Part shown: positions 1 through 64,000 of the stretch, piece after piece
How the letters are laid out: every line of letters starts with the position of its first letter
Position numbering within the stretch: position 1 is the first letter of the stretch
NCBI GenBank assembly: GCA_913020495.1
Contig: CAJWBJ010000004.1
Coordinates: 1-64,000 of the forward strand
Length of the DNA: 64,000 bases
Origin: an uncultured Oleiphilus sp.
GTDB lineage: Bacteria > Pseudomonadota > Gammaproteobacteria > Pseudomonadales > Oleiphilaceae
Reading direction: 5' to 3'
Made by a program: the position numbers and the translations under genes
The notes under the pieces: generated by a model
The model's input: the letters and a program-made list of their open reading frames with translations, nothing else
What the model was told of the DNA's origin: nothing
Database searches by the model: none

Positions 1-2724
1 ACAGGTAAAATAACTGTTGAACGTAAAGTAGGGCGAGACATTCGACGTATAGCATTGTCTGATAATACAAGTAAGCCTAAGTTACTCGCCTCTGATTATT
101 TAGGTGAACAACTAATTTTACTGGATGCGAATAGCTTAGAAATTATCAGAAAAATTTCAGTCCCATCCAGACCATTTGGCGTTTTGTTTAATCCTGAACT
201 ACAGGTGTTTTATGCTGTTAGTTTCGAGGAGAGCAAGCTTTTAGTCATAAGCCTTGATGGCGAAATTCTATCTACCCTTTCTACTGAAAGCACGCCAAGA
301 GGCTTGTCACTTTCTAATGATCAGCGCTTGCTTGTTACACATGCAATGACTGGTCAAATATCTATTTATAATGTTGATACTCAAAAGCCACAATTAAGAA
401 AAGTGATTCAACTTCGTGATAGCCCTATAAACGAAAACAAAACTGTATCGCAGGGTAAACCTCGATTGCTTGATAATATTGCTATTTCACCTGATGGGAA
501 AACTGCGTGGCTGCCTCATGTTTTATGGTCATTTGGTCATGATTTCCAATTTCAATCGACCGTTTTTCCTGCTGTTTCAATTTTGGATATCAGCGAAAAA
601 GGTAGTGAACATGAAGTACTGGACGAACGAAAACAGCTGTTTAAGCAAATAAACATTATCGAAAACGGTAATAAAACACGCATCGTTTCAAATCCTCATG
701 ATGTGGTTTTCACCGAAGATGGTAAGAAGGTTATTTTATCATTAGCCGGTTCCGAAGATTTAATGGTTTTTGATTTATCTCGTCAGGGGCGAAAGAATAA
801 AAAACGTCACCGAAGGAAAAAATTTCAGGGCGGCGTAAAGGCTACTCAGATTTTCCGTAATGTGCCGGGTAATAACCCACGAGGTTTGTTAGTTGATGGT
901 CAAAACTTATTTGTTCAAAATGCCATGACTTTAGATCTGATCAAATTTGATATTGGAAAAGCAGGTCCTTTTTCGCGCCTGAAATTGTTGAATGCTCAGT
1001 TTGCTGATCTCGTAGAAAATGATCCAGTACCTGAACAGTTGCGTTTGGGAAAAACGTTGTTTAACAATGCTAATACCGCGGATTACCCTGAACATGCAAT
1101 GACCGGTGACTTCTGGATGAGCTGTAATTCTTGCCATCTTGATGGTTTCAATTTTACGAATAGACAGTTGATGGAAGCAGGCACGAAAGATCGTTACACC
1201 AACGCTATAACAGGTCATGTAGACACTTATAAGATGATTGCAGGTGACCCTGTCGCTGCTTATATTGACATTATCCAAAAAACTCAGGGAGGCATGGCGG
1301 GTTTAGATTATAAAAGTCCACCATTAGCAGCAGCAAAAATGATGAGTGCTTTGAATGAATATGTGCGTGCACCCGAGAATTTACCCTACCTTTCTACCTG
1401 GCTTCGTTTTGATGATAGTGAACGTTACAGCCACCCTGAAGACTGGATTAATTCAGCAAAGTGCGCAGATTGCCACACCACGATTTACGATCAATGGGCC
1501 GACTCAAACCATGGAATGAACATGGACCATCCTTTTTATCGTTTACAAGAAGACTTGGCAGCGAAGGAAGAGGGGGAAGAATTTAGAGTCCTATGTCGCG
1601 GGTGTCATGCACCACAAATGGTCATTAATAATGATAAAGGCCCATTAAAAGATTATGGGAGTATGTACGAGAAAAATGGTCACTCACTCTTTAGCGCATT
1701 AGAAAATAAGCAAGCAGTAAGTGAAAGAGGGACGGGTTGTCTTTTTTGTCACCGAATCACGAAAGCAGAAAATGCGGGTGGCAATACGGACTTAACCGTT
1801 AACTTAAAAGATCGGCAGTCTTATGTTTTTGAAGATACCTCTGATGAAATCTTACAATGGTTTTCAGATAAACAAATTAATGCCTTACCGGAAGCGCATA
1901 AAGCCTCATATTCAAATAAGGGTTTGTACCAAAGCTCTCTTTATTGCGCGACTTGCCATAACGAATTCACTACAGGAATGGGCGCAAACATCAATGATAA
2001 CTTTGGTGAGTGGTTAGCTTCACCCTTCAACAGACCTGATGAGCCTAGTCAGCATAAAACCTGTATTGACTGCCACATGACTCAGGACGTAAATGACTTC
2101 GATAACAAAATTTCCGGTAAATCAACCAACGACGGTGTCGTTAAGTCGAATTTACGTTCACACCATTTTACAGGTGGAAATTACTACTTTACAGGGATGA
2201 GGAATCCAGAACATAAAAAACTAAGTGTTGAAATATTGAAAACTGCGTTAACGCTCGACGTTGAAAAGAATGCGCAACAGATTATTGCGAAAGTAACGAA
2301 TATAAATTCCGGCCATGACATGCCTGGTGGTGCTCGTCGGCAAGTGTGGTTAGAAGTTATCGTGACAGATACTAATGATGCGATTGTCTATCAAAGTGGT
2401 GTCATGAAAAATGGCTACATCCCCAAAGATAGTCGTAAATTTGAAAAAATCGGTGTTGATAACGACGGTAAACCTGTTGGTTTACGTTTCTGGCGTTATA
2501 CAAAAATTGGTAAAGATACTCGAATTAAATCTGGTGAAACCCGAAATGAAGTGTTTAATCTTCCTGAAGGGGTCGCTTACCCCATTTCGGTTTCGACACG
2601 CGTTTTGTATCAAGTGTTCTCAAAAGCGCTTAGTGAGAAAGTACAAAATGCTTTCCCCGCGCAAAATATACCCGTGCCTAAAGTGGTTGAAATGGTTAAA
2701 TCAACCAAAAAGTTTTTTGAATAA
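1..2724 (+). CDS. Multiheme c-type cytochrome with N-terminal YVTN/beta-propeller-like repeats (5' end outside window)
   Basis: Six CXXCH motifs (CNSCH, CADCH, CRGCH, CLFCH, CATCH, CIDCH) after a propeller-like N-terminus (SPDGKTAWLP, TEDGKKVILS). Frame is open to base 1; the ORF track start at 55 is TTG. Confidence 0.85.
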   Translation, partial: TGKITVERKVGRDIRRIALSDNTSKPKLLASDYLGEQLILLDANSLEIIRKISVPSRPFGVLFNPELQVFYAVSFEESKLLVISLDGEILSTLSTESTPRGLSLSNDQRLLVTHAMTGQISIYNVDTQKPQLRKVIQLRDSPINENKTVSQGKPRLLDNIAISPDGKTAWLPHVLWSFGHDFQFQSTVFPAVSILDISEKGSEHEVLDERKQLFKQINIIENGNKTRIVSNPHDVVFTEDGKKVILSLAGSEDLMVFDLSRQGRKNKKRHRRKKFQGGVKATQIFRNVPGNNPRGLLVDGQNLFVQNAMTLDLIKFDIGKAGPFSRLKLLNAQFADLVENDPVPEQLRLGKTLFNNANTADYPEHAMTGDFWMSCNSCHLDGFNFTNRQLMEAGTKDRYTNAITGHVDTYKMIAGDPVAAYIDIIQKTQGGMAGLDYKSPPLAAAKMMSALNEYVRAPENLPYLSTWLRFDDSERYSHPEDWINSAKCADCHTTIYDQWADSNHGMNMDHPFYRLQEDLAAKEEGEEFRVLCRGCHAPQMVINNDKGPLKDYGSMYEKNGHSLFSALENKQAVSERGTGCLFCHRITKAENAGGNTDLTVNLKDRQSYVFEDTSDEILQWFSDKQINALPEAHKASYSNKGLYQSSLYCATCHNEFTTGMGANINDNFGEWLASPFNRPDEPSQHKTCIDCHMTQDVNDFDNKISGKSTNDGVVKSNLRSHHFTGGNYYFTGMRNPEHKKLSVEILKTALTLDVEKNAQQIIAKVTNINSGHDMPGGARRQVWLEVIVTDTNDAIVYQSGVMKNGYIPKDSRKFEKIGVDNDGKPVGLRFWRYTKIGKDTRIKSGETRNEVFNLPEGVAYPISVSTRVLYQVFSKALSEKVQNAFPAQNIPVPKVVEMVKSTKKFFE

Positions 2725-2751
2725 ATACAAATCATATGCTTAAAGTATGAT

Positions 2752-4395
2752 TTAAAATCGATAACCAAAGTTTATTTTATAGCCTTTAATGTTTGAATCG
2801 GTTGAATCTAAATAAGTGAAGCCTAGGTTAAAACTGTCTTCAGCTAATAAATCATCATCGGTTATTAGTCCAAAGGCAAAACCTGCTTCATAATAATGTT
2901 CCGTGTAGAGTTCATCACCGCTGTAACGAGTATCGATAAGGATGAGTTGTAACATGGTAGGAACATTAAAAACTAGACTTGGCCTCAGTATAACCAGTCC
3001 ATTTCTATAAACTGTATTGGAAATCCCCGGATCAATTTCATAATCCCCTAGACTGACACTTCCTGTTGCATAATGCCCCACCATATTGCCCAAATTATAT
3101 AAGTAGTTACCATAGACAAAGCGAAAAGAGCTTAATAATGAATAGCCATTTATTGCAGCACCGCCACCTAAGTCTTCAGAACCACCAACGCCATAGCTTA
3201 ATCCGGGTGTGAGCGACCAGGACCTTGATAAGGGGAAGCTGAAAGCTATGCCAAGGTCGACATCGTAAGTAACAGATCCTTCGGTATCCGTGATAGCGAG
3301 CGGCATTTTAACCCGCAATACTTTAAGTGGATCTTCGAACTGGTATTGATAGTCAATAATAATGGTTTCTGTATTGGCTTTATCACCATCGAGATCAAGA
3401 AAAGAATGACTGATATCGATACCAAATGAACTGCCTATTCCTTCAGGTGATACTGCGTTGGCGGGGGCATTAGAGGCAGTAGAACTGCTAGTATCGCCTG
3501 AGCTGGAGTTGTCTGAATTTTGGTTGGTTAATTCATTTTCGGTCAGTAATGATTGTTCATTGCTTGTTGGTATCTGAGTGGTTGTTTTGTTTGAGTTTGA
3601 TGTCATTTCATTGACTGACGAGCCTGAGCCCGTTGATGTAGATGCTGAAGGTGATGTAGTGGTTGAAGAACCTGATGCCGATGATGTTGTCACTGAAGAT
3701 GTGGCACCGAATGCCATTTTACTTTTCGTGGGAGAACGACTACCTAGAACTGAGCTTAATAACTCATTTCCTCCGGGGGTGCTTGCAAAAGACATCGGGT
3801 TCATTGACATAGAAAGCGAATAATTATTGCTAACCATAGTGCCCATTAAGCTGGCAGGGTTCCCTGCAACAGGGTCCGTAGCGGAGACCCGAGCGAGTTC
3901 TTTTTGGATTCTATTAACGCTATCTAATCCTGCTCCTTTCAAATATTCAACTAATAAATCTCCACTATCATCCCGAGTAGTTCCATCAAATGTTTCTGAA
4001 ATGTTTAAACCAGGGATAGTCATAGTTAAGGTTGTTGAGTTAGCTAAAAATGAAAAATTAATATCAATTCCTCGATAATCTACCACCGCATTAACGGCTG
4101 AAGTGTCAATATAACTGGGAAGAAAGCGCTCAAGGTTTTCTTTGTCTAACTGTTCGAAGGCCTCCTCAACATTGGAAAAAGAAGCAGAAAAACTATCCGG
4201 TCCAGAGGTAATGTCTGTTGTGAACACACCTTTTGATGAGGCAAACTGTGGTGATATCAAGAGCAGTAATAAGGCTAGAGTATGAATCGTAAATCGGTGA
4301 AAATTATCTGAAATTTTTTGAGAGTATGAATTGAGCAAAACTAACAATGACGCTATTTGATTGGTCGGTATAAACTTCATGTTGAATCCCTCCAT
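2752..4395 (-). CDS. Hypothetical exported/outer-membrane protein with Ser/Thr/Asn-rich linker and probable C-terminal beta-barrel
   Basis: N-terminal hydrophobic segment, low-complexity S/T linker, amphipathic beta-rich C-terminus ending in YRF. Confidence 0.6.
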   Translation of the reverse strand: MEGFNMKFIPTNQIASLLVLLNSYSQKISDNFHRFTIHTLALLLLLISPQFASSKGVFTTDITSGPDSFSASFSNVEEAFEQLDKENLERFLPSYIDTSAVNAVVDYRGIDINFSFLANSTTLTMTIPGLNISETFDGTTRDDSGDLLVEYLKGAGLDSVNRIQKELARVSATDPVAGNPASLMGTMVSNNYSLSMSMNPMSFASTPGGNELLSSVLGSRSPTKSKMAFGATSSVTTSSASGSSTTTSPSASTSTGSGSSVNEMTSNSNKTTTQIPTSNEQSLLTENELTNQNSDNSSSGDTSSSTASNAPANAVSPEGIGSSFGIDISHSFLDLDGDKANTETIIIDYQYQFEDPLKVLRVKMPLAITDTEGSVTYDVDLGIAFSFPLSRSWSLTPGLSYGVGGSEDLGGGAAINGYSLLSSFRFVYGNYLYNLGNMVGHYATGSVSLGDYEIDPGISNTVYRNGLVILRPSLVFNVPTMLQLILIDTRYSGDELYTEHYYEAGFAFGLITDDDLLAEDSFNLGFTYLDSTDSNIKGYKINFGYRF

Positions 4396-4683
4396 TTTTC
4401 GTGCGTAAAGCAGCGTTAATGGGAATGCTATCCATGATAAAAGAGAACCGTTTTCCTATCGTTAAATCTTGTAACTTCACGTAATCAGAATAAAAGTATA
4501 GTCAGCCAATATGAATATTGCCTGTAGAAAAATTGTGATAATTGCTAAATTAAAGATTAATTTACTATAAGAACTATAGAACTTAGTAGTACAAAAACTA
4601 TACAGTAGATTTCATGTGCTATTTTATATAAGTAGAAGGAAAACTTCATGCTGATGCTGTAAATGTTAAAAATGGAGAGTTAA

Positions 4684-6525
4684 ATGGTCAAAAATCTTCA
4701 TAAGTATCGAGCAATAAAAGCCTCATTATTTTTAATAATTCTGGCTTTGATGCTGCAATGGTTACTTGGTTATAGTGCAACTTTTCGTAATCTTGAAGCA
4801 CGATTCCAAGACCAACTAGTTGTACAGCGGGCTTCAAATCAATCAGCATCAACAGACATTGTAGTGATTGATATTGATGACAGCAGTATCATCGCATTAG
4901 CAGATGTCGTAGGAAAATGGCCCTGGCCAAGGTCTGTTCATGCAGAACTATTAGAGTTTTTGAATACTCAGAAACCTCATGCGGTTGTGTTTGATATTTT
5001 ATTTTCTGAACCCGACTTGTACCGACCTGATTCAGACTCATATTTTAATGAAGTCATTGAGGCTAGCCATAATGTTTATCTTGCAATGGCGAGTCAAACA
5101 ACCTTGAGTGCTCAAAATACGCCGCTTTTAGTGACATACCCTAAAGAGCTTGGTCTGGAGAAAATGGCGTCAGCCAGAGCGGATTCCAGAGCTTTACTTT
5201 TATTGCCGTATGCTATTTCTAAGCAAGCATGGCGGTTGGGAAGTATTGATTTTAGTCCAGATGGAGATGGGGTTGGACGACGGTATGCGTTATATCAAGA
5301 GTATGATGGCTGGAGGATGCCATCCTTGCCTGCTAAGGTTGCTAAAGATTTGGGGTACATGTTACCGGAATCAGCAATGATAACTCTTGACTGGCAGAGC
5401 ACGAATATCGTTCCACACGAGCGTTATTCATATGCAGAAATATTAAGCCAGGCCCGTGGCGAAAAGGTCGTGATACCGGATGACTTTTTTAAAGATAAAA
5501 TTATTGTTATAGGCACAACTGCACTCGGTTTACATGATTTCAGATCTACACCGATTAATGAAAATTACCCCGGTGTATTTATATTGTCGACAGCGATAGA
5601 TAATTTGATTTCAGGTGATGGACTCACCAAAATTGATGAGCGGTTGTTCAATTTTATAGGCTCTATGTTATTTATACTTATTGCAGTTATATCTATTAGG
5701 TGTGGGTTATGGGTTGGTATTGCAATTGCGATAACTTGTATTCCGGCGCTTATTCTTTTTTCATGGTATTCAGCCCTTACTGGCACTTTAGTTGATGTTT
5801 TGGTTACTTGTATTTCTCTAACCACGTTTATTGTCGGGGCATTTCTTGTACTTTATTTAGGGCATCGAAGAGAGTTAGCTGAAACAGTGAGCGTTTTTAA
5901 TCGATTTATGGATCCTAATATTGTAAAAAAATTATTAAGTGAAGATGACTCAGAAGATTTACTGGGTAGTAAAAGTGTCGAAGTTACCATGTTGTTTTCA
6001 GATATAAGAAATTTTACAAGTATCTCTGAACAAAGAACGCCGGGTGAAATGGTCAGTTTGCTAAACCACTATTTTGACCGTCAGGTTAAAACCTTATTTC
6101 GTTATCATGCCACTCTGGATAAATTTATTGGTGATGCGGTAATGGCTTTTTGGGGGGCGCCCTTGGTTCATGAAGAACACCCCATTTATGCCATTAATGC
6201 TGCACTGGATATGATTGACAACCTGGAGATATTTAAATCTGAATATGGTTATAAAGATTTTGATATCGGAATTGGGATACATACAGGTTATGCGGTCGTA
6301 GGCATGGTTGGTGCGCAGCAGCGATATGACTACACCGTGATTGGAGATACCGTCAATTTAGCAAGTCGAATTGAAGGATTGACTAAAAATTGCGCGCAAA
6401 TTCTAGTATCTGAGACTACAATGAAAGTAGCTAAGGATCATTTTGATTTTATACCTCGCGGCGAATTTCAAGTAAAAGGGCGAAATGAAGCTGTTCGAGT
6501 GTATGAACCAAAAAGAAAAATATAA
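4684..6525 (+). CDS. CHASE2-domain class III adenylate/guanylate cyclase
   Basis: N-terminal TM plus CHASE2-like region (IVVIDIDDSSI, WPWPRS), three further TMs, cyclase motifs LFSDIRNFT, DKFIGDAVMAFWG, YTVIGDTVNLASR. Confidence 0.9.
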   Translation: MVKNLHKYRAIKASLFLIILALMLQWLLGYSATFRNLEARFQDQLVVQRASNQSASTDIVVIDIDDSSIIALADVVGKWPWPRSVHAELLEFLNTQKPHAVVFDILFSEPDLYRPDSDSYFNEVIEASHNVYLAMASQTTLSAQNTPLLVTYPKELGLEKMASARADSRALLLLPYAISKQAWRLGSIDFSPDGDGVGRRYALYQEYDGWRMPSLPAKVAKDLGYMLPESAMITLDWQSTNIVPHERYSYAEILSQARGEKVVIPDDFFKDKIIVIGTTALGLHDFRSTPINENYPGVFILSTAIDNLISGDGLTKIDERLFNFIGSMLFILIAVISIRCGLWVGIAIAITCIPALILFSWYSALTGTLVDVLVTCISLTTFIVGAFLVLYLGHRRELAETVSVFNRFMDPNIVKKLLSEDDSEDLLGSKSVEVTMLFSDIRNFTSISEQRTPGEMVSLLNHYFDRQVKTLFRYHATLDKFIGDAVMAFWGAPLVHEEHPIYAINAALDMIDNLEIFKSEYGYKDFDIGIGIHTGYAVVGMVGAQQRYDYTVIGDTVNLASRIEGLTKNCAQILVSETTMKVAKDHFDFIPRGEFQVKGRNEAVRVYEPKRKI

Positions 6526-6547
6526 TAAAATAAATGAGGTTAATGTC

Positions 6548-7045
6548 ATGAAATATATGATGTTCTACTCCCTCTTAATCGTATCGCTAGTCGCAAATAC
6601 TACTCTAGCGCAACAATCTGCTATTGTGCTTAATAATACTCAAATCCTTGATATGCCAACATCATCAGCAACCGTTGTCTCATCAGTTAATAAAGATACG
6701 ATGGTTAGTTTGCTCAAAAGAAAAGGGGGCTGGTATCAAATTGAGACGGAGGCATTAGAGGTCGGTTGGCTACGAATGCTTAAGGTCCGGTTTTTATCCG
6801 AACAAGAGTCAAATGAAAAGTCTATTGCAAAAATATTACGTGAAACTGCCGTTATGCCGCCGGCAAGTGGTATATCAACAGGTGTAAGAGGGTTGTCTGA
6901 CGAAGCGTTGACGCATGATGAGTCGAATACACCAATTAAATTTGAACAACTCAAAAACTTTATTCCTGCAGAAGAAAGTATTATTAAGTTTGCCGAAGAA
7001 GGAAAGTTAATGACTCAGGAGTCTGTCGTTTTACCTAGTGACTAA
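6548..7045 (+). CDS. SH3-like domain exported protein
   Basis: Signal peptide MKYMMFYSLLIVSLVANTTLAQ; bacterial SH3-like pattern KRKGGWYQIETEALEVGWLRML. Start re-set from 6485 to ATG 6548. Confidence 0.65.
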   Translation: MKYMMFYSLLIVSLVANTTLAQQSAIVLNNTQILDMPTSSATVVSSVNKDTMVSLLKRKGGWYQIETEALEVGWLRMLKVRFLSEQESNEKSIAKILRETAVMPPASGISTGVRGLSDEALTHDESNTPIKFEQLKNFIPAEESIIKFAEEGKLMTQESVVLPSD

Positions 7046-7279
7046 TTAACTGTTTTTATCCAGTAAGAACAGTCACTCCATTGAAGGCGAGAAAACATAG
7101 CTAGGAATTAAGCTTAATCCTTGTATATGCCTGCCTGTGAAAGGGTGAAAAACGTTCAATATTCCCGTATTAAAGCAGTAGATGTCGGCTAAACACCATG
7201 CTGCTTTTAACCAAGCAGTGTTAAGAAACAGCTATCGTAAAATTTTTAAATCTCTTATTGATTTATGGCAGGCTGTGTT

Positions 7280-8158
7280 ATGAACAAGAAATTTCTTTAT
7301 TCGATCACGTTATTACTTCTATTTTCTTTTTTAACTGCTTGTGGTGTAAAGATTCAAGGCATTGATCTTGGGCGCGTTTTTAATGCTGCGGGTAAAGTTG
7401 GTGACTTAGGTGAAAAATCTGAGGAGGAGGAAGCTACGCTGGGCAAGAATACGATTCATGCTCTTTTAGTGAATACTTCAATTAACACCAAGCAGCAGCT
7501 TCAACGTTATGTAAATAAAGTAGGATACTGGCTTGTAAGGCATACTAGTCGACCAGATTTAGCCTGGCAGTTTATTGTGCTAGACGACAGTGCTGTCAAT
7601 GCCTTTGCCGCCCCAGGCGGTTATATCGTGATTACGACAGGTATGCTTGCCTCATTGAATAATGAAGCAGAGCTTGCTGGAGTACTCGCGCATGAAATAG
7701 CGCATGTTATTTTGCGTCATCACCTCAATGCACTGCAAACAAAGTCTCAAACAGGTTTCTTGTTAGATCTTGCTATACTTGGTACTCAAGTCGGTAATGC
7801 AAGTACTGCAAACGAACAAGGTGACTTAAAGGGGCCTGATGTTTCAGGCATGTTTGATAAAGCGGTTGCAGACCTTTATTACCGAGGGCTTGATCGTGAA
7901 GATGAGTTTAAAGCAGATCGTTTAGGTGTATTGTTAAGTGCTAAGGCAGGCTATGACCCTTATGCCTTTGTATCTGTATTACAGGTGATTGGTAGCAGGG
8001 AAGATAGGAACGAACAGGATTTACAACGGTTTATTCGTGTTCATCCCAGTGCCAGTACACGGCTAAATTCATTAGAGTCTGCATTGTTCCTCGTAGATAG
8101 TTATGACCTAAGTAACCGGATCTTAGCTCAGCGCTTTCGAAACCGCGTTGTGAACTAG
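7280..8158 (+). CDS. M48-family metalloprotease, lipoprotein
   Basis: Lipobox LTAC; zinc motif AHEIAHVILRHH; EDEFKADRLG downstream. Confidence 0.88.
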   Translation: MNKKFLYSITLLLLFSFLTACGVKIQGIDLGRVFNAAGKVGDLGEKSEEEEATLGKNTIHALLVNTSINTKQQLQRYVNKVGYWLVRHTSRPDLAWQFIVLDDSAVNAFAAPGGYIVITTGMLASLNNEAELAGVLAHEIAHVILRHHLNALQTKSQTGFLLDLAILGTQVGNASTANEQGDLKGPDVSGMFDKAVADLYYRGLDREDEFKADRLGVLLSAKAGYDPYAFVSVLQVIGSREDRNEQDLQRFIRVHPSASTRLNSLESALFLVDSYDLSNRILAQRFRNRVVN

Positions 8159-8161
8159 TGG

Positions 8162-10174
8162 CTAGTGCTTGTGAAAATCCATATCGCAAACGTGATGAAC
8201 ATAATTTAAACCAGAGCTTTCTCCAGTAACCTTGGGTACATAGCCCTCTACTTTGTCAAAACTCTTAGAGTCAATGAATACCTTAACAACGTTGATGTCT
8301 AACATGCCTGACTTAGCTTCGCTTTCTAATATTGATAATGCTTTGTTAATAGGTAGCGCAGGTTTATAAGGTCGATCAGATGCGGTTAATGCATCATAGA
8401 TGTCACACACTGTCATGACTCTGGATTGATAGGGGATTTTGTCCGACTTTAAATGATTTGGATAGCCACTTCCATCAAGTTTCTCGTGATGTGCGCCTGC
8501 AATATTAGGGATTTGACTAAGTTCTGACGTCCAGGGGATGAGTTTTAAGAAATTTAACGTATGGCTGACATGAGACTCTATTTCAATACGTTCCTGCTCA
8601 TTTAAGCTGCCTCGGGGTATTGAAAGTGCGGCAAGCTCATGCTCTGAAATGAAACCTCCAAGGCTCCCTGTGTAATCTGTCACCATATGACTCCGAATAT
8701 TCTCAAGTTCAGCGAAGCGCTCTTGTGGCAAAACAGACGGCTCATTCGCCGATAGAATGACTTCCATATAATGGTCGAGTTGAGCTAGATCCAGGTTTAG
8801 ACTTTCAGAGAGCTTTGACTTGATTTCATTGCTTAGCGAACCATGTTGCTCATATATTTTGATTATTTGGTTTAAATGTTGGTTTTTAAGCTGCTGTTTC
8901 GCAAAAGCCAAGCGGTAATGAAGTAGCTCAATGTTGTCTTCGGTAAGTTTCTTAGCCTTCGTGAGTACATGTTCTCGAACACCTACTTTTCCAAAATCAT
9001 GTAACAAGGCAGCAAAACGTAATTCCCTGTATTGATCGGAGTTAAATGTAACATTATGAAGTACACCCTCACTACATGTATTAACACTTTGCGCGAGTAT
9101 TTCACATAAGTTAGCCACTCTAAAGGAATGACCACTCGTAGTGGGGTCTCGTTGTTCAATCGCGAATACCGATGCATTCACAAAACCATCAAATAAGCGG
9201 TTAATACTACCCAAAAGTTTCTTACTTTCGATCGCAACAGCTGCTTGGCTAGATAGCGCCCTTAGAAGGTCGACGCAAGATGAGTCAAAAGGTATCACTT
9301 CATCTTCAATTATGACTAGGCTTTTAAGTATGGCTTGAGGATTTTTTTTACGGTTAATGAACTCTAAAACACCAACAACTTGTTGATTGTGATCAAGCAT
9401 AGGAATGGCAATCAAACTAACGGTTTTGTACCCCATAACTTTGTCAAAAGAACGATTAAATTGATAGGGCTCACTAGGGTCTATATTATAAGCATCGGCA
9501 ATATTCAGCGCTTGGCCGCTAATAGCCGTGTGACCAACTACTGATGATTCTGTTAACGGAATGCTTTGTTCTTCAAAAGAGGGAGATAGTGATTGGTTCT
9601 TAGTCAGTTTAAATTTTAGTTCAGGGTGCTTTTTATCTTCACGGTCTAATAAAAAAAGTGATGCCGCATCGCAATCGACCAATTTCATACCTTCGTTTAA
9701 GATTTTAGCCAATAACTTGTCCAAATCATTCTCTGTAGACAGAGCAATGCCTATTTCTACTAACTTTTCTATGCCTGAGTCTTGTTTATCCAGAGAGGCG
9801 TTCAAGCGTTTTTGCTGTTTACGCAATTGATGGTGTTGTGCAGCAAAAAAAATGAGTTTTTCCAACGTTATAATATTTATTTCTAAAGGAATAAATAAAG
9901 CATGATTTGGTACTTGAAGGCTGCTACTTCCTTCTTGTATGAGTAAGCTTGCGTCGGACTCGTGCCAGTCTTGTGCTGCGAAATCCTGAAGTAAATTCTC
10001 ATCAATAAACAATACATTTATATCGATATTATCAATGTCGCCTTGTGATTCAATCTTAATTACATTGATTTTAGGGTTCATTACATCATTCAGTAATGAA
10101 TAGAATTTAGAACGAGGTGACATTGCAACAGTGATTGATGAGTCCATACCTTCAAACCTCCAAACGCATTTCAC
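8162..10174 (-). CDS. GAF domain HD-GYP phosphodiesterase
   Basis: GAF-like central region; LLHDFGKVGVREHVL and HHEKLDGSGYPNHL signatures. Confidence 0.9.
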   Translation of the reverse strand: MKCVWRFEGMDSSITVAMSPRSKFYSLLNDVMNPKINVIKIESQGDIDNIDINVLFIDENLLQDFAAQDWHESDASLLIQEGSSSLQVPNHALFIPLEINIITLEKLIFFAAQHHQLRKQQKRLNASLDKQDSGIEKLVEIGIALSTENDLDKLLAKILNEGMKLVDCDAASLFLLDREDKKHPELKFKLTKNQSLSPSFEEQSIPLTESSVVGHTAISGQALNIADAYNIDPSEPYQFNRSFDKVMGYKTVSLIAIPMLDHNQQVVGVLEFINRKKNPQAILKSLVIIEDEVIPFDSSCVDLLRALSSQAAVAIESKKLLGSINRLFDGFVNASVFAIEQRDPTTSGHSFRVANLCEILAQSVNTCSEGVLHNVTFNSDQYRELRFAALLHDFGKVGVREHVLTKAKKLTEDNIELLHYRLAFAKQQLKNQHLNQIIKIYEQHGSLSNEIKSKLSESLNLDLAQLDHYMEVILSANEPSVLPQERFAELENIRSHMVTDYTGSLGGFISEHELAALSIPRGSLNEQERIEIESHVSHTLNFLKLIPWTSELSQIPNIAGAHHEKLDGSGYPNHLKSDKIPYQSRVMTVCDIYDALTASDRPYKPALPINKALSILESEAKSGMLDINVVKVFIDSKSFDKVEGYVPKVTGESSGLNYVHHVCDMDFHKH

Positions 10175-10624
10175 ATTCTGGCCATAGTATTAATATAGAT
10201 CAATAAATACACAAATCTACCTGTTTCATGTAGTAAATATTTAGAAATAAAGGAAAGGGTATTCTGTCACATGACTTGCATTAAGAAAGGAGGGGTTTTC
10301 AAAAGTAATATGTATATAAAACAACAAAATTTTAATAAAAGTAGGCGATAAATTTACTTAAATATATTTATAAGTTGTTTTGTTGCGTAATTATAGCCCT
10401 TACAGGTATTAATATGTTCTTTACAGCTTTTATTATAATGGACCTAAGTTATATTTATTTTAATTTTGTTAATGTTTAATCTTCATGCCTATCTAGCTGT
10501 ATTCATGTTTTGATGTTTGTATTTCTGGTATCTATAACGCTTTGGTTATTACAGATTTACATCAATAAAGGATGTAATGCAGGGACGCCTTGGCTTGTTC
10601 AAAGTGAATAGTTGATCGAGCTCG

Positions 10625-12007
10625 TTGTTACAGAAAAATAATAGTAAATCCAACAACTTAAAAGGTTCAACAATGAAAGAATCAAAAAAAATAAATGATA
10701 AGGTAAAGTCCTTTAAAGGTACTTTATCTGCCATAGCACTCGCTACGATATCAATGTCTTCGCTTGCAGCAACCGCTTTGGATAATGGAACTCCGGTTAC
10801 AGGTCTTAGTGGGTCTTCAGGTAGTCAGGTTTTATATGAGCTGACTGTACCCGCAGGAGCGACTAATTTGAGCTTTAATATGTCTGGTGGATCAGGTGAT
10901 GCTGATTTGTATGTGAAATTTGGTAGCCAGGCATCATCTTCAAATTGGGATTGTCGACCATATAAATATGGGAATGATGAAACATGTGATGTCAGCTCAG
11001 CACAGACTGGCACGTATAGTGTAATGATTGATGCTTATTCGACTTATAGTGGTGTGGCGCTTGTTGGTTCTTATGATGATGGAAGTAACCCGCCACCGCC
11101 GCCACCGCCTTCGAGTGGTGTAACTAACGCGGCAGCAGCGGGTGATAGTATCACTCGAGGTTTTGGTGCTGACTGTACCGGTAACTACTGGTGGTGGGAT
11201 TTAGCTTGTTTGCTAGGTGGCGATCAGCCAGAGCACTCATGGTTTGATGGTTGGTCATCAAATGTTAACAGTGTTGCAGATCGTTATCAGGCGCTCGATT
11301 CTTCTATTACAGCTAATAAAGATGCTTCAATGTCAGGTGCTGAAATGAGTGGCGCGGGGGACCAAGGTACAGAACCTAACTTTGCAGCTCAAGCAGCCGC
11401 TATTGTGGCGCAATCACCTGTACCAGATCACGTTGAAATTGTGTTAGGTGGGAATGATATTTGTAATCGGGACTGTATTGACCCTGCAAATTGCTCGGAT
11501 CCTATCTACAGTGATGCTGATTGGACGCAAGCTGTCCGAAACGGCCTGAATACATTGATGACGGGCTTACCAGCAGGATCAAGTGTGATGATGGGTAGTG
11601 TCCCGCGCATGCAGGATCTACGTCAAGCCGGCTTGGATAAGCAAGCAACTACTTATAGAATTGACTGCGAATCGTTATGGTCTACTTATGATGTATGTCG
11701 AATTGTCACCAATGGTGGAACGCTTAACGGTGAATCATTAGCGACTCGATTAGCTGGTGTTGCTGCAGCGCAGCAGTCATATAATGCGATTGTTCGTCAA
11801 GAAGTTACAGCTTACAACAGTAATTCAAATGGTATGAACCCAAATGGAATTGAGCTTGTTGCTGAGTATGTTGATGAAAATACGCCATCAGCAGGAACCT
11901 TCCAATTTGGAGCCGATAATATCGATGGTGGTGATTGTTTCCATCCTAATGTAGCAACTCAAAGCAAGATCGCTGATTTTATGTGGAATGCAAACCCATT
12001 TAAATAG
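10625..12007 (+). CDS. Secreted SGNH/GDSL hydrolase with N-terminal PPC (pre-peptidase C-terminal) domain
   Basis: Signal sequence, PPC-like GSGDADLYVKFG, poly-Pro linker, GDSITRGFG, LGGNDICN. Likely start is ATG at 10673. Confidence 0.82.
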   Translation: MLQKNNSKSNNLKGSTMKESKKINDKVKSFKGTLSAIALATISMSSLAATALDNGTPVTGLSGSSGSQVLYELTVPAGATNLSFNMSGGSGDADLYVKFGSQASSSNWDCRPYKYGNDETCDVSSAQTGTYSVMIDAYSTYSGVALVGSYDDGSNPPPPPPPSSGVTNAAAAGDSITRGFGADCTGNYWWWDLACLLGGDQPEHSWFDGWSSNVNSVADRYQALDSSITANKDASMSGAEMSGAGDQGTEPNFAAQAAAIVAQSPVPDHVEIVLGGNDICNRDCIDPANCSDPIYSDADWTQAVRNGLNTLMTGLPAGSSVMMGSVPRMQDLRQAGLDKQATTYRIDCESLWSTYDVCRIVTNGGTLNGESLATRLAGVAAAQQSYNAIVRQEVTAYNSNSNGMNPNGIELVAEYVDENTPSAGTFQFGADNIDGGDCFHPNVATQSKIADFMWNANPFK

Positions 12008-12027
12008 GCTTATTATTCACGAATGAT

Positions 12028-12067
12028 AATCACCTCATAGCTTGAGTCTTTGAGGTGATTTTTTTTG
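12028..12067 (+). terminator. Rho-independent terminator of the SGNH hydrolase gene
   Basis: AATCACCTCA...TGAGGTGATT perfect 10-bp stem followed by a T-run, 20 bp after the stop codon. Confidence 0.85.
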
Positions 12068-12432
12068 TACTTTATTTCTTTGCATGACTTGTTCTGGGGG
12101 TAAAAATTTAACTCTTGTGTGTAGCAAGCAAGTAAAAAGTCAGCATTAAATTAATGAGGAAAGTTAAGCCGGTTCCATACAGCTGTTAAATTGAATAAAA
12201 CACACTAACAACTCTACTAATTGTTGTTCAAACAGTCTGCATTAACCGCCCAAGATTAAAATATTCAGCAGCATTACTTCTACATATAGAACAAAAAAAC
12301 ATGTAGTTGATCACCTTCTGATGTTGTTAAGCGAAAATCAAACCAAATAAGCTGGTCAAAACATGACATTTTGTGCATAGTGAGCATACAATAAAGATGT
12401 ATTTGAATGCATCACTACAATAAAAATAATAA

Positions 12433-13509
12433 ATGGAACATCTTGTCATGACGTCATTGCCTCGTCGTACCGTCTCTGCTTTGTATGCAAAACTAATCCA
12501 TAAATATTTAGAAAATTGCTCTTTGGATCTAAATGATCAGCAAAAACTGAAGAAGCTATTTCTTAATAAGTCAGAAGATTTTGGTGGGCAGATTGCTATT
12601 TCAGAACTTGAATTCCTGATACAAGAAACAAAGTGCTTTTTTTATGATAAACCATTAGGGCTCGAAGTGGGGAGGCATATTCATCCATCAGATTTTGGCA
12701 TTATTGGTTATGCCTTAATGAATTGCAAAACGCTTCATCATGCGTTTTTGTTTGCCGTAAAATATAAACATCAGTTAAACAGTAGCTTGGCTATTAATTT
12801 ATCATCATCAGGTGAAATTTTTCGTTTTCAAATGATGAATCTCATGAATTCAAGTGAAATTGGTACATTGATAGAACTTGATTTTATTGCTGCGTTGCAA
12901 TTATCTCGTTATTTGGTTGGTAGCCAGAGGTATTCAGAAGTTAAGTTTATACAGGTAAACTTCCAACATGCTCCTCAAGGTAGACGGGAGTTTTATAGGG
13001 AATTATTCCAATGCCCTGTTGAGTTTAATCAGCCTACAAACGAAATTTTATTCTCTAAGGCTATTATATCTTTACCAGTGCGATCATACGACGCTCAAAT
13101 GTACAAAATGTGTATGCGAAAAATACGCCGATTACAAAATAGTAAGCAGTTTGAGGATGCTTTACATAGACAAGTATTTTTCTATGTTTCAAACCACCAA
13201 GAGAGTGAGCCACTTAATATTCAGTCTATCTCGGCGCACTTTAATATGAGTCCAAGTACTTTTAAAAAGCGTTTAAAGAGTGAAGGGTATCACTTCTCTC
13301 AAATATGTGATGTCGTCCAAAAAAGTAGGGCGATGAAGCTTGTTGCAGCACCCGCTATTTCTCTAAAAGAAATAGGAGACTCTCTAGGTTTTTCGAGTCC
13401 GAGTGCCTTTAATCGTGCGTTTAAACGCTGGACAGATATGACCCCAGCAGAATATCGACGCAACAAAATAAATATGGCAGTAATGAAAAACACAGTAAAT
13501 GAAAGTTAA
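12433..13509 (+). CDS. AraC-family transcriptional regulator (arabinose-binding-like N-terminus)
   Basis: C-terminal HTH: SISAHFNMSPSTFKKRLKSEG, SLKEIGDSLGFSSPSAFNRAFKRWTDMTPAEYRR. Confidence 0.88.
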   Translation: MEHLVMTSLPRRTVSALYAKLIHKYLENCSLDLNDQQKLKKLFLNKSEDFGGQIAISELEFLIQETKCFFYDKPLGLEVGRHIHPSDFGIIGYALMNCKTLHHAFLFAVKYKHQLNSSLAINLSSSGEIFRFQMMNLMNSSEIGTLIELDFIAALQLSRYLVGSQRYSEVKFIQVNFQHAPQGRREFYRELFQCPVEFNQPTNEILFSKAIISLPVRSYDAQMYKMCMRKIRRLQNSKQFEDALHRQVFFYVSNHQESEPLNIQSISAHFNMSPSTFKKRLKSEGYHFSQICDVVQKSRAMKLVAAPAISLKEIGDSLGFSSPSAFNRAFKRWTDMTPAEYRRNKINMAVMKNTVNES

Positions 13510-13592
13510 CCCGACTTGCTACCACCGTCTTAACCATGTATAAAAATTGCTATTACGCAGTGTAATTATATATTTGATCAAATAGAGTAGTT

Positions 13593-14237
13593 TTGATGAA
13601 ACCTGTTCGTGCTAAAGAAGAAATAGATAAGATAAAAGAAAAAATCCTGAATTGTTCACTTGATATTATTGTCTCAGATGGCTTTCCTGCTTTAACCATG
13701 CGGCGTCTCGCCCGTGAAATTGGTATGACGGCGCCAAATATTTACAATTATTTTAGTAATAAAGATGAAATTTATCTTACCTTAATGATTAAAGGCTTCG
13801 ATCAATTAGTTTCATCTTTACAGGCAGAAATAAACAACCATGCAGATTCATTTGAACGAATCAGGTCTGTGATGGCAATGTATTTGGAATTTGGTATAGA
13901 GAATAAACGCTACTACGAAATCATGTTTTCAAGTAGCTCGCCAAAGTATCGTGATTATATTGGAACGGACCATGAAGCGTTGTCTACACAAGAGCATGAT
14001 ATCTCTATGCAGCTAGCAACCCTGGCTTTAACAGTAGTTCAGGAATTCGCCGTTCAGCGTGGTAAAGTGCTGGACGTCAATGATGCCCGTGTGACACTAA
14101 CAATGTTATGGAGCCTGCTTCACGGGATGATTAACTTACACAATAGCCAAAATATAGATTACTTAGTGGATGATGTATCATCAGTCTATGAAACTATTGT
14201 TGATCGTGTAATGGCTCAGATCGATGTTTTATTTTAA
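13593..14237 (+). CDS. TetR/AcrR-family transcriptional regulator
   Basis: N-terminal HTH: FPALTMRRLAREIGMTAPNIYNYFSNKDEIYLTLM. Confidence 0.88.
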   Translation: MMKPVRAKEEIDKIKEKILNCSLDIIVSDGFPALTMRRLAREIGMTAPNIYNYFSNKDEIYLTLMIKGFDQLVSSLQAEINNHADSFERIRSVMAMYLEFGIENKRYYEIMFSSSSPKYRDYIGTDHEALSTQEHDISMQLATLALTVVQEFAVQRGKVLDVNDARVTLTMLWSLLHGMINLHNSQNIDYLVDDVSSVYETIVDRVMAQIDVLF

Positions 14238-17213
14238 GCTTAATTCTATTAGTTGAGCTATAGGCATTGGCTTATAATATAAATAGCCTTGAGCAAAACC
14301 ACAGTGTTGTTTTTGTAAGAATGATGCTTGGTTTTGGGTTTCAACTCCTTCAGCAATAACCTTCAGTTCTAGTGTTTGAGCAATGGCAATGATCGCTGTG
14401 ACTATGGCATCATCGCTTGAGTTGTTTGAAAGGTCTTGAATAAATGACTTATCAATTTTAAGTTGATCAATCGGAAAGCGTTTCAAATAGCTCAATGATG
14501 AATAACCAGTGCCAAAATCATCAATTGATAGGCAGATGCCTAATGCCTTTAAGGTGTTAAGGGCTTGAGCAGTCTCCTCAATATCCTCGATTAAAGTGCC
14601 TTCAGTCAGTTCAACGGTAAATCGATCAGCAGGGCAGTTAGGGTAAGCCTTAATAGCTTTTTGAATAACAGAGCATAAGTGCTCAGAGTGCCTAAACTGG
14701 TAAGCAGCGACGTTTACTGCCATCCTTACATCGGATAAGCCTGAATCATATAGGGTTTGCCAATCGCTAAATGCTTGCTCTATAACCCAATCGCCAATAA
14801 CTTCTATAAGGCCTGTTTCTTCTGCAAGCGGAATGAATGTTTCAGGAGATATCCACTGGCCATCTTCATCTTTCCAGCGTATTAGTGCTTCAAAGCCAAT
14901 AATATTACCGTTATTGATATTAACTTGAGGTTGATAAACAAGTTCAAATGCTTTGCTGTAAACCGCATGTCGAAGTTTGTTTTCTAGTGCTAAGCGACCT
15001 TGTGCTTTTTCATTCATGTCTTGTTGGTAGAACTGAAAGCGGTTCTTTCCCGCGTCTTTAGCATGGTACATCGCGAGATCAGCATTTCTTAGCAGTTCTT
15101 TTGGGTTCTTTCCATCTTGAGGGTAAAGTGAAATGCCGATGCTGGAAGATACTACTAACTGGTTTCCAGAAAGGAAAACAGGGATTCCTAATTCGCTTAA
15201 TATTTTATCAGCAATATCTATGACACATGCTTCGCCCTTTATTGCGCTAATAATAATCGTAAATTCATCGCCGCCTAAGCGTGCGACGGTATCTTCTGCA
15301 CGAACATAAGATTGTAAAATTGTTGAAATATGCTGGAGTAGTTGGTCGCCATGATCATGACCTAGCGAGTCATTCACTGTTTTAAAGTTGTCTAAATCGA
15401 AGAGCAATACGCCAACTTGCTCTTTGTGTCGGTCGGCACTGATAATTGCTTGATCTAAACGGTCCATTAGTAAGCGACGGTTTGCTAATTTTGTTAGAGG
15501 GTCATAAAAGGCAAGCTGTTCAATTGTTGCTTCTGCTTGAGCTTTAAGTTTAGCTTGGTGCATATGAAAGAGTGCAGCACTTATATCATCACTCAAACTG
15601 CTCAATAATTCAGACATCTCGTTATCGAAAACATCTTTTTGGGCAGAGTAGAGAGTGAATATAGCAATGACCTCTTTCTCAAAGAAAAGAGGTACGGCAG
15701 CCAATGCTGCATAGCCTCGTTCAATGGCTGCTTTACGCCATGGCCAAAAGTCAGGGTCGCTAAGTACATCATTTACACAAGAGACTTGTCTAGTTTTCGC
15801 AGCTATACCGACAGGCCCTTTAGACCATTCTGATTCATCAATACGCATTTGGGTTTTTTGCAAATAACCGCTTTCAGAACCCGCAAAAAACTCAGGCCTC
15901 ACAATATGTTCATCAAATGATCCTATCCAAGCCATTTTAAGTCCGCCGTGCGTCACAGCAATATCACAAATTTTTTGGAATAGAATATCCTTGTCTTGAA
16001 GGCGTGTGATTGCCTGATTAGTATGGCTAAGTACTCTATATACACGACTCAAACTTGCAAATTGTTCTTCTGCCTTTTTGCGCTTCGTGATTTCTCGTAA
16101 AGAGTGAACCATTGCTGAAAAATTTTCACTAAAATGCAAGGCGGAGAGTGCAACTTCATACCATTTCTGGTGATTGTCATCGAAAAACTCAAAATCATGA
16201 AGTGATTTTTTCTGAACAATTGACTGACAGATAGGGCAATTTGTTTTAGTGACAGAGCTGGAATGAAGTATGTCATGGCAATGCTTTCCGACAACATCTT
16301 GATCGAACATGCTCCTAACGATTCTATTTGCCTGTTGAATAACGCCATACTGATCAATGATGACGGTCGCATCACTAACATTATCATAGGATTTAACAAC
16401 TCTGGATAAACTTTGAAATGGGCGAGTTAAAGCTGATTCAATCAGTGCCTGATAGATAGCCCAAAAAGAGAGGAATTTGAATATATGACCTATTAGTAAG
16501 GCAGGCGCACTTAAACCTTCGTAAAGCGTAAAGCAAAGCTCTGCAGAAATTGTCAGGCCGATAGAAATTAAAAGTAGGTTCTTAGTACTGTCTTCTATTT
16601 TATAACGCTTATGCCTGAGATGAATTGCCGCAAGACATAAAATAAAAATAATGATGTATTCACTCACTATTTTGGAAGTGGTAAGGCCTTCACCTTGTAC
16701 AAACATTTGAGGGAAGTTTTGAGTAAGAATAACTGTTAAGGCGACTAAACTTACTAGCCCAATACCAAAAAAAATGAACTTAGGATTTAATTTTTTAGTG
16801 AGTGTTAAAGGTGCCAATAATAAAATGAATGCTTCAAGGTAGCGAGCAATAATCCAAAACTGTATTGTCACGGTGGTATCCAGTGGTACAAAAACAATCA
16901 AATCTTTAAAACTTAAGGTATGAAAGAGATCAATAATCCCTATCCAAAAATAGCCGCAGCCCAGGTAAAGTAAAAATTGATTCCTTGAAAATGCAAAGGT
17001 ATTCCAGGAAACAACGAAGCTCATGATCGCAATACCTATTGCGAATAGCTCAATAAGCGTGTGAAATAATATTGAATTGAAAGAGCTGCATACTAATAAT
17101 GCAATTGAAATATATAGAGGGATGCGCCAATGTTGTTGAATATTGGCAGTCTGCTGTACGCTAGAAAGCAATTGACCACTTTGTTGACTTTTTTTAGCGT
17201 GTTTAAGGTTCAC
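14229..17213 (-). CDS. Membrane sensor GGDEF-EAL protein (MASE-like TM region, PAS, GAF)
   Basis: N-terminal multi-TM region, PAS, GAF; RLGGDEFTIIIS and GFEALIRWKDED, DDFGTGYSSL, KIDKSFI motifs. Confidence 0.93.
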   Translation of the reverse strand: MNLKHAKKSQQSGQLLSSVQQTANIQQHWRIPLYISIALLVCSSFNSILFHTLIELFAIGIAIMSFVVSWNTFAFSRNQFLLYLGCGYFWIGIIDLFHTLSFKDLIVFVPLDTTVTIQFWIIARYLEAFILLLAPLTLTKKLNPKFIFFGIGLVSLVALTVILTQNFPQMFVQGEGLTTSKIVSEYIIIFILCLAAIHLRHKRYKIEDSTKNLLLISIGLTISAELCFTLYEGLSAPALLIGHIFKFLSFWAIYQALIESALTRPFQSLSRVVKSYDNVSDATVIIDQYGVIQQANRIVRSMFDQDVVGKHCHDILHSSSVTKTNCPICQSIVQKKSLHDFEFFDDNHQKWYEVALSALHFSENFSAMVHSLREITKRKKAEEQFASLSRVYRVLSHTNQAITRLQDKDILFQKICDIAVTHGGLKMAWIGSFDEHIVRPEFFAGSESGYLQKTQMRIDESEWSKGPVGIAAKTRQVSCVNDVLSDPDFWPWRKAAIERGYAALAAVPLFFEKEVIAIFTLYSAQKDVFDNEMSELLSSLSDDISAALFHMHQAKLKAQAEATIEQLAFYDPLTKLANRRLLMDRLDQAIISADRHKEQVGVLLFDLDNFKTVNDSLGHDHGDQLLQHISTILQSYVRAEDTVARLGGDEFTIIISAIKGEACVIDIADKILSELGIPVFLSGNQLVVSSSIGISLYPQDGKNPKELLRNADLAMYHAKDAGKNRFQFYQQDMNEKAQGRLALENKLRHAVYSKAFELVYQPQVNINNGNIIGFEALIRWKDEDGQWISPETFIPLAEETGLIEVIGDWVIEQAFSDWQTLYDSGLSDVRMAVNVAAYQFRHSEHLCSVIQKAIKAYPNCPADRFTVELTEGTLIEDIEETAQALNTLKALGICLSIDDFGTGYSSLSYLKRFPIDQLKIDKSFIQDLSNNSSDDAIVTAIIAIAQTLELKVIAEGVETQNQASFLQKQHCGFAQGYLYYKPMPIAQLIELSLK

Positions 17214-17421
17214 GTATTCAAATAATCCACGTTATATTAATGCGAAATCTACTGATGATTTAAGTATAGCGAAGCTTTTTTGGAACGCTATTACTTGGTG
17301 GTAAATCTAAAAAAACCTGAGACGTCACTTTATTCAAATATTTAGTTTTGTAGCCCATTCCAATTTGCTCTTCTTCGCCATAGAATGAATAAAAATGCTT
17401 ATATAAACAAAAGAGGCTCTC

Positions 17422-17658
17422 ATGAAATTTAATTCGGAATTACTGAACGAACTTAATGTATTAAAAATGTTTGATCTTTCAAGCTCTCAATTAGGTATAA
17501 AGGTTCACCATGATGCTGAGCCCGAAACTATTGAAGCGACGCAACGTTTATTTGATAAAGGACTGATTACGCAAACTGATGGCGGTTATTTAACCGGTTT
17601 AGGGCGTGACGCAGCTGAACATTCGACTAACCTGCTTACTATTTTAACAACCGCTTAA
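17422..17658 (+). CDS. TIGR02647-like small conserved protein
   Basis: 78 aa; MKFNSELLNELNVLKMFDLSSSQLGIKVH...LFDKGLITQTDGGYLTGLG pattern resembles this family. Confidence 0.7.
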   Translation: MKFNSELLNELNVLKMFDLSSSQLGIKVHHDAEPETIEATQRLFDKGLITQTDGGYLTGLGRDAAEHSTNLLTILTTA

Positions 17659-17667
17659 TATAACTGT

Positions 17668-18690
17668 ATGAAAATGCATCAAAATGACTCGGTTAGTTCG
17701 TCTTTACTTGAGTCATTACTTGCTGGGGCGCATTTTCATCATGCCAATCTAAAGCTTGTTTTTGAACAGGCTGGTTTGGACCCACATATTCTGGAAGATC
17801 ATAACCGGCTTCACTTGGATCAAGTTGGCCCTCTACTTAGAAGTTTATGGCTCGAAATGGGGGATGAGGCAAGCGGGTTTCTTTCTAGACCTCTTAAATT
17901 AGGGGTCTTTAGTATGATGTGCCATGCGCTGATTACATCGGGTAACCTGAGAAGAGGCTTGTTGCGTAGTGCGCGTTTTATTGAGTTACTCAGTGATGAT
18001 TTATCATTGGAACTTAAAGAAACAGGGGACGAGGCGCATTTTATTATCCACTATACAAACCCTCATAACTTAGACCAAACCTTCTTCGTCACTTCTTTGT
18101 TTGTTATCTGGATCAGATTATCGTGTTGGTTAATCGAACAACCAATGATGCTTGAACGGATTCAGTTTAAATTTCCAAAACCTGCTTATAGCGAAGAATT
18201 CTCTTTAATGTTCCCTTGCAGGCATAGCTTTTCGCAGTCATCAAACAGAGTTGTATTTAATAAGCGGTTATTATCAATCCCTATTCAACAAGATAGTGAA
18301 ACTCTGACTACATTTTTACATAATGCGCCGGAATCATTGCTGACACAGTTCCGATCAGATATTAGCTTAACAGCACAAATCAGGCGTTTATTGCTGCATA
18401 GAAACGGGATGCAAACTGAAATAGAAAATATGAGTTTCGAGTCAGTTTCTTCTGAACTTAATATGACTACCCACACTTTAAGACGTCGTTTAAAAGATGA
18501 GGGAAATAGCTTTCAAGAAATTAAAGACAGCATACGAAGAGATAGAGCGATGGAGTTGCTTGATAAACCAACTCTGATGTTACACGACATTGCTGTACAG
18601 CTAGGATTTTCAGAACCCGCAGCATTTAATAGAGCATTTAAAAAGTGGACAGGCTTAACACCGGGTCAATATAGAGAGGCAAGTAAATAA
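17668..18690 (+). CDS. AraC-family transcriptional regulator (arabinose-binding-like N-terminus)
   Basis: C-terminal HTH: SSELNMTTHTLRRRLKDEG, MLHDIAVQLGFSEPAAFNRAFKKWTGLTPGQYR. Confidence 0.9.
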   Translation: MKMHQNDSVSSSLLESLLAGAHFHHANLKLVFEQAGLDPHILEDHNRLHLDQVGPLLRSLWLEMGDEASGFLSRPLKLGVFSMMCHALITSGNLRRGLLRSARFIELLSDDLSLELKETGDEAHFIIHYTNPHNLDQTFFVTSLFVIWIRLSCWLIEQPMMLERIQFKFPKPAYSEEFSLMFPCRHSFSQSSNRVVFNKRLLSIPIQQDSETLTTFLHNAPESLLTQFRSDISLTAQIRRLLLHRNGMQTEIENMSFESVSSELNMTTHTLRRRLKDEGNSFQEIKDSIRRDRAMELLDKPTLMLHDIAVQLGFSEPAAFNRAFKKWTGLTPGQYREASK

Positions 18691-18909
18691 CGCTTGTATA
18701 AGAGATATAGTAAATATATGGTGCGGATAACTATTTATTATATTATACCTATGCTTGGTTGTGATTTATAATTCTACCTGAATACTAATTACCTCAGCTT
18801 GTTATTCTCTGTTTGTAGAGCGCAGCATTTGCGAGCATTCTCAGTGATATCAATGACTTAAGTGGGTGCGAATTTTCGTCCGAACTGAACAATTAAAGGA
18901 ATTTAAGTA

Positions 18910-19836
18910 ATGTTTTCTTTCAGAAATATAACAAGAACCATGTTTCAAGCAGTGTTGTTTACTTACATATTAATATCATCTACTGATGTGCTTTCAGCGA
19001 TTAATACTCCTGCTACAGAGATTAGTTTTTCTGTGATTAAAACTGCGGATTCAAGTGGCTCACTTGAATCAATGGTAGTTGATGGCGGCGGTTTATTTAC
19101 GGTTAGAAGTTTGATTCATGCTGCAGTGTTAGTTCGCCACCCTAAAGGTGACTTCCTTTGGGATAGTGGAATAGGAAGTGAAGTTGAATCTCAAATGGAT
19201 GTTTTCAATTTTTTTGAATCACAACTGTTTAGTATTAATAATGTTCAGCCAGCTAGACAGCAACTTGCATCTCAAGGTTATGCAATCGAAAACCTTATGG
19301 CAATTATCCCGAGTCATATGCATTGGGATCATGTTAGCGGCTTGGAAGATTTCTTAGGCACTTCAGTCTGGGTGCAAGAGAAAAGTTATTCAGAAGCTTT
19401 AAATGGTGAAGCGCCAGCATTTATACTTTCTCAATACGATAGCCCTGATTTGAAATGGCACACACTAACTTTGATGGATAAACCATACCGGGGTTTTACA
19501 AAGAGTCTCGATATCCATGGAGATGGCTCTGCTGTTTTGGTTGATTTGTCTGGTCATTCGCATGGCCACCTTGGTTTATTTTTAACACTTAAAAGCGGTA
19601 AGCAATATTTCTTTATCGGGGATGCTACTTGGGTCATTGCTGGTGTAGAGGAAAATAAATCAAGACCTTGGATTACTGATACATTAGTAGGGGTCGATAC
19701 AGATATTGAACAAAATGCACAGGTAATCGAACAAATTCACAAACTATCAAAACAAGACCCTGACCTATTTATCGTTCCTGCGCATGATGAATTACAGTTA
19801 AAATCTTTACCTAATTTTCCAGACTTCAGTCGCTAA
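18910..19836 (+). CDS. Exported MBL-fold metallo-hydrolase
   Basis: N-terminal signal-like segment; HMHWDHVSG zinc motif, later GDATWV and VPAHD. Confidence 0.85.
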   Translation: MFSFRNITRTMFQAVLFTYILISSTDVLSAINTPATEISFSVIKTADSSGSLESMVVDGGGLFTVRSLIHAAVLVRHPKGDFLWDSGIGSEVESQMDVFNFFESQLFSINNVQPARQQLASQGYAIENLMAIIPSHMHWDHVSGLEDFLGTSVWVQEKSYSEALNGEAPAFILSQYDSPDLKWHTLTLMDKPYRGFTKSLDIHGDGSAVLVDLSGHSHGHLGLFLTLKSGKQYFFIGDATWVIAGVEENKSRPWITDTLVGVDTDIEQNAQVIEQIHKLSKQDPDLFIVPAHDELQLKSLPNFPDFSR

Positions 19837-19864
19837 TAAAGGCCAATAACAGGTATTTCAGTTC

Positions 19865-20713
19865 ATGGATTTACGTAGTTTAAGATATTTTGTGGCGACG
19901 GTGGAAACTGGCAGTATAAGCGCCGCTTCTACTCGGTGTCATGTTGCGCAGCCATCTATTACGATGGCGATTGCAAAACTTGAAGATGAATTAAACAGTA
20001 AGTTATTCGATCGTCACAGAAAAGGCAGTTCACCCACACCTGATGGTGATCGTATGTATTTAATGGCGACTGAATTACTGCAACATGCCGACAGTATTAA
20101 ACAGCAATTTTCACCGGCTGAAAAAATACATAAAATTTCTTTATCTGTTGACAAAACGATACGCATTACAACTCTCGAAGAGCTGTTTTCTCAGTCTAAG
20201 TACGAATTTAACTCACTGCAATTTGAAATATTAAGTGACTCTAGATCTGATGAATTAAAGAGCGCCGATATGCGCTTGACTACTCAGAAAAATTGTCTAA
20301 ATTCAGAAACTTTTATTTCTTTAGCCTTTGAAGAGTATGCTTTATTAGTACCAAATAATAGCTTGCTCGCCTATCAAAAAAAATTAAGTTTAAATGATTT
20401 GAATGACCAGAGTGTTATCGAGCGGATACATTGTGAAAATCAGGCTTTATTTGACCAAACCATTACGCAGTTAGGAATTAAGGTTCATACCGTTGCGAAA
20501 GTAGAAAGCGAAGAATGGGCGCATGCTTTGGTAGGGGCAGGGTTAGGAATTACTTTTGCACCTGTACCGAAAAACTTTAGTGACCCAAGATTTACTATAC
20601 GCCCTTTATCTGATTGGTTATCTATTAAGACACCCACGCGTGAAATAGGACTAGCGATCCAAAAATCTAAAATTGCACAATTGGAGGCTATTTTACCGAG
20701 CCTGAAGAAATAG
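19865..20713 (+). CDS. LysR-family transcriptional regulator
   Basis: MDLRSLRYFVATVETGSISAASTRCHVAQPSITMAIAKLEDELNSKLFDR HTH. Confidence 0.92.
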   Translation: MDLRSLRYFVATVETGSISAASTRCHVAQPSITMAIAKLEDELNSKLFDRHRKGSSPTPDGDRMYLMATELLQHADSIKQQFSPAEKIHKISLSVDKTIRITTLEELFSQSKYEFNSLQFEILSDSRSDELKSADMRLTTQKNCLNSETFISLAFEEYALLVPNNSLLAYQKKLSLNDLNDQSVIERIHCENQALFDQTITQLGIKVHTVAKVESEEWAHALVGAGLGITFAPVPKNFSDPRFTIRPLSDWLSIKTPTREIGLAIQKSKIAQLEAILPSLKK

Positions 20714-20714
20714 T

Positions 20715-21107
20715 TTATTTAATCACTTTAGCCATTAAAAGTTCGATCATGTAGCCATCAGGGTCTTTTACAAATGCCAATATAGTGCTTCCGTGTTTCA
20801 TTGGGCCGGCTGGTCGAACGACTTCCCCTCCTTTTTGCTCTATTTTTTCGCATGCAAGATAAACGTTATCGACCTCTACGGCTAAATGCCCGAAGCCATC
20901 GCCCAGATTATACTCCGTGGTATCCCAGTTATGAGTCAGTTCTATTGCAGTATGTTCTGATTCATCTCCATAGCCAAGAAAAGCCAGGGTGAATTTACCT
21001 TCAGGGTAATCTTTTTGTCGCAATAAATTCATACCTAAAATTTCAGTATAGAAATTGATAGATTTCTCAAGATTTACGACTCTTAGCATTGTGTGTAGCA
21101 ATCTCAT
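20715..21107 (-). CDS. gloA: Lactoylglutathione lyase (glyoxalase I)
   Basis: MRLLHTMLRVVNLEKSINFYTEILGMNLLR; TAIELTHNWD; GFGHLAVEVDN; KDPDGYMIELL. Confidence 0.93.
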   Translation of the reverse strand: MRLLHTMLRVVNLEKSINFYTEILGMNLLRQKDYPEGKFTLAFLGYGDESEHTAIELTHNWDTTEYNLGDGFGHLAVEVDNVYLACEKIEQKGGEVVRPAGPMKHGSTILAFVKDPDGYMIELLMAKVIK

Positions 21108-21166
21108 GTTTGTTAACTCCTTGCAGAATTTTTAATACTAATTCCAGCATGCTATTGATTTCATCT

Positions 21167-22966
21167 TCAGGGGAACATGGGTTGAAGTGGAGATGATTTA
21201 CTGGTCGAGTCTTTTTCTGTTATAACGCGCTTAACATGCTGCAATAACAACGTTTTATCGTATTTAGATTCTGAAGGCGTATGTGCACTGGCGTATAGTT
21301 TATGCTCAAATGCTTTTGCTTGCAGGTAAAGCCCTTCATCTAAATCTTTTAAGTTATGAATGTTTAGTATTTTTAAAGCTATTCGTTTGGATTGCGCCAC
21401 CTTATTGGCCCACTGAATAAGGTACTTAGGCATGTCACTATCATTAGTATTTATTGCTTCACACAATGTTTTATAGAGTTGGGTTAGGTCTGGCTCCGGG
21501 CTGAACTGAGCATCTGTAAGTTTAGATATGGGCTGCCTTTTTAATAGCCACCACGTGGTACTAATCCAGCCAAGTACCAGCAGTACAATAATGGTGTACC
21601 AGGCTTGGTTGCTGGTTGAGGGTAATACTGAATTAACGGGTAATTCGGTGGTTGGATTTTCAAATTTTGGTGTCGCTGCTTGCATGGGGGTTTGTGCTGA
21701 TGCAGTAGGAGGCGTTTGAACAAGCGCCTCTGTCTCAGGGTTAACTTTTATACTGAGCGACTGCGCTGGAATAACGGCAACACGTTCAATATCATTCACT
21801 GTATCCCACCATGGGATACGAATTTCGGGTAAAGTGATTTCATTGGGAGCAACGGCGACCAGCGCGATTGACTCTTGACGAATAGACTGTGCTCCTGATT
21901 CATGTTGTAGTGATTCAACTGTGGGGGAGTCAGGATAGATCTTTAAGCCCTGGATTTTTTCAATGCCCATTGGGGGGAGGGCAGAGCCTAATAAACCAAG
22001 AGAATTAATTTCTAATGTGCGGGTAATTGAATCACCAACTAATAAATTGTCAGGAGGGGTTTCCCATTTTTCACTTAGGTGGAAGCTAGTGGCAGGTAAC
22101 CAAATGTCGCCAGAAAAGTTAGGTGGGGGTGGTTTAATATCGATACTGATAGGGTCTGTTGATTCTCTGACTCTCAGTCGTCGTCTATTACGCGTATCAA
22201 TTAGAAGACCGTTGAAGCTTTGCGCTTCAATTGTAAGTTCGCCACTTTTTTGAGGGAATAACAAATATTGCCGTTCTCGGACTTCATAGCGACGATTATA
22301 GGCCATCCTGAAATATTTTTTGGTGTCACCTAAGGCTTCAATAATGGCGTCATTGGACTCAGGTACGCTCAACTCACCGCTTGCCAAGCGGTCCGCTGAA
22401 TACAATCGAAGCGTGTAGATGATTTGCTCTTGTACATAGGCTTCTGGTTTATCAACGACAGCCTCAATAAAAACTTGAGGAGGGTTATTCGCATCTTGCG
22501 GCGCTTTACCTCTTAAAACGCTAATTGTGACAGGGTTTGATTGTGCGTCTTTATATTTAGCTGGGGGGATTGTCAGTGTGCCTATTTGCTTGGGTGCAAG
22601 GCTATAGCTCCAGGTTACTTTTGCTTTGGTCTCACCATTAATAGACTGCATATTGTAACTTTGTTTTTGATCAAGAATTTCGAAATTCTGGTCAAGCCCT
22701 TCTATCACAGGCGGATCAATTTGTTGCCTGCCAAAGTTCATTAAGCCGCCAAAACTGAAATCCATTTCAATATCGCCGGTAATAATTAGATTTATGGTGT
22801 CTGATTCATAGATCTTGTTACGGTCAACACTGGCGGTTAAAGCAGTTTCTGCCATGCTGGAAAATGTTGATGCAAGTAAGCATACAAATATAAGGAAACG
22901 GTTCATGGAACGATCGACTCTTAATAAATTTTTATCAAAGGTTAAACTGGTTAATGTATTTACCAT
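21167..22966 (-). CDS. BatD / oxygen-tolerance family protein
   Basis: Signal peptide, Ig-like beta-rich region, C-terminal TM; last gene of the MoxR-Bat operon. Confidence 0.82.
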   Translation of the reverse strand: MVNTLTSLTFDKNLLRVDRSMNRFLIFVCLLASTFSSMAETALTASVDRNKIYESDTINLIITGDIEMDFSFGGLMNFGRQQIDPPVIEGLDQNFEILDQKQSYNMQSINGETKAKVTWSYSLAPKQIGTLTIPPAKYKDAQSNPVTISVLRGKAPQDANNPPQVFIEAVVDKPEAYVQEQIIYTLRLYSADRLASGELSVPESNDAIIEALGDTKKYFRMAYNRRYEVRERQYLLFPQKSGELTIEAQSFNGLLIDTRNRRRLRVRESTDPISIDIKPPPPNFSGDIWLPATSFHLSEKWETPPDNLLVGDSITRTLEINSLGLLGSALPPMGIEKIQGLKIYPDSPTVESLQHESGAQSIRQESIALVAVAPNEITLPEIRIPWWDTVNDIERVAVIPAQSLSIKVNPETEALVQTPPTASAQTPMQAATPKFENPTTELPVNSVLPSTSNQAWYTIIVLLVLGWISTTWWLLKRQPISKLTDAQFSPEPDLTQLYKTLCEAINTNDSDMPKYLIQWANKVAQSKRIALKILNIHNLKDLDEGLYLQAKAFEHKLYASAHTPSESKYDKTLLLQHVKRVITEKDSTSKSSPLQPMFP

Positions 22967-24804
22967 ATAGGTTCACCTGCTTCTCTTGCACTTCTATTTC
23001 GTTCTCGGGATTGTTGTTCGAATTTACGGCGTAACAGTCCACCAGGGTCATCAGGAACCCTACGCATCCACTGTTCATATGATTGCTTTTCTTCTTCGCT
23101 TAACTCTTCGGGTTCAGGTAATGCAGAAGCCTGAGCATCTTGTTCAGCATCTTTCTTAGCTTGTTGTTTTTGAGCTTCTTTTTCTTGCTCGGATTCATTT
23201 TCTTTTTGTTTGCTTTCTTGCTCTTCTTCCGACGACTGATCTTCTTTTTGGTTTTGTTCTTGTTGGTCGTTGTCCTCCTCAGAATTCTGCTTATCTGATT
23301 CTTGGTCGTCCGAATTTTGTTGGTCCTGATCTTTATTGTCGGACTTGTTCTGGTCTTGATTTTCTTGATCTGAATCTTGCTTGTCTGAGTCATTACTCTC
23401 TGAAGATTCTTGTTGTTTTAGAAATTCTTCAATGAGTGATTTGTTATGTTGCGCATCTTTATTTTCAGGGTCTAGTTCTAATGCTTGCTCATAAGCTGTA
23501 ATTGCTTCTTCGAATTTTTGTTGTTGTGCGAAGGAATTACCTTGATTGTATAAGTTGTGGGTGGTATTTGACTTTCCATATTGTGCAGCAGCTTGTTCAA
23601 ATTGTTTTGCCTGATAGTTAGCGTTTGCTTTATGTTCTAAAGAATCAAAACGTTTTGCGGCTTCAATGGCATTGCCATTATCGAGTAAGGTTTGGGCTTG
23701 CTGATCCTGTGTTTGCCAAAGGTCATCCCAGCCAAATGCATAGCTTTCTTCAATTGGGATTAAAAATAAAGAAAATAAGAGTACAACCTGAATCATGACG
23801 CCTTGGCGGTGAGCTCTTAACACAAGTGGAATTACTATAAAGAGCATTAAAAACCCCATGTCTTCCCATGCATCAAAACCTCTTTCCATTGTCGGGTCAG
23901 TTTCTTCCTGTTGATTGTTTAAGGTTAAGCTACCTTCAATATCTAAAAGATTGAGGTCTTGGTCATCAAGTGTCATTTGTAACATTTGTCCTCGATTTTG
24001 ATTAGCGAGTGATGCTAGAGATGAAAAATCTGTTTTGGGGATAACTACATTCCCCTCATCTTTTAAATAACCTTTATCAGGGAGTTTAATTGGGCCTCCA
24101 GCGGCTGTACCGGCAGCGAGAATAAGTAAGTTTGTGCTTGTCCCATCAAGTAATTTATTGATGCGGTCGATATGGTGTGATTCCACTCCATCAGTAAGGA
24201 GTACGATTCGACCATTGGTCGCTTTGCCTTGTTTTAATAATTGAACAGCTTGTTTAACCGCTAGGTCTGGTCGACTACCGATCACCGGCATAATAAAAGG
24301 GTCCAGTGCCGGGAGGTTTGCGATGATGGTCTTAGTGTCATCTGTTAAAGGGGTGACAACATGGCTATCTCCAGAAAAAGCGATTAGAGCCGTGCTACCT
24401 TCTTTACGAAGTTTAAGAAGATCTTGAAGCTTTTGTTTTGTCCGTGTGAGGCGATTTGGGGCGGTATCAGTTGCCAACATAGATAAAGATAAATCTAGTA
24501 TTACCACCATGTTGTCAGTGAGTTTGACTATCTCCTGTGGTTTCTCCTGCCAGGTTGGTCCTGACATGGCAATGAAAGTAAAACCTAGAACTAGTGTCAT
24601 TCCAAAGTGCCTAGTTCGTTTTCTTTGTTGCTGATGACTTGGTAACAAGTGCTTTAAAAGAGTTGGATGGATCGCATTAGACCAGTTATTGTTACTCAGA
24701 GCACGTTTGCGCATTGCAACATAAACAACGGGTAGGAGTAATAGGCCTAACAACCAGAGAGGGCGTAAAAAATGGAATTGTGATAGGTGATCAAAAAAGC
24801 TCAT
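22960..24804 (-). CDS. VWA + TPR protein (BatB/BatC fusion) with acidic/Gln-rich tail
   Basis: VWA MIDAS DLSLSMLATD; TPR AITAYEQALELDPENKDAQHNKSL; low-complexity QESSESNDSDKQ... tail. Confidence 0.85.
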   Translation of the reverse strand: MSFFDHLSQFHFLRPLWLLGLLLLPVVYVAMRKRALSNNNWSNAIHPTLLKHLLPSHQQQRKRTRHFGMTLVLGFTFIAMSGPTWQEKPQEIVKLTDNMVVILDLSLSMLATDTAPNRLTRTKQKLQDLLKLRKEGSTALIAFSGDSHVVTPLTDDTKTIIANLPALDPFIMPVIGSRPDLAVKQAVQLLKQGKATNGRIVLLTDGVESHHIDRINKLLDGTSTNLLILAAGTAAGGPIKLPDKGYLKDEGNVVIPKTDFSSLASLANQNRGQMLQMTLDDQDLNLLDIEGSLTLNNQQEETDPTMERGFDAWEDMGFLMLFIVIPLVLRAHRQGVMIQVVLLFSLFLIPIEESYAFGWDDLWQTQDQQAQTLLDNGNAIEAAKRFDSLEHKANANYQAKQFEQAAAQYGKSNTTHNLYNQGNSFAQQQKFEEAITAYEQALELDPENKDAQHNKSLIEEFLKQQESSESNDSDKQDSDQENQDQNKSDNKDQDQQNSDDQESDKQNSEEDNDQQEQNQKEDQSSEEEQESKQKENESEQEKEAQKQQAKKDAEQDAQASALPEPEELSEEEKQSYEQWMRRVPDDPGGLLRRKFEQQSRERNRSAREAGEPIW

Positions 24805-25856
24805 TTTGCACCTCCTTGCTTAGAATAACTCAGTGTACGGAATAGTTTAAATAGCGCGTTGTGAATGACTAAGCTGCCATATGCGAATAAAGCAAAGCAT
24901 ACAAACCAGTAATAGAGTGCCTTTGTAGGTCTAAAGCTACGTGTTTCTTGTTCAACAGGCTCAAGAGCATTAATAGCTTGATAAATCGCTGTGAGTTCCT
25001 GTGTGCTTCTTGCGCGGAAGTATTGTCCTTCTGTTAATTCGGCAAGTTGTTTTAACATATCTTCATCTAAGTCGGCAGAAGGGTTAACTTTTCTTGAACC
25101 AAAAAAACTGCGCTGCATCATCTCGTCAGCTCCAATTCCGACGGTATAAATTTTAATTTTTTCCTGTGCTGCAAACTGCGCAGCTTTTTCAGGTGGAATT
25201 TCACCTGCGGTATTTGCTCCATCAGATAACAGTATGAGTACGCGGCTTTGTTCGGGTCTTTGCTTTAGGCGTTTCACTCCTAAGGTAATTGCATCACCGA
25301 TTGCTGTCGCATTTCCAGCCATGCCAAGATAGGCTTCCTGTAAAAGTGTATTGACAGTAATAACATCAAAGGAGAGAGGGGATTGAACGTATGGTTGCGA
25401 GCCGAACAATATTAAACCAACACGATCCCCCGATCTCTCCTGAACAAATTCACTCACTACTTTCTTAACAACTTTTAAACGGGTGACTTGTGTTCCTTTT
25501 ATTTGCATATCTTTTTCTTCCATACTTGGCGAAATATCAATAGCTAACATTAAGTCTCGGCCTGAAAGAGGAATATCTACTTGGTCTCCAATATAAGTGG
25601 GGCGACAAATAGCAATGACTAGTGAAATCCAAGCAATTAATAGAATAAATTGCTTCCATTTTGGTGTGGTTTGGTCGTTATTTATATGACCAAAACCTAA
25701 CTTTTTAGCTGTTTCGAAAATAGGTAAATGTGGAGCAATATAACTAGGAGCTTCAATTTTTCGTTTGAAAATCACAATCCATGGTAGAGGAAGTAATAAC
25801 AATAGCCATGGCCAATGAAGTTCGAAAGCCGTTTCACCGCTTAATAAACTCATCAT
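24801..25856 (-). CDS. VWA domain membrane protein (BatA)
   Basis: MIDAS AIDISPSMEEKDM; flanking TM helices; LLSDGANTAGE. Confidence 0.87.
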   Translation of the reverse strand: MMSLLSGETAFELHWPWLLLLLPLPWIVIFKRKIEAPSYIAPHLPIFETAKKLGFGHINNDQTTPKWKQFILLIAWISLVIAICRPTYIGDQVDIPLSGRDLMLAIDISPSMEEKDMQIKGTQVTRLKVVKKVVSEFVQERSGDRVGLILFGSQPYVQSPLSFDVITVNTLLQEAYLGMAGNATAIGDAITLGVKRLKQRPEQSRVLILLSDGANTAGEIPPEKAAQFAAQEKIKIYTVGIGADEMMQRSFFGSRKVNPSADLDEDMLKQLAELTEGQYFRARSTQELTAIYQAINALEPVEQETRSFRPTKALYYWFVCFALFAYGSLVIHNALFKLFRTLSYSKQGGAK

Positions 25857-26365
25857 GACTGGCTGCTCTCTTGGTTGTCTGAATACGTTTTTTTAGTTGT
25901 GCTCTTAAGGTCTTTAATCCAACGTTCAATTCGAGACAAGGCACTTGAATCAAGCCGCTCACATGAGGCTTTATAATGGCCTGTGGTGAGAAGCTCAAGG
26001 TCATGTGTTTGTAATGGGCTTTCTGATTCTTGAAGAGTTAATCGCCATTGCTCGCCAGTGACGGCTAATAAAGCTGAATTTTGTTTGACGGTAGAGGCGC
26101 AACGTTTGAGCAAAATCACAATCATAGATAATGATTGGGGTGAGGGGCTCTGTTGATAAGACTGCTTCAAAAGTTTGAACTCTTTAAGCGCAGCACGACG
26201 CCATGCATTGGCGCGATACCAGCGAATCGTAAACCAAACAAGTGCAGAGATGCCAAGTGTTATAAATACCACTAATAAAACCCAGCCTATGGCGGGAGGC
26301 CATGAGCCTATTGAATCTGGGGTATGTACATCTCTAAGTTGTTCAAGAAGGCTGCTAGGATCCAT
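25853..26365 (-). CDS. DUF4381 domain membrane protein
   Basis: LRDVHTPDSIGSWPPAIGWVLL motif and position in the Bat operon. Confidence 0.83.
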   Translation of the reverse strand: MDPSSLLEQLRDVHTPDSIGSWPPAIGWVLLVVFITLGISALVWFTIRWYRANAWRRAALKEFKLLKQSYQQSPSPQSLSMIVILLKRCASTVKQNSALLAVTGEQWRLTLQESESPLQTHDLELLTTGHYKASCERLDSSALSRIERWIKDLKSTTKKTYSDNQESSQS

Positions 26366-27369
26366 TACGCCCCCCTCAAAGACAACAGCATTCGCTGTAG
26401 TGTATTGATAGGTGCTTCCTGAGTCGTGACTTCAATGTAAGGTGCTTTAATACTGATACTTAAAGAAAGAAGGTGTTCTTTTTGCTTTGCTGCCCAATCT
26501 GCATAATTTTGGCGTACTGAATTTGACTGTGAGTCGATGACCAAGGTTTCATTTCCATCTGATACAGGGTAAAAGCCAGGAGGTGGAAGCTGTTCTTCTA
26601 TTGGGTCTAATGTACGTACCATTAATAGTTCATTATGTTTTGCTAGTCTGGTAAAAAGCTTTTCAGTGTCATTGTTAATATGTCTGAAGTCACTGATTAT
26701 AACAATCAGAGTCCCAGGCTTTGATAAACGAATTGTCTCAACTAAAGCATCATTAAAATGAAAAACAGATTCAGGAGGAGGCGTACTTATATTTAAAGAT
26801 TGATTGAAGTCACTTATAGTTTTCAATAAACGCATAATGCTTTTTCGATTTCTGGAAGGCTTTATTTCCTGATGGCCTTGCTCTGAAAAAACGATACCTC
26901 CCACTCTATCATTGTGCTCTAAAGCTGCCCAGGCAAATAATGAAGCTGTTTCGGCCGCTCGAACTGATTTAAATGTTAACTGGCTGCCAAAAAATTGTGA
27001 CTGGCTTTGGTCACAAAGTATTAACAACGGTCGTTCCCGCTCTTCATCAAACAGTTTAGTGTGTGGCTTTTGTCTTCGTGCTGTGACGCGCCAATCGATA
27101 CTACGGACATCATCGCCAGGCTGGTACATTCTTACTTCAGAAAACTCCATGCCACGCCCACGAAAACGTGAATAATGTAAGCCGGATTGTGGTCGACTGA
27201 CTCGTTTTGCTTTTGGAAGGCTTAAGTTTCGTACAGACCAGCGTAAAGCCATCAACTGTTTTAAGGTGCAGTATGGGCCAGTACAACCTGTATTGAAAAC
27301 TTCAGCAGGGTCACTTTGAGATTGAGTGCTTGAATTAGCGCTCAAGAAATCACTAACTCGTTTTAGCAT
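26365..27369 (-). CDS. DUF58 domain protein
   Basis: SRFRGRGMEFSEVRMYQPGDDVRSIDWRVTARRQKPHTKLFDEERERP. Confidence 0.9.
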   Translation of the reverse strand: MLKRVSDFLSANSSTQSQSDPAEVFNTGCTGPYCTLKQLMALRWSVRNLSLPKAKRVSRPQSGLHYSRFRGRGMEFSEVRMYQPGDDVRSIDWRVTARRQKPHTKLFDEERERPLLILCDQSQSQFFGSQLTFKSVRAAETASLFAWAALEHNDRVGGIVFSEQGHQEIKPSRNRKSIMRLLKTISDFNQSLNISTPPPESVFHFNDALVETIRLSKPGTLIVIISDFRHINNDTEKLFTRLAKHNELLMVRTLDPIEEQLPPPGFYPVSDGNETLVIDSQSNSVRQNYADWAAKQKEHLLSLSISIKAPYIEVTTQEAPINTLQRMLLSLRGA

Positions 27370-27393
27370 TGAATGAATCCAATCATCATAGAA

Positions 27394-28359
27394 TTAAGCT
27401 ACAGGAACACGGTGAATTAATTCATTAATGACCTGGTCAGTCGTGATGCCTTCCGCCTCAGCTTCAAAAGTGATGAGTATGCGATGACGATAAACATCAT
27501 GTAATACAGCACGCACATCATCAGGACTAACAAAGTCTTTTTGCTGTAACCAAGCATAAGCTCTTGCACAGCGATCCAGTGAAATCGTTCCTCGAGGACT
27601 AACACCGAAGTCAATCCAGCGCGCTAAATCTTCCCCATACTTTGCTGGTTGTCGAGTAGCCATAGTTAGGTGAACTAAATAATCTTCAACGGCGTCACTC
27701 ATATGAAGTTGATTGATTTCTTCGCGACCATCAAAAATAGCTTGTTGAGAAATTTTAGAGATAGTCTCTGTTATATTTGTATTTTGAGATTGCTCAGCTC
27801 GGGCTAGCTTTAAAATACTGTGTTCAGACTCTTGGTTAGGGTAATCAATTTTAACATGCATTAAAAAACGATCTAATTGTGCTTCAGGTAATGGGTAAGT
27901 ACCTTCTTGTTCAATCGGATTCTGGGTAGCCATGACTAGAAAGAGCTTGTCTAGAGGGAAAGTTTCTTTACCAACACTCACTTGCCGCTCACCCATTGCT
28001 TCAAGTAACGCTGATTGTACTTTTGCCGGAGCACGGTTGATTTCATCGGCAAGAATTAAATTGTGGAAGATAGGCCCCTTTTGAAAATGGAACATGCCTT
28101 CTTCTGCACGGTAAATTTCAGTACCGGTTACATCCGATGGCAATAAGTCAGGGGTAAACTGGATTCGCTGGAAATTTCCTTCAATTCGATCTGAAAGTTC
28201 TTTAATCGCTTTTGTTTTGGCTAAGCCTGGCGCACCTTCAACAAGTAAGTGGCCGTCTGCGAGTAAAGCGATGAGTAAACGCTCGACTAAATGATGTTGA
28301 CCAATAATTGCTTGGCTCAATGAATGATTTAATTCTTTAAATGCACTGCTTGATGTCAT
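27394..28359 (-). CDS. MoxR-family AAA+ ATPase
   Basis: Walker A GAPGLAKT; ADEINRAPAKVQSALLEAMGERQVS; ATQNPIEQEGTYPLPEAQLDRF. Confidence 0.93.
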   Translation of the reverse strand: MTSSSAFKELNHSLSQAIIGQHHLVERLLIALLADGHLLVEGAPGLAKTKAIKELSDRIEGNFQRIQFTPDLLPSDVTGTEIYRAEEGMFHFQKGPIFHNLILADEINRAPAKVQSALLEAMGERQVSVGKETFPLDKLFLVMATQNPIEQEGTYPLPEAQLDRFLMHVKIDYPNQESEHSILKLARAEQSQNTNITETISKISQQAIFDGREEINQLHMSDAVEDYLVHLTMATRQPAKYGEDLARWIDFGVSPRGTISLDRCARAYAWLQQKDFVSPDDVRAVLHDVYRHRILITFEAEAEGITTDQVINELIHRVPVA

Positions 28360-28554
28360 GCCAATAAACTCGCTTATTTGTATGAAAAAATGTTGAAAAA
28401 ACGATTGTTTAATTTGGCTTTATGCCAAAAGGGTCGGATAAGTTAATAGATTGATTCTAAATAAGCAATTTCCTAACAATGAACTATTCTTAATTGAGTT
28501 ACAGAGCCAGCGAAACAAGCATAAAAACAAACTTATTGTCAGTGAGAGTTTTCA

Positions 28555-31500
28555 ATGAATCTAGTCGATACCCAAGATAGAAAGAAATTCGATGAACAAA
28601 TTAAAAATGCAATATATGAAGCTTTGCCTAAAAAAGATGCAGAATCAGTAGTTATATTTACAGATCAATTGTTTACAAGTCTTTTTCTTGATGAGTTTAA
28701 AGGGCGTCGTGTTACTGATGTATTGGGTTTAATTATTTCAGCATGGAAATTTGTTAGTGAGTTTGATGGTAAAAGTGCCAAAGTGGAGGTTTTTAACCCT
28801 AATTTAGAAGTTTCAGGGTGGCAGTCTTCACACACTGTTTTAATGGTCCTACAAAAAAATATGCCTTTTATTGTTGATTCCGTTCGCATGGAATTAAGTG
28901 CTAGAGAAATAAAAACGCACAGTATTCAATATTCCACATTCCGTTGTGAACGAAATGACTCTGGCGATGTAAGTAAATTCATAAAATCAGTTCAAAACGA
29001 AAACTTGCAATATGAAACACTTGTTTTTATTGAAATTGATAAACATGGTGACGAAGCTTCTGTCGAAAGCCTAAGGGAGGGGATTGCCGATGTTATGGAT
29101 GATGTGATGACGACGGTTGATGACTACCCTAAAATGCTTGAGCATTCAAAAAATAGTTGCTCTGAATTGTCTTCGATCAAAAGTAAACTATTTAATCATA
29201 ACGATATGCAAGAAGGTGCTGCATTTTTGGATTGGGTTACAGATGATCGATTTACTTTTCTTGGGTATGTGGAATATCAGTTAACAGCTAGTGGAAAAAA
29301 ACAACTTCTTGAGCCTGTGCCCGGCACTGAACTAGGAATATTAAAAGAGCATTTAGAGCAGCTTAAAGAAATAAGCTTAAGTGACGTGGCTAATAAATCT
29401 AAACAAAGTGTTTTGGATAAGCAGTTATTCACCTTTGCAAAGTCATCCAAGCGTTCAAGTGTTCATCGACCTGCATACCCTGATTATATAAGTGTTAAGA
29501 AATTTGATAAAAAAGGTAATGTGATCGGTGAACATTGCTTTTTAGGCTTATATACCGCTAAGGCTTATCACGAAAGCCCCAGCGAAGTACCTTTGTTACG
29601 GCAAAAAGTTAAGCAAGTTATTGAGCGCTCAGGTTTAAATTCATTTGATTATCGAGGTAAAGAGCTTGAACAGCTTTTAGGCGTTTACCCACGTGATGAG
29701 TTATTTCAGGTGAATGCGGATGAACTTTATAATGTAGTGATGGGGACACTTTTTATACAAGAAAGAAGGCAGACTCGATTATTTATGCGTGAAGATGCTT
29801 TTGGACGTTTTGTGACCTGTTTGATTTATGTACCACGTGATATTTTTAATACTAATTTACGTATCAAATTCCAAGAAATATTAATGAGTGATCTCAACGG
29901 TATTGATAGCGACTTCAATACCTATATTTCAGAATCCGTTTTAGCAAGAACACAAATTACAATTAAGATCGATCAGATAGAAGGCCGCGTATTAAATGTA
30001 GAAAAACTTGAACAAAAAATTATTGCAGTCGCACAGTCATGGGAAGATGACTTGGAAATTTCTCTTTTCGATACTTATGGTGAAGAGCAGGCCAATCAGT
30101 ATATCAATAAATACCGCAGTGCATTTTCATCAAGTTACCGTGAAGAATTTTCACCTCGTCGTGCATCGATAGATATCGAACACATAGAAAGTGTTGTAAA
30201 TGGTCAACAGCAACTTAGCATGAGTTTTTATCGTTCACTTGATGAAAATGATCAGGTTGTACATTTTAAATTATTTCATGCTGAACAGCCGGTCCCTTTA
30301 TCAGATGTCATGCCTATTTTTGAAAATATGGGGTTTCGTGTTATTGGTGAAAGACCCTACGAGACCTTGGATCGCGATGGTCATACTGTATGGCTGCATG
30401 ACTTCATGTTGACGACCACGACACGTCAATCAATTGATATAGAAAAAATACGAACACCTTTTGAAAACCTGTTTACCAAAGTTTGGCAAGGTGATGCAGA
30501 AAACGACAGCTTCAATCGTATGGTTATTGCTTCATATATGAATTGGCGTGAGATCGCAGTAATACGCTCTTATGCACGCTATATGCGCCAGATTCGAGTA
30601 AGCAACTCCCAAGACTTTATCTCAAACACGATTGTATCCAATGTTAAAATTTCGAAGTTGTTAATCCAATTATTTGAGTCGAGGTTCAACCCCTTATTAA
30701 ATAAACAGGTTAAGAAAGCAAACACAAATCAAGAAGCTCAAGAAACGCAATTTATTGAAGCATTAGACCAAGTACAAAACCTGACAGAAGACAAAATATT
30801 ACGTTTATATCTGGACCTGATTAAAGCAACAGTACGAACGAATTTCTATCAAAAAGATCATAATGGTGAAGATAAAAGTTATATTTCATTTAAATTTCAG
30901 CCTCGTTTAATCCCTAATGTACCGCTACCTGTGCCGATGTTTGAAATATTTGTTTACTCGCCACGAATCGAAGGTGTGCATCTACGAGGCGGTAAAGTCG
31001 CTCGTGGTGGCTTGCGCTGGTCGGACAGGTATGAAGATTATCGAACGGAAGTGCTTGGTCTGGTAAAAGCCCAGCAAGTCAAAAATGCGGTTATTGTACC
31101 TGTTGGTGCAAAAGGTGGATTTGTTGCTAAAAAGCTACCTAACACCGGGCGTGATGATTTTATGAATGAAGGTATATCTTGCTACCAAATTTTCATTACA
31201 GGGCTGTTGAATGTCACTGATAATCTGATTGAAGGAAAAGTGGTTAAACCAGAAAATGTCGTGTGCCATGATGAAGACGATTATTATTTGGTTGTTGCTG
31301 CAGATAAAGGAACGGCTACTTTTTCAGATATCGCGAATGAAATTTCATTAGATAAAGGTCACTGGCTAGGGGATGCCTTTGCCTCGGGCGGTAGTGTTGG
31401 TTATGACCATAAAAAAATGGGCATTACTGCTAAAGGGGCATGGGTTTCAGTCGAGCGACATTTTAGAGAGCTTGGACTCAATACAAAAACAACACCTTTT

Positions 31501-33414
31501 ACGACTATTGGAATTGGGGATATGGCCGGAGATGTATTTGGTAATGGCATGTTATTGTCACCTCATACAAAACTTGTTGCTGCATTTAATCATATGCATA
31601 TCTTTTTCGACCCAGACCCTGATCCACGAAAAAGCTTTGAAGAGCGTCAGCGTATTTTTGACTTGCCTCGCTCTAGCTGGGAAGACTATAACAGCAAATT
31701 AATTAGCAAAGGAGGGGGGATTTATTCACGGAATGCGAAATCAATTCCGTTAAATTCTGAGTTTCAAAAGTTCTTAGGCATTACAGATAAAAAATTAGCC
31801 CCCAACATGCTAATTAATGCGATTCTAAAAGCACATGCTGATTTGTTATGGGTAGGCGGGATAGGCACATATGTAATGGCTAGTTCAGAAACTCACGCTG
31901 ATGTTGGAGATAAAGCTAATGATGTATTGCGGATTACTGGTAATGAACTAAAAGTGAGAGTGGTCGGAGAAGGGGGCAACCTAGGGATGACTCAACTTTC
32001 GCGAATAGAATACAGCCAGCATGGGGGACGTCTCAATACAGACTTTATTGATAATGCGGCCGGAGTTGACTGTTCAGATCATGAAGTGAATATCAAAATT
32101 TTATTAAATGAAATATTAGTCAATGGCGATTTAACTGAAAAGCAAAGAAATAAACTTTTAGTGAGTATGACAGACTCGGTTTCAGACCTAGTGTTAAAAA
32201 ATAACTATCGTCAAACTCAAGCGATTAGTATTGCAACAAATGAAGCACTATCCAGGACTGAAGAATATAGACGACTAATAAATTCAATGGAATGTGCAGG
32301 GAAGCTCAATAGAGCTTTAGAGTTTTTACCAGCAGATGATATTATTACTGAAAGAAAAGTAACTGGCTGCGCGTTCACTCGGCCAGAGTTATCGGTACTG
32401 ATTTCATATGTTAAAGGTGATCTTAAAGAGGAGCTAATTAACTCTGAATTACCTGATAATCCAAGTTTAGCTGGTGAAATAGAGTGCGTATTCCCTCAGC
32501 AAATAGTAAAAAAATATCATAAAGAGCTGCATGGACACCGCTTACGTCGAGAGATTATTTCGACTCAGATTGCAAATGACATGGTTAATCACATGGGAAT
32601 TACATTTGTAGAGCGATTGAAACAATCTACGGGGGCGTCAACTTCAGCCATAGCGCTCGCATATATAATTGCCAGAGATGTTTTCCGGTTAGATTATTGG
32701 TGGGAATCAATTGAAGCCTTGGATTATACGGTTTCAAGTGAGCTACAAATTAATATGATGTCGGAATTAATGAGTTTAATGCGACGCGCATGCCGTTGGT
32801 TAATTCGAAATAGACGAAGTGAATTAAAGGTCGTCGGAAATATGGAAGCCTTTGAAAAAGGCATTGCCAAAATTTCAAAGGCATTGCCAAATTATCTGAA
32901 TGGAAGTACTAAAGAAGTTTGGCAAAATAAACGCGACTCATTAGTAAAACAAGGAGTACCAGATGAAATTGCCGCCACGGTAGCTGGTGCAAGACATCTA
33001 TATGCTGCATTGGGAATCATTGAAGCACGGGAGTCAAGTGAAAGCTCTTTAGACATGGTCGCAAATGTTTATTATGTGTTAGGAAACCGCCTTGATCTAA
33101 CATGGTTTGGTCAACAAATTAATACCCTGACACCCCTGACTCATTGGCAAGCGCTAGCTAGAGAAGCTTTTAGGGAAGATTTAGACTGGCAGCAACGGGC
33201 TTTAACCGTTGGGTTGTTAAAACTAAAAGATGCGCCTAAAGATATAGAGAAAAGAATTGATCTCTGGATGGATCAGCATAAAGAGCTTGTGATGCGCTGG
33301 CATCAAACGCTCACAGAGTTCAAAGCAACAGAAGATGCTGAGTTTTCGATGTACTCTGTCGCCTTGAGAGAGTTACTGGATCTGGCACAAAGTACAGTTC
33401 ACGCTGGACAATGA
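28555..33414 (+). CDS. gdhB: NAD-glutamate dehydrogenase (large type)
   Basis: 1619 aa; RGGKVARGGLRWSDR...VKNAVIVPVGAKGGF; GIGDMAGDVFGNGML. Confidence 0.95.
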   Translation: MNLVDTQDRKKFDEQIKNAIYEALPKKDAESVVIFTDQLFTSLFLDEFKGRRVTDVLGLIISAWKFVSEFDGKSAKVEVFNPNLEVSGWQSSHTVLMVLQKNMPFIVDSVRMELSAREIKTHSIQYSTFRCERNDSGDVSKFIKSVQNENLQYETLVFIEIDKHGDEASVESLREGIADVMDDVMTTVDDYPKMLEHSKNSCSELSSIKSKLFNHNDMQEGAAFLDWVTDDRFTFLGYVEYQLTASGKKQLLEPVPGTELGILKEHLEQLKEISLSDVANKSKQSVLDKQLFTFAKSSKRSSVHRPAYPDYISVKKFDKKGNVIGEHCFLGLYTAKAYHESPSEVPLLRQKVKQVIERSGLNSFDYRGKELEQLLGVYPRDELFQVNADELYNVVMGTLFIQERRQTRLFMREDAFGRFVTCLIYVPRDIFNTNLRIKFQEILMSDLNGIDSDFNTYISESVLARTQITIKIDQIEGRVLNVEKLEQKIIAVAQSWEDDLEISLFDTYGEEQANQYINKYRSAFSSSYREEFSPRRASIDIEHIESVVNGQQQLSMSFYRSLDENDQVVHFKLFHAEQPVPLSDVMPIFENMGFRVIGERPYETLDRDGHTVWLHDFMLTTTTRQSIDIEKIRTPFENLFTKVWQGDAENDSFNRMVIASYMNWREIAVIRSYARYMRQIRVSNSQDFISNTIVSNVKISKLLIQLFESRFNPLLNKQVKKANTNQEAQETQFIEALDQVQNLTEDKILRLYLDLIKATVRTNFYQKDHNGEDKSYISFKFQPRLIPNVPLPVPMFEIFVYSPRIEGVHLRGGKVARGGLRWSDRYEDYRTEVLGLVKAQQVKNAVIVPVGAKGGFVAKKLPNTGRDDFMNEGISCYQIFITGLLNVTDNLIEGKVVKPENVVCHDEDDYYLVVAADKGTATFSDIANEISLDKGHWLGDAFASGGSVGYDHKKMGITAKGAWVSVERHFRELGLNTKTTPFTTIGIGDMAGDVFGNGMLLSPHTKLVAAFNHMHIFFDPDPDPRKSFEERQRIFDLPRSSWEDYNSKLISKGGGIYSRNAKSIPLNSEFQKFLGITDKKLAPNMLINAILKAHADLLWVGGIGTYVMASSETHADVGDKANDVLRITGNELKVRVVGEGGNLGMTQLSRIEYSQHGGRLNTDFIDNAAGVDCSDHEVNIKILLNEILVNGDLTEKQRNKLLVSMTDSVSDLVLKNNYRQTQAISIATNEALSRTEEYRRLINSMECAGKLNRALEFLPADDIITERKVTGCAFTRPELSVLISYVKGDLKEELINSELPDNPSLAGEIECVFPQQIVKKYHKELHGHRLRREIISTQIANDMVNHMGITFVERLKQSTGASTSAIALAYIIARDVFRLDYWWESIEALDYTVSSELQINMMSELMSLMRRACRWLIRNRRSELKVVGNMEAFEKGIAKISKALPNYLNGSTKEVWQNKRDSLVKQGVPDEIAATVAGARHLYAALGIIEARESSESSLDMVANVYYVLGNRLDLTWFGQQINTLTPLTHWQALAREAFREDLDWQQRALTVGLLKLKDAPKDIEKRIDLWMDQHKELVMRWHQTLTEFKATEDAEFSMYSVALRELLDLAQSTVHAGQ

Positions 33415-33449
33415 GAGATTGGTCTAAACTCTAATACACCTCAATAACA

Positions 33450-33481
33450 AGCCATTCCAACAAGGAAAAGCTGGAATGGCT
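33450..33481. terminator. Probable stem-loop between convergent genes
   Basis: AGCCATTCCA...TGGAATGGCT perfect 10-bp inverted repeat 36 bp after the GDH stop; no strong T-run. Confidence 0.55.
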
Positions 33482-33548
33482 CATTGGATTAATGCTGACT
33501 AGCAGGTCTATTCAGGAATAAATTGTTGAAAAGGGTCGTTGAGTGGTT

Positions 33549-34313
33549 CTACTTTAAAGTTGTTCTATTCCAGGCGACACATTCTTCAAGGGTTATTCCT
33601 TTACCACCAAAAATATCAAGCGCACTCCCTATCGTTAAATCAACCTTACCTTTCGATAACTGGTTAACTAATTCAAGATCGTCTTGAGAGCGAGCTCCGC
33701 CAGCATAAGTTACTGGTATGGTGGCAATATCCCCTAGTAATGTCACCAGATCTTGGTCGATTCCATTTTGTAAACCTTCAACATCCGCAGCATGAACCAA
33801 AAACTCTGAGCAATGGTTTGCTAGCTCTCTTAATGTTTTTTCATTAATTTGAGTTTCAGTGATTGTTTGCCATCTATCTGTCGCAATGTTCCAGCCTGAT
33901 TCCGTACGTCGGCAGCTTAAATCAAGCACCAGTCGGTTAGAGCCGGTTTCGCGCTTAATGGTTTCTAGTTTATTTGCTGAAAGCTGGCCGTCCTCAAACA
34001 AATAGGATGTAACGATGACATGAGAGGCACCTGCTTCTAAGAATTCAAAAGCATTTTCGTTGTTTATACCTCCACCAAATTGCAGGCCATTTGGCCATGT
34101 TGCTAGAGCTTTAAAAGCCTCTTCTTTGTTACCTTTCCCTAATGCAATTACATGACCGCCAGTAAGGTTTTCAGCTCTATAAAGTTTGGAGTAATGAGCA
34201 GCATCATAAGGGCTTATATAATTAGTATCGGCACCTTCTTCACTCAGGCTACCGCCAATTATTTGTTTAACTTTACCTTGGTGTAAATCAATACAGGGGC
34301 GAAATTGAGTCAA
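33549..34313 (-). CDS. hisA: Phosphoribosylformimino-5-aminoimidazole carboxamide ribotide isomerase, eukaryotic (HIS6)-like
   Basis: FRPCIDLHQGKVKQIIGGSL, LQFGGGIN, VIVTSYLF, LVLDLSCRRTESGW, FLVHAADVEGLQNGID, VTYAGGARSQDDL, GKVDLTIGSALDIFGG; closely recalls yeast His6. Confidence 0.88.
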   Translation of the reverse strand: MTQFRPCIDLHQGKVKQIIGGSLSEEGADTNYISPYDAAHYSKLYRAENLTGGHVIALGKGNKEEAFKALATWPNGLQFGGGINNENAFEFLEAGASHVIVTSYLFEDGQLSANKLETIKRETGSNRLVLDLSCRRTESGWNIATDRWQTITETQINEKTLRELANHCSEFLVHAADVEGLQNGIDQDLVTLLGDIATIPVTYAGGARSQDDLELVNQLSKGKVDLTIGSALDIFGGKGITLEECVAWNRTTLK

Positions 34314-34522
34314 AAGAACCTCTAGCTAGTGTTGTTAAATATTTTATTGACGATGACTATAATTCAAGTAGCGTCATTATAACGAAAATGATGACTTATA
34401 ATAGAATACCTACCTATTATAAGTGTTAACTTCCCAAGAATATAAACTTCCTATTTAAGGTTACCAATAGTGTAAATTCCTGATTATAATGACTGAAAAT
34501 TCTTACTCTGGAGCCAAATATA

Positions 34523-35098
34523 ATGCCAAAAGCAAGTGAAATAAAAAAGAATACGGCGGTCGAAATTAACGGCGAAGCCTATATTGTTCGAGATATCGAG
34601 CGTTCTGTTCCACAAGGGCGTGCCGGCGGAAGCATTTATCGTATGCGTCTATATAATGTGGCAACCAATCATAAGAAAGATGAGACCTATAAAGATTCAG
34701 ACATGCTGACCTTAGCCGATTTAAACCGTCGAGCAGTAACCTTCTCATACTCCGACGGCGATGAATATGTATTTATGGACAGTGAAGATTATTCATCATA
34801 CAGTCTTGATAAAGAAGCAATAGCAGATGAATTATTATTCGTTAGTGAGGATTCACAAGGTCTGTTGGTCGTGATAGTTAATGATGCACCGGTTGCACTT
34901 GACCTGCCTTCTACTGTTGAACTTGAAATAGTAGAGACTGACCCTTCTTTGAAAGGCGGTTCCGCTACAGCTAGAACCAAGCCAGCAATTCTTTCAACCG
35001 GTTTAACGGTACAGGTGCCAGAGCATATCTCAACAGGCGAAAGAATTAGAATTAACGTAGAAGAGCGTAAATTCACAGGACGTGCCGAATCTAAATAG
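34523..35098 (+). CDS. yeiP: Elongation factor P-like protein EfpL (YeiP)
   Basis: [67 protein letters not shown]. Confidence 0.92.
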
Positions 35099-35320
35099 GA
35101 TAAAATAAAGTCCTGCTTAGTCTGTATGCAGCATGTAGAAGGGAGTCAGGCAATAACCCCTTCTCATCCTTTTACGTAGTTTTTATGATAACTTAAATTG
35201 TTGAGCAGTATTCGGAATGTATATTTAAGTTAGGTGGATATTTCTTACAAGGTAAAGTCGCTATCGAAGATGACTTTAGGCTTTAAAGTATGGATACATT
35301 AAGTTTAAACGTTAGAAACA

Positions 35321-35345
35321 AGAAAGCCCCGTGAATCACGAGGCT
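35321..35345 (-). terminator. Rho-independent terminator of the CsrB/RsmZ-like sRNA
   Basis: Minus strand AGCCTCGTGATTCACGGGGCTTTCTT: GC-rich stem followed by a T-rich tract. Confidence 0.85.
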
Positions 35346-35487
35346 AATCTGTATATCCTTATCGCTAATCCTTAGCTTGAACCTATTTCCTTGTATACTC
35401 ATTCCTTATGAGTATGAATCCATTTCCCATCATCCTTAATAGCCATTTCCTTATTGGCATATCCTTTGTTCCCTGCTGTCCTAGCAA
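35321..35487 (-). ncRNA. CsrB/RsmY/RsmZ-like CsrA(RsmA)-sequestering small RNA
   Basis: Minus-strand transcript of about 167 nt with 11 GGA motifs in about 126 nt (TCC on + strand at 35356, 35369, 35388, 35403, 35419, 35425, 35433, 35448, 35462, 35470, 35479). At least two lie in hairpin loops: AUACUCAU-AAGGA-AUGAGUAU (35395-35415) and GCUAA-GGA-UUAGC. It has a 3' terminator, a -10-like TATACT (35493-35498) and an upstream palindrome. Confidence 0.85.
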
Positions 35488-35544
35488 TACGGAGTATAAT
35501 AATGAGAGTGGTATGATAAATATAGAGACGATGACTGAAGCTTA

Positions 35545-35562
35545 TGTGAGAGATATCGCACA
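35545..35562 (-). promoter_or_regulatory. Candidate GacA/UvrY upstream activating sequence
   Basis: TGTGCG-ATATCT-CTCACA (minus strand), resembling TGTAAGN6CTTACA, within the larger palindrome CTTATGTGAGAGATATCGCACATAAG; centred about 67 nt upstream of the inferred start. Confidence 0.65.
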
Positions 35563-35598
35563 TAAGTTAGGTTCGTGAATGATATGTTGATTAACAGA

Positions 35599-36000
35599 TC
35601 AATTCTTCAGTTCGGAGGGAGCGGGATCGCAGCCTATTTTTCCGCCTAATGCTGAGAAAGCCAAACCTGCAATAACAATAATTATCGCTTTATAATTCAG
35701 TAATGTTGAATCCCCTGCACCTAGTAGTGATAGTGCTGCAACTGTAAAACCGACAATGGCAGCGTGAGTAATTTTTCTCTTATCGGTTAATATTGAAGTA
35801 AATAGCCCGCCACAAATGAAACAAATAGCATAGGTTCCCGCACTAAGGCAAAACCATAACGGCTCTTTATACTCCTTGAAGAATGTATAATCTGTAGAGG
35901 CAGTGCCGATGTAGGAAGCAAGTAAAATATAAGCCAGCTGGCCAGTGAGGAGAATGACGATGGTTAAAATAGTGCCGATAAATAATGCTTTGATGCTCAT
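35599..36000 (-). CDS. Small integral membrane protein, about four TM helices
   Basis: 133 aa with four hydrophobic stretches; no recognised family. Confidence 0.6.
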   Translation of the reverse strand: MSIKALFIGTILTIVILLTGQLAYILLASYIGTASTDYTFFKEYKEPLWFCLSAGTYAICFICGGLFTSILTDKRKITHAAIVGFTVAALSLLGAGDSTLLNYKAIIIVIAGLAFSALGGKIGCDPAPSELKN

Positions 36001-36242
36001 TTAGTTTATTAACCTTCATTAATGGCGTACTCGGTTATCTTACCGCAGCGTCAGTAATTAGGCCTTGACTTAGAACAAGTGCACCAAAGCGAAATGTCTT
36101 GGAGTGAACCCCGATTATTATTGGCTTAAGCGGATTAACTCAGTTACGCATACTCTTGAAAAACAGGCTAATATCTAATGTATGTTAGATATTATTTTTG
36201 TGGATTTTGATTTTTTGAACGAACATTTATTTGGAGAAATAC

Positions 36243-37307
36243 ATGTCAAACTGGGTAAACCAGGCGATACAAAAAATTGAGGCTGACTTTCAGCGCTCTG
36301 CCGATACGCATTTAGTTAAAGTTCCGCTTCCAGCAATTGAAGGTATCGACCTTTACCTGAAAGATGAATCCACTCATCCTACTGGAAGTTTGAAGCATCG
36401 ACTGGCCCGATCACTTTTCTTGTATGCATTATGTAATGGGAAAATTAAGCAAAATACCACCATAATTGAGGCATCATCCGGTAGCACCGCAGTCTCTGAG
36501 GCCTATTTTGCGAGATTGTTGGGTTTAAAGTTTATCGCTGTTGTTCCCAAAGGCACTTCAAAAGAAAAGATAGAACAAATTGAGTTCTACCAAGGGCAAT
36601 GTCATTTTGTAAATCCTATGGATCTTTATGCTGAGTCTGAAAAGCTTAGCAAAAAGACGCAGGGGTATTACATGGACCAATTTACCTTTGCCGAAAGGGC
36701 AACCGACTGGCGAGGAAATAATAATATAGCCGACAGTATTTTTCAGCAAATGCAGCTAGAGGAATTTCCTATTCCAAAATGGATTGTGGTCAGTGCAGGA
36801 ACCGGTGGAACTTCAGCCACTATCGGACGTTTTATACGTTATTGTGGCCATGAAACAAAACTTTGTGTGGCTGACCCTAGTCATTCTGTCTTTTATGACT
36901 ATTTTAAGAGCGGTGATTCGTCAATAACACAAAGTAAAAGTTCCTGCATTGAAGGTATAGGTCGACCAAGAGTAGAGCCTTCGTTTATTAAAGATGTTAT
37001 TGATGAGATGATAAAAGTTCCAGATGCAGCTGCTTATGCTTGCATTCATTTCTTGGAATCAATACTGAATCGTCGTTGCGGGGGCTCAACCGGCACTAAT
37101 TTATTTTCAGCGTTTCAGTTAATAGAGAAGATGGTCAAAAAGGGTGAAAGAGGAAGCGTTGTATCGATGATTTGTGATTCAGGAGACCGATATTTAAATA
37201 CATATTACAATTCTGAATGGCTCAATAAGCAAGGCGTCATTAAAGATATGGAAAGCTATACAAAAAAAATTAATCAGTTTTACCGTAATGGTCAGGGTCT
37301 GAATTAA
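36243..37307 (+). CDS. PLP-dependent cysteine synthase-family protein
   Basis: [20 protein letters not shown] (PLP Lys), [49 protein letters not shown]. Confidence 0.87.
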
Positions 37308-37379
37308 CTAGCTGTGAATCAATTTAATACAATCGCTATGTAGGGGTAGTATGCATGTCGGGCATAAAGTAAATGTGAT

Positions 37380-37410
37380 AACCTAGCCGCACATTGAAAC
37401 TAGGTTTTTA
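37380..37410 (+). terminator. Terminator between the cysteine synthase-like gene and pgm
   Basis: AACCTAG...CTAGGTT stem followed by TTT, ending about 12 bp before the pgm start. Confidence 0.6.
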
Positions 37411-37421
37411 AGAGATTATTT

Positions 37422-39062
37422 ATGAGTACTCACCCTCTGGCTGGAAAGCCCGCTCCCCAAGAACTTTTAACGAACATACCTCAGTTAGTCGCTCATTATT
37501 ATAAAACCATTCCGGAACCTTCATGTGTAGAACAAGCTGTCTCATTTGGTACTTCTGGCCATCGAGGCTGTTCTTTTAATGGCAGTTTTAATGAATATCA
37601 TATTTTAGCAATTTGCCAAGCTCTATGTGAGTACAGGCTTGCGAATGGAATTAGTGGGCCCTTATTTTTGGGTAAAGATACGCACGCTTTATCGGAACCA
37701 GCCCTGATCAGCTCGCTTGAGGTTTTTGCTGGTAATAATGTTGAAGTAAGAATTCAATCGGGTGGTGGTTATACGCCTACACCGGTTATTTCACATGCTA
37801 TTCTAAGCTACAACCTAGGTCGTAAAAATGGGTTTGCTGATGGTGTTGTCATTACACCTTCACACAACCCTCCTCAAGATGGCGGGTTCAAATATAACCC
37901 TCCTCATGGTGGACCGGCTGATACCAATGTGACCGCGATTATACAGAAAAGAGCGAACGAGCTGATACTGCAAAACCTAAAAGGTGTTAAGCGTTGCCTT
38001 TTTGAAAAAGCGTTACGTGCAGATTCAACACAAGAAATAGATTTTATTATGCCTTATGTTAACGATCTCGAAAATGTTGTTGATATGAAAGCAATCGCTG
38101 CCAGTAATATAAAAATTGGTGTCGATCCTATGGGGGGAAGCGGAATTGCTTACTGGGAACCCATTGCAGAGAAATACTCACTTGATCTTGATGTTGTGAA
38201 CAAACGTGTTGATCCAACTTTCTCATTTATGCGTGTTGATAAAGATGGCAAAATTCGAATGGATTGTTCATCCGCCTTTGCAATGGGGCAACTCATAGAA
38301 TTAAAGGACCGGTTTGATATAGCATTTGGTAATGATCCTGACTATGATCGCCATGGAATAGTGACTAAGAGCTCTGGTTTGTTAAACCCTAATCACTATC
38401 TTGCTGTTGCTATTGACTATCTATTTACACATCGCCCTCAATGGCAGAAGAATGTCAGTATCGGTAAAACGTTGGTATCAAGCGGAATGATCGATCGGGT
38501 CGCTAACGCAATGGGGCGTCAACTCAAAGAAGTGCCTGTCGGCTTTAAGTGGTTTGTTGAGGGGCTGAATGCCGGGCAGCTTGGCTTTGGTGGCGAAGAA
38601 AGTGCCGGAGCCTCATTTTTACGTTTTGACGGAACAGCCTGGAGCACAGATAAAGATGGGATCATTATGGATCTTTTAGCCGCAGAAATTTTAGCTGTTA
38701 CAGGTAAAGATCCGGGAGTGCGTTACTCAGAGCTAGAGACTAAATTTGGTTCTCCTGTATATGAGCGGCTTGATGCTCCTGCAACCAAGCAGCAAAAAGA
38801 AAAGCTTAAACAGCTATCTGCCGAACAAGTGACTGCTGACCAACTGGCTGGTGAGAACATCCTTAGCAAACTCACTGAAGCACCTGGAAATGACGCAGCA
38901 ATAGGCGGTTTGAAGGTGACAACAGAAAATGGTTGGTTTGCAGCTAGGCCATCCGGAACAGAAGACGTCTACAAAATATACGCAGAAAGTTTTTTAGGTA
39001 AAGAACATTTGAACAAGATACAAACTGAAGCCAAAAAACTGGTTGATTCAACTATTAGTTAG
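37422..39062 (+). CDS. pgm: Phosphoglucomutase (alpha-D-glucose phosphate-specific)
   Basis: [86 protein letters not shown]. Confidence 0.96.
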
Positions 39063-39222
39063 GATAACTTTTTAAGTGTGTATAGCATTTATATCGGGAT
39101 ACCAAGCTGCCATAATTTAGTAGCTTTTGTTTCGAGTTGTTCGAATTTATTCCGACGCACGCTGAGAACCATACTTCATTGTTTTCAAGACCTGTATTGA
39201 ATTAATAGGAGCACTAGTCGGT

Positions 39223-39714
39223 ATGAATAAAATACTTGTAAGTGCTTGTCTTCTTGGTAAGCGTGTTCGATATGATGGGAAAAAGTTAGACGTTTCAGGT
39301 GAAATACTTCAAAGCTTGATGAAGGAAGAATGTGTTGTTTCTGTGTGCCCTGAAGTGGATGCTGGAATGAGTATTCCCCGAACGCCTGCTGAAATTTCGG
39401 GTGGTGACGGGGATGATGTGTTGTTAAGAAGGGCGTCAGTCATCACCAAGACTGGTGAAGATGTAACGGATATCTTCTCGTCGGGGGCTAACATTGCACT
39501 TTCATTATGTATGAAGCATAAGATACGGGTTGCAATACTTTCTGAATCGAGCCCTTCATGTGGAAGTACAAGGATTTACGATGGACAATTTTCCGCAAGT
39601 AAGATTGACGGTGTGGGGGTTACTACCGCGCTACTAAGACAGCATGGTATTAAAGTATTCAATCAGTTCGAAATACATAAGGCCCACGAAGCATTGCGTC
39701 AAGCAGGAGGCTGA
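39223..39714 (+). CDS. DUF523 family protein
   Basis: ILVSACLLGKRVRYDG; CPEVDAGMSIPRTPAEI; ILSESSPSCGSTRIYDG. Confidence 0.9.
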   Translation: MNKILVSACLLGKRVRYDGKKLDVSGEILQSLMKEECVVSVCPEVDAGMSIPRTPAEISGGDGDDVLLRRASVITKTGEDVTDIFSSGANIALSLCMKHKIRVAILSESSPSCGSTRIYDGQFSASKIDGVGVTTALLRQHGIKVFNQFEIHKAHEALRQAGG

Positions 39715-39747
39715 TACAATGCCCGTGTGGATGAAGAAAGTTAGACC

Positions 39748-40170
39748 CTAGCTGCAGTCATAAGCTTTGCGCATATCATAATAAACCTTCTTTAAGAGTG
39801 CCTCTAACGCAGGTAGTTTGATATCTGAAAATTTGTGTAAGATTAATGTGCTACCGCTGTATTTAACATGACCAATTTTTTGAATTAAAGCGTCATAATT
39901 TTCTAAGCCCGGCATCACATGGATGCTTATATTTTGCAAGCTTGGCGTAAAAGATATAACCGGCCACTTTCCTTTGCGCCCTGTTTTATAAAGGTATTGG
40001 TACTGACCAAAACCAATTGATTTATCGCCCCAGACGACGGCTTCTTCTTTACTTACTTGTTTCATCATGTTCAGCAGGGTGAGGCTGTCATGATTACGTC
40101 TCACATGTTCTATGTTATTGATCAGCTTTAATGGGTCGGTATCTGTAGGGTGGGATTCAAAATCTATCAT
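39748..40170 (-). CDS. DUF1801 family protein
   Basis: WGDKSIGFGQYQYLYKTGRKGKWPVISFTPSLQNISIHVMPGL. Confidence 0.75.
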   Translation of the reverse strand: MIDFESHPTDTDPLKLINNIEHVRRNHDSLTLLNMMKQVSKEEAVVWGDKSIGFGQYQYLYKTGRKGKWPVISFTPSLQNISIHVMPGLENYDALIQKIGHVKYSGSTLILHKFSDIKLPALEALLKKVYYDMRKAYDCS

Positions 40171-40191
40171 GAATGCTTGAGCCTGTTTTAG

Positions 40192-41796
40192 TTAGCAGTT
40201 TTCGCGAAAGTACTCATCATACTTTTCCTGAGCCAGATCGCCAAAAAGAATTTGGCAGGCTTCCATTAAACCGGGTGAATTTTTAAGGTCCTCTCTACGA
40301 ACGACCAGAGATATTTTTGAGCGACGCCTTAAGAAATCTTCAAGCTTGGTAATCATTTCACGTTTTGCTGCTTGTTCAATTTCACCACGGGTGTACTCGG
40401 CATTCTCAATAAGGAGTTCAGCTTCTTTAGGGTTATTGCGAATACTTTCAAGCAAGGTTATAGCATTATCACCATAACGGCGCCAAAAACGTGTGCTGAG
40501 TGGTTCAGAGGAGGTGGCGTCGGTAAGCTTATCTAAATTCATTAAATTGGCTCGATGAAGGAATTCATCCTTAACACTATCATGTGGTTCGCCATACCAT
40601 TTTTTATTTGGGTAAGCGGCTTTTATTCCCATCTTATCGAGCACATCAACGACTTCATTTCCGACATTTATACAGTCTGTTAACTTGCCACCAAAGATAC
40701 TTAAGTGCATGTCATCTTTATTAATATCAATGGCATGTTTTCGAGAAAGCTTTACCCAATCTGCTTTTCCACCAGAACCTGTTATAGCGAGAGGCCTTAC
40801 ACCGCAACGTTCAGCTATAACATCTGCTTTTGTTAGAGGTTTGGGTAAATTTACTAAGCTATTTACATTATCCAAAACAAACTGCCTGTCATCATCAGTC
40901 ACTGTTGCTTCAGGATTATCAACTTGTGTATCGGTAGTGCCAATACATGTTTTAGGCCCCATTGGTATAACAAAAAATAAACGGCCATCACTTGCAAAAA
41001 AAGTCAGTACACGTTTGCTATCAGTAATTTTATTAACGATTAAATGGATGCCTTTTGAAAAAACATGATGGTGAGCAGTTTTTTGCTGTGTAATATGATT
41101 ATGCTGGTCAACATAAGGGCCGCAGGCATTTACAATCGCTTTTGCCTTAATGCTAAAGCAATCGCCATTAATGGCGTCTTTCGCAGATATTAACCATCGT
41201 CCGTTTTCTCTCTTTGCATTGGTTGACTCAACATAGTTGGCAGCGATACAACCAAAATTTAGGCTGGAGCGAATAAAGTTAAAAACAAAACGGGCATCAT
41301 TGTCATAGAGGTAGCAATCAGAATACTCAAAGCCAGCTTTAGCATTCTTTGTGTTAACAACAGATTCTTCTACGTTGATAGTATTTTTTGTCAGGTAACG
41401 AGGTGACTTAGTAAAAAAACGCCCGATTATCCAATAAAACAGCGTGCCTAAGTAAACGAAAATCACCGGCATCCGAAAACCTTTTTGGATGGTGGTGAAG
41501 AAACGAATTTCCTGAACGGTGGAGGGATAGCTTTTTATTAAATGGTTTCTGCTTTTGCAAAGCTTGTTAACTAGGAATAGCTCAAAGTTTTCTAAATATT
41601 TGATTCCACCCCAAGCAAGGTTAGATGAGTTGGAACTGGTGAAACCAGCGAAGTCACCTTTATCAATTAGTGCGACTTTAACGCCTTTGGCTGAAAGGGC
41701 TGCTGCAGAAACCGCACCATTTATGCCTCCTCCAAGAATAACAACATCAAATTCATCTTGTTTTAGTTTTTCAATATTTGTTGCACGTAATGTCAT
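40192..41796 (-). CDS. glpD: FAD-dependent glycerol-3-phosphate dehydrogenase
   Basis: DVVILGGGINGAVSAAALSAKGVKVALIDKGDFAGFTSSNSSNLAWGGIKYLE; IPMGPKTCIGTTDT; SIFGGKLTDCINVG. Confidence 0.93.
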   Translation of the reverse strand: MTLRATNIEKLKQDEFDVVILGGGINGAVSAAALSAKGVKVALIDKGDFAGFTSSNSSNLAWGGIKYLENFELFLVNKLCKSRNHLIKSYPSTVQEIRFFTTIQKGFRMPVIFVYLGTLFYWIIGRFFTKSPRYLTKNTINVEESVVNTKNAKAGFEYSDCYLYDNDARFVFNFIRSSLNFGCIAANYVESTNAKRENGRWLISAKDAINGDCFSIKAKAIVNACGPYVDQHNHITQQKTAHHHVFSKGIHLIVNKITDSKRVLTFFASDGRLFFVIPMGPKTCIGTTDTQVDNPEATVTDDDRQFVLDNVNSLVNLPKPLTKADVIAERCGVRPLAITGSGGKADWVKLSRKHAIDINKDDMHLSIFGGKLTDCINVGNEVVDVLDKMGIKAAYPNKKWYGEPHDSVKDEFLHRANLMNLDKLTDATSSEPLSTRFWRRYGDNAITLLESIRNNPKEAELLIENAEYTRGEIEQAAKREMITKLEDFLRRRSKISLVVRREDLKNSPGLMEACQILFGDLAQEKYDEYFRENC

Positions 41797-41988
41797 GATA
41801 CCGAGGCTTTATAATTTAAAGCTTTAATATAGAGCAAATTTTCTTTCAGGTCTGTTTTATTCATACTCAAATAATATTAGCCATATTTTGAAAATAAAGA
41901 ATAAATTCTTAGTGAGAATTTTTATAAAGTAAAAAGCACGTCTATACTTTTTTATTATGTCTTAAGCTAACCCCTATTTAATGCAAAG

Positions 41989-42945
41989 ATGACAGATTAC
42001 TCTAAGGAGAGCCTAATGGCCGATGAAAAATTCAGACTGATAACTCGAAGTGATTTTGATGGTCTCGTGTGCGCAGTTTTACTAAAACATCTTGATATGA
42101 TTGATGATATTACCTTTGTTCATCCAAAAGACATGCAGGATGGAAAAATCGAAGTCACCAGTAATGATATTTCAACAAATTTACCCTACGTTAATGGGGT
42201 TCACTTGGCCTTTGATCATCACTTATCTGAGACTATTCGAAATGAGAAAGTAAATAACCACATAATAGATCCTGAAGCACCTTCTGCTGCCAGAGTTGTG
42301 TGGGATCACTATGGGGCTTTGGATGCATTTCCCGCCACTTGGGTTGGGATGATGGAAGCAGTAGACAGAGGAGATTCTGCTCAATTTAATAAGGAACAGG
42401 TTCTTAATCCTGAAGGTTGGGATTTACTAAACTTTCTTATGGATGCACGCACCGGTCTTGGGCGATTTAGAGAGTTTAGAATTTCAAATTACAATCTTAT
42501 GATGGATTTGATTGATTATTGTAAAAATCACACCATCGATGAAGTAATGCAACTTCCGGATGTTCAAGAACGAATTAAGCTCTATAACGAGCAAGATGTT
42601 TTATTCAAGCAGCAATTGAAGGATTGCGCTACTGTGCATGGAAATCTTGTGGTGTTGGATTTAAGGGACCAAGAAATAATACATGCCGGTAATCGCTTTG
42701 TTATTTATGCATTATATCCAGAATGCAATATTTCTATTCATGTTATGTGGGGCTTTCAAAAGCAAAACACTGTGTTTGCAACAGGTAAATCAATTTTTGA
42801 CCGAGGTTCAAAAACTAACGTAGGGGAGCTAATGTTAAAGTATAATGGCGGAGGTCATCAAGCGGCGGGAACATGTCAGATTGAACACGAAAATTCTGAA
42901 GAAACATTGAAGGCGCTGATAAAAGAAATTAATCTGGACGGTTGA
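41989..42945 (+). CDS. DHH-family phosphohydrolase (exopolyphosphatase-like)
   Basis: RSDFDGLVCAVLLK; FDHHLSETI; DRGDSAQF; YNGGGHQAAGTCQ. Start may be ATG at 42016. Confidence 0.85.
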   Translation: MTDYSKESLMADEKFRLITRSDFDGLVCAVLLKHLDMIDDITFVHPKDMQDGKIEVTSNDISTNLPYVNGVHLAFDHHLSETIRNEKVNNHIIDPEAPSAARVVWDHYGALDAFPATWVGMMEAVDRGDSAQFNKEQVLNPEGWDLLNFLMDARTGLGRFREFRISNYNLMMDLIDYCKNHTIDEVMQLPDVQERIKLYNEQDVLFKQQLKDCATVHGNLVVLDLRDQEIIHAGNRFVIYALYPECNISIHVMWGFQKQNTVFATGKSIFDRGSKTNVGELMLKYNGGGHQAAGTCQIEHENSEETLKALIKEINLDG

Positions 42946-42982
42946 AACTTGTCTCTATGACGCGCTTATCGGAAGAAAATAA

Positions 42983-43021
42983 AGTCTCTTGTAGATGGTA
43001 TTAATCTTATCTACAGAGACT
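42983..43021. terminator. Bidirectional stem-loop between convergent genes
   Basis: AGTCTCTTGTAGAT...ATCTACAGAGACT near-perfect inverted repeat in the 81-bp convergent gap. Confidence 0.7.
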
Positions 43022-43026
43022 GTAAA

Positions 43027-44115
43027 CTATTGATATTTCTCTGCAATTTCATAAAACAAATGTTCATTATCTAAAAATGCTTGTAGCATAACAGGGTCAA
43101 AATGTTGGCCTTTCCCTTCTTTCATGATTTCAATTACCTTTGAATGAGGGAATGCATCTTTATAACAACGACGAGACATCAGTGCGTCATAAACATCTGC
43201 TATCGCCATCAGTCTGGCTGAAACAGGGATGTCTTTCCCTACTAATTTCTCTGGGTAACCTGAGCCATCCCATTTTTCATGGTGAGAGTAAGCAATTTCT
43301 TGTGCATAAGTTAAGAAACTATTTTCACGTGCGCCTGACAACTCTCCTGAGTTTTTAAGTGCATCACCTCCTAGAGTGGAGTGTGTTTTCATGATTTCCC
43401 ACTCATCGGCGGTTAATTTTCCTGGCTTTAATAATACACAGTCAGGTATGCCGACCTTGCCGACATCATGTAATGGCGCGGTTCTGAAAATAGAGTCTAT
43501 AGCCGTGTCATCATCAAGTTCGTTTACATACTCAGGAAAGTGCCTGATCAATTGAGCCAGAATTTTAACGTAATGTTGTGTACGAATAATATGGTTGCCG
43601 GTTTCTTTGTCGCGTGTTAGCGCAAGATTCGTTAGAGCACTTATAATGACTTCTTGCGTATATCTTATTTCTTCAGTTCTTTCCTGTACTTTTTTTTCAA
43701 GCAGTTTGTTTTGGGCTGCAAGATCTTTCTTTGCTTGCCGAAGTGTTAATTGAGTTTGGACTCTGGCTTTAACGATAGCTGCTGAAATTGGTTTAGTAAT
43801 ATAATCGACAGCACCACGTAGTAGGCCCTCAGCTTCATCGCCTTCTTGATCCATGGCAGTCACAAAAATAACAGGTATTTCAGTCCAAGCAGGGTGCTCA
43901 TTGATTCTATCAAGTACCTCGCTTCCAGACATTTCTGGCATGTTGACGTCTAATAGAATTAAATCGATAGATTCGTGGTGTTCTTCTAATTGAGCGATTG
44001 CTTGGTTGCCACTTGTGGATGCGCGCAAATCATAATCCTGCTTTAATATCTCACTTAAAAGTCTTATATTAATTGGCTCATCATCAACGATCAAAATAGA
44101 AGGTTTACTCATCAA
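43027..44115 (-). CDS. Response regulator with HD-GYP output domain (RpfG-like)
   Basis: REC ILIVDDEPINIRLL...ILLDVNMPEMSG...TKPI; PLHDVGKVGIPD; HHEKWDGSGYPEKL. Confidence 0.94.
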   Translation of the reverse strand: MMSKPSILIVDDEPINIRLLSEILKQDYDLRASTSGNQAIAQLEEHHESIDLILLDVNMPEMSGSEVLDRINEHPAWTEIPVIFVTAMDQEGDEAEGLLRGAVDYITKPISAAIVKARVQTQLTLRQAKKDLAAQNKLLEKKVQERTEEIRYTQEVIISALTNLALTRDKETGNHIIRTQHYVKILAQLIRHFPEYVNELDDDTAIDSIFRTAPLHDVGKVGIPDCVLLKPGKLTADEWEIMKTHSTLGGDALKNSGELSGARENSFLTYAQEIAYSHHEKWDGSGYPEKLVGKDIPVSARLMAIADVYDALMSRRCYKDAFPHSKVIEIMKEGKGQHFDPVMLQAFLDNEHLFYEIAEKYQ

Positions 44116-44319
44116 ACTCTAGCTCTGTTAGTCATATATTCGGGTCATAAGTATGACCACTACGGTTACTTTAAGTATGCAGAGCAAGTGTATTAAGTCC
44201 AATTCATAAAGGAATATTTATCATTTATAAGAACCGAGTATATTTTTTGTTCGCATAACAGTCTGTAATGGTGTTATATAGGTTGCAAATCCTTTTATAT
44301 AAACCTTTGTCTTCAAGCT

Positions 44320-45024
44320 ATGATTGATGATCCATTTATTAGCGTTTTATTAGCGCCTATATTAATTAGCCAAGGAATATACACGCGTAGATCAACGCTT
44401 CAATTACCTGAAGCTAATGGAGCACGAACAGGGTTCGATGGTGTTGGTGAACCTATGAGTCTTTTAATTATAGGGGATTCAGCTGCCGCTGGTGTTGGTG
44501 TAGAGCATCAAAATCAGGCGCTTGCTGGTCAGCTTGTTTCAAAGCTAGCTTCTGATTACTCAGTATCTTGGCGACTAGAAGCCCAAACAGGGCTTAAAAC
44601 ATCTGATGTTGTGCAAATGCTTGAAGAAACCAAACCTTGCAAATCTGATGTTGTTGTTGTCTCACTAGGTGTGAATGATGTAACGAGTATTGTGAGGTTA
44701 AATGAATGGCTTTTATTACAAAAAAAGCTATGTTCACTTTTGGTTTCAAAGTTTGAAGCCAAGTTGGTTCTATTGAGTTATATTCCACCAATGGAGCGTT
44801 TCCCGTCATTACCTCAGCCGCTTCGTTGGTATTTGGGGCGTAGGTCAAGGTTTTTTAACTTGGCATTAGTTAAACAGGTTGGGGGGTGTTCAGGGCTTGA
44901 GTATTTAGATGTCAATTTCCCGGAAGAAGGTGACTTTATAGCTGAAGATGGTTTTCACCCAAGTGGTCTGGCATATGACCTTTGGTCTGAACGGATCGTT
45001 AAAGAAATCAGGCTTAAATTATAA
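44320..45024 (+). CDS. SGNH/GDSL hydrolase
   Basis: LLIIGDSAAAGVGVEH; VVVVSLGVNDVTS; EDGFHPSGLAYDLW. Confidence 0.87.
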   Translation: MIDDPFISVLLAPILISQGIYTRRSTLQLPEANGARTGFDGVGEPMSLLIIGDSAAAGVGVEHQNQALAGQLVSKLASDYSVSWRLEAQTGLKTSDVVQMLEETKPCKSDVVVVSLGVNDVTSIVRLNEWLLLQKKLCSLLVSKFEAKLVLLSYIPPMERFPSLPQPLRWYLGRRSRFFNLALVKQVGGCSGLEYLDVNFPEEGDFIAEDGFHPSGLAYDLWSERIVKEIRLKL

Positions 45025-45026
45025 CG

Positions 45027-45749
45027 CTAGTTTTTAAATAAATTGATTTCGTTCTCATATAAGCTTCGACTTTCTCCTGCCAATAGGTTTGAGTCTAAAA
45101 TAATTCCTCCGATTGATATTCGATGTATTTTTATTACCGGATTTTTAAAACGTCCAAACATGCGTTTTATTTGGTGGTAACGTCCTTCAGTGAGTGTCAG
45201 TTCCGCTTCATTTTGATTGATGATTTTGAGCAAAACGGGTCGTGTCGTAATATCTTCGTATGGGAAATACATGCCATCATGAAAAGCTTCAATATAGTCT
45301 TGAGTGATTGGTTTTTCAGTTGTTACCCTGTAGTGCTTAGTGATTTTATTGTCGGGCGACATTAGTTTTCGTGACCATTCGCTATCATTTGTGAGTAACA
45401 ATAATCCAGATGAGTTTAGGTCTAACCGTCCTGTAATGTGTAGTGTGTGTTTGGAAGGGTGTTTGATTATATCGATAACTGTTTGGTGTATTTTGTCGCT
45501 GGTTGCGCTAACAACTCCTGTTGGTTTATGCAGCTTTAGATAATACGCCTGTGTATTTAAGAGCGGTTCACCATCAAAAAAAACTTGTGAGAATGGGTGA
45601 ATAATCTGTTGTACATCGGAAGCAATGGCGCCATCTACAACTATTCTTTTTTGTGCAAGAATAAGCCTGACATCACGCTTGTTAATATTTTTTTTGCTAC
45701 TAATAAAGCGATCCAATCGAGTTTTGGTTTGTAGGAATTGATCGCTCAA
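45027..45749 (-). CDS. RsuA-family rRNA pseudouridine synthase
   Basis: S4-like N-terminus; ITGRLDLNSSGLLLLTNDSEW; LTEGRYHQIKRMFG. Confidence 0.9.
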   Translation of the reverse strand: MSDQFLQTKTRLDRFISSKKNINKRDVRLILAQKRIVVDGAIASDVQQIIHPFSQVFFDGEPLLNTQAYYLKLHKPTGVVSATSDKIHQTVIDIIKHPSKHTLHITGRLDLNSSGLLLLTNDSEWSRKLMSPDNKITKHYRVTTEKPITQDYIEAFHDGMYFPYEDITTRPVLLKIINQNEAELTLTEGRYHQIKRMFGRFKNPVIKIHRISIGGIILDSNLLAGESRSLYENEINLFKN

Positions 45750-46159
45750 AAGGAAGGTTTTCCTCGTAGGGCTTTGGTTTTCCCTCTCTGTGTTTTGGTA
45801 TCAACCCGGCGTCTTTTTGCACCTTTAGTAGGTTTTGTCTCCCTTCTTATTTTTTGAACAACAGTAATGCTACGAATTAACTCTTGAAGTCGCGCAAGGG
45901 CAGCCGCTTTATTTTTCTCTTGAGTTCTGTGTTGCTGGGCTTTGATGATAATAAAGCCATCTTTAGTAATACGCTTGTCTTTCAGTTCGAGTAAGCGTTC
46001 TCGATATACGCTAGGGAGAGATGAGTTATTAATATCAAAACGTAAGTGAATGGCCGATGAGACTTTATTGACATTTTGCCCCCCAGCACCTTGAGCTCGA
46101 ATTGCAGAAAGCTCAATTTCGTCATCAGAAAGAGAAACACTTTGTGTGATGGGAAGCAC
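45746..46159 (-). CDS. arfB: Peptidyl-tRNA hydrolase ArfB (YaeJ)
   Basis: RAQGAGGQNVNKVSSAIHLRFD GGQ domain; basic C-terminal tail KTQRGKTKALRGKPSF. Confidence 0.93.
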   Translation of the reverse strand: MLPITQSVSLSDDEIELSAIRAQGAGGQNVNKVSSAIHLRFDINNSSLPSVYRERLLELKDKRITKDGFIIIKAQQHRTQEKNKAAALARLQELIRSITVVQKIRRETKPTKGAKRRRVDTKTQRGKTKALRGKPSF

Positions 46160-46227
46160 TTCTGATAAATCCTTGGTTTAGTCGGGCTATCATTAATAAT
46201 AGCCGAGTTTAAATATTTAAAGGGTAC

Positions 46228-46479
46228 TTAACTGCATTGAGTGATTTGACCCATTTTCTTGGCCGCCATAATACAGCCTCTTTCTGTATCAGTCGCCTCT
46301 TTACAGCTTTTCAGTAAATCCTTGTATGGTGGTGACATTTTCCCAAGTACTTTCTGAGCGTGTTTAACAACTTTCTTGCATTCTTTTACGGAAATGGGGT
46401 CATAACTAGTACAGCCCTGCATAATAAGAATTGAAGTAATGAGTCCTAGACGCAAAATAATAGAATTAAATATTTTCAA
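46228..46479 (-). CDS. Small Cys-containing lipoprotein
   Basis: Lipobox MQGC; 83 aa; four more Cys in the mature part. Confidence 0.55.
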   Translation of the reverse strand: MKIFNSIILRLGLITSILIMQGCTSYDPISVKECKKVVKHAQKVLGKMSPPYKDLLKSCKEATDTERGCIMAAKKMGQITQCS

Positions 46480-46589
46480 TGGTCACCTCTACTTTGCTAG
46501 AAAAATTATATTGTAAGGTAATGATCATGATGTAAAGTAAGGTTAGTTCAGATTCAAAATAAATCATTACTAATCTTCTTTATGTAAAG

Positions 46590-48746
46590 CTACTTCTGAG
46601 TTGCCTGGACTGATGTTAGGGCGATTGTGAATACAATGTCATCAACGAGAGCGCCGCGTGATAAGTCATTTACTGGCTTACGTAAGCCTTGTAACATCGG
46701 ACCTATGCTGATGACATTAGCGCTACGTTGAACAGCTTTGTATGTTGTGTTTCCGGTATTTAAATCAGGAAATATAAACACAGTCGCTTTACCGGCTACA
46801 GGGCTATTTGGTGCTTTCTTTTTGGCAACGCTTTCGATTGCCGCTGCATCGTATTGCAGTGGGCCATCTATTAATAAATCAGGGCGTTTTTCTTGCGCGA
46901 TGCGTGTTGCTTCTCTAACTTTATCAACATCCTGACCTGCGCCACTTTTACCCGTACTATAGCTTATCATTGCAATCTTGGGTTCAATGCCAAAGGCTTT
47001 TGCTGAGTCAGCACTTTGAATTGCAATGTCTGCAAGTTCTTCAGCATTTGGGTCAGGGTTGATGGCGCAATCACCATAGACTAAAACTTGTTCAGGGAGA
47101 CACATAAAAAATACTGATGAAACGACCTTCGCTTTTGGCATCGTCTTTATTAGCTGTAGAGCCGGGCGAACCGTATTTGCAGTGGTATGAACTGCACCGG
47201 AAACTAAACCATCAACTTCATCAAGCGCAAGCATCATCGTTGCGAGAACAACATTGTCTTCTAACATTGCCAGCGCCATTTGAGGCGTGACGCCTTTGCT
47301 TTTTCTTAATTCAGTCATTGGTGCTACATATTTTTCACGCACTTCATCCGGGTCAATTATTTGAATATCGTTAGGAAGTTTCAAACCTTGTGAGGCAGCA
47401 ACGTTCTGAATTTCTGAAGGCTTGCCAACTAGAATGCAATTGGCCAGATTTCTTTGATGGCAAATGACTGCAGCATTAACTGTTCTAGGTTCATTTCCTT
47501 CTGGCAAGATAATTGTTTTATTAGCATCACGTGCATTCTCTGAAAGCTGATAACGGAATGCGGGGGGAGAAAGCCTTGTTGCTCGCTCTTTCTTGCAATG
47601 TGTTTTTAACCACTCAATATCTAGGTGTTTGGCAACTGTCGCCATCACGTCATCCATACGGTTGATATCATCAACTGGAACTTTATTGCTCATATTCGAC
47701 ATACGAATAGATGTATGAAATGTGTCGTTAGTACTCATTAATACCGGTAAGCCAGTCTTCAATGCCGATTGGCATAAACCTAAAATTTGCGGCTCAGGTT
47801 GGTAATTTCCGGTAAGAACAATGCCCGCAAGCGGGGTTCCATTTAATGCCGTCATGCAAGCGGCAAGGAGTACATCGGTTCGGTCTCCTGGTGTGACAAT
47901 CAAGCAGCCAGGAGTCAGAGCATTGATTAAATTAGGGACCGTTCTGGCGCAAATTGAAATTTTCAATACACGTCTGTCTTGTATAGCACCTTCATTTATA
48001 ATTGATAAATTGCATTCGTTTGCAACATCAATTGTACGTGGTGCAAACAAATGAGGGTCAAGTGGGATTTGCCCTAAAAGTTTGAATTTATCTGTAAAAA
48101 CTTTACAGTTATTTAAGAAATCAGAAGCAGGGTTGTTTTCATGGTTTTTTGGTGTGTCTGCTGGTGAACGCTCGTCGCCAACGAATAGTGTTTCTGTTTC
48201 GTGTTGACTAGAAAACGACTGACCAACTTTATTTAGAATGCAGCCAAGTAGGTCGGGGTGCTCCGATGACGAGAATGCGTTGGCAGCAGTTTTCAGGTGT
48301 TTATCTAGCTCGGCTGGGGTTAAATACTTTGCATCGGTAACTAAAATGACTTCAGCGTTTAAATTATTCGCTATCTCAACGTTTAGTTGATTAGCAAAAG
48401 GCGTGCTTTGATCGGGAACAAGCCCCTCGACGATAATAATGTCGTAGTTCGGTTGAAAAGCTTGATAGCAACCAACAACCTTTTCCATTAATAAACCTTT
48501 CTCCCCTCGATTGAGGTAAGTTTGAGCTTCAGCAATATTAATAGGTGTTGGGCTGTCAATATGACTAATATTTTTAGCGAAATGGATCGATAATTCGGTT
48601 TTACCTTCATTGAGCTGAACTTGGGTAATTGGCTTATAAAAGCCAACTCGTACACCAATTTCATCAAGTGCACGCACCAAACCTAAACTGACTGATGTTA
48701 AACCTGAATTTTGAACGCTTGGAGATATAAAAAGAGGTTTGGCCAT
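46590..48746 (-). CDS. pta: Phosphate acetyltransferase (long form)
   Basis: N-terminal BioD-like/DRTGG region (TPGDRTDV), C-terminal PTA domain (VSGAVHTTANTVRPALQLIK, SYSTGKSGAGQDVDKV). Confidence 0.95.
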   Translation of the reverse strand: MAKPLFISPSVQNSGLTSVSLGLVRALDEIGVRVGFYKPITQVQLNEGKTELSIHFAKNISHIDSPTPINIAEAQTYLNRGEKGLLMEKVVGCYQAFQPNYDIIIVEGLVPDQSTPFANQLNVEIANNLNAEVILVTDAKYLTPAELDKHLKTAANAFSSSEHPDLLGCILNKVGQSFSSQHETETLFVGDERSPADTPKNHENNPASDFLNNCKVFTDKFKLLGQIPLDPHLFAPRTIDVANECNLSIINEGAIQDRRVLKISICARTVPNLINALTPGCLIVTPGDRTDVLLAACMTALNGTPLAGIVLTGNYQPEPQILGLCQSALKTGLPVLMSTNDTFHTSIRMSNMSNKVPVDDINRMDDVMATVAKHLDIEWLKTHCKKERATRLSPPAFRYQLSENARDANKTIILPEGNEPRTVNAAVICHQRNLANCILVGKPSEIQNVAASQGLKLPNDIQIIDPDEVREKYVAPMTELRKSKGVTPQMALAMLEDNVVLATMMLALDEVDGLVSGAVHTTANTVRPALQLIKTMPKAKVVSSVFFMCLPEQVLVYGDCAINPDPNAEELADIAIQSADSAKAFGIEPKIAMISYSTGKSGAGQDVDKVREATRIAQEKRPDLLIDGPLQYDAAAIESVAKKKAPNSPVAGKATVFIFPDLNTGNTTYKAVQRSANVISIGPMLQGLRKPVNDLSRGALVDDIVFTIALTSVQATQK

Positions 48747-49954
48747 TAAAAAGTACCCGGAATTAATTCAAGAGTGTCATTCACAATCATAAGTTCTTCA
48801 TCGGTAGGAATAACGATAATATTTTTAGAATCAGCGTCATTAATTACCTTGTTAGAGCAATTGAGGCTGTTTAAGTCTTTGTCCAATGTAAAACCCAGAA
48901 TGAGTAAGTGGTCAGTTGTTTTCTCGCGAACCAGTGGCGAGTTTTCTCCAATACCCCCTGTAAAGACCAGCGCATCAATATGTGTAAGAGAGACCATCAT
49001 TGCTGCAATGTATTTTGCGAGCCTGAAACAGAAGATGTCGATTGCTAGTTGGCTGAGTTTGTGGCCTTGTGCTGCTTGTTCGCATAAGGTTCTCATATCA
49101 TTACTGATGCCAGATATACCAAGCAATCCGCTTTCTTTATTTAAAGTACGAGATATGTCCTCAGGGCTTAAGCCTTTTGAAATTAAGTAATCGAAAAGGC
49201 CAGGGTCAATATCACCAGAGCGAGTCCCCATTACGAGGCCTTCAAGGGGGGTCATTCCCATGCTAGTATCAACACTTGCCCCGTTTGCTATTGCTGCCAC
49301 ACTCGCACCGTTTCCTAAATGTGCTGTAACAAGATTAAGAGTATCAACTTGCTTGTTTAATAATTTTGATGCCTGAAGGGTTACGAAGCGATGACTCGTG
49401 CCATGAAAACCATATCGACGAACACCGTCATCTTTGTAGAATTTATATGGGATCGCATAAGTGTAGGCGTGTTCAGGCATGGTTTGATGAAAAGATGTAT
49501 CGAAAACGGCCACTTGGTTAAGCTTAGGAAATAGAGTAGCTAAAATATTAATACCAAGTAAGTTGGCAGGGTTATGCAGAGGTGCGAGTGGGATGCAGTT
49601 TTTTATTTCAGAAATAACCTCTTGTGTGATGATAACTGATTGTTTAAATGATTCGCCGCCATGAACAACACGGTGTCCAATTCCTACAAGCTCTAGCTTT
49701 AAGTCAAAAGTTTTTTGTAGCTCAATAATAAGCAAGTCGATCGCATGTTGATGATCTTTAGTATCGAGAGTTGACTTTATCTCGGTGTTGAGCAGTTTAA
49801 TATGTAGCTTGGCGTTAACTGAATTGAGTGACTCAGCAAGGCCTTCCGCGAGTAATTGATGGTCAATACTGTATAAGGCAAATTTAAGAGAAGAACTGCC
49901 GCAATTAATGACTAGAATGAGCTTCGAATTCATAGTGTATATTACTTGTTTCAA
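48746..49954 (-). CDS. ackA: Acetate kinase
   Basis: VINCGSSSLKFALY; GHRVVHGGE; FDTSFHQTMPEHAYTYAIP; RRYGFHGTSHRFV; AHLGNGASVAAI. Confidence 0.96.
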   Translation of the reverse strand: MKQVIYTMNSKLILVINCGSSSLKFALYSIDHQLLAEGLAESLNSVNAKLHIKLLNTEIKSTLDTKDHQHAIDLLIIELQKTFDLKLELVGIGHRVVHGGESFKQSVIITQEVISEIKNCIPLAPLHNPANLLGINILATLFPKLNQVAVFDTSFHQTMPEHAYTYAIPYKFYKDDGVRRYGFHGTSHRFVTLQASKLLNKQVDTLNLVTAHLGNGASVAAIANGASVDTSMGMTPLEGLVMGTRSGDIDPGLFDYLISKGLSPEDISRTLNKESGLLGISGISNDMRTLCEQAAQGHKLSQLAIDIFCFRLAKYIAAMMVSLTHIDALVFTGGIGENSPLVREKTTDHLLILGFTLDKDLNSLNCSNKVINDADSKNIIVIPTDEELMIVNDTLELIPGTF

Positions 49955-50004
49955 ACGGAAAGTGGATCGTAGACGGACTCTACTATCAACACAAGTTATA
50001 AAAT

Positions 50005-51216
50005 TTACTTATCTTGTAATGTGATTGCGAGTCTTGAACATTCAAAGTAAATATCATTGATTATCTTGGCATTTAAATTAAATTTTCCTAGTTCTACCCA
50101 GTTAAATTTTTGCCAGTGAGATTGCTCTAAATAAAGCGTTGTTTGCAATGCAAGGCCTGCATTACCTTTAAAAGAAAGTAGTGCTGAGCTTATATTCTGG
50201 TCAAGTAAAATATGACTGACAACTTCTTCAATGCTTTGATCAAAAAATGCATCGAGACAAGATAAAAGTCCGACAGTATAAAATTGCTCTTTTTCGTAAG
50301 GGCTTATAAATTCAGCTAATTTTTCACACATTAATGCTCGCACAAGAGCTAAATAATGTAGTGATTGCGGCTTATCATCGAGCTTGCTTAAGGCAAGTAA
50401 GCTTGCCCAGCTTTTAATCTTATCAATACCTAATAAGGTGACTGCTTTATGAATAGACTCTATAGTTTTGTTGCGTTTAAACGCAGCAGAATTGATAAGC
50501 TTCAATAGTTTAAAACTTAAAGCAGGGTCTTTAGTAATTGTTTTTGTCAGCGCAGTTAAATCAACTTCGGGTGCCTGAATTTCGGAAATTAATTTAAGAA
50601 CAGAAAGCTTGCCTGCTGCAATTTTTTTTCCTTTAATAATTTCAGGTTTAGATAAAAAATAACCTTGGAACATGTCACAACCAAGGTCTAAGCAGCGCTT
50701 GAACTCAGCTTGAGTTTCTATTTTTTCAGCGAGTAATTTCACATTGTAGCTTTTTAAGGTATTGATCGTTGTTTTAAGCTCAGTGTCGCTCATTTCAGGC
50801 AGTTCCAGCTTAATAATGTCGACAAGCTCTAAAATAGGCTTGTATCGTTCATCCATAATAAAGTCATCAAGTGCTAACGTGTAACCACTTTTTTTCAAGG
50901 ATTTTAAGCTTTCGATAATTTGGTCAGTGATTTCGATATCTTCTAATACTTCAATGATAATAGCTTGGGAGTTAAATAGTGGTGGGCTATTTAATAGCTC
51001 GGCAGTGAAGTTAACAAAAGCCGGTAAACCACCTGTCACAGAAGCTAGGTCTGTTTCAGTGAATAGACTGAGTAATACTCGGGATGTCGCTCGATTACCA
51101 TCAAAGCTTGTCAGAGCGGGCGCGCTGTCCTCGCGAAAAAGTAACTCATAACCAATGATTTCTTTTTGTGTGTCATAAATAGGTTGGCGAGCTAAAAGTA
51201 TGTCTTGTTTATCCAT
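50005..51216 (-). CDS. EAL-like/HDOD domain signalling protein
   Basis: LLARQPIYDTQKEIIGYELLFRED; LDDFIMD; HDOD region ITKDPALSFKLLKLINSAAF. EAL motif degenerate (ELL). Confidence 0.87.
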   Translation of the reverse strand: MDKQDILLARQPIYDTQKEIIGYELLFREDSAPALTSFDGNRATSRVLLSLFTETDLASVTGGLPAFVNFTAELLNSPPLFNSQAIIIEVLEDIEITDQIIESLKSLKKSGYTLALDDFIMDERYKPILELVDIIKLELPEMSDTELKTTINTLKSYNVKLLAEKIETQAEFKRCLDLGCDMFQGYFLSKPEIIKGKKIAAGKLSVLKLISEIQAPEVDLTALTKTITKDPALSFKLLKLINSAAFKRNKTIESIHKAVTLLGIDKIKSWASLLALSKLDDKPQSLHYLALVRALMCEKLAEFISPYEKEQFYTVGLLSCLDAFFDQSIEEVVSHILLDQNISSALLSFKGNAGLALQTTLYLEQSHWQKFNWVELGKFNLNAKIINDIYFECSRLAITLQDK

Positions 51217-51430
51217 ATGTTCACTTACTTGATCTGTGAAATTGACTTGATTTAATCAGCACCGATAATAATCAGGCTTTAAGGTTTGAATTTATTAAGG
51301 ATAAGTGTAGTCGATACGTTAGAACATGGAGGAAAAAAACAAAGGTAGAATGTAAAATTTAGTGATATAAAATAGATAATTATTTGAAGTAAATAAGAGA
51401 ATAATAATGTGGGATAGTTTGAAAGAAAAA

Positions 51431-51506
51431 TGGCGTCCCCTAGGGGAGTCGAACCCCTGTTACCGCCGTGAAAGGGCGGTGTCCTAGGCCTCTAGACGAA
51501 GGGGAC
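51431..51506 (-). tRNA. tRNA-Glu (anticodon TTC), CCA encoded
   Basis: Reverse complement GTCCCCTTCGTCTAGAGGCCTAGGACACCGCCCTTTCACGGCGGTAACAGGGGTTCGACTCCCCTAGGGGACGCCA folds as a cloverleaf. Confidence 0.97.
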
Positions 51507-51622
51507 GCAACTGCTTCTTCGCTGAAGTGGCGTGCATAATAGGCGAGAGTTTTTCCTAAGTCAACGATTAATTATAGAGCGATGAATTTTAATTAGTTGG
51601 TTTAAAAAAAGGCTAAAAAGCA

Positions 51623-52195
51623 TTACTGAATTTGGTTTAAACATGCTTTTAAGTTGTTTGCTGTTAAATCAAAAGCAGCTAGCGTGCCTTTTGATTTAAT
51701 AAGCTGGTAAAAACTTATTATTGTTGGTTGGTAGTGAGAAGGGAAGTTATCAAGTAGCTGTTCGAGTGTTTTTTGCTGGTCAGCCATTAATATAAGCTCG
51801 TATCTGAGTTTGTTTTCGCCAGAGCAAAAATAATAATTATGTTCCAACATATCAGGCGCAGGTTTACCTTTAATTTGAAAAACAGCAGTAGAACAGCGCG
51901 CATAGTTTGTATTGATGTCTGCGTAAGTATTTAATATTCCGATTTTTTTAGCTAGATCATAAACATATTTGACGCGTTTTTTTGCTGCTCTAGTAATGTT
52001 AGGCAGTGATTCTATTGCTAGTTGCTTTGGCAGTCCTCTTTGATATAACTGAAGAATAGTGAGGTGTTCGCTGGTTATGATTGAGCAAGAAAGGTATGTA
52101 TGCTTAAAGTTTTTTGAAGTTTCATTGATAGGTTTTGCGGAGACCGCTTGATTGATATTCGAAAGAAATAAAAGTAGAAAAAAATACTTTAGCAT
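51623..52195 (-). CDS. Hypothetical exported protein
   Basis: Signal peptide MLKYFFLLLFLSNINQAVSA; conserved-looking Cys; no recognised family. Confidence 0.5.
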   Translation of the reverse strand: MLKYFFLLLFLSNINQAVSAKPINETSKNFKHTYLSCSIITSEHLTILQLYQRGLPKQLAIESLPNITRAAKKRVKYVYDLAKKIGILNTYADINTNYARCSTAVFQIKGKPAPDMLEHNYYFCSGENKLRYELILMADQQKTLEQLLDNFPSHYQPTIISFYQLIKSKGTLAAFDLTANNLKACLNQIQ

Positions 52196-52284
52196 GTTGA
52201 TGATTGATGCCTTATGAGTTTGGTTAAATATGCTCTCTTTAGAAGTTTAGTCTAAATAATGATTATAATCATAGCGTTTATTTA

Positions 52285-52698
52285 TCACTTAATATGTCTA
52301 TCAATAATCAACTCTACAGCTAATGCCAGCTCTGCCTGTTCGCCAAGAGGGGGTAATAAATCGATTTCTATAGCGAATTTTTTTTTAAGTACTGCAAGCT
52401 GCTTTGGAATATCGTGCCTGAGGTGCTTACCTTTTGCTAAAAATAAAGGAAGAATTGTAATGCTTTGGTAGCCATCTTTTACAGCGCTCTCGACAGCATG
52501 ACTTAGCGAGGGGGTGCTAAGCTCCATGTAGGCAAGCTTGGTGTTTGGGTATTTGGCCCTAGCACTGTGTGTGAATTGCTTAAAGGTGTCTGACCAAGAC
52601 TCATCTGTACTGCCATGTGCAAGTAAAATTACTAAGTTGTGCATCGATACCTCAATTAAATGTGCTGATAGTAAAGATGGTAACTGATTTGGCGACAT
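52285..52698 (-). CDS. CbiX/SirB-like chelatase family protein
   Basis: LVILLAHGSTDESW; ILPLFLAKGKHLRHDIP; DLLPPLGEQAEL. Confidence 0.87.
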   Translation of the reverse strand: MSPNQLPSLLSAHLIEVSMHNLVILLAHGSTDESWSDTFKQFTHSARAKYPNTKLAYMELSTPSLSHAVESAVKDGYQSITILPLFLAKGKHLRHDIPKQLAVLKKKFAIEIDLLPPLGEQAELALAVELIIDRHIK

Positions 52699-52730
52699 TT
52701 TTAAATTTGAGAAATGTTGTGCTTTCCGTT

Positions 52731-52767
52731 TAGTGTAAAACTAGAATATACTTCTAGTTTTACACTA
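52731..52767. repeat. Perfect 16-bp inverted repeat, 5-nt spacer, in divergent promoter region
   Basis: TAGTGTAAAACTAGAA-tatac-TTCTAGTTTTACACTA. Confidence 0.9.
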
Positions 52768-52810
52768 TCGAATACCGATCATCAGACTAAAAAATTACAG
52801 GTAATAAAAT

Positions 52811-53653
52811 ATGGGTTTTAAAGGCACGAGCGAATATATAGCGACGAGCGATCTCCAAATGGCGGTTAATGCTGCTATCTCACTTGAAAAGCCATTGCTG
52901 ATTAAAGGTGAGCCTGGGACTGGTAAAACGATGTTGGCAGAACAAATTGCTGCATCAATGGGACTAAAGCTAATTCAGTGGCACATTAAATCAACAACGA
53001 AAGCACAACAAGGTTTGTATGAATATGATGCGGTTTCGCGATTACGTGATTCTCAGTTAGGTAATGACAAAGTACATGATATCTCTAATTATATCGTTAA
53101 AGGAAAGTTGTGGGAGGCTTTTGATTCAGATGAGCGTGTTGTGTTGTTAATTGATGAAATTGACAAGGCTGATATCGAGTTTCCAAACGATCTGTTAGTT
53201 GAAATAGATAAAATGGAATTTTTTGTTTATGAAACACAAGAACGAGTTGTCGCGAAGCAGCGGCCTATCGTATTGATTACCAGTAATAATGAAAAAGAAC
53301 TGCCTGATGCATTCCTTCGTCGTTGTTTTTTCCATTATATAAATTTTCCTGATAGCGAAACTATGCAGAAAATTGTTGATGTTCATTATCCCAATCTAAA
53401 GCAGGACTTGTTAAAAGAAGCATTGGATGTTTTTTTTGATGTTCGCAAAGTTCCTGGTTTAAAGAAAAAGCCTTCTACAAGCGAGTTGATTGATTGGTTG
53501 AAATTGCTGATGGCTGATGAATTATCTGAAAAAATGCTTCAAGAGCGTGACCCGTCCAAAGCAATACCACCGCTTTATGGTGCGCTATTAAAAAATGAGC
53601 AAGATGTGCATTTGCTTCAGCGCTTGGCTTTTATGTCAAGACGTAAAGGCTGA
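52811..53653 (+). CDS. MoxR-type AAA+ ATPase (second copy type)
   Basis: Walker A GEPGTGKTMLAEQ; LLIDEIDKADIEFPNDLL; ITSNNEKELPDAFLRRCFFHYI. Confidence 0.92.
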   Translation: MGFKGTSEYIATSDLQMAVNAAISLEKPLLIKGEPGTGKTMLAEQIAASMGLKLIQWHIKSTTKAQQGLYEYDAVSRLRDSQLGNDKVHDISNYIVKGKLWEAFDSDERVVLLIDEIDKADIEFPNDLLVEIDKMEFFVYETQERVVAKQRPIVLITSNNEKELPDAFLRRCFFHYINFPDSETMQKIVDVHYPNLKQDLLKEALDVFFDVRKVPGLKKKPSTSELIDWLKLLMADELSEKMLQERDPSKAIPPLYGALLKNEQDVHLLQRLAFMSRRKG

Positions 53654-53674
53654 GTCGTATTGTGGGGTAGATAA

Positions 53675-54853
53675 ATGTTAATAGATTTTTTCCAGAAGAT
53701 ACGAAATGCGAAGGTTCCGGTTACATTAAAAGAACTTTTAGACTTGATGGAGGCTTTAGATAAAAGGCTGATCTTTGCAGATATAGACGAGTTTTATTAT
53801 TTGAGCCGTCTCTGTCTGGTTAAAGATGAGAAGCATTTTGATAAATTTGATCGCGCTTATGGTGCTTATTTTGAAGGTATAGAAACTCTCGACGATCTGC
53901 TAGCTGCTGCTATACCTGATGAATGGCTTCGTGCCGAGTTTGAAAAAAGCTTAACAGAGGAAGAAAAAGCAAAAATTGAGGGCATGGGAGGGCTTGAGGA
54001 GCTGATGAAAGCTTTCAAGGATCGCCTTGAAAACCAGAAAAAGAAGCATCAGGGCGGTAATAGGCAGATCGGTACCGGAGGTACCTCACCGTTTGGCGCG
54101 AATGGCTACAACCCAGAAGGTTTTAGAATTGGACAAAAAAGCGGACGTCATGGTCGAGCCGTAAAAGTTTGGGAAAAGCGCGGCTACAAAGATTTGGATG
54201 GTGATGTCACCTTAGGTATTCGAAATATCAAGATGGCGCTCAGGCGACTTAGAAAATTTGCTCGGCAGGGCGCGGCAGATGAACTTGATCTAACAGACAC
54301 GATTCGTTCTACCGCGCGTAATGCAGGCTATCTTGATATAAAGCTTATACCTGAACGACACAACAGTATAAAAGTCTTGTTGTTTTTTGATGTGGGTGGT
54401 TCTATGGATCCTCATATTAAAGTGTGCGAAGAGCTTTTTTCAGCTGCTCGTATTGAGTTTAAGCACATGGAAAATTTTTACTTTCATAACTTCATATATG
54501 AAAGTGTGTGGAAAAATAATATTCGACGTGTGAATGAATCTACGCCAATTTGGGATGTGTTGCATAAATATAGTTCAGATTACAAAGTAATTTTTGTGGG
54601 AGATGCGTCAATGGCTCCATATGAAATTACGCAACCAGGCGGCAGTATTGAGCATTGGAATGAAGAAGCTGGATCTGTATGGATGCAGAGATTGCAAGAT
54701 CATTTCAATAAAGTTATCTGGATAAACCCATTGCCTGTAGATTATTGGGGTGAAGGTGGTTCGTTAGGGATTACCAAGCAGCTTCTGAAGGATAATATGT
54801 ATCCTATGACAGTAGAAGGGCTTGCGGATGGAATGCGATACTTAAGTCGCTAA
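53675..54853 (+). CDS. VWA domain CoxE-like protein
   Basis: Degenerate MIDAS FFDVGGSMDPH; gene directly downstream of the MoxR ATPase. Confidence 0.85.
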   Translation: MLIDFFQKIRNAKVPVTLKELLDLMEALDKRLIFADIDEFYYLSRLCLVKDEKHFDKFDRAYGAYFEGIETLDDLLAAAIPDEWLRAEFEKSLTEEEKAKIEGMGGLEELMKAFKDRLENQKKKHQGGNRQIGTGGTSPFGANGYNPEGFRIGQKSGRHGRAVKVWEKRGYKDLDGDVTLGIRNIKMALRRLRKFARQGAADELDLTDTIRSTARNAGYLDIKLIPERHNSIKVLLFFDVGGSMDPHIKVCEELFSAARIEFKHMENFYFHNFIYESVWKNNIRRVNESTPIWDVLHKYSSDYKVIFVGDASMAPYEITQPGGSIEHWNEEAGSVWMQRLQDHFNKVIWINPLPVDYWGEGGSLGITKQLLKDNMYPMTVEGLADGMRYLSR

Positions 54854-55027
54854 TAAGTTTGTTAGTGTTAAAATTGTTGGTTGAATTGTGAATGTGATCG
54901 ATCAATCAACAATTTTTAATATTTTCTCTTTCAAAATAGTGAATTAGCGCTGATTTCTTTGATAGGTATTGATGTTAATATTGCTTTCTCGCTTTATACC
55001 ATTACTCAATCATTACTGACTTTAAAT

Positions 55028-55594
55028 ATGCTTATACGACAATTCTTGTCATTCCTTGCTATTGCTACATTTATATTATTAGGTTCGAGTTCACTCTATG
55101 CTGCAGAACCAATTGATGCGAATAAATCTAAAGTTAAACCTAAAGCAATTGACCCTGCGCTCCTTAAAGAGGCTGAGCAATTAAAAAAACAGCTAATCCA
55201 GCTAAACAGTGAACTTTATCAGTTTGAAGAAGATCTGCTTTATCCTGCAAATACCCAGCTTGGTGTGTTTTTATCCATGTCTTCAGAAAGTTCATTTATT
55301 CTAGACTCCATTGAAATTCGTTTAGACGATAAGCTAGTAACTTCATATTTGTATAAACAGAATGAAATATCTGCTCTCAAGAAAGGAGGAGTTCAGCGTT
55401 TATTTCTTGGTAGCTTGTCAGATGGGCGTCACAAGTTAACTGCCAGGTTTAATGGACAAGGGGCGAATAATCGTTATTTTCGTCGCAAGAAAGCCTTACC
55501 GTTTACAAAAGACCAAAATGCAAAGTTCATACAGTTAGTGGTAACAGAAAGTAAAACCACACGAGAGCCACTTTTCAAAGTTAAGCAGTGGTAG
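55028..55594 (+). CDS. Exported hypothetical protein, first gene of TPR/ExbBD operon
   Basis: Signal peptide MLIRQFLSFLAIATFILLGSSSLYAAEP; overlaps the next ORF. Confidence 0.65.
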   Translation: MLIRQFLSFLAIATFILLGSSSLYAAEPIDANKSKVKPKAIDPALLKEAEQLKKQLIQLNSELYQFEEDLLYPANTQLGVFLSMSSESSFILDSIEIRLDDKLVTSYLYKQNEISALKKGGVQRLFLGSLSDGRHKLTARFNGQGANNRYFRRKKALPFTKDQNAKFIQLVVTESKTTREPLFKVKQW

Positions 55595-57273
55595 TAAATT
55601 TGCATAAATTACTCGCACACATCCAACTTGCCTTATTAGCCTTGGGCTTGTTATTCAGCTCTTTGCTTAATGCGATGCCTGATGAACTGTACCAAGGTAT
55701 GATTCAATTTGAGCTTGAAAGTGGCAATCACTTTAATGCATTAACTTTAATGGATCAGAATTATCAAAGTACAAACCCTGTTGATCATGCTGTTGCATTA
55801 AAAGGCTTCAATATCAATGCTGATGTGAATGAGCATCTCGAAGAAATCCGTAAAAAGGGTAAACAAAAAACTTCTGAAATTAGTTACTCAGACTATTTTA
55901 AAATAGGCCGGTTGGAATATCAGCTTGGAAATTGTAAGCCTGCCCTGAGAGCATTCAAAAAGCTAAAGAACAAACTAGCAATTGAAGATAAGCAAGAATG
56001 GGTTTTTTATCGTGCCAACTGCTTTATTCGTCTTGGAAGCAACTCAAAAGCAATGCAGGTTCTCAACGATACCGTTGAAGGAGAATGGGCTTCACATGCT
56101 TATTATAATTTGGCGATATCGTACGATGCTGCGAGTCGAAATAAATCGAATGCTCTGAAGTCCTTAAAGCTAGCATTATTGCTCAACAAAGGTAAATCTT
56201 TAGAAGAAATTGAACTTAAGAATCAAATAAATTTTACGGTTGGCCTGCTTTACTTGAACGCTGAAAAGCCCGATTTGGCTAGTAACTTCTTTAAAAAAGT
56301 ATATTTGAATTCTGCAATTGCTCCTGAAGCACTTTATTTAAATGGCCTGGCAAAATTAGAGTTAAATGACTTTCGAGCAGCAACTCAGTCCTGGTTTAGC
56401 GTTAAAAAATATCCATTAGTTAATCAAAGTGTTGCTGAAGCGCTACTAGCTATTCCGTATGCATATGAAAGATCAGGCTATATAGGTCAAGCACTTGAGG
56501 CTTACCTTGAGGCGAGTGGAGCTTTCAATAGTGAGTTAAAAATTATCGCAAAAATTGATGCCCTGTTAGAACAATATGGTGCTCAAAAGATACTAATTGA
56601 AGATAATAATATTGAAGGACTTGAGTGGTTCTTAGCTAAGGATGTCGTTACTAATACGATGAAGGCAACTTATTATAGTTATTTCATGCAAAATGAAGAA
56701 ATTTATGATGCTGTTGAGTTATTTACAGAGCTAAAAATGTTAGTAAATAGTATGGAATTCTGGTCATCGCAACTGAATGTTTTTGATCGGTCAATTAAAG
56801 AAAAGCGAACAAATTTTACCAATAAGAGCAAAAAGTTTAATTCAGCTAAAACTCAATCAAAAATAGATAAACTCGATCAAAGATTAAACGATATTAAAGG
56901 AGAAAAAGCATTAACGCCTCAACATATAGCACGGTTGCAGGTCGATAACATGCAGGTGGGTGCGAAATTGTTGATGCAACGACTTAAAGAACTCAAGATA
57001 AAAGTTTCACAAGGGCAAGGAAGATTAAAGTCACAATTAAAGCATAGCAACAAGTTAAATAAGCAAGCAAAAAACTCACAAAAGCAGCTGTTGTCATTAA
57101 TTAAAAAACTTGATCTCCAAATTACCGCCATGATTCGTAGTCAGTTAGCGAAACTGAAAACACAAATGCTAGCTAATTATGAACGGTCAGAGCAGGGCTT
57201 GATGCATGTTTTTCAAGATATTTCTGAAAGTAACCGAGTTCAAAAGAATCGACTAGATGGGCGCTATAAATAA
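55588..57273 (+). CDS. TPR-repeat envelope protein
   Basis: GTG start overlapping the upstream stop; signal-like N-terminus; helical repeats (YYNLAISYDAASRNKSNALKSLKLALLL). Confidence 0.7.
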   Translation: MVVNLHKLLAHIQLALLALGLLFSSLLNAMPDELYQGMIQFELESGNHFNALTLMDQNYQSTNPVDHAVALKGFNINADVNEHLEEIRKKGKQKTSEISYSDYFKIGRLEYQLGNCKPALRAFKKLKNKLAIEDKQEWVFYRANCFIRLGSNSKAMQVLNDTVEGEWASHAYYNLAISYDAASRNKSNALKSLKLALLLNKGKSLEEIELKNQINFTVGLLYLNAEKPDLASNFFKKVYLNSAIAPEALYLNGLAKLELNDFRAATQSWFSVKKYPLVNQSVAEALLAIPYAYERSGYIGQALEAYLEASGAFNSELKIIAKIDALLEQYGAQKILIEDNNIEGLEWFLAKDVVTNTMKATYYSYFMQNEEIYDAVELFTELKMLVNSMEFWSSQLNVFDRSIKEKRTNFTNKSKKFNSAKTQSKIDKLDQRLNDIKGEKALTPQHIARLQVDNMQVGAKLLMQRLKELKIKVSQGQGRLKSQLKHSNKLNKQAKNSQKQLLSLIKKLDLQITAMIRSQLAKLKTQMLANYERSEQGLMHVFQDISESNRVQKNRLDGRYK

Positions 57274-60119
57274 TGACGTTATCGCGACTATTTCCATTAT
57301 TGTCACTCTTTGTTATATTTTTTTTACAACCAGTGATTAGTAATGCTGCTAACAATACATTTATTGTAGAGATGAAGTCAGAAGCTAAAACAATCGGAGA
57401 TATAAGACCTGTATTTATAGTTTATAAAGATAAAGAGCTCCCAAAGGTTTCGATAAAATACTTGTTGAAAAAGTATATAAAATTATTTGAGCAGGCAGAC
57501 TCTCCTGCGGTAAAAATTGATGCATTAAACCGTATTAATAATTTACGCGTTAAATATAAGGTCACCAATAAAAAACTCACAATTGATAAAGTTAAACAGA
57601 GTGAAGTCGTACTAGAAAGTTACGACAGAATTATCGATTCAGATATTTCTTATCAGCACTTGGATGAATTGATTTATCAAACAGCGAAAGCGCAATCATT
57701 TATAGGTAATGACATTGAGTCAATTAAACGTTTAAAACTACTTGTCGGTTTATACCCTCAATCAGAGCTCTTTGATGAAAGTATGTTTCGAATGGCTGAA
57801 TCTTATTTTGAACTTGGACAGTATGAGAACGCTGAATCGACATATAAAAAGATTTTAACTTTTTCAAAGGAAAAAACTTATCATCAGCAATCTCGCTTCA
57901 AATTAGGTTGGTCGATTTTTAAACTTGAGCGATATGGTGATGCGAGCAAGTTTGCAATCGAGACATTAGACCAGTACCCCGTATTGTCGAATGCGCTTAA
58001 TATGAATGTGGTTTCTGAGAATGAACAAGAGCTTGTTGAAGATACTTTCCGCTTACTAGCCATTATGTTTTCAAAGCAAAAAAATGCTGAAGCAATCGAA
58101 AGCTTACAAAAAAATATCTCTCATAATCGTTATGCTTTTCTTCTGTACGACGCTCTATTTCGCTTCTATTTAACTCAGGATCGTTTTGAAGATAGTGCAT
58201 TAGTCGCTGATGCATATACTAGAAACTACCCTAAAGACTTTCATGCTTATCTGATGGCAATTAACACTATTAAAACTTACAAGAAAGGCAAGTTCGATAT
58301 ACAAGAGTGGAGCGCTAAAGAAAGTTTTGTCAAAAACTTCGGGATAAACAGCCCATACTGGTCGGTTTTATCGGAAGAGCAAATACCTGTGATCAAACCA
58401 CTCGTGACTCACTACTTAGGGGAGCTGGCTCACTTATATTATGTTCGAATGCAAAATAGCCTTAAAAGCAAAGCCAAAGATATTACTTTTGAAGGTCATG
58501 CTCGGCGGGCAGCAGATTATTATTTGGAGTTAGTGTCTACAACTCCCGCATATAAAGAAAACGCTCAATATTTATATTTAGCCGCAGAGGCTCTCAATAC
58601 TTCATCTAAAAGTGATGCAGACTTCTTAAATGTTATCGACCTATATGAACAGGCTGCTTACAAACAAAATAGAGGGTTTTCTGTATCGATAGATGCGGGG
58701 TATGCGGCCATACTGAGCTATGAAAAACTTAAAAAGCAGGTTAATTCATCAATTAAAAAATTAAGTTTAGACTTAGTCAGCAAACGACAGTCTAGTATTG
58801 AAAGCTACGCTAAATTTTTCCCTGACAATGCGAAGACGCCCGATTTACTCAATGACTTGGCTAATGAATTGTACACAGCCAATAACTTCCCAAAAGCTTT
58901 AAATGTGTCAGCAAAAGTTGTTTCAAACCCAAAAGCGAGGCCCAGCGTTTTGTATTCAAGTTGGCTAGTCAATGCACATAGCTCATTTGAATTACAAAAA
59001 TACACCACAGCTGAACACGCCTATCAAAAAGCGCTTGGTTTTAAACGTCCTAAAGACCAAAAAGTCCTACAAGAGCGTTTAGCTGCATCAATTTATAAAC
59101 AAGCGGAGCTTGAAACTAATTTTGGGTTAAGTGCAGAGTTATATTTAAAAGTTGTTGATACAGTGCCAAACGCCAGTATTGTTCCACAAGCCTTATATGA
59201 TGCTTCAAGCCAATTATTAGCTTCAAGGAACTGGGGGCAAGCAATAGCGACTCTTAGTCATTTTCAGTCAGCTTTTCCTGAGCATAAACTTCATGATGAT
59301 GCCTCTGAAAAGCTAATTTATGCCTATACAGAGAATGGTGAGTTTATATCTGCAGCTGAAATATTAGTTAATGTTTCTAGTAAAACAAAAGATTTAGCCA
59401 AGGCTTCAAATTATCTTTACCGAGCTGCGGATTTGTATCATGAGAATGGCTTTGAGTTTGAAGGTGTTCAGTTATATGAAGATTTTATAAATCAATACCC
59501 CCAAATGTTTGATTTGAATATTGAAGCACACCAGTTAATTATTGCGTTTAATCATCGCTCAACTAATGTCAAAGACATGCGGGGTTGGCAAAAAAAGCTA
59601 GTGGGGTATGAAAAAAAGAATGTATCTAAGCGAACTGATCGCTCAGCCCATTTGGCGTCTGGTGCTGCGTTAGCGCTTGTGATGTTGGATTTTCAGGCAT
59701 TTGAACGTTATAAATTAACCTTACCATTAAAAAAGTCACTGAAAAGAAAAAAAACCTTACTTAAAAAAGTTGTCGAAGAGTTTGAATCCTTAGTTGATTA
59801 CGGTATCGCGGACATTGTTACAGCTTCTACCTATCAGATTGCTCAAGTATATCGAACTCTCGCGCAAGATCTGATGCTTTCTGAGCGACCGAATACTTTA
59901 ACTGAGTTACAGCTTGAACAATATAATATTTTGTTAGAAGAGCAGGCGTACCCCTTCGAAGAGCAAGCCTTGGATATATATAAACTTAATTTAGCAAAAG
60001 TGCCTGAGGGGCAGTACGATAAATGGATACAGCTAACCTATAACGTACTTGAAGAGATGAATCCGACTGAATATAAACGTAAATTCAAGGAGGTCTCTTA
60101 TGCAAATGAAGTTTATTAA
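57273..60119 (+). CDS. Large exported TPR-repeat protein
   Basis: Signal peptide; repeats such as DESMFRMAESYFELGQYENAESTYKKIL; 948 aa. Confidence 0.8.
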   Translation: MTLSRLFPLLSLFVIFFLQPVISNAANNTFIVEMKSEAKTIGDIRPVFIVYKDKELPKVSIKYLLKKYIKLFEQADSPAVKIDALNRINNLRVKYKVTNKKLTIDKVKQSEVVLESYDRIIDSDISYQHLDELIYQTAKAQSFIGNDIESIKRLKLLVGLYPQSELFDESMFRMAESYFELGQYENAESTYKKILTFSKEKTYHQQSRFKLGWSIFKLERYGDASKFAIETLDQYPVLSNALNMNVVSENEQELVEDTFRLLAIMFSKQKNAEAIESLQKNISHNRYAFLLYDALFRFYLTQDRFEDSALVADAYTRNYPKDFHAYLMAINTIKTYKKGKFDIQEWSAKESFVKNFGINSPYWSVLSEEQIPVIKPLVTHYLGELAHLYYVRMQNSLKSKAKDITFEGHARRAADYYLELVSTTPAYKENAQYLYLAAEALNTSSKSDADFLNVIDLYEQAAYKQNRGFSVSIDAGYAAILSYEKLKKQVNSSIKKLSLDLVSKRQSSIESYAKFFPDNAKTPDLLNDLANELYTANNFPKALNVSAKVVSNPKARPSVLYSSWLVNAHSSFELQKYTTAEHAYQKALGFKRPKDQKVLQERLAASIYKQAELETNFGLSAELYLKVVDTVPNASIVPQALYDASSQLLASRNWGQAIATLSHFQSAFPEHKLHDDASEKLIYAYTENGEFISAAEILVNVSSKTKDLAKASNYLYRAADLYHENGFEFEGVQLYEDFINQYPQMFDLNIEAHQLIIAFNHRSTNVKDMRGWQKKLVGYEKKNVSKRTDRSAHLASGAALALVMLDFQAFERYKLTLPLKKSLKRKKTLLKKVVEEFESLVDYGIADIVTASTYQIAQVYRTLAQDLMLSERPNTLTELQLEQYNILLEEQAYPFEEQALDIYKLNLAKVPEGQYDKWIQLTYNVLEEMNPTEYKRKFKEVSYANEVY

Positions 60120-60711
60120 CACTTTTATTACGAAAATGCCGGTAATATTTTTTATCGCGTTGTTATTTTCTGGGTGTGCAAGTAAAGCAACTAAACCAGA
60201 AATAGTTATCGCTGAGAATGTAGAGTTATCAAAGCCTGTATTGTTACCAGAGCATCTGTCTGAATATAAGAAGGCGCTTGGTTTTATGAGAGCAAAGTCC
60301 TTTGGGGATGCGCATAAGATTTTTAATACGCTATTAACCATTTATCCAAAACTGGCGGGGGCATATGTAAATATTGCCATCATTTTTCAAGCTGAATCTG
60401 ATGATGAACAAGCCCAGAAAAACTACAGTAAAGCATTGGAGATAAATCCCAATAATGTTGATGCATTAATTCAACTGGCCGCATACAGCCAAAAACAAGG
60501 CCAGTTTAAAAAGGTAGAAAAATATTTATTAACGGCTGAAGCGGTCGATAAATCAAATCAGACAGTGCAATATAATTTAGCGGTTTTATATGAGCTGTAT
60601 TTACAGCAATTTGGTGAGGCCATTGATCATTATGAAAATTATATTGCCTTATCTTCAGATGAAGACGTAGAAACAGTTAAGCGCTGGGTTATGTTATTGG
60701 AGCGGAAATGA
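60100..60711 (+). CDS. TPR-repeat lipoprotein
   Basis: Lipobox LFSGC; TPR AYVNIAIIFQAESDDEQAQKNYSKALEINPNNVDAL; SD AAGGAGG. Confidence 0.83.
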   Translation: MQMKFINTFITKMPVIFFIALLFSGCASKATKPEIVIAENVELSKPVLLPEHLSEYKKALGFMRAKSFGDAHKIFNTLLTIYPKLAGAYVNIAIIFQAESDDEQAQKNYSKALEINPNNVDALIQLAAYSQKQGQFKKVEKYLLTAEAVDKSNQTVQYNLAVLYELYLQQFGEAIDHYENYIALSSDEDVETVKRWVMLLERK

Positions 60712-61007
60712 AATCATTTGTTATTACCTTACCTTTCCTACTTATGATATTTTCATGTGCAGTTTTCAGTGAAAACCGTAATGAGGTTGAAACAATGACA
60801 GAAGTTTCTATCATTGGTAATGCAGAGCTGCCTAATAAGGTTTTTGATTTATCTTGGCGCTTGCCAAGTGTAGAAAAAAGAGAAAATCAATTACCACCAA
60901 AACAACTAACAGGGATGCTTAAGCCATTAGAGCCCTTTCGGTATCGGCAGCAAATTCACTTTTCACGTTATTTAGAAGTCGACACCTCAAATTTCAGTGC
61001 TCGATAA
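60708..61007 (+). CDS. Small exported protein in operon
   Basis: ATGA overlap with the upstream gene; signal-like MKSFVITLPFLLMIFSCAVFSE. Confidence 0.6.
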   Translation: MKSFVITLPFLLMIFSCAVFSENRNEVETMTEVSIIGNAELPNKVFDLSWRLPSVEKRENQLPPKQLTGMLKPLEPFRYRQQIHFSRYLEVDTSNFSAR

Positions 61008-61135
61008 TAGATTAATATTTAAATTAACTTAATAAAGACGAAATCGGCATTTTAAACAATATTATTTGTTTACAATAGCGGCCTATAAATAAGAACTAAC
61101 TAGATGATTTTGTATCGTTTTCAGGAGAATATGCA

Positions 61136-61771
61136 ATGACAGAAACAGTGGTCCGTTTTTTTCAAGAGGGTGGCTTTTTCATGTACCCCATCGCTGTTAT
61201 TTTAGTTATAGGATTAGCCATTGCACTTGAACGCTGGATTTACCTATCTTCAACCAAAAGTTCTAACAGGGCTGCTTTCGACAAAGGCATTCTGCCCATT
61301 CTAAGAAAACGTGATTATAAGTCTGCACTTAAATTTGCCAATGATTCGCAAACACCTATCGCTGCGATTATGGGTGCTGGTTTAAGTCGTTTGGTTGGTG
61401 GAAGTCGCCGTGAAGAAATTGAGTTTGCAATGGAAGAAGGTTTAATGGAAACATTACCGCGCCTTGAAAAAAGAACACCTTACTTAGCTACCCTTGCTAA
61501 CGTATCTACTTTACTAGGATTACTTGGAACTATTATTGGTCTTATCGCCGCATTTACAGCGGTTGCAAATGCTGACCCAGCTGAAAAAGCTTCTTTATTA
61601 TCACAAAGTATTTCTGTTGCAATGAATACAACCGCTTTCGGCTTAATGGCAGCTATTCCTCTTTTATTGTTCCATGCTGTTTTACAGACCAAAACAAATG
61701 AAATCGTTGATAGTTTTGAGATGGCTGGTGTGAAGTTACTCAATATGATTTCTGACCAGACATCAAATTAA
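61136..61771 (+). CDS. MotA/TolQ/ExbB-family proton channel protein
   Basis: FFMYPIAVILVIGLAIALERW; LATLANVSTLLGLLGTIIGLIAAF; AMNTTAFGLMAAIPLL. Confidence 0.93.
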   Translation: MTETVVRFFQEGGFFMYPIAVILVIGLAIALERWIYLSSTKSSNRAAFDKGILPILRKRDYKSALKFANDSQTPIAAIMGAGLSRLVGGSRREEIEFAMEEGLMETLPRLEKRTPYLATLANVSTLLGLLGTIIGLIAAFTAVANADPAEKASLLSQSISVAMNTTAFGLMAAIPLLLFHAVLQTKTNEIVDSFEMAGVKLLNMISDQTSN

Positions 61772-61852
61772 TAAGTCTGAGAGCGCGTAATTAGTTAATT
61801 AAGTGTTATATAACTAATTTATAGTATGAACATCAGCTAAGCGAACGATTTT

Positions 61853-62350
61853 ATGGCAAGAAGGAAGCACAGAAGACTCGTCCAATCTGCAGACCTGGAT
61901 ATTACGGCATTTATGAATTTAATGATCGTATTAGTGCCTGTTTTGTTGTTGAGTATGGTCTTCACTCAGAATGCAGTATTAGATTTGAATTTCCCCGTGA
62001 TTGATGAAAGTAAGATTCCTCTTGATAATGAGGAATTGCAACTTCAATTAATTGTTCGACCAAATGGGATGAATATCGCGGACACCAAGGCTGGCCTGAT
62101 CAAGCATATTCCAAAATTAAATAATGCTTATGATTTTGAAGCTCTATCTGCGGTCCTCAAATTGCTAAAAGCAAAGCTTCCAAACAAGACTGATATAACA
62201 TTACTTCTTGATGAAAATGTAGATTATCAAACACTTGTTACAACAATGGATGTTACTCGATCTTACCCTGCGGTTGTAGCGGCAAGCCTTGTAGAAGCGG
62301 AATTGTTTCCGGATATCTCGATTGGCGATGCGCCGGAGTTAGGCCAATGA
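61853..62350 (+). CDS. ExbD/TolR-family protein lacking the usual TM Asp
   Basis: Single TM DITAFMNLMIVLVPVLLLSMVF; operon context. Confidence 0.83.
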   Translation: MARRKHRRLVQSADLDITAFMNLMIVLVPVLLLSMVFTQNAVLDLNFPVIDESKIPLDNEELQLQLIVRPNGMNIADTKAGLIKHIPKLNNAYDFEALSAVLKLLKAKLPNKTDITLLLDENVDYQTLVTTMDVTRSYPAVVAASLVEAELFPDISIGDAPELGQ

Positions 62351-62850
62351 AGCTATCCAGACGTGCTAAAAGAATGCAGCGACATCATCGACGTACTGCC
62401 AAAACAGCAAGTTTAAACTTAGTCTCTTTAATGGATATTTTTACCATTTTGGTTTTTTTCTTAATGGTTAACTCCTCTGACGTTAAAGTTTTGCAACAAG
62501 ATAAATCAGTTGAGCTACCTATATCTACTGCTGAACAACAGCCGAAAGATAATATCGTTATTACCATATCTGGCGCTAATATTCTTGTTCAGGGTAGAGC
62601 GGTCGCACGTACAGATAATTTTCAAGATAAAGAAATAATTCAGGATCTTAAAAAAGAACTTGTTTACCAGTCTAATCGTAGAACAAAACCTTCAGGTGAA
62701 GAGTTTAAAGGCTATCCCGTTACCTTAATCGCCGACAAGGGAACGCCCTACAAACTACTAAAAATTATAATGGCGACTTGTACCGAGGCAAAATACACTC
62801 AAATCTCATTAGCAGTCTCTAAAAAACACAAAATTAAGGCGGATTCTTGA
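62347..62850 (+). CDS. ExbD/TolR-family protein with TM Asp
   Basis: SLNLVSLMDIFTILVFFLMVNSSD; ATGA overlap with the upstream gene. Confidence 0.87.
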   Translation: MKLSRRAKRMQRHHRRTAKTASLNLVSLMDIFTILVFFLMVNSSDVKVLQQDKSVELPISTAEQQPKDNIVITISGANILVQGRAVARTDNFQDKEIIQDLKKELVYQSNRRTKPSGEEFKGYPVTLIADKGTPYKLLKIIMATCTEAKYTQISLAVSKKHKIKADS

Positions 62851-63830
62851 TGGTAGTTGAATCTCAAGACCGGCTTATGCTGCCTTGGACTTCTGAGGGA
62901 AAAGAGAGTCTTCGCTTTAAAAGCATACTCGTCATTTTATTTCTTTTATTACTTATATTTTCAATATGGATTCCAACAATATCTCTACCTGAAAAAGACA
63001 GAGAAACATTAGAGAAGCTACCACCCCAACTTGCAAAGTTTGTTAAAAAGAAAGAACTACCAAAGCCTGTTAAGAAAGTCGAACCAAAGAAGAAAGAAGA
63101 AATAAAGGTTGAGAAAAAACCGGAGCCTAAAAAGGAGCCCCCAAAAAAGCCACAAAAGAAAAAGCCGGTAAAGATAAATAAACCAAAACCACAGGTAAAA
63201 GCTAAAACACCTGAGCTAAAACGTAAGGTCAAAGCTGCTCGTGAAGTGGCAAAGAAAACAGGCTTGCTGGCACTACAGGATGAGCTAGCAGACCTTCGTA
63301 CAACCGTAGATGTATCTACTTTAAGTAAGAAGCTTGCGCCAAGAAAAGCTAAGACTATTGCAGTTAAAGCGGAGGGCTCCAACTCACAACAAATACTAGC
63401 AAGAAGTTCAGGAATTCAAACGGAAACTTTATCTGCCCCAGCTGAAATAATCGCTTTACAAGCTCGTAGTGGTACAGAACTTGATGAAACAGTAGACGAA
63501 AAAGCACTAGCTAAAGCAGAAGCTGATGCGGCATCACGCATTAAGTATCGTAGCGAAAAAAGCATAAACCTGATTGTGGAAAGATTGAAAGGTTCATTAA
63601 TCGCTTTATATAACCGTGAAAGACGAAAAGACCCATTTTTAGAAGGAATGCTAATGGTTGAAGTCATAATTGAACCAAGCGGATCTGTTTCGTCGTGCCG
63701 TGTTATTTCTTCAGAATTGAATCACAAAGTGCTTGAGAAAAAGATGCAAAATAGAATTTATCTTACCGACTTTGGTGCTGAAGACGTTGTGCAGACAACA
63801 AAGAATATTCCATTTAACTTTGGACTTTAA
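62850..63830 (+). CDS. TonB-like protein with Pro/Lys-rich linker and AgmX/PglI-type C-terminal domain
   Basis: One N-terminal TM, KKPEPKKEPPKKPQKKKPVKINKPKP linker, C-terminal IALYNRERRKDPFLEGMLMVEVIIEPSGSVSSCRVISSEL. ATG 62850 overlaps the upstream TGA. Confidence 0.83.
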   Translation: MVVESQDRLMLPWTSEGKESLRFKSILVILFLLLLIFSIWIPTISLPEKDRETLEKLPPQLAKFVKKKELPKPVKKVEPKKKEEIKVEKKPEPKKEPPKKPQKKKPVKINKPKPQVKAKTPELKRKVKAAREVAKKTGLLALQDELADLRTTVDVSTLSKKLAPRKAKTIAVKAEGSNSQQILARSSGIQTETLSAPAEIIALQARSGTELDETVDEKALAKAEADAASRIKYRSEKSINLIVERLKGSLIALYNRERRKDPFLEGMLMVEVIIEPSGSVSSCRVISSELNHKVLEKKMQNRIYLTDFGAEDVVQTTKNIPFNFGL

Positions 63831-64000
63831 GATATAGGTGAGCAGGTAAACCGAATGAGAAATGGGTGTCAGATATTACTTATATTAGACGTAATGGCGC
63901 TTGTTTTTTTTAGCAACGGTAATGGATCATTATTCAAGGGCGATTGTGGGTTGGTCAATTGACTCTACGATGACGGAAGATCCTATTTGTGATGCGCTTA

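Follow-up and report, generated by a model that had tools for sequence, protein, structure and literature searches.

A predicted Gac/Rsm-type regulatory RNA gene, one of three copies in an uncultured Oleiphilus genome

The locus lies within a 64-kb window (the whole stretch of DNA that was analysed), between a small membrane-protein gene (35599..36000, minus strand) and efpL (34523..35098, plus strand), the product of which is EfpL by NCBIfam NF003392. From 5’ to 3’ along the minus strand its features are:

35545..35562, minus strand: GacA/UvrY/VarA-type palindromic box TGTGCGATATCTCTCACA, from consensus match and conservation
35493..35498, minus strand: -10-like element TATACT with a poor -35, from sequence; TATATA and TATACA in the aligned copies
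35318..35487, minus strand: predicted CsrA-sequestering sRNA of ~165-170 nt with 11 GGA, nine of them as ANGGA
35434..35460 (approximate limits), minus strand: hairpin 1 (ATGCCAATAAGGAAATGGCT), AAGGA in the loop, with a paired change in one paralogue
35395..35415, minus strand: hairpin 2, perfect 8-bp stem with an AAGGA loop, of the same sequence in all three copies
35364..35376, minus strand: hairpin 3, 5-bp stem with the loop GGA (GGGA in the other two copies)
35325..35345, minus strand: intrinsic terminator stem-loop followed by a T-rich tail, from a terminator scan

A preliminary description of this DNA had reported, for the minus strand between the membrane-protein gene and efpL, 11 GGA motifs in about 126 nt, a perfect 8-bp hairpin displaying AAGGA in its loop, a 5-bp hairpin displaying GGA, a rho-independent terminator after the cluster and a TATACT -10-like element with a poor -35, all of which were confirmed on recounting and rescanning. 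The GGA motifs lie at 35481, 35472, 35464, 35450, 35435, 35427, 35421, 35405, 35390, 35371 and 35358 (minus strand). By comparison, the minus-strand mean is 0.89 per 126 nt and the maximum elsewhere in the window, on both strands, is seven, making this the only cluster with at least eight GGA per 126 nt. Hairpin 1 (GCCAAT-AAGGAAA-TGGC), which the preliminary description lacked, contains, in the window copy, a single mismatched pair on the loop side; hairpin 2 has the sequence ATACTCAT-AAGGA-ATGAGTAT and hairpin 3 the sequence GCTAA-GGA-TTAGC. All three hairpins carry GGA in the loop, and between six and nine of the 11 motifs were computed to be at least 0.8 unpaired. The terminator (AGCCTCGTGATTCACGGGGCT+TTCTTGTTTC), found by the scan at 35345..35325, is the sole terminator-like site in 35100..35650, where 0.3 would be expected.

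The box, centred ~67 nt upstream of the predicted sRNA start, matches the VarA/UvrY site consensus TGTG[AC]GAGATCTCT[TC]ACA (PMC6262261) at 17 of 18 positions, and no other site in the 64-kb window comes within three mismatches of that consensus (0.12 matches expected). The preliminary description had given a palindrome at this distance, likened to the GacA box TGTAAGN6CTTACA; the palindrome is present, but it is nearer to the VarA/UvrY form. No sigma-70-type promoter passed a promoter scan of the minus strand, in agreement with the poor -35, and such a missing consensus promoter would be expected of an activated promoter.

The genome holds two further copies of this RNA gene, which are new here. 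They are located at C9:25799-26046 and C9:26799-27049 (together L031:7790-9047 of G000:C9) and are 81% and 80% identical to the window copy over ~250 nt, from the box through the terminator. The two C9 copies lie on the same strand, 1000 nt apart, and share 89% identity with each other over 258 nt; a small lipoprotein-like gene separates them and an NlpC/P60 gene lies upstream. The arrangement of the pair is like that of the csrB gene pair in Shewanella. All three copies align in the box, the spacing, the start region, the hairpins and the terminator, and each contains 11 GGA. Two stem pairs are altered on both sides: in hairpin 1 a G-C pair has become A-U in one paralogue, and the closing pair of the terminator is G-C in the window copy and U-A in the other two. 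Paired cells make up 98.8% of the three-copy alignment, against 28-42% when the partners are slid, and the covariation, measured on three near-identical copies, was equalled in 45 of 500 shuffles; the backing that covariation lends to a shared structure thus appears modest. The fold z values of the three copies (-2.95, -4.71 and -2.62) are all on the side of greater stability than the shuffles.

In relatives, loci with the box at zero to one mismatch were scored by the GGA count per 126-nt stretch within ~290 nt of the box. At least six GGA were present in 15 of these 18 loci and at least eight in 12, whereas random positions in the same 18 loci gave values of 11.7% and 0.8%, respectively; both sides of the nearly palindromic box were tried, for loci and control alike. 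Three of the four congeneric genomes (G001, G002 and G004) each carry a box with 7-9 GGA after it, and in the fourth (G003) a box with a GGA-rich RNA was not found with the pattern used. Many genomes of this family likewise have the box ahead of other RNAs rich in GGA. When 151 family genomes were searched with a covariance model of the three copies, no convincing homologue emerged beyond this genome, the weak matches being mainly terminator look-alikes. Two candidates were rejected: C15:22340 of the same genome, a terminator match with two GGA and no box, and a DNA match in G046 which covers only the terminator in front of obg. As is usual for Csr/Rsm RNAs, it is the architecture rather than the sequence that is conserved, for the RNAs of the relatives are unlike the three copies in sequence while the layout of box and GGA-rich RNA recurs. 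At seven of the relatives’ loci (L044, L045, L046, L053, L054, L055 and L061) the distance from the box to the GGA-rich RNA downstream of it is well over 100 nt instead of ~67 nt, which suggests that promoters within a single family come in two layouts.

Among named sequences, the EfpL of Motiliproteus sp. MSK22-1 comes closest (89%), which makes a marine gammaproteobacterium near Oceanospirillaceae the probable source of the window. Since none of 80 named relatives’ efpL loci has an adjoining GGA cluster, the position of the window copy beside efpL is, as judged from these sequences, lineage-specific; three GGA clusters farther from efpL occur among the 80 loci, all of them without a box. Duplication with relocation, which is known from csrB in Vibrio (PMC6262261), best explains this position; duplication has also been documented for rsmX in P. 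brassicacearum (PMC7911923).

Of the regulators that such an RNA would require, csrA, for which the preliminary description had proposed a check, is present, with two matches above the cut-off (90.2 and 63 bits). A 964-aa hybrid sensor kinase is GacS-like; it is the best BarA/GacS match at 713.5 bits, under the cut-off of 890, and its gene adjoins the cysteine synthase gene (cysM). The gacS-cysM arrangement is a usual context in Pseudomonas. The search of the 83% complete draft did not find gacA (its best match reached 122 bits, the cut-off being 280), so that of the expected gacS/gacA pair the draft yields the kinase, below the cut-off but beside cysM, and not the response regulator. All four congeneric genomes possess gacA (262-287 bits); in G001 the gene and the start of uvrC overlap. 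The missing gacA is likely to be an assembly gap, because the neighbouring uvrC was not found in this draft either, though it is present in 12 of 14 control genomes. One csrA adjoins the aspartate kinase gene (lysC), a context reported in Alcanivorax (PMC9788540). The second, divergent csrA (71 aa, 63 bits) is located at L033:1501-1716 (G000:C20:27165-27314), near a minus-strand ORF which by eye resembles an antirestriction/conjugative-element protein, and it may reside on a mobile element.

The Rfam models for CsrB, CsrC, RsmY, PrrB/RsmZ and RsmX gave the window copy no match at the gathering threshold or at E<=10, and the affiliation with the CsrB, RsmY or RsmZ/PrrB families that the preliminary description had in mind found no counterpart at threshold. 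One paralogue matched CsrC at 21.1 bits, below the threshold of 61. A scan with Rfam at threshold returned tRNA alone, the sRNA region having only sub-threshold matches on the opposite strand. Among these is PyrC_leader (window:35460-35505, plus strand; 28.3 bits against a threshold of 50), probably a chance match. While the type of sRNA is well known, this particular RNA is new and absent from Rfam.

That this DNA is a short protein-coding gene, GGA-rich by chance, is hardly credible. Mechanical ORF calling does provide frames of 54 aa (35563..35399, minus strand) and 56 aa (35408..35578, plus strand), but neither peptide matches an NCBIfam model, and in the paralogues the minus-strand reading is broken by stops and frame shifts while the RNA features are kept; on these breaks the minus-strand ORF, and that one only, was rejected as a gene. 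It is very unlikely, too, that a GGA-rich, CsrA-binding sRNA is here under another regulator and the palindrome coincidental: the failure to find gacA in the draft would fit, yet the box occurs in all three copies at equal spacing, and in relatives it precedes GGA-rich RNAs unrelated in sequence.

An unlikely alternative of another kind is that the window copy is degenerate or silent and that the C9 copies are the working sRNAs. In favour of this are its place beside efpL, which is not conserved in the 80 named relatives and makes it probably a relocated duplicate, and the mismatched pair in hairpin 1. Against this, its box is the nearest to consensus among the three, the -10 element TATACT is intact, and it has kept its 11 GGA as well as hairpins and terminator.

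We regard the locus as very probably the gene of a regulatory sRNA of the Gac/Rsm (BarA/UvrY-Csr) type, with two siblings in the genome. The CsrB/RsmZ-type reading of the preliminary description is supported by the paralogues, by the box and GGA-rich RNAs of the relatives, by csrA and by the GacS-like kinase. Phosphorylated GacA/UvrY, bound to the palindrome at about -67, would activate the weak promoter of the sRNA; the resulting ~165-170-nt RNA, ended by the terminator, would show GGA in hairpin loops and single-stranded linkers, and would bind and sequester several CsrA dimers on these sites, relieving CsrA repression and releasing the target mRNAs. We infer transcription of the sRNA, its GacA dependence, its CsrA binding and its physiological role by analogy with known systems. 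More tentatively, and with considerable doubt, the three copies might constitute a lineage-specific Csr sRNA family, unlike every Rfam family in sequence, which a single marine gammaproteobacterium has in triplicate and in part relocated, perhaps paired with a second, possibly mobile-element-borne CsrA. The scan of this genome and its relatives shows that box plus GGA density finds RNAs missed by Rfam models, and that the output RNAs of Gac/Csr can hardly be recognised as related even among members of one genus, whereas the activator box is retained. The three siblings offer material for testing why such copies multiply.

As with RsmZ, RsmY and RsmX of Pseudomonas, the predicted RNA falls in the range of ~100-200 nt, has several GGA in loops and linkers, an upstream GacA palindrome and sibling copies; it differs from them in sequence and neighbouring genes, and has no Rfam match at threshold. 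With CsrB/CsrC and Vibrio CsrB1-4 it shares a VarA/UvrY box of nearly equal sequence. The weak sub-threshold CsrC match of one paralogue is a further likeness to CsrB/CsrC, though the window copy has no Rfam match. Vibrio CsrB1-4 are also comparable as three to four siblings arising by duplication with relocation (PMC6262261).

The csrB genes of Shewanella are ~420 bp (PMC3171408), and the RNA here is shorter. Shewanella CsrB1/CsrB2 nevertheless resemble the C9 pair in being two close copies with one gene between them and a UvrY box each (PMC3171408); the intervening gene there is a transposase, whereas here it is the small lipoprotein-like gene and there is a distant third copy. Alcanivorax dieselolei, a marine relative in the Oceanospirillales, has the predicted CsrA-binding sRNAs CsrR1 and CsrR2 (PMC9788540), which were compared by description; CsrR1 originates in the 5’ UTR of hfq, and CsrR2 adjoins a ferredoxin gene (PMC9788540), unlike the copies described here.

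Follow-up and report, generated by a model that had tools for sequence, protein, structure and literature searches.

A nine-gene locus of an uncultured Oleiphilus sp. probably encodes the gammaproteobacterial Agl-Glt core complex, with an asymmetric pair of ExbD-like subunits

Gene content of the locus

The locus lies in a 64,000-nucleotide stretch of an uncultured Oleiphilus sp. contig (the window, by which the whole analysed stretch is meant), where nine intact open reading frames (ORFs), all on the forward (+) strand, fill positions 55028-63830 according to the ORF list. Their coordinates bear out the near-continuous operon of the preliminary description, with overlaps at six of the eight junctions (55588, 57273, 60100, 60708, 62347 and 62847/62850), the only exceptions being X2/AglR and AglR/AglQ, which are separated by gaps of 128 bp and 81 bp, respectively. 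The gene order is X1, GltC-like, GltD-like, GltE-like, X2, AglR, AglQ, AglS and GltG-like, the Agl and Glt names being those of the putative M. xanthus orthologues as judged from domains, order, size and a published survey. The features, including two neighbours outside the nine-gene unit, are the following:

52811-53653, + strand: MoxR ATPase (flank)
53675-54853, + strand: CoxE-type VWA protein (flank)
55028-55594, + strand: X1, exported, about 190 aa, first gene of the conserved unit
55588-57273, + strand: GltC-like periplasmic protein, weak TPR, AF2 model; position and size fit GltC (PMC3169522)
57273-60119, + strand: GltD-like large periplasmic TPR protein, 948 aa, TPR families over cut-off
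60100-60711, + strand: GltE-like TPR lipoprotein, lipobox ..LLFSGC, TPR_2 40 bits
60708-61007, + strand: X2, small exported protein with a conserved motif, between GltE and GltG
61136-61771, + strand: AglR, TolQ/ExbB/MotA-like predicted proton-channel subunit, PF01618 (MotA_ExbB) 107.9 bits
61853-62350, + strand: AglQ, ExbD-like predicted axle subunit, PF02472 (ExbD) 40.7 bits
62347-62850, + strand: AglS, ExbD-like predicted axle subunit, PF02472 (ExbD) 66 bits
62850-63830, + strand: GltG-like TonB-type protein (alternative TTG start at 62847), NF033768 over cut-off

The adjacent PF01618 gene and two PF02472 genes confirm one TolQ/MotA-like channel protein accompanied by two ExbD-like proteins, as initially proposed. 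Promoter and terminator predictions at the locus were no commoner than in shuffled DNA.

Periplasmic components, GltG, X1 and X2

The GltC, GltD and GltE candidates are compatible with the Group B core complex (see below) in their TPR content and signal sequences as well as in gene order and size. Of the two large periplasmic TPR proteins claimed for the locus, 57273-60119 agrees with the description, and 55588-57273 needs a minor correction: not purely a TPR protein, it is better regarded as of GltC type, with a TPR solenoid and a long coiled coil. Its Pfam TPR match stays below threshold; the AF2 model (pLDDT 84.2) places the solenoid at residues 32-338 and the coiled coil at 358-558, including one helix of 114 residues; a Foldseek fold search returned generic TPR proteins only. 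The GltE-like protein matches the M. xanthus GltE model NF033758 with 28 bits (E 1e-6), far below the cut-off of 225.

Concerning the GltG-like protein, a transmembrane helix is followed by a Lys/Pro/Glu-rich linker (53% K/P/E) and a TonB-like C-terminal domain, whose assignment to the AgmX/PglI type, already made in the preliminary description, is upheld by a 48.4-bit match to NF033768 (cut-off 40). A weak TonB_C match (18 bits) is the sole one in the Pfam scan, where no FHA domain was found. Neither this protein nor the flanking VWA protein gave a useful match to PDB sequences.

No Pfam or NCBIfam model matches X1 or X2. The AF2 model of X1 (pLDDT 88.5), a protein present in most loci compared, combines a short coiled coil with an eight-stranded beta sandwich, for which a search of the PDB gave nothing at E<=0.001 and best TM-scores of about 0.36 against the query. 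X2 carries the motif G..E.P.vlYIvPW, in which P42 and W50 do not vary among 44 loci (alignment A3), and in gene position it corresponds to GltF, between GltE and GltG.

Conservation and distribution

The nine genes are collinear in dozens of loci (about 100), and the same order is found in Hahella, Marinobacter, Gilvimarinus, Thalassolituus, Thalassotalea, Paraglaciecola, Woeseiaceae and Chromatiales. In the contig profile search the best 80 matches all belong to Gammaproteobacteria or unclassified Proteobacteria; the motor occurs in 84 of 369 sampled Gammaproteobacteria genomes. Essentially every locus has aglQ and aglS side by side. One locus lacks AglRQS (L075), and no inverted repeats were found there to explain it.

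Within the order, strong GltD relatives occur in 40 of 58 genomes and co-occur with AglS (38 genomes with both, 2 with GltD only, none with AglS only and 18 with neither; Fisher P = 4e-13). Relatives that lack the core have an empty site, in which MoxR-VWA is joined directly to the downstream flank, so the nine-gene block constitutes a discrete unit. Collinearity, co-occurrence and the empty site together show that the cluster is conserved as a unit, the point for which a neighbourhood survey had been suggested. The flanking VWA gene is present in 55 of the 58 genomes, one copy each, core-less ones included. MoxR-VWA was considered as a part of the machine and rejected, since it is near-universal and stays put when the nine genes are absent.

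Elsewhere in this genome, contigs C15 and C100 carry GltD modules without an adjacent motor, and C72 carries a motor by itself. In the sister loci outer-membrane barrels (TIGR04565, DUF3570) are encoded just upstream of X1, the TIGR04565 pair beside the module on C15 only; a literature search for TIGR04565 found nothing. Judging from gene content, the motor-less modules may borrow a motor. Such modules are also a feature of the Myxococcus Nfs spore-coat system (PMC3858216), although no sporulation is known for the present organism.

The AglRQS motor

The two ExbD-like subunits differ at the position where ExbD and TolR have the proton-binding Asp. When aligned with ExbD, AglS places Asp30 (62434-62436), invariant in alignment A1, at this Asp, whereas AglQ, aligned with ExbD of PDB 7ajq/6tyi, places Asn22 (61916-61918) there. 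The AglQ Asn is found in all close loci (28 of 28 and 80 of 80), and in 18 of 19 divergent ones. A proton-binding Asp in every axle subunit, which would define the canonical 5:2 motor with its two-Asp axle, is not what this pair presents, and the combination of AglQ Asn with AglS Asp would imply a one-Asp axle. In Myxococcus AglQ the D28N mutation abolishes function (PMC3858216); the gammaproteobacterial AglQ naturally carries the very change that paralyses the Myxococcus motor. We found no description of this asymmetry in the open-access literature, which is no proof of novelty.

In our estimation the chance is about even that the core motor of Gammaproteobacteria is asymmetric by nature, a 5:1:1 proton motor with its sole protonatable carboxylate on AglS and Asn on AglQ. 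A rather unlikely alternative takes the usual two-Asp axle to consist of AglS homodimers, with AglQ placed elsewhere as an accessory that conducts no protons and serves, for instance, in peptidoglycan anchoring or GltG docking. The loss of the Asp from AglQ in nearly all loci would agree with such a role, and the AglRQS stoichiometry is unknown even for Myxococcus (PMC9389320). Against it, the AglQ transmembrane helix (ITAFMNLMIVLVP) is among the most conserved parts of the protein, as expected if it is packed inside the AglR ring, and the two genes are neighbours in essentially all loci.

Relationship to the Agl-Glt, TonB and Tol systems

Taken as a whole, the locus is probably a complete gammaproteobacterial Agl-Glt core (AglR, AglQ, AglS, GltG, GltC, GltD and GltE) plus X1 and X2, exported proteins specific to the family, and would work as a cargo-moving proton motor. 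The resemblance to AglRQS and the Glt core, noticed in the preliminary description, is supported by the parts list, the gene order, the AgmX/PglI domain, the AglR clade and conservation as a unit. None of the results that, according to that description, would refute it emerged from the comparisons made. Like the M. xanthus Agl-Glt system, the locus combines a TolQ-like motor subunit with two ExbD-like ones, a TonB-like GltG, putative counterparts of the TPR proteins GltC, GltD and GltE, and, between GltE and GltG, a small exported protein; it lacks the FHA domain on GltG, recognisable GltH/I/J/K and adjacent GltA/B-like barrels. A family search of the window recognised none of the Group A genes gltA/B/F/H/I/J/K next to the locus. 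Two observations speak against the Agl-Glt core assignment, namely the GltE score far below the cut-off of the M. xanthus model and the fact that no outer-membrane partner is encoded beside this copy.

The suggestion that the system may be novel does not stand, because a standalone core has already been described. Luciano et al. 2011 (PMC3169522) reported a 'Group B core complex' of Agl-Glt, of unknown function, in many Gammaproteobacteria, Marinobacter among them, with AglR-Q-S, GltG, GltC, GltD and GltE in one region together with an extra gene, and Wartel et al. 2013 (PMC3858216) also noted the standalone core in many Gammaproteobacteria. The Oleiphilus locus has the same predicted parts in one region, and no tested feature sets it apart. 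X1 may be the 'additional gene', one that has no homologue in myxobacteria, of Luciano 2011, a description that X2 may fit too. Additions to the known Group B picture are the X1 and X2 genes, X2 being in the GltF position, the precise empty site, the Asn/Asp asymmetry and the sister modules without adjacent motors, one of them beside TIGR04565 barrels.

Tol-Pal and ExbBD-TonB share with the locus the motor superfamily and a TonB-like transducer, and it is conceivable, if improbable, that the motor is a TonB- or Tol-like energiser. In this reading it would act through GltG, either opening or pulling an outer-membrane transporter or keeping the envelope intact; the TPR proteins would be adaptors, and cargo would not be moved processively. 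In its favour, the channel, the ExbD proteins and the TonB-like protein all belong to the TonB/Tol type, GltG has a K/P-rich linker of TonB type, and the barrels upstream of X1 in the sister loci would suit this role. However, AglR (61136-61771) scores only 67.7 bits against the TolQ model (cut-off 221) and 43.4 bits against the ExbB model (cut-off 206.2), both equivalog cut-offs, and in the phylogeny it forms its own clade (support 100/99), apart from the other paralogues and from the genome's own TolQ, which is encoded elsewhere and scores 275 bits. Neither TolB nor Pal nor a TonB-dependent receptor lies next to the locus, as had been stated before, and two unequal ExbD subunits together with a TPR/coiled-coil scaffold of about 1700 residues do not resemble TonB or Tol. 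A true surface-gliding machine like that of Myxococcus A-motility is very improbable: the seven core components are common to the gliding machine and a TIGR04565 barrel pair stands next to one of this genome's sister modules, but GltG has no FHA domain, GltH/I/J/K are not recognisable nearby, no MglA-sized GTPase was found in the draft genome (83% complete; PF00025 only in frames of 839 aa and 322 aa), and Luciano et al. 2011 (PMC3169522) judged the core alone improbable as a driver of motility.

Proposed mechanism

In the Agl-Glt core that we favour, five AglR subunits in the inner membrane would enclose a single AglQ-AglS heterodimer, and protons passing by way of one Asp only, Asp30 of AglS, would turn or work this axle with about five protonations per turn, versus ten. 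The motion would pass to GltG. Its Lys/Pro-rich linker may span the periplasm, and its TonB-like C-terminal domain may engage the scaffold of GltC, GltD and X1 as well as X2, which stands in the GltF place, with the GltE lipoprotein as the presumed outer-membrane tie of the assembly. Rather than moving the cell, the complex would most likely serve to move, pull on or gate outer-membrane or surface cargo, as AglRQS does with Glt and Nfs in Myxococcus, where it powers both systems and AglR binds GltG and NfsG (PMC3858216).

Significance

The core complex, from which the gliding and spore-coat machines of Myxococcus are inferred to descend, is common in Gammaproteobacteria (84/369 sampled genomes), yet no function is assigned to it in the literature cited. 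Marinobacter, Hahella and Gilvimarinus are culturable carriers, which offer a compact nine-gene unit and naturally core-less relatives for finding that function. The Asn/Asp asymmetry opens two points to direct tests: the pairing of AglQ with AglS in a heterodimeric axle, and the ability of a 5:2 motor to run on one carboxylate. If the 5:1:1 motor is true, a one-Asp form of the 5:2 rotary motors would be widespread, one that uses half as many protons for each turn and takes larger steps.

Composition and limits of the operon

Reading of the ORFs in the window confirmed the nine same-strand genes of the preliminary description, with overlaps at 6 of the 8 junctions. Pfam and NCBIfam models match MotA_ExbB in one of the encoded proteins, ExbD in two and TPR families in the GltD-like and GltE-like proteins, while the last protein carries the AgmX/PglI C-terminal domain (NF033768) above cut-off; the small exported proteins X1 and X2 match nothing in either collection. 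The operon ends at 63830; beyond it, ORF reading of the contig shows a membrane protein resembling an antiporter, as well as the transposase-like fragment listed below.

Features of the window
55028-63830, + strand: X1, GltC-like, GltD-like, GltE-like, X2, AglR, AglQ, AglS and GltG-like genes
63901-64000, continuing at locus L039:902-1162: transposase-like fragment, immediately following the operon
21167-28359, - strand: Bat-type operon by ORF reading, with MoxR, DUF58-like and BatD-like proteins and a pair of VWA membrane proteins, one of which has TPR

Upstream of the nine genes lies a pair encoding a MoxR ATPase and a VWA protein of the CoxE type. The VWA protein occurs in 55 of 58 genomes, a single copy in each, core present or not. 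Core-less relatives (most clearly loci L162, L163 and L165) join MoxR-VWA directly to genes that elsewhere lie past GltG. The nine genes are therefore considered a discrete unit, and MoxR-VWA its neighbour and not a part of the machine.

Distribution and family assignment

Within the order, 40 of 58 genomes hold a strong relative of the GltD-like protein; 38 of these, and no others, also have AglS (Fisher P = 4e-13). The order X1-GltC-GltD-GltE-X2-AglR-AglQ-AglS-GltG is repeated with few exceptions in 40 fetched loci and in 80 named loci (the best 80 matches of a contig scan), many apparent gaps being contig ends or overlapping ORFs dropped by the simple ORF caller. Carriers among these best 80 are Gammaproteobacteria, or records labelled Proteobacteria without more, and include Marinobacter, Hahella, Gilvimarinus, Thalassolituus, Thalassotalea, Paraglaciecola, Oleispira, Woeseiaceae and Chromatiales, among others; the motor is present in 84 of 369 genomes evenly sampled from the class. 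In the same-genus locus L075 (G002:C61:1000-16072) AglR, AglQ and AglS were not detected between X2 and GltG, through either deletion or assembly error. L075, L042 and L043, all same-genus loci, encode a 600-aa TPR protein after GltG in the same direction, a gene that the window does not have.

As for the channel, AglR does not clade with canonical TolQ or ExbB, a placement that the preliminary description, which likened the operon to the Agl-Glt machine, had named as refuting. It scores 67.7 bits on the TolQ model (cut-off 221) and 43.4 bits on the ExbB model (cut-off 206), and a separate TolQ elsewhere in the genome reaches 275 bits. In a 62-row tree, whose outgroup branches are very long, all core AglR sequences form a single group (support 100/99) away from the TolQ of the genome and other paralogues. 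Gene order, domains and taxa support the assignment of the operon to a published family, the gammaproteobacterial Agl-Glt core.

Asymmetry of the axle subunits

The proton-binding Asp of ExbD (PDB 7ajq, 6tyi) aligns with Asn22 of AglQ and Asp30 of AglS. AglQ has Asn in 28/28 and AglS Asp in 27/27 of a first locus set, and both residues are found in 80/80 of the named set, which shares some genomes with the first; two AglS missed there by the search pattern visibly have the Asp. In 20 members chosen from the most divergent of the class, AglQ was not recognisable in one (L180) and had Asn in 18 of the other 19. The sole exception found, the divergent core locus L172 (G074:C12:6000-12500), has an AglQ-type subunit with Asp (VPMLDVMVILIFF), and hence Asp in both axle subunits. 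TolR and ExbD of the window's genome show Asp at this position.

In Myxococcus, a conserved Asp is reported in both subunits (PMC9389320), and the D28N change in AglQ leaves the motor paralysed (PMC3858216). The Asn/Asp difference is a fact of sequence, from which we infer, on the mechanistic side, that the gammaproteobacterial motor seems to run on a single protonatable carboxylate per AglQ-AglS pair.

Sister modules and outer-membrane barrels

The same genome carries two more GltD modules without adjacent motor genes, as well as a lone motor.

Further loci of the window's genome (G000)
L040:813-13411 (contig C15): motor-less GltD-type module
L041:2-3382 (contig C100): motor-less GltD-type module
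L080:14608-17404 (contig C72): second complete AglR-AglQ-AglS-GltG motor, standing alone without GltC/D/E

In the AglR tree, the C72 motor falls among those belonging to its own module type, and its AglQ also has Asn. This arrangement resembles that of Myxococcus, where the clusters are also scattered and Glt and Nfs share AglRQS as their motor.

The C15 module is preceded by genes for a di-haem lipoprotein, for two outer-membrane barrel proteins (one combining SH3 with the barrel, the other a TIGR04565 or OMP_myx_plus match scoring 140.9 over a cut-off of 60), for a protein resembling TlpA, and for DUF3570, an ApbE flavinylation substrate of redox clusters (PMC8238504); none of this block is present at the window locus. 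TIGR04565 matches of at least 100 bits occur in 18 of the 58 genomes, every one with the core (P = 8e-5), and most lie less than 10 kb from a GltD gene; in Oceanospirillaceae loci a barrel pair sits directly between VWA and X1. In M. xanthus the paralogous barrel pair GltB-GltA adjoins gltC (PMC3169522; PMC4488436). Since gltA/B are listed as absent outside Myxococcales and Bdellovibrionales (Luciano 2011, PMC3169522), the TIGR04565 barrels merit direct comparison.

Scaffold proteins and proposed function

For the GltC-like protein, AF2 predicts (pLDDT 84) a TPR solenoid together with a coiled coil containing one 114-residue helix, whose predicted length would be enough to span much of the periplasm. 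X1 is modelled as a beta sandwich with a short coiled coil (pLDDT 88.5), for which no convincing relative was found in the PDB. An invariant Trp closes a motif in X2, whose gene lies between GltE and the motor; gltF of Myxococcus, whose product is said to be TonB-box-like (PMC9389320), sits between gltE and gltG (PMC3169522), so that X2 may be a GltF equivalent by position.

While the family is already published, its family-wide Asn/Asp motor asymmetry is the part of which we found no description in the open-access literature. In its mode of action the operon would resemble a motor driven by the proton-motive force and coupled to a transducer across the envelope.
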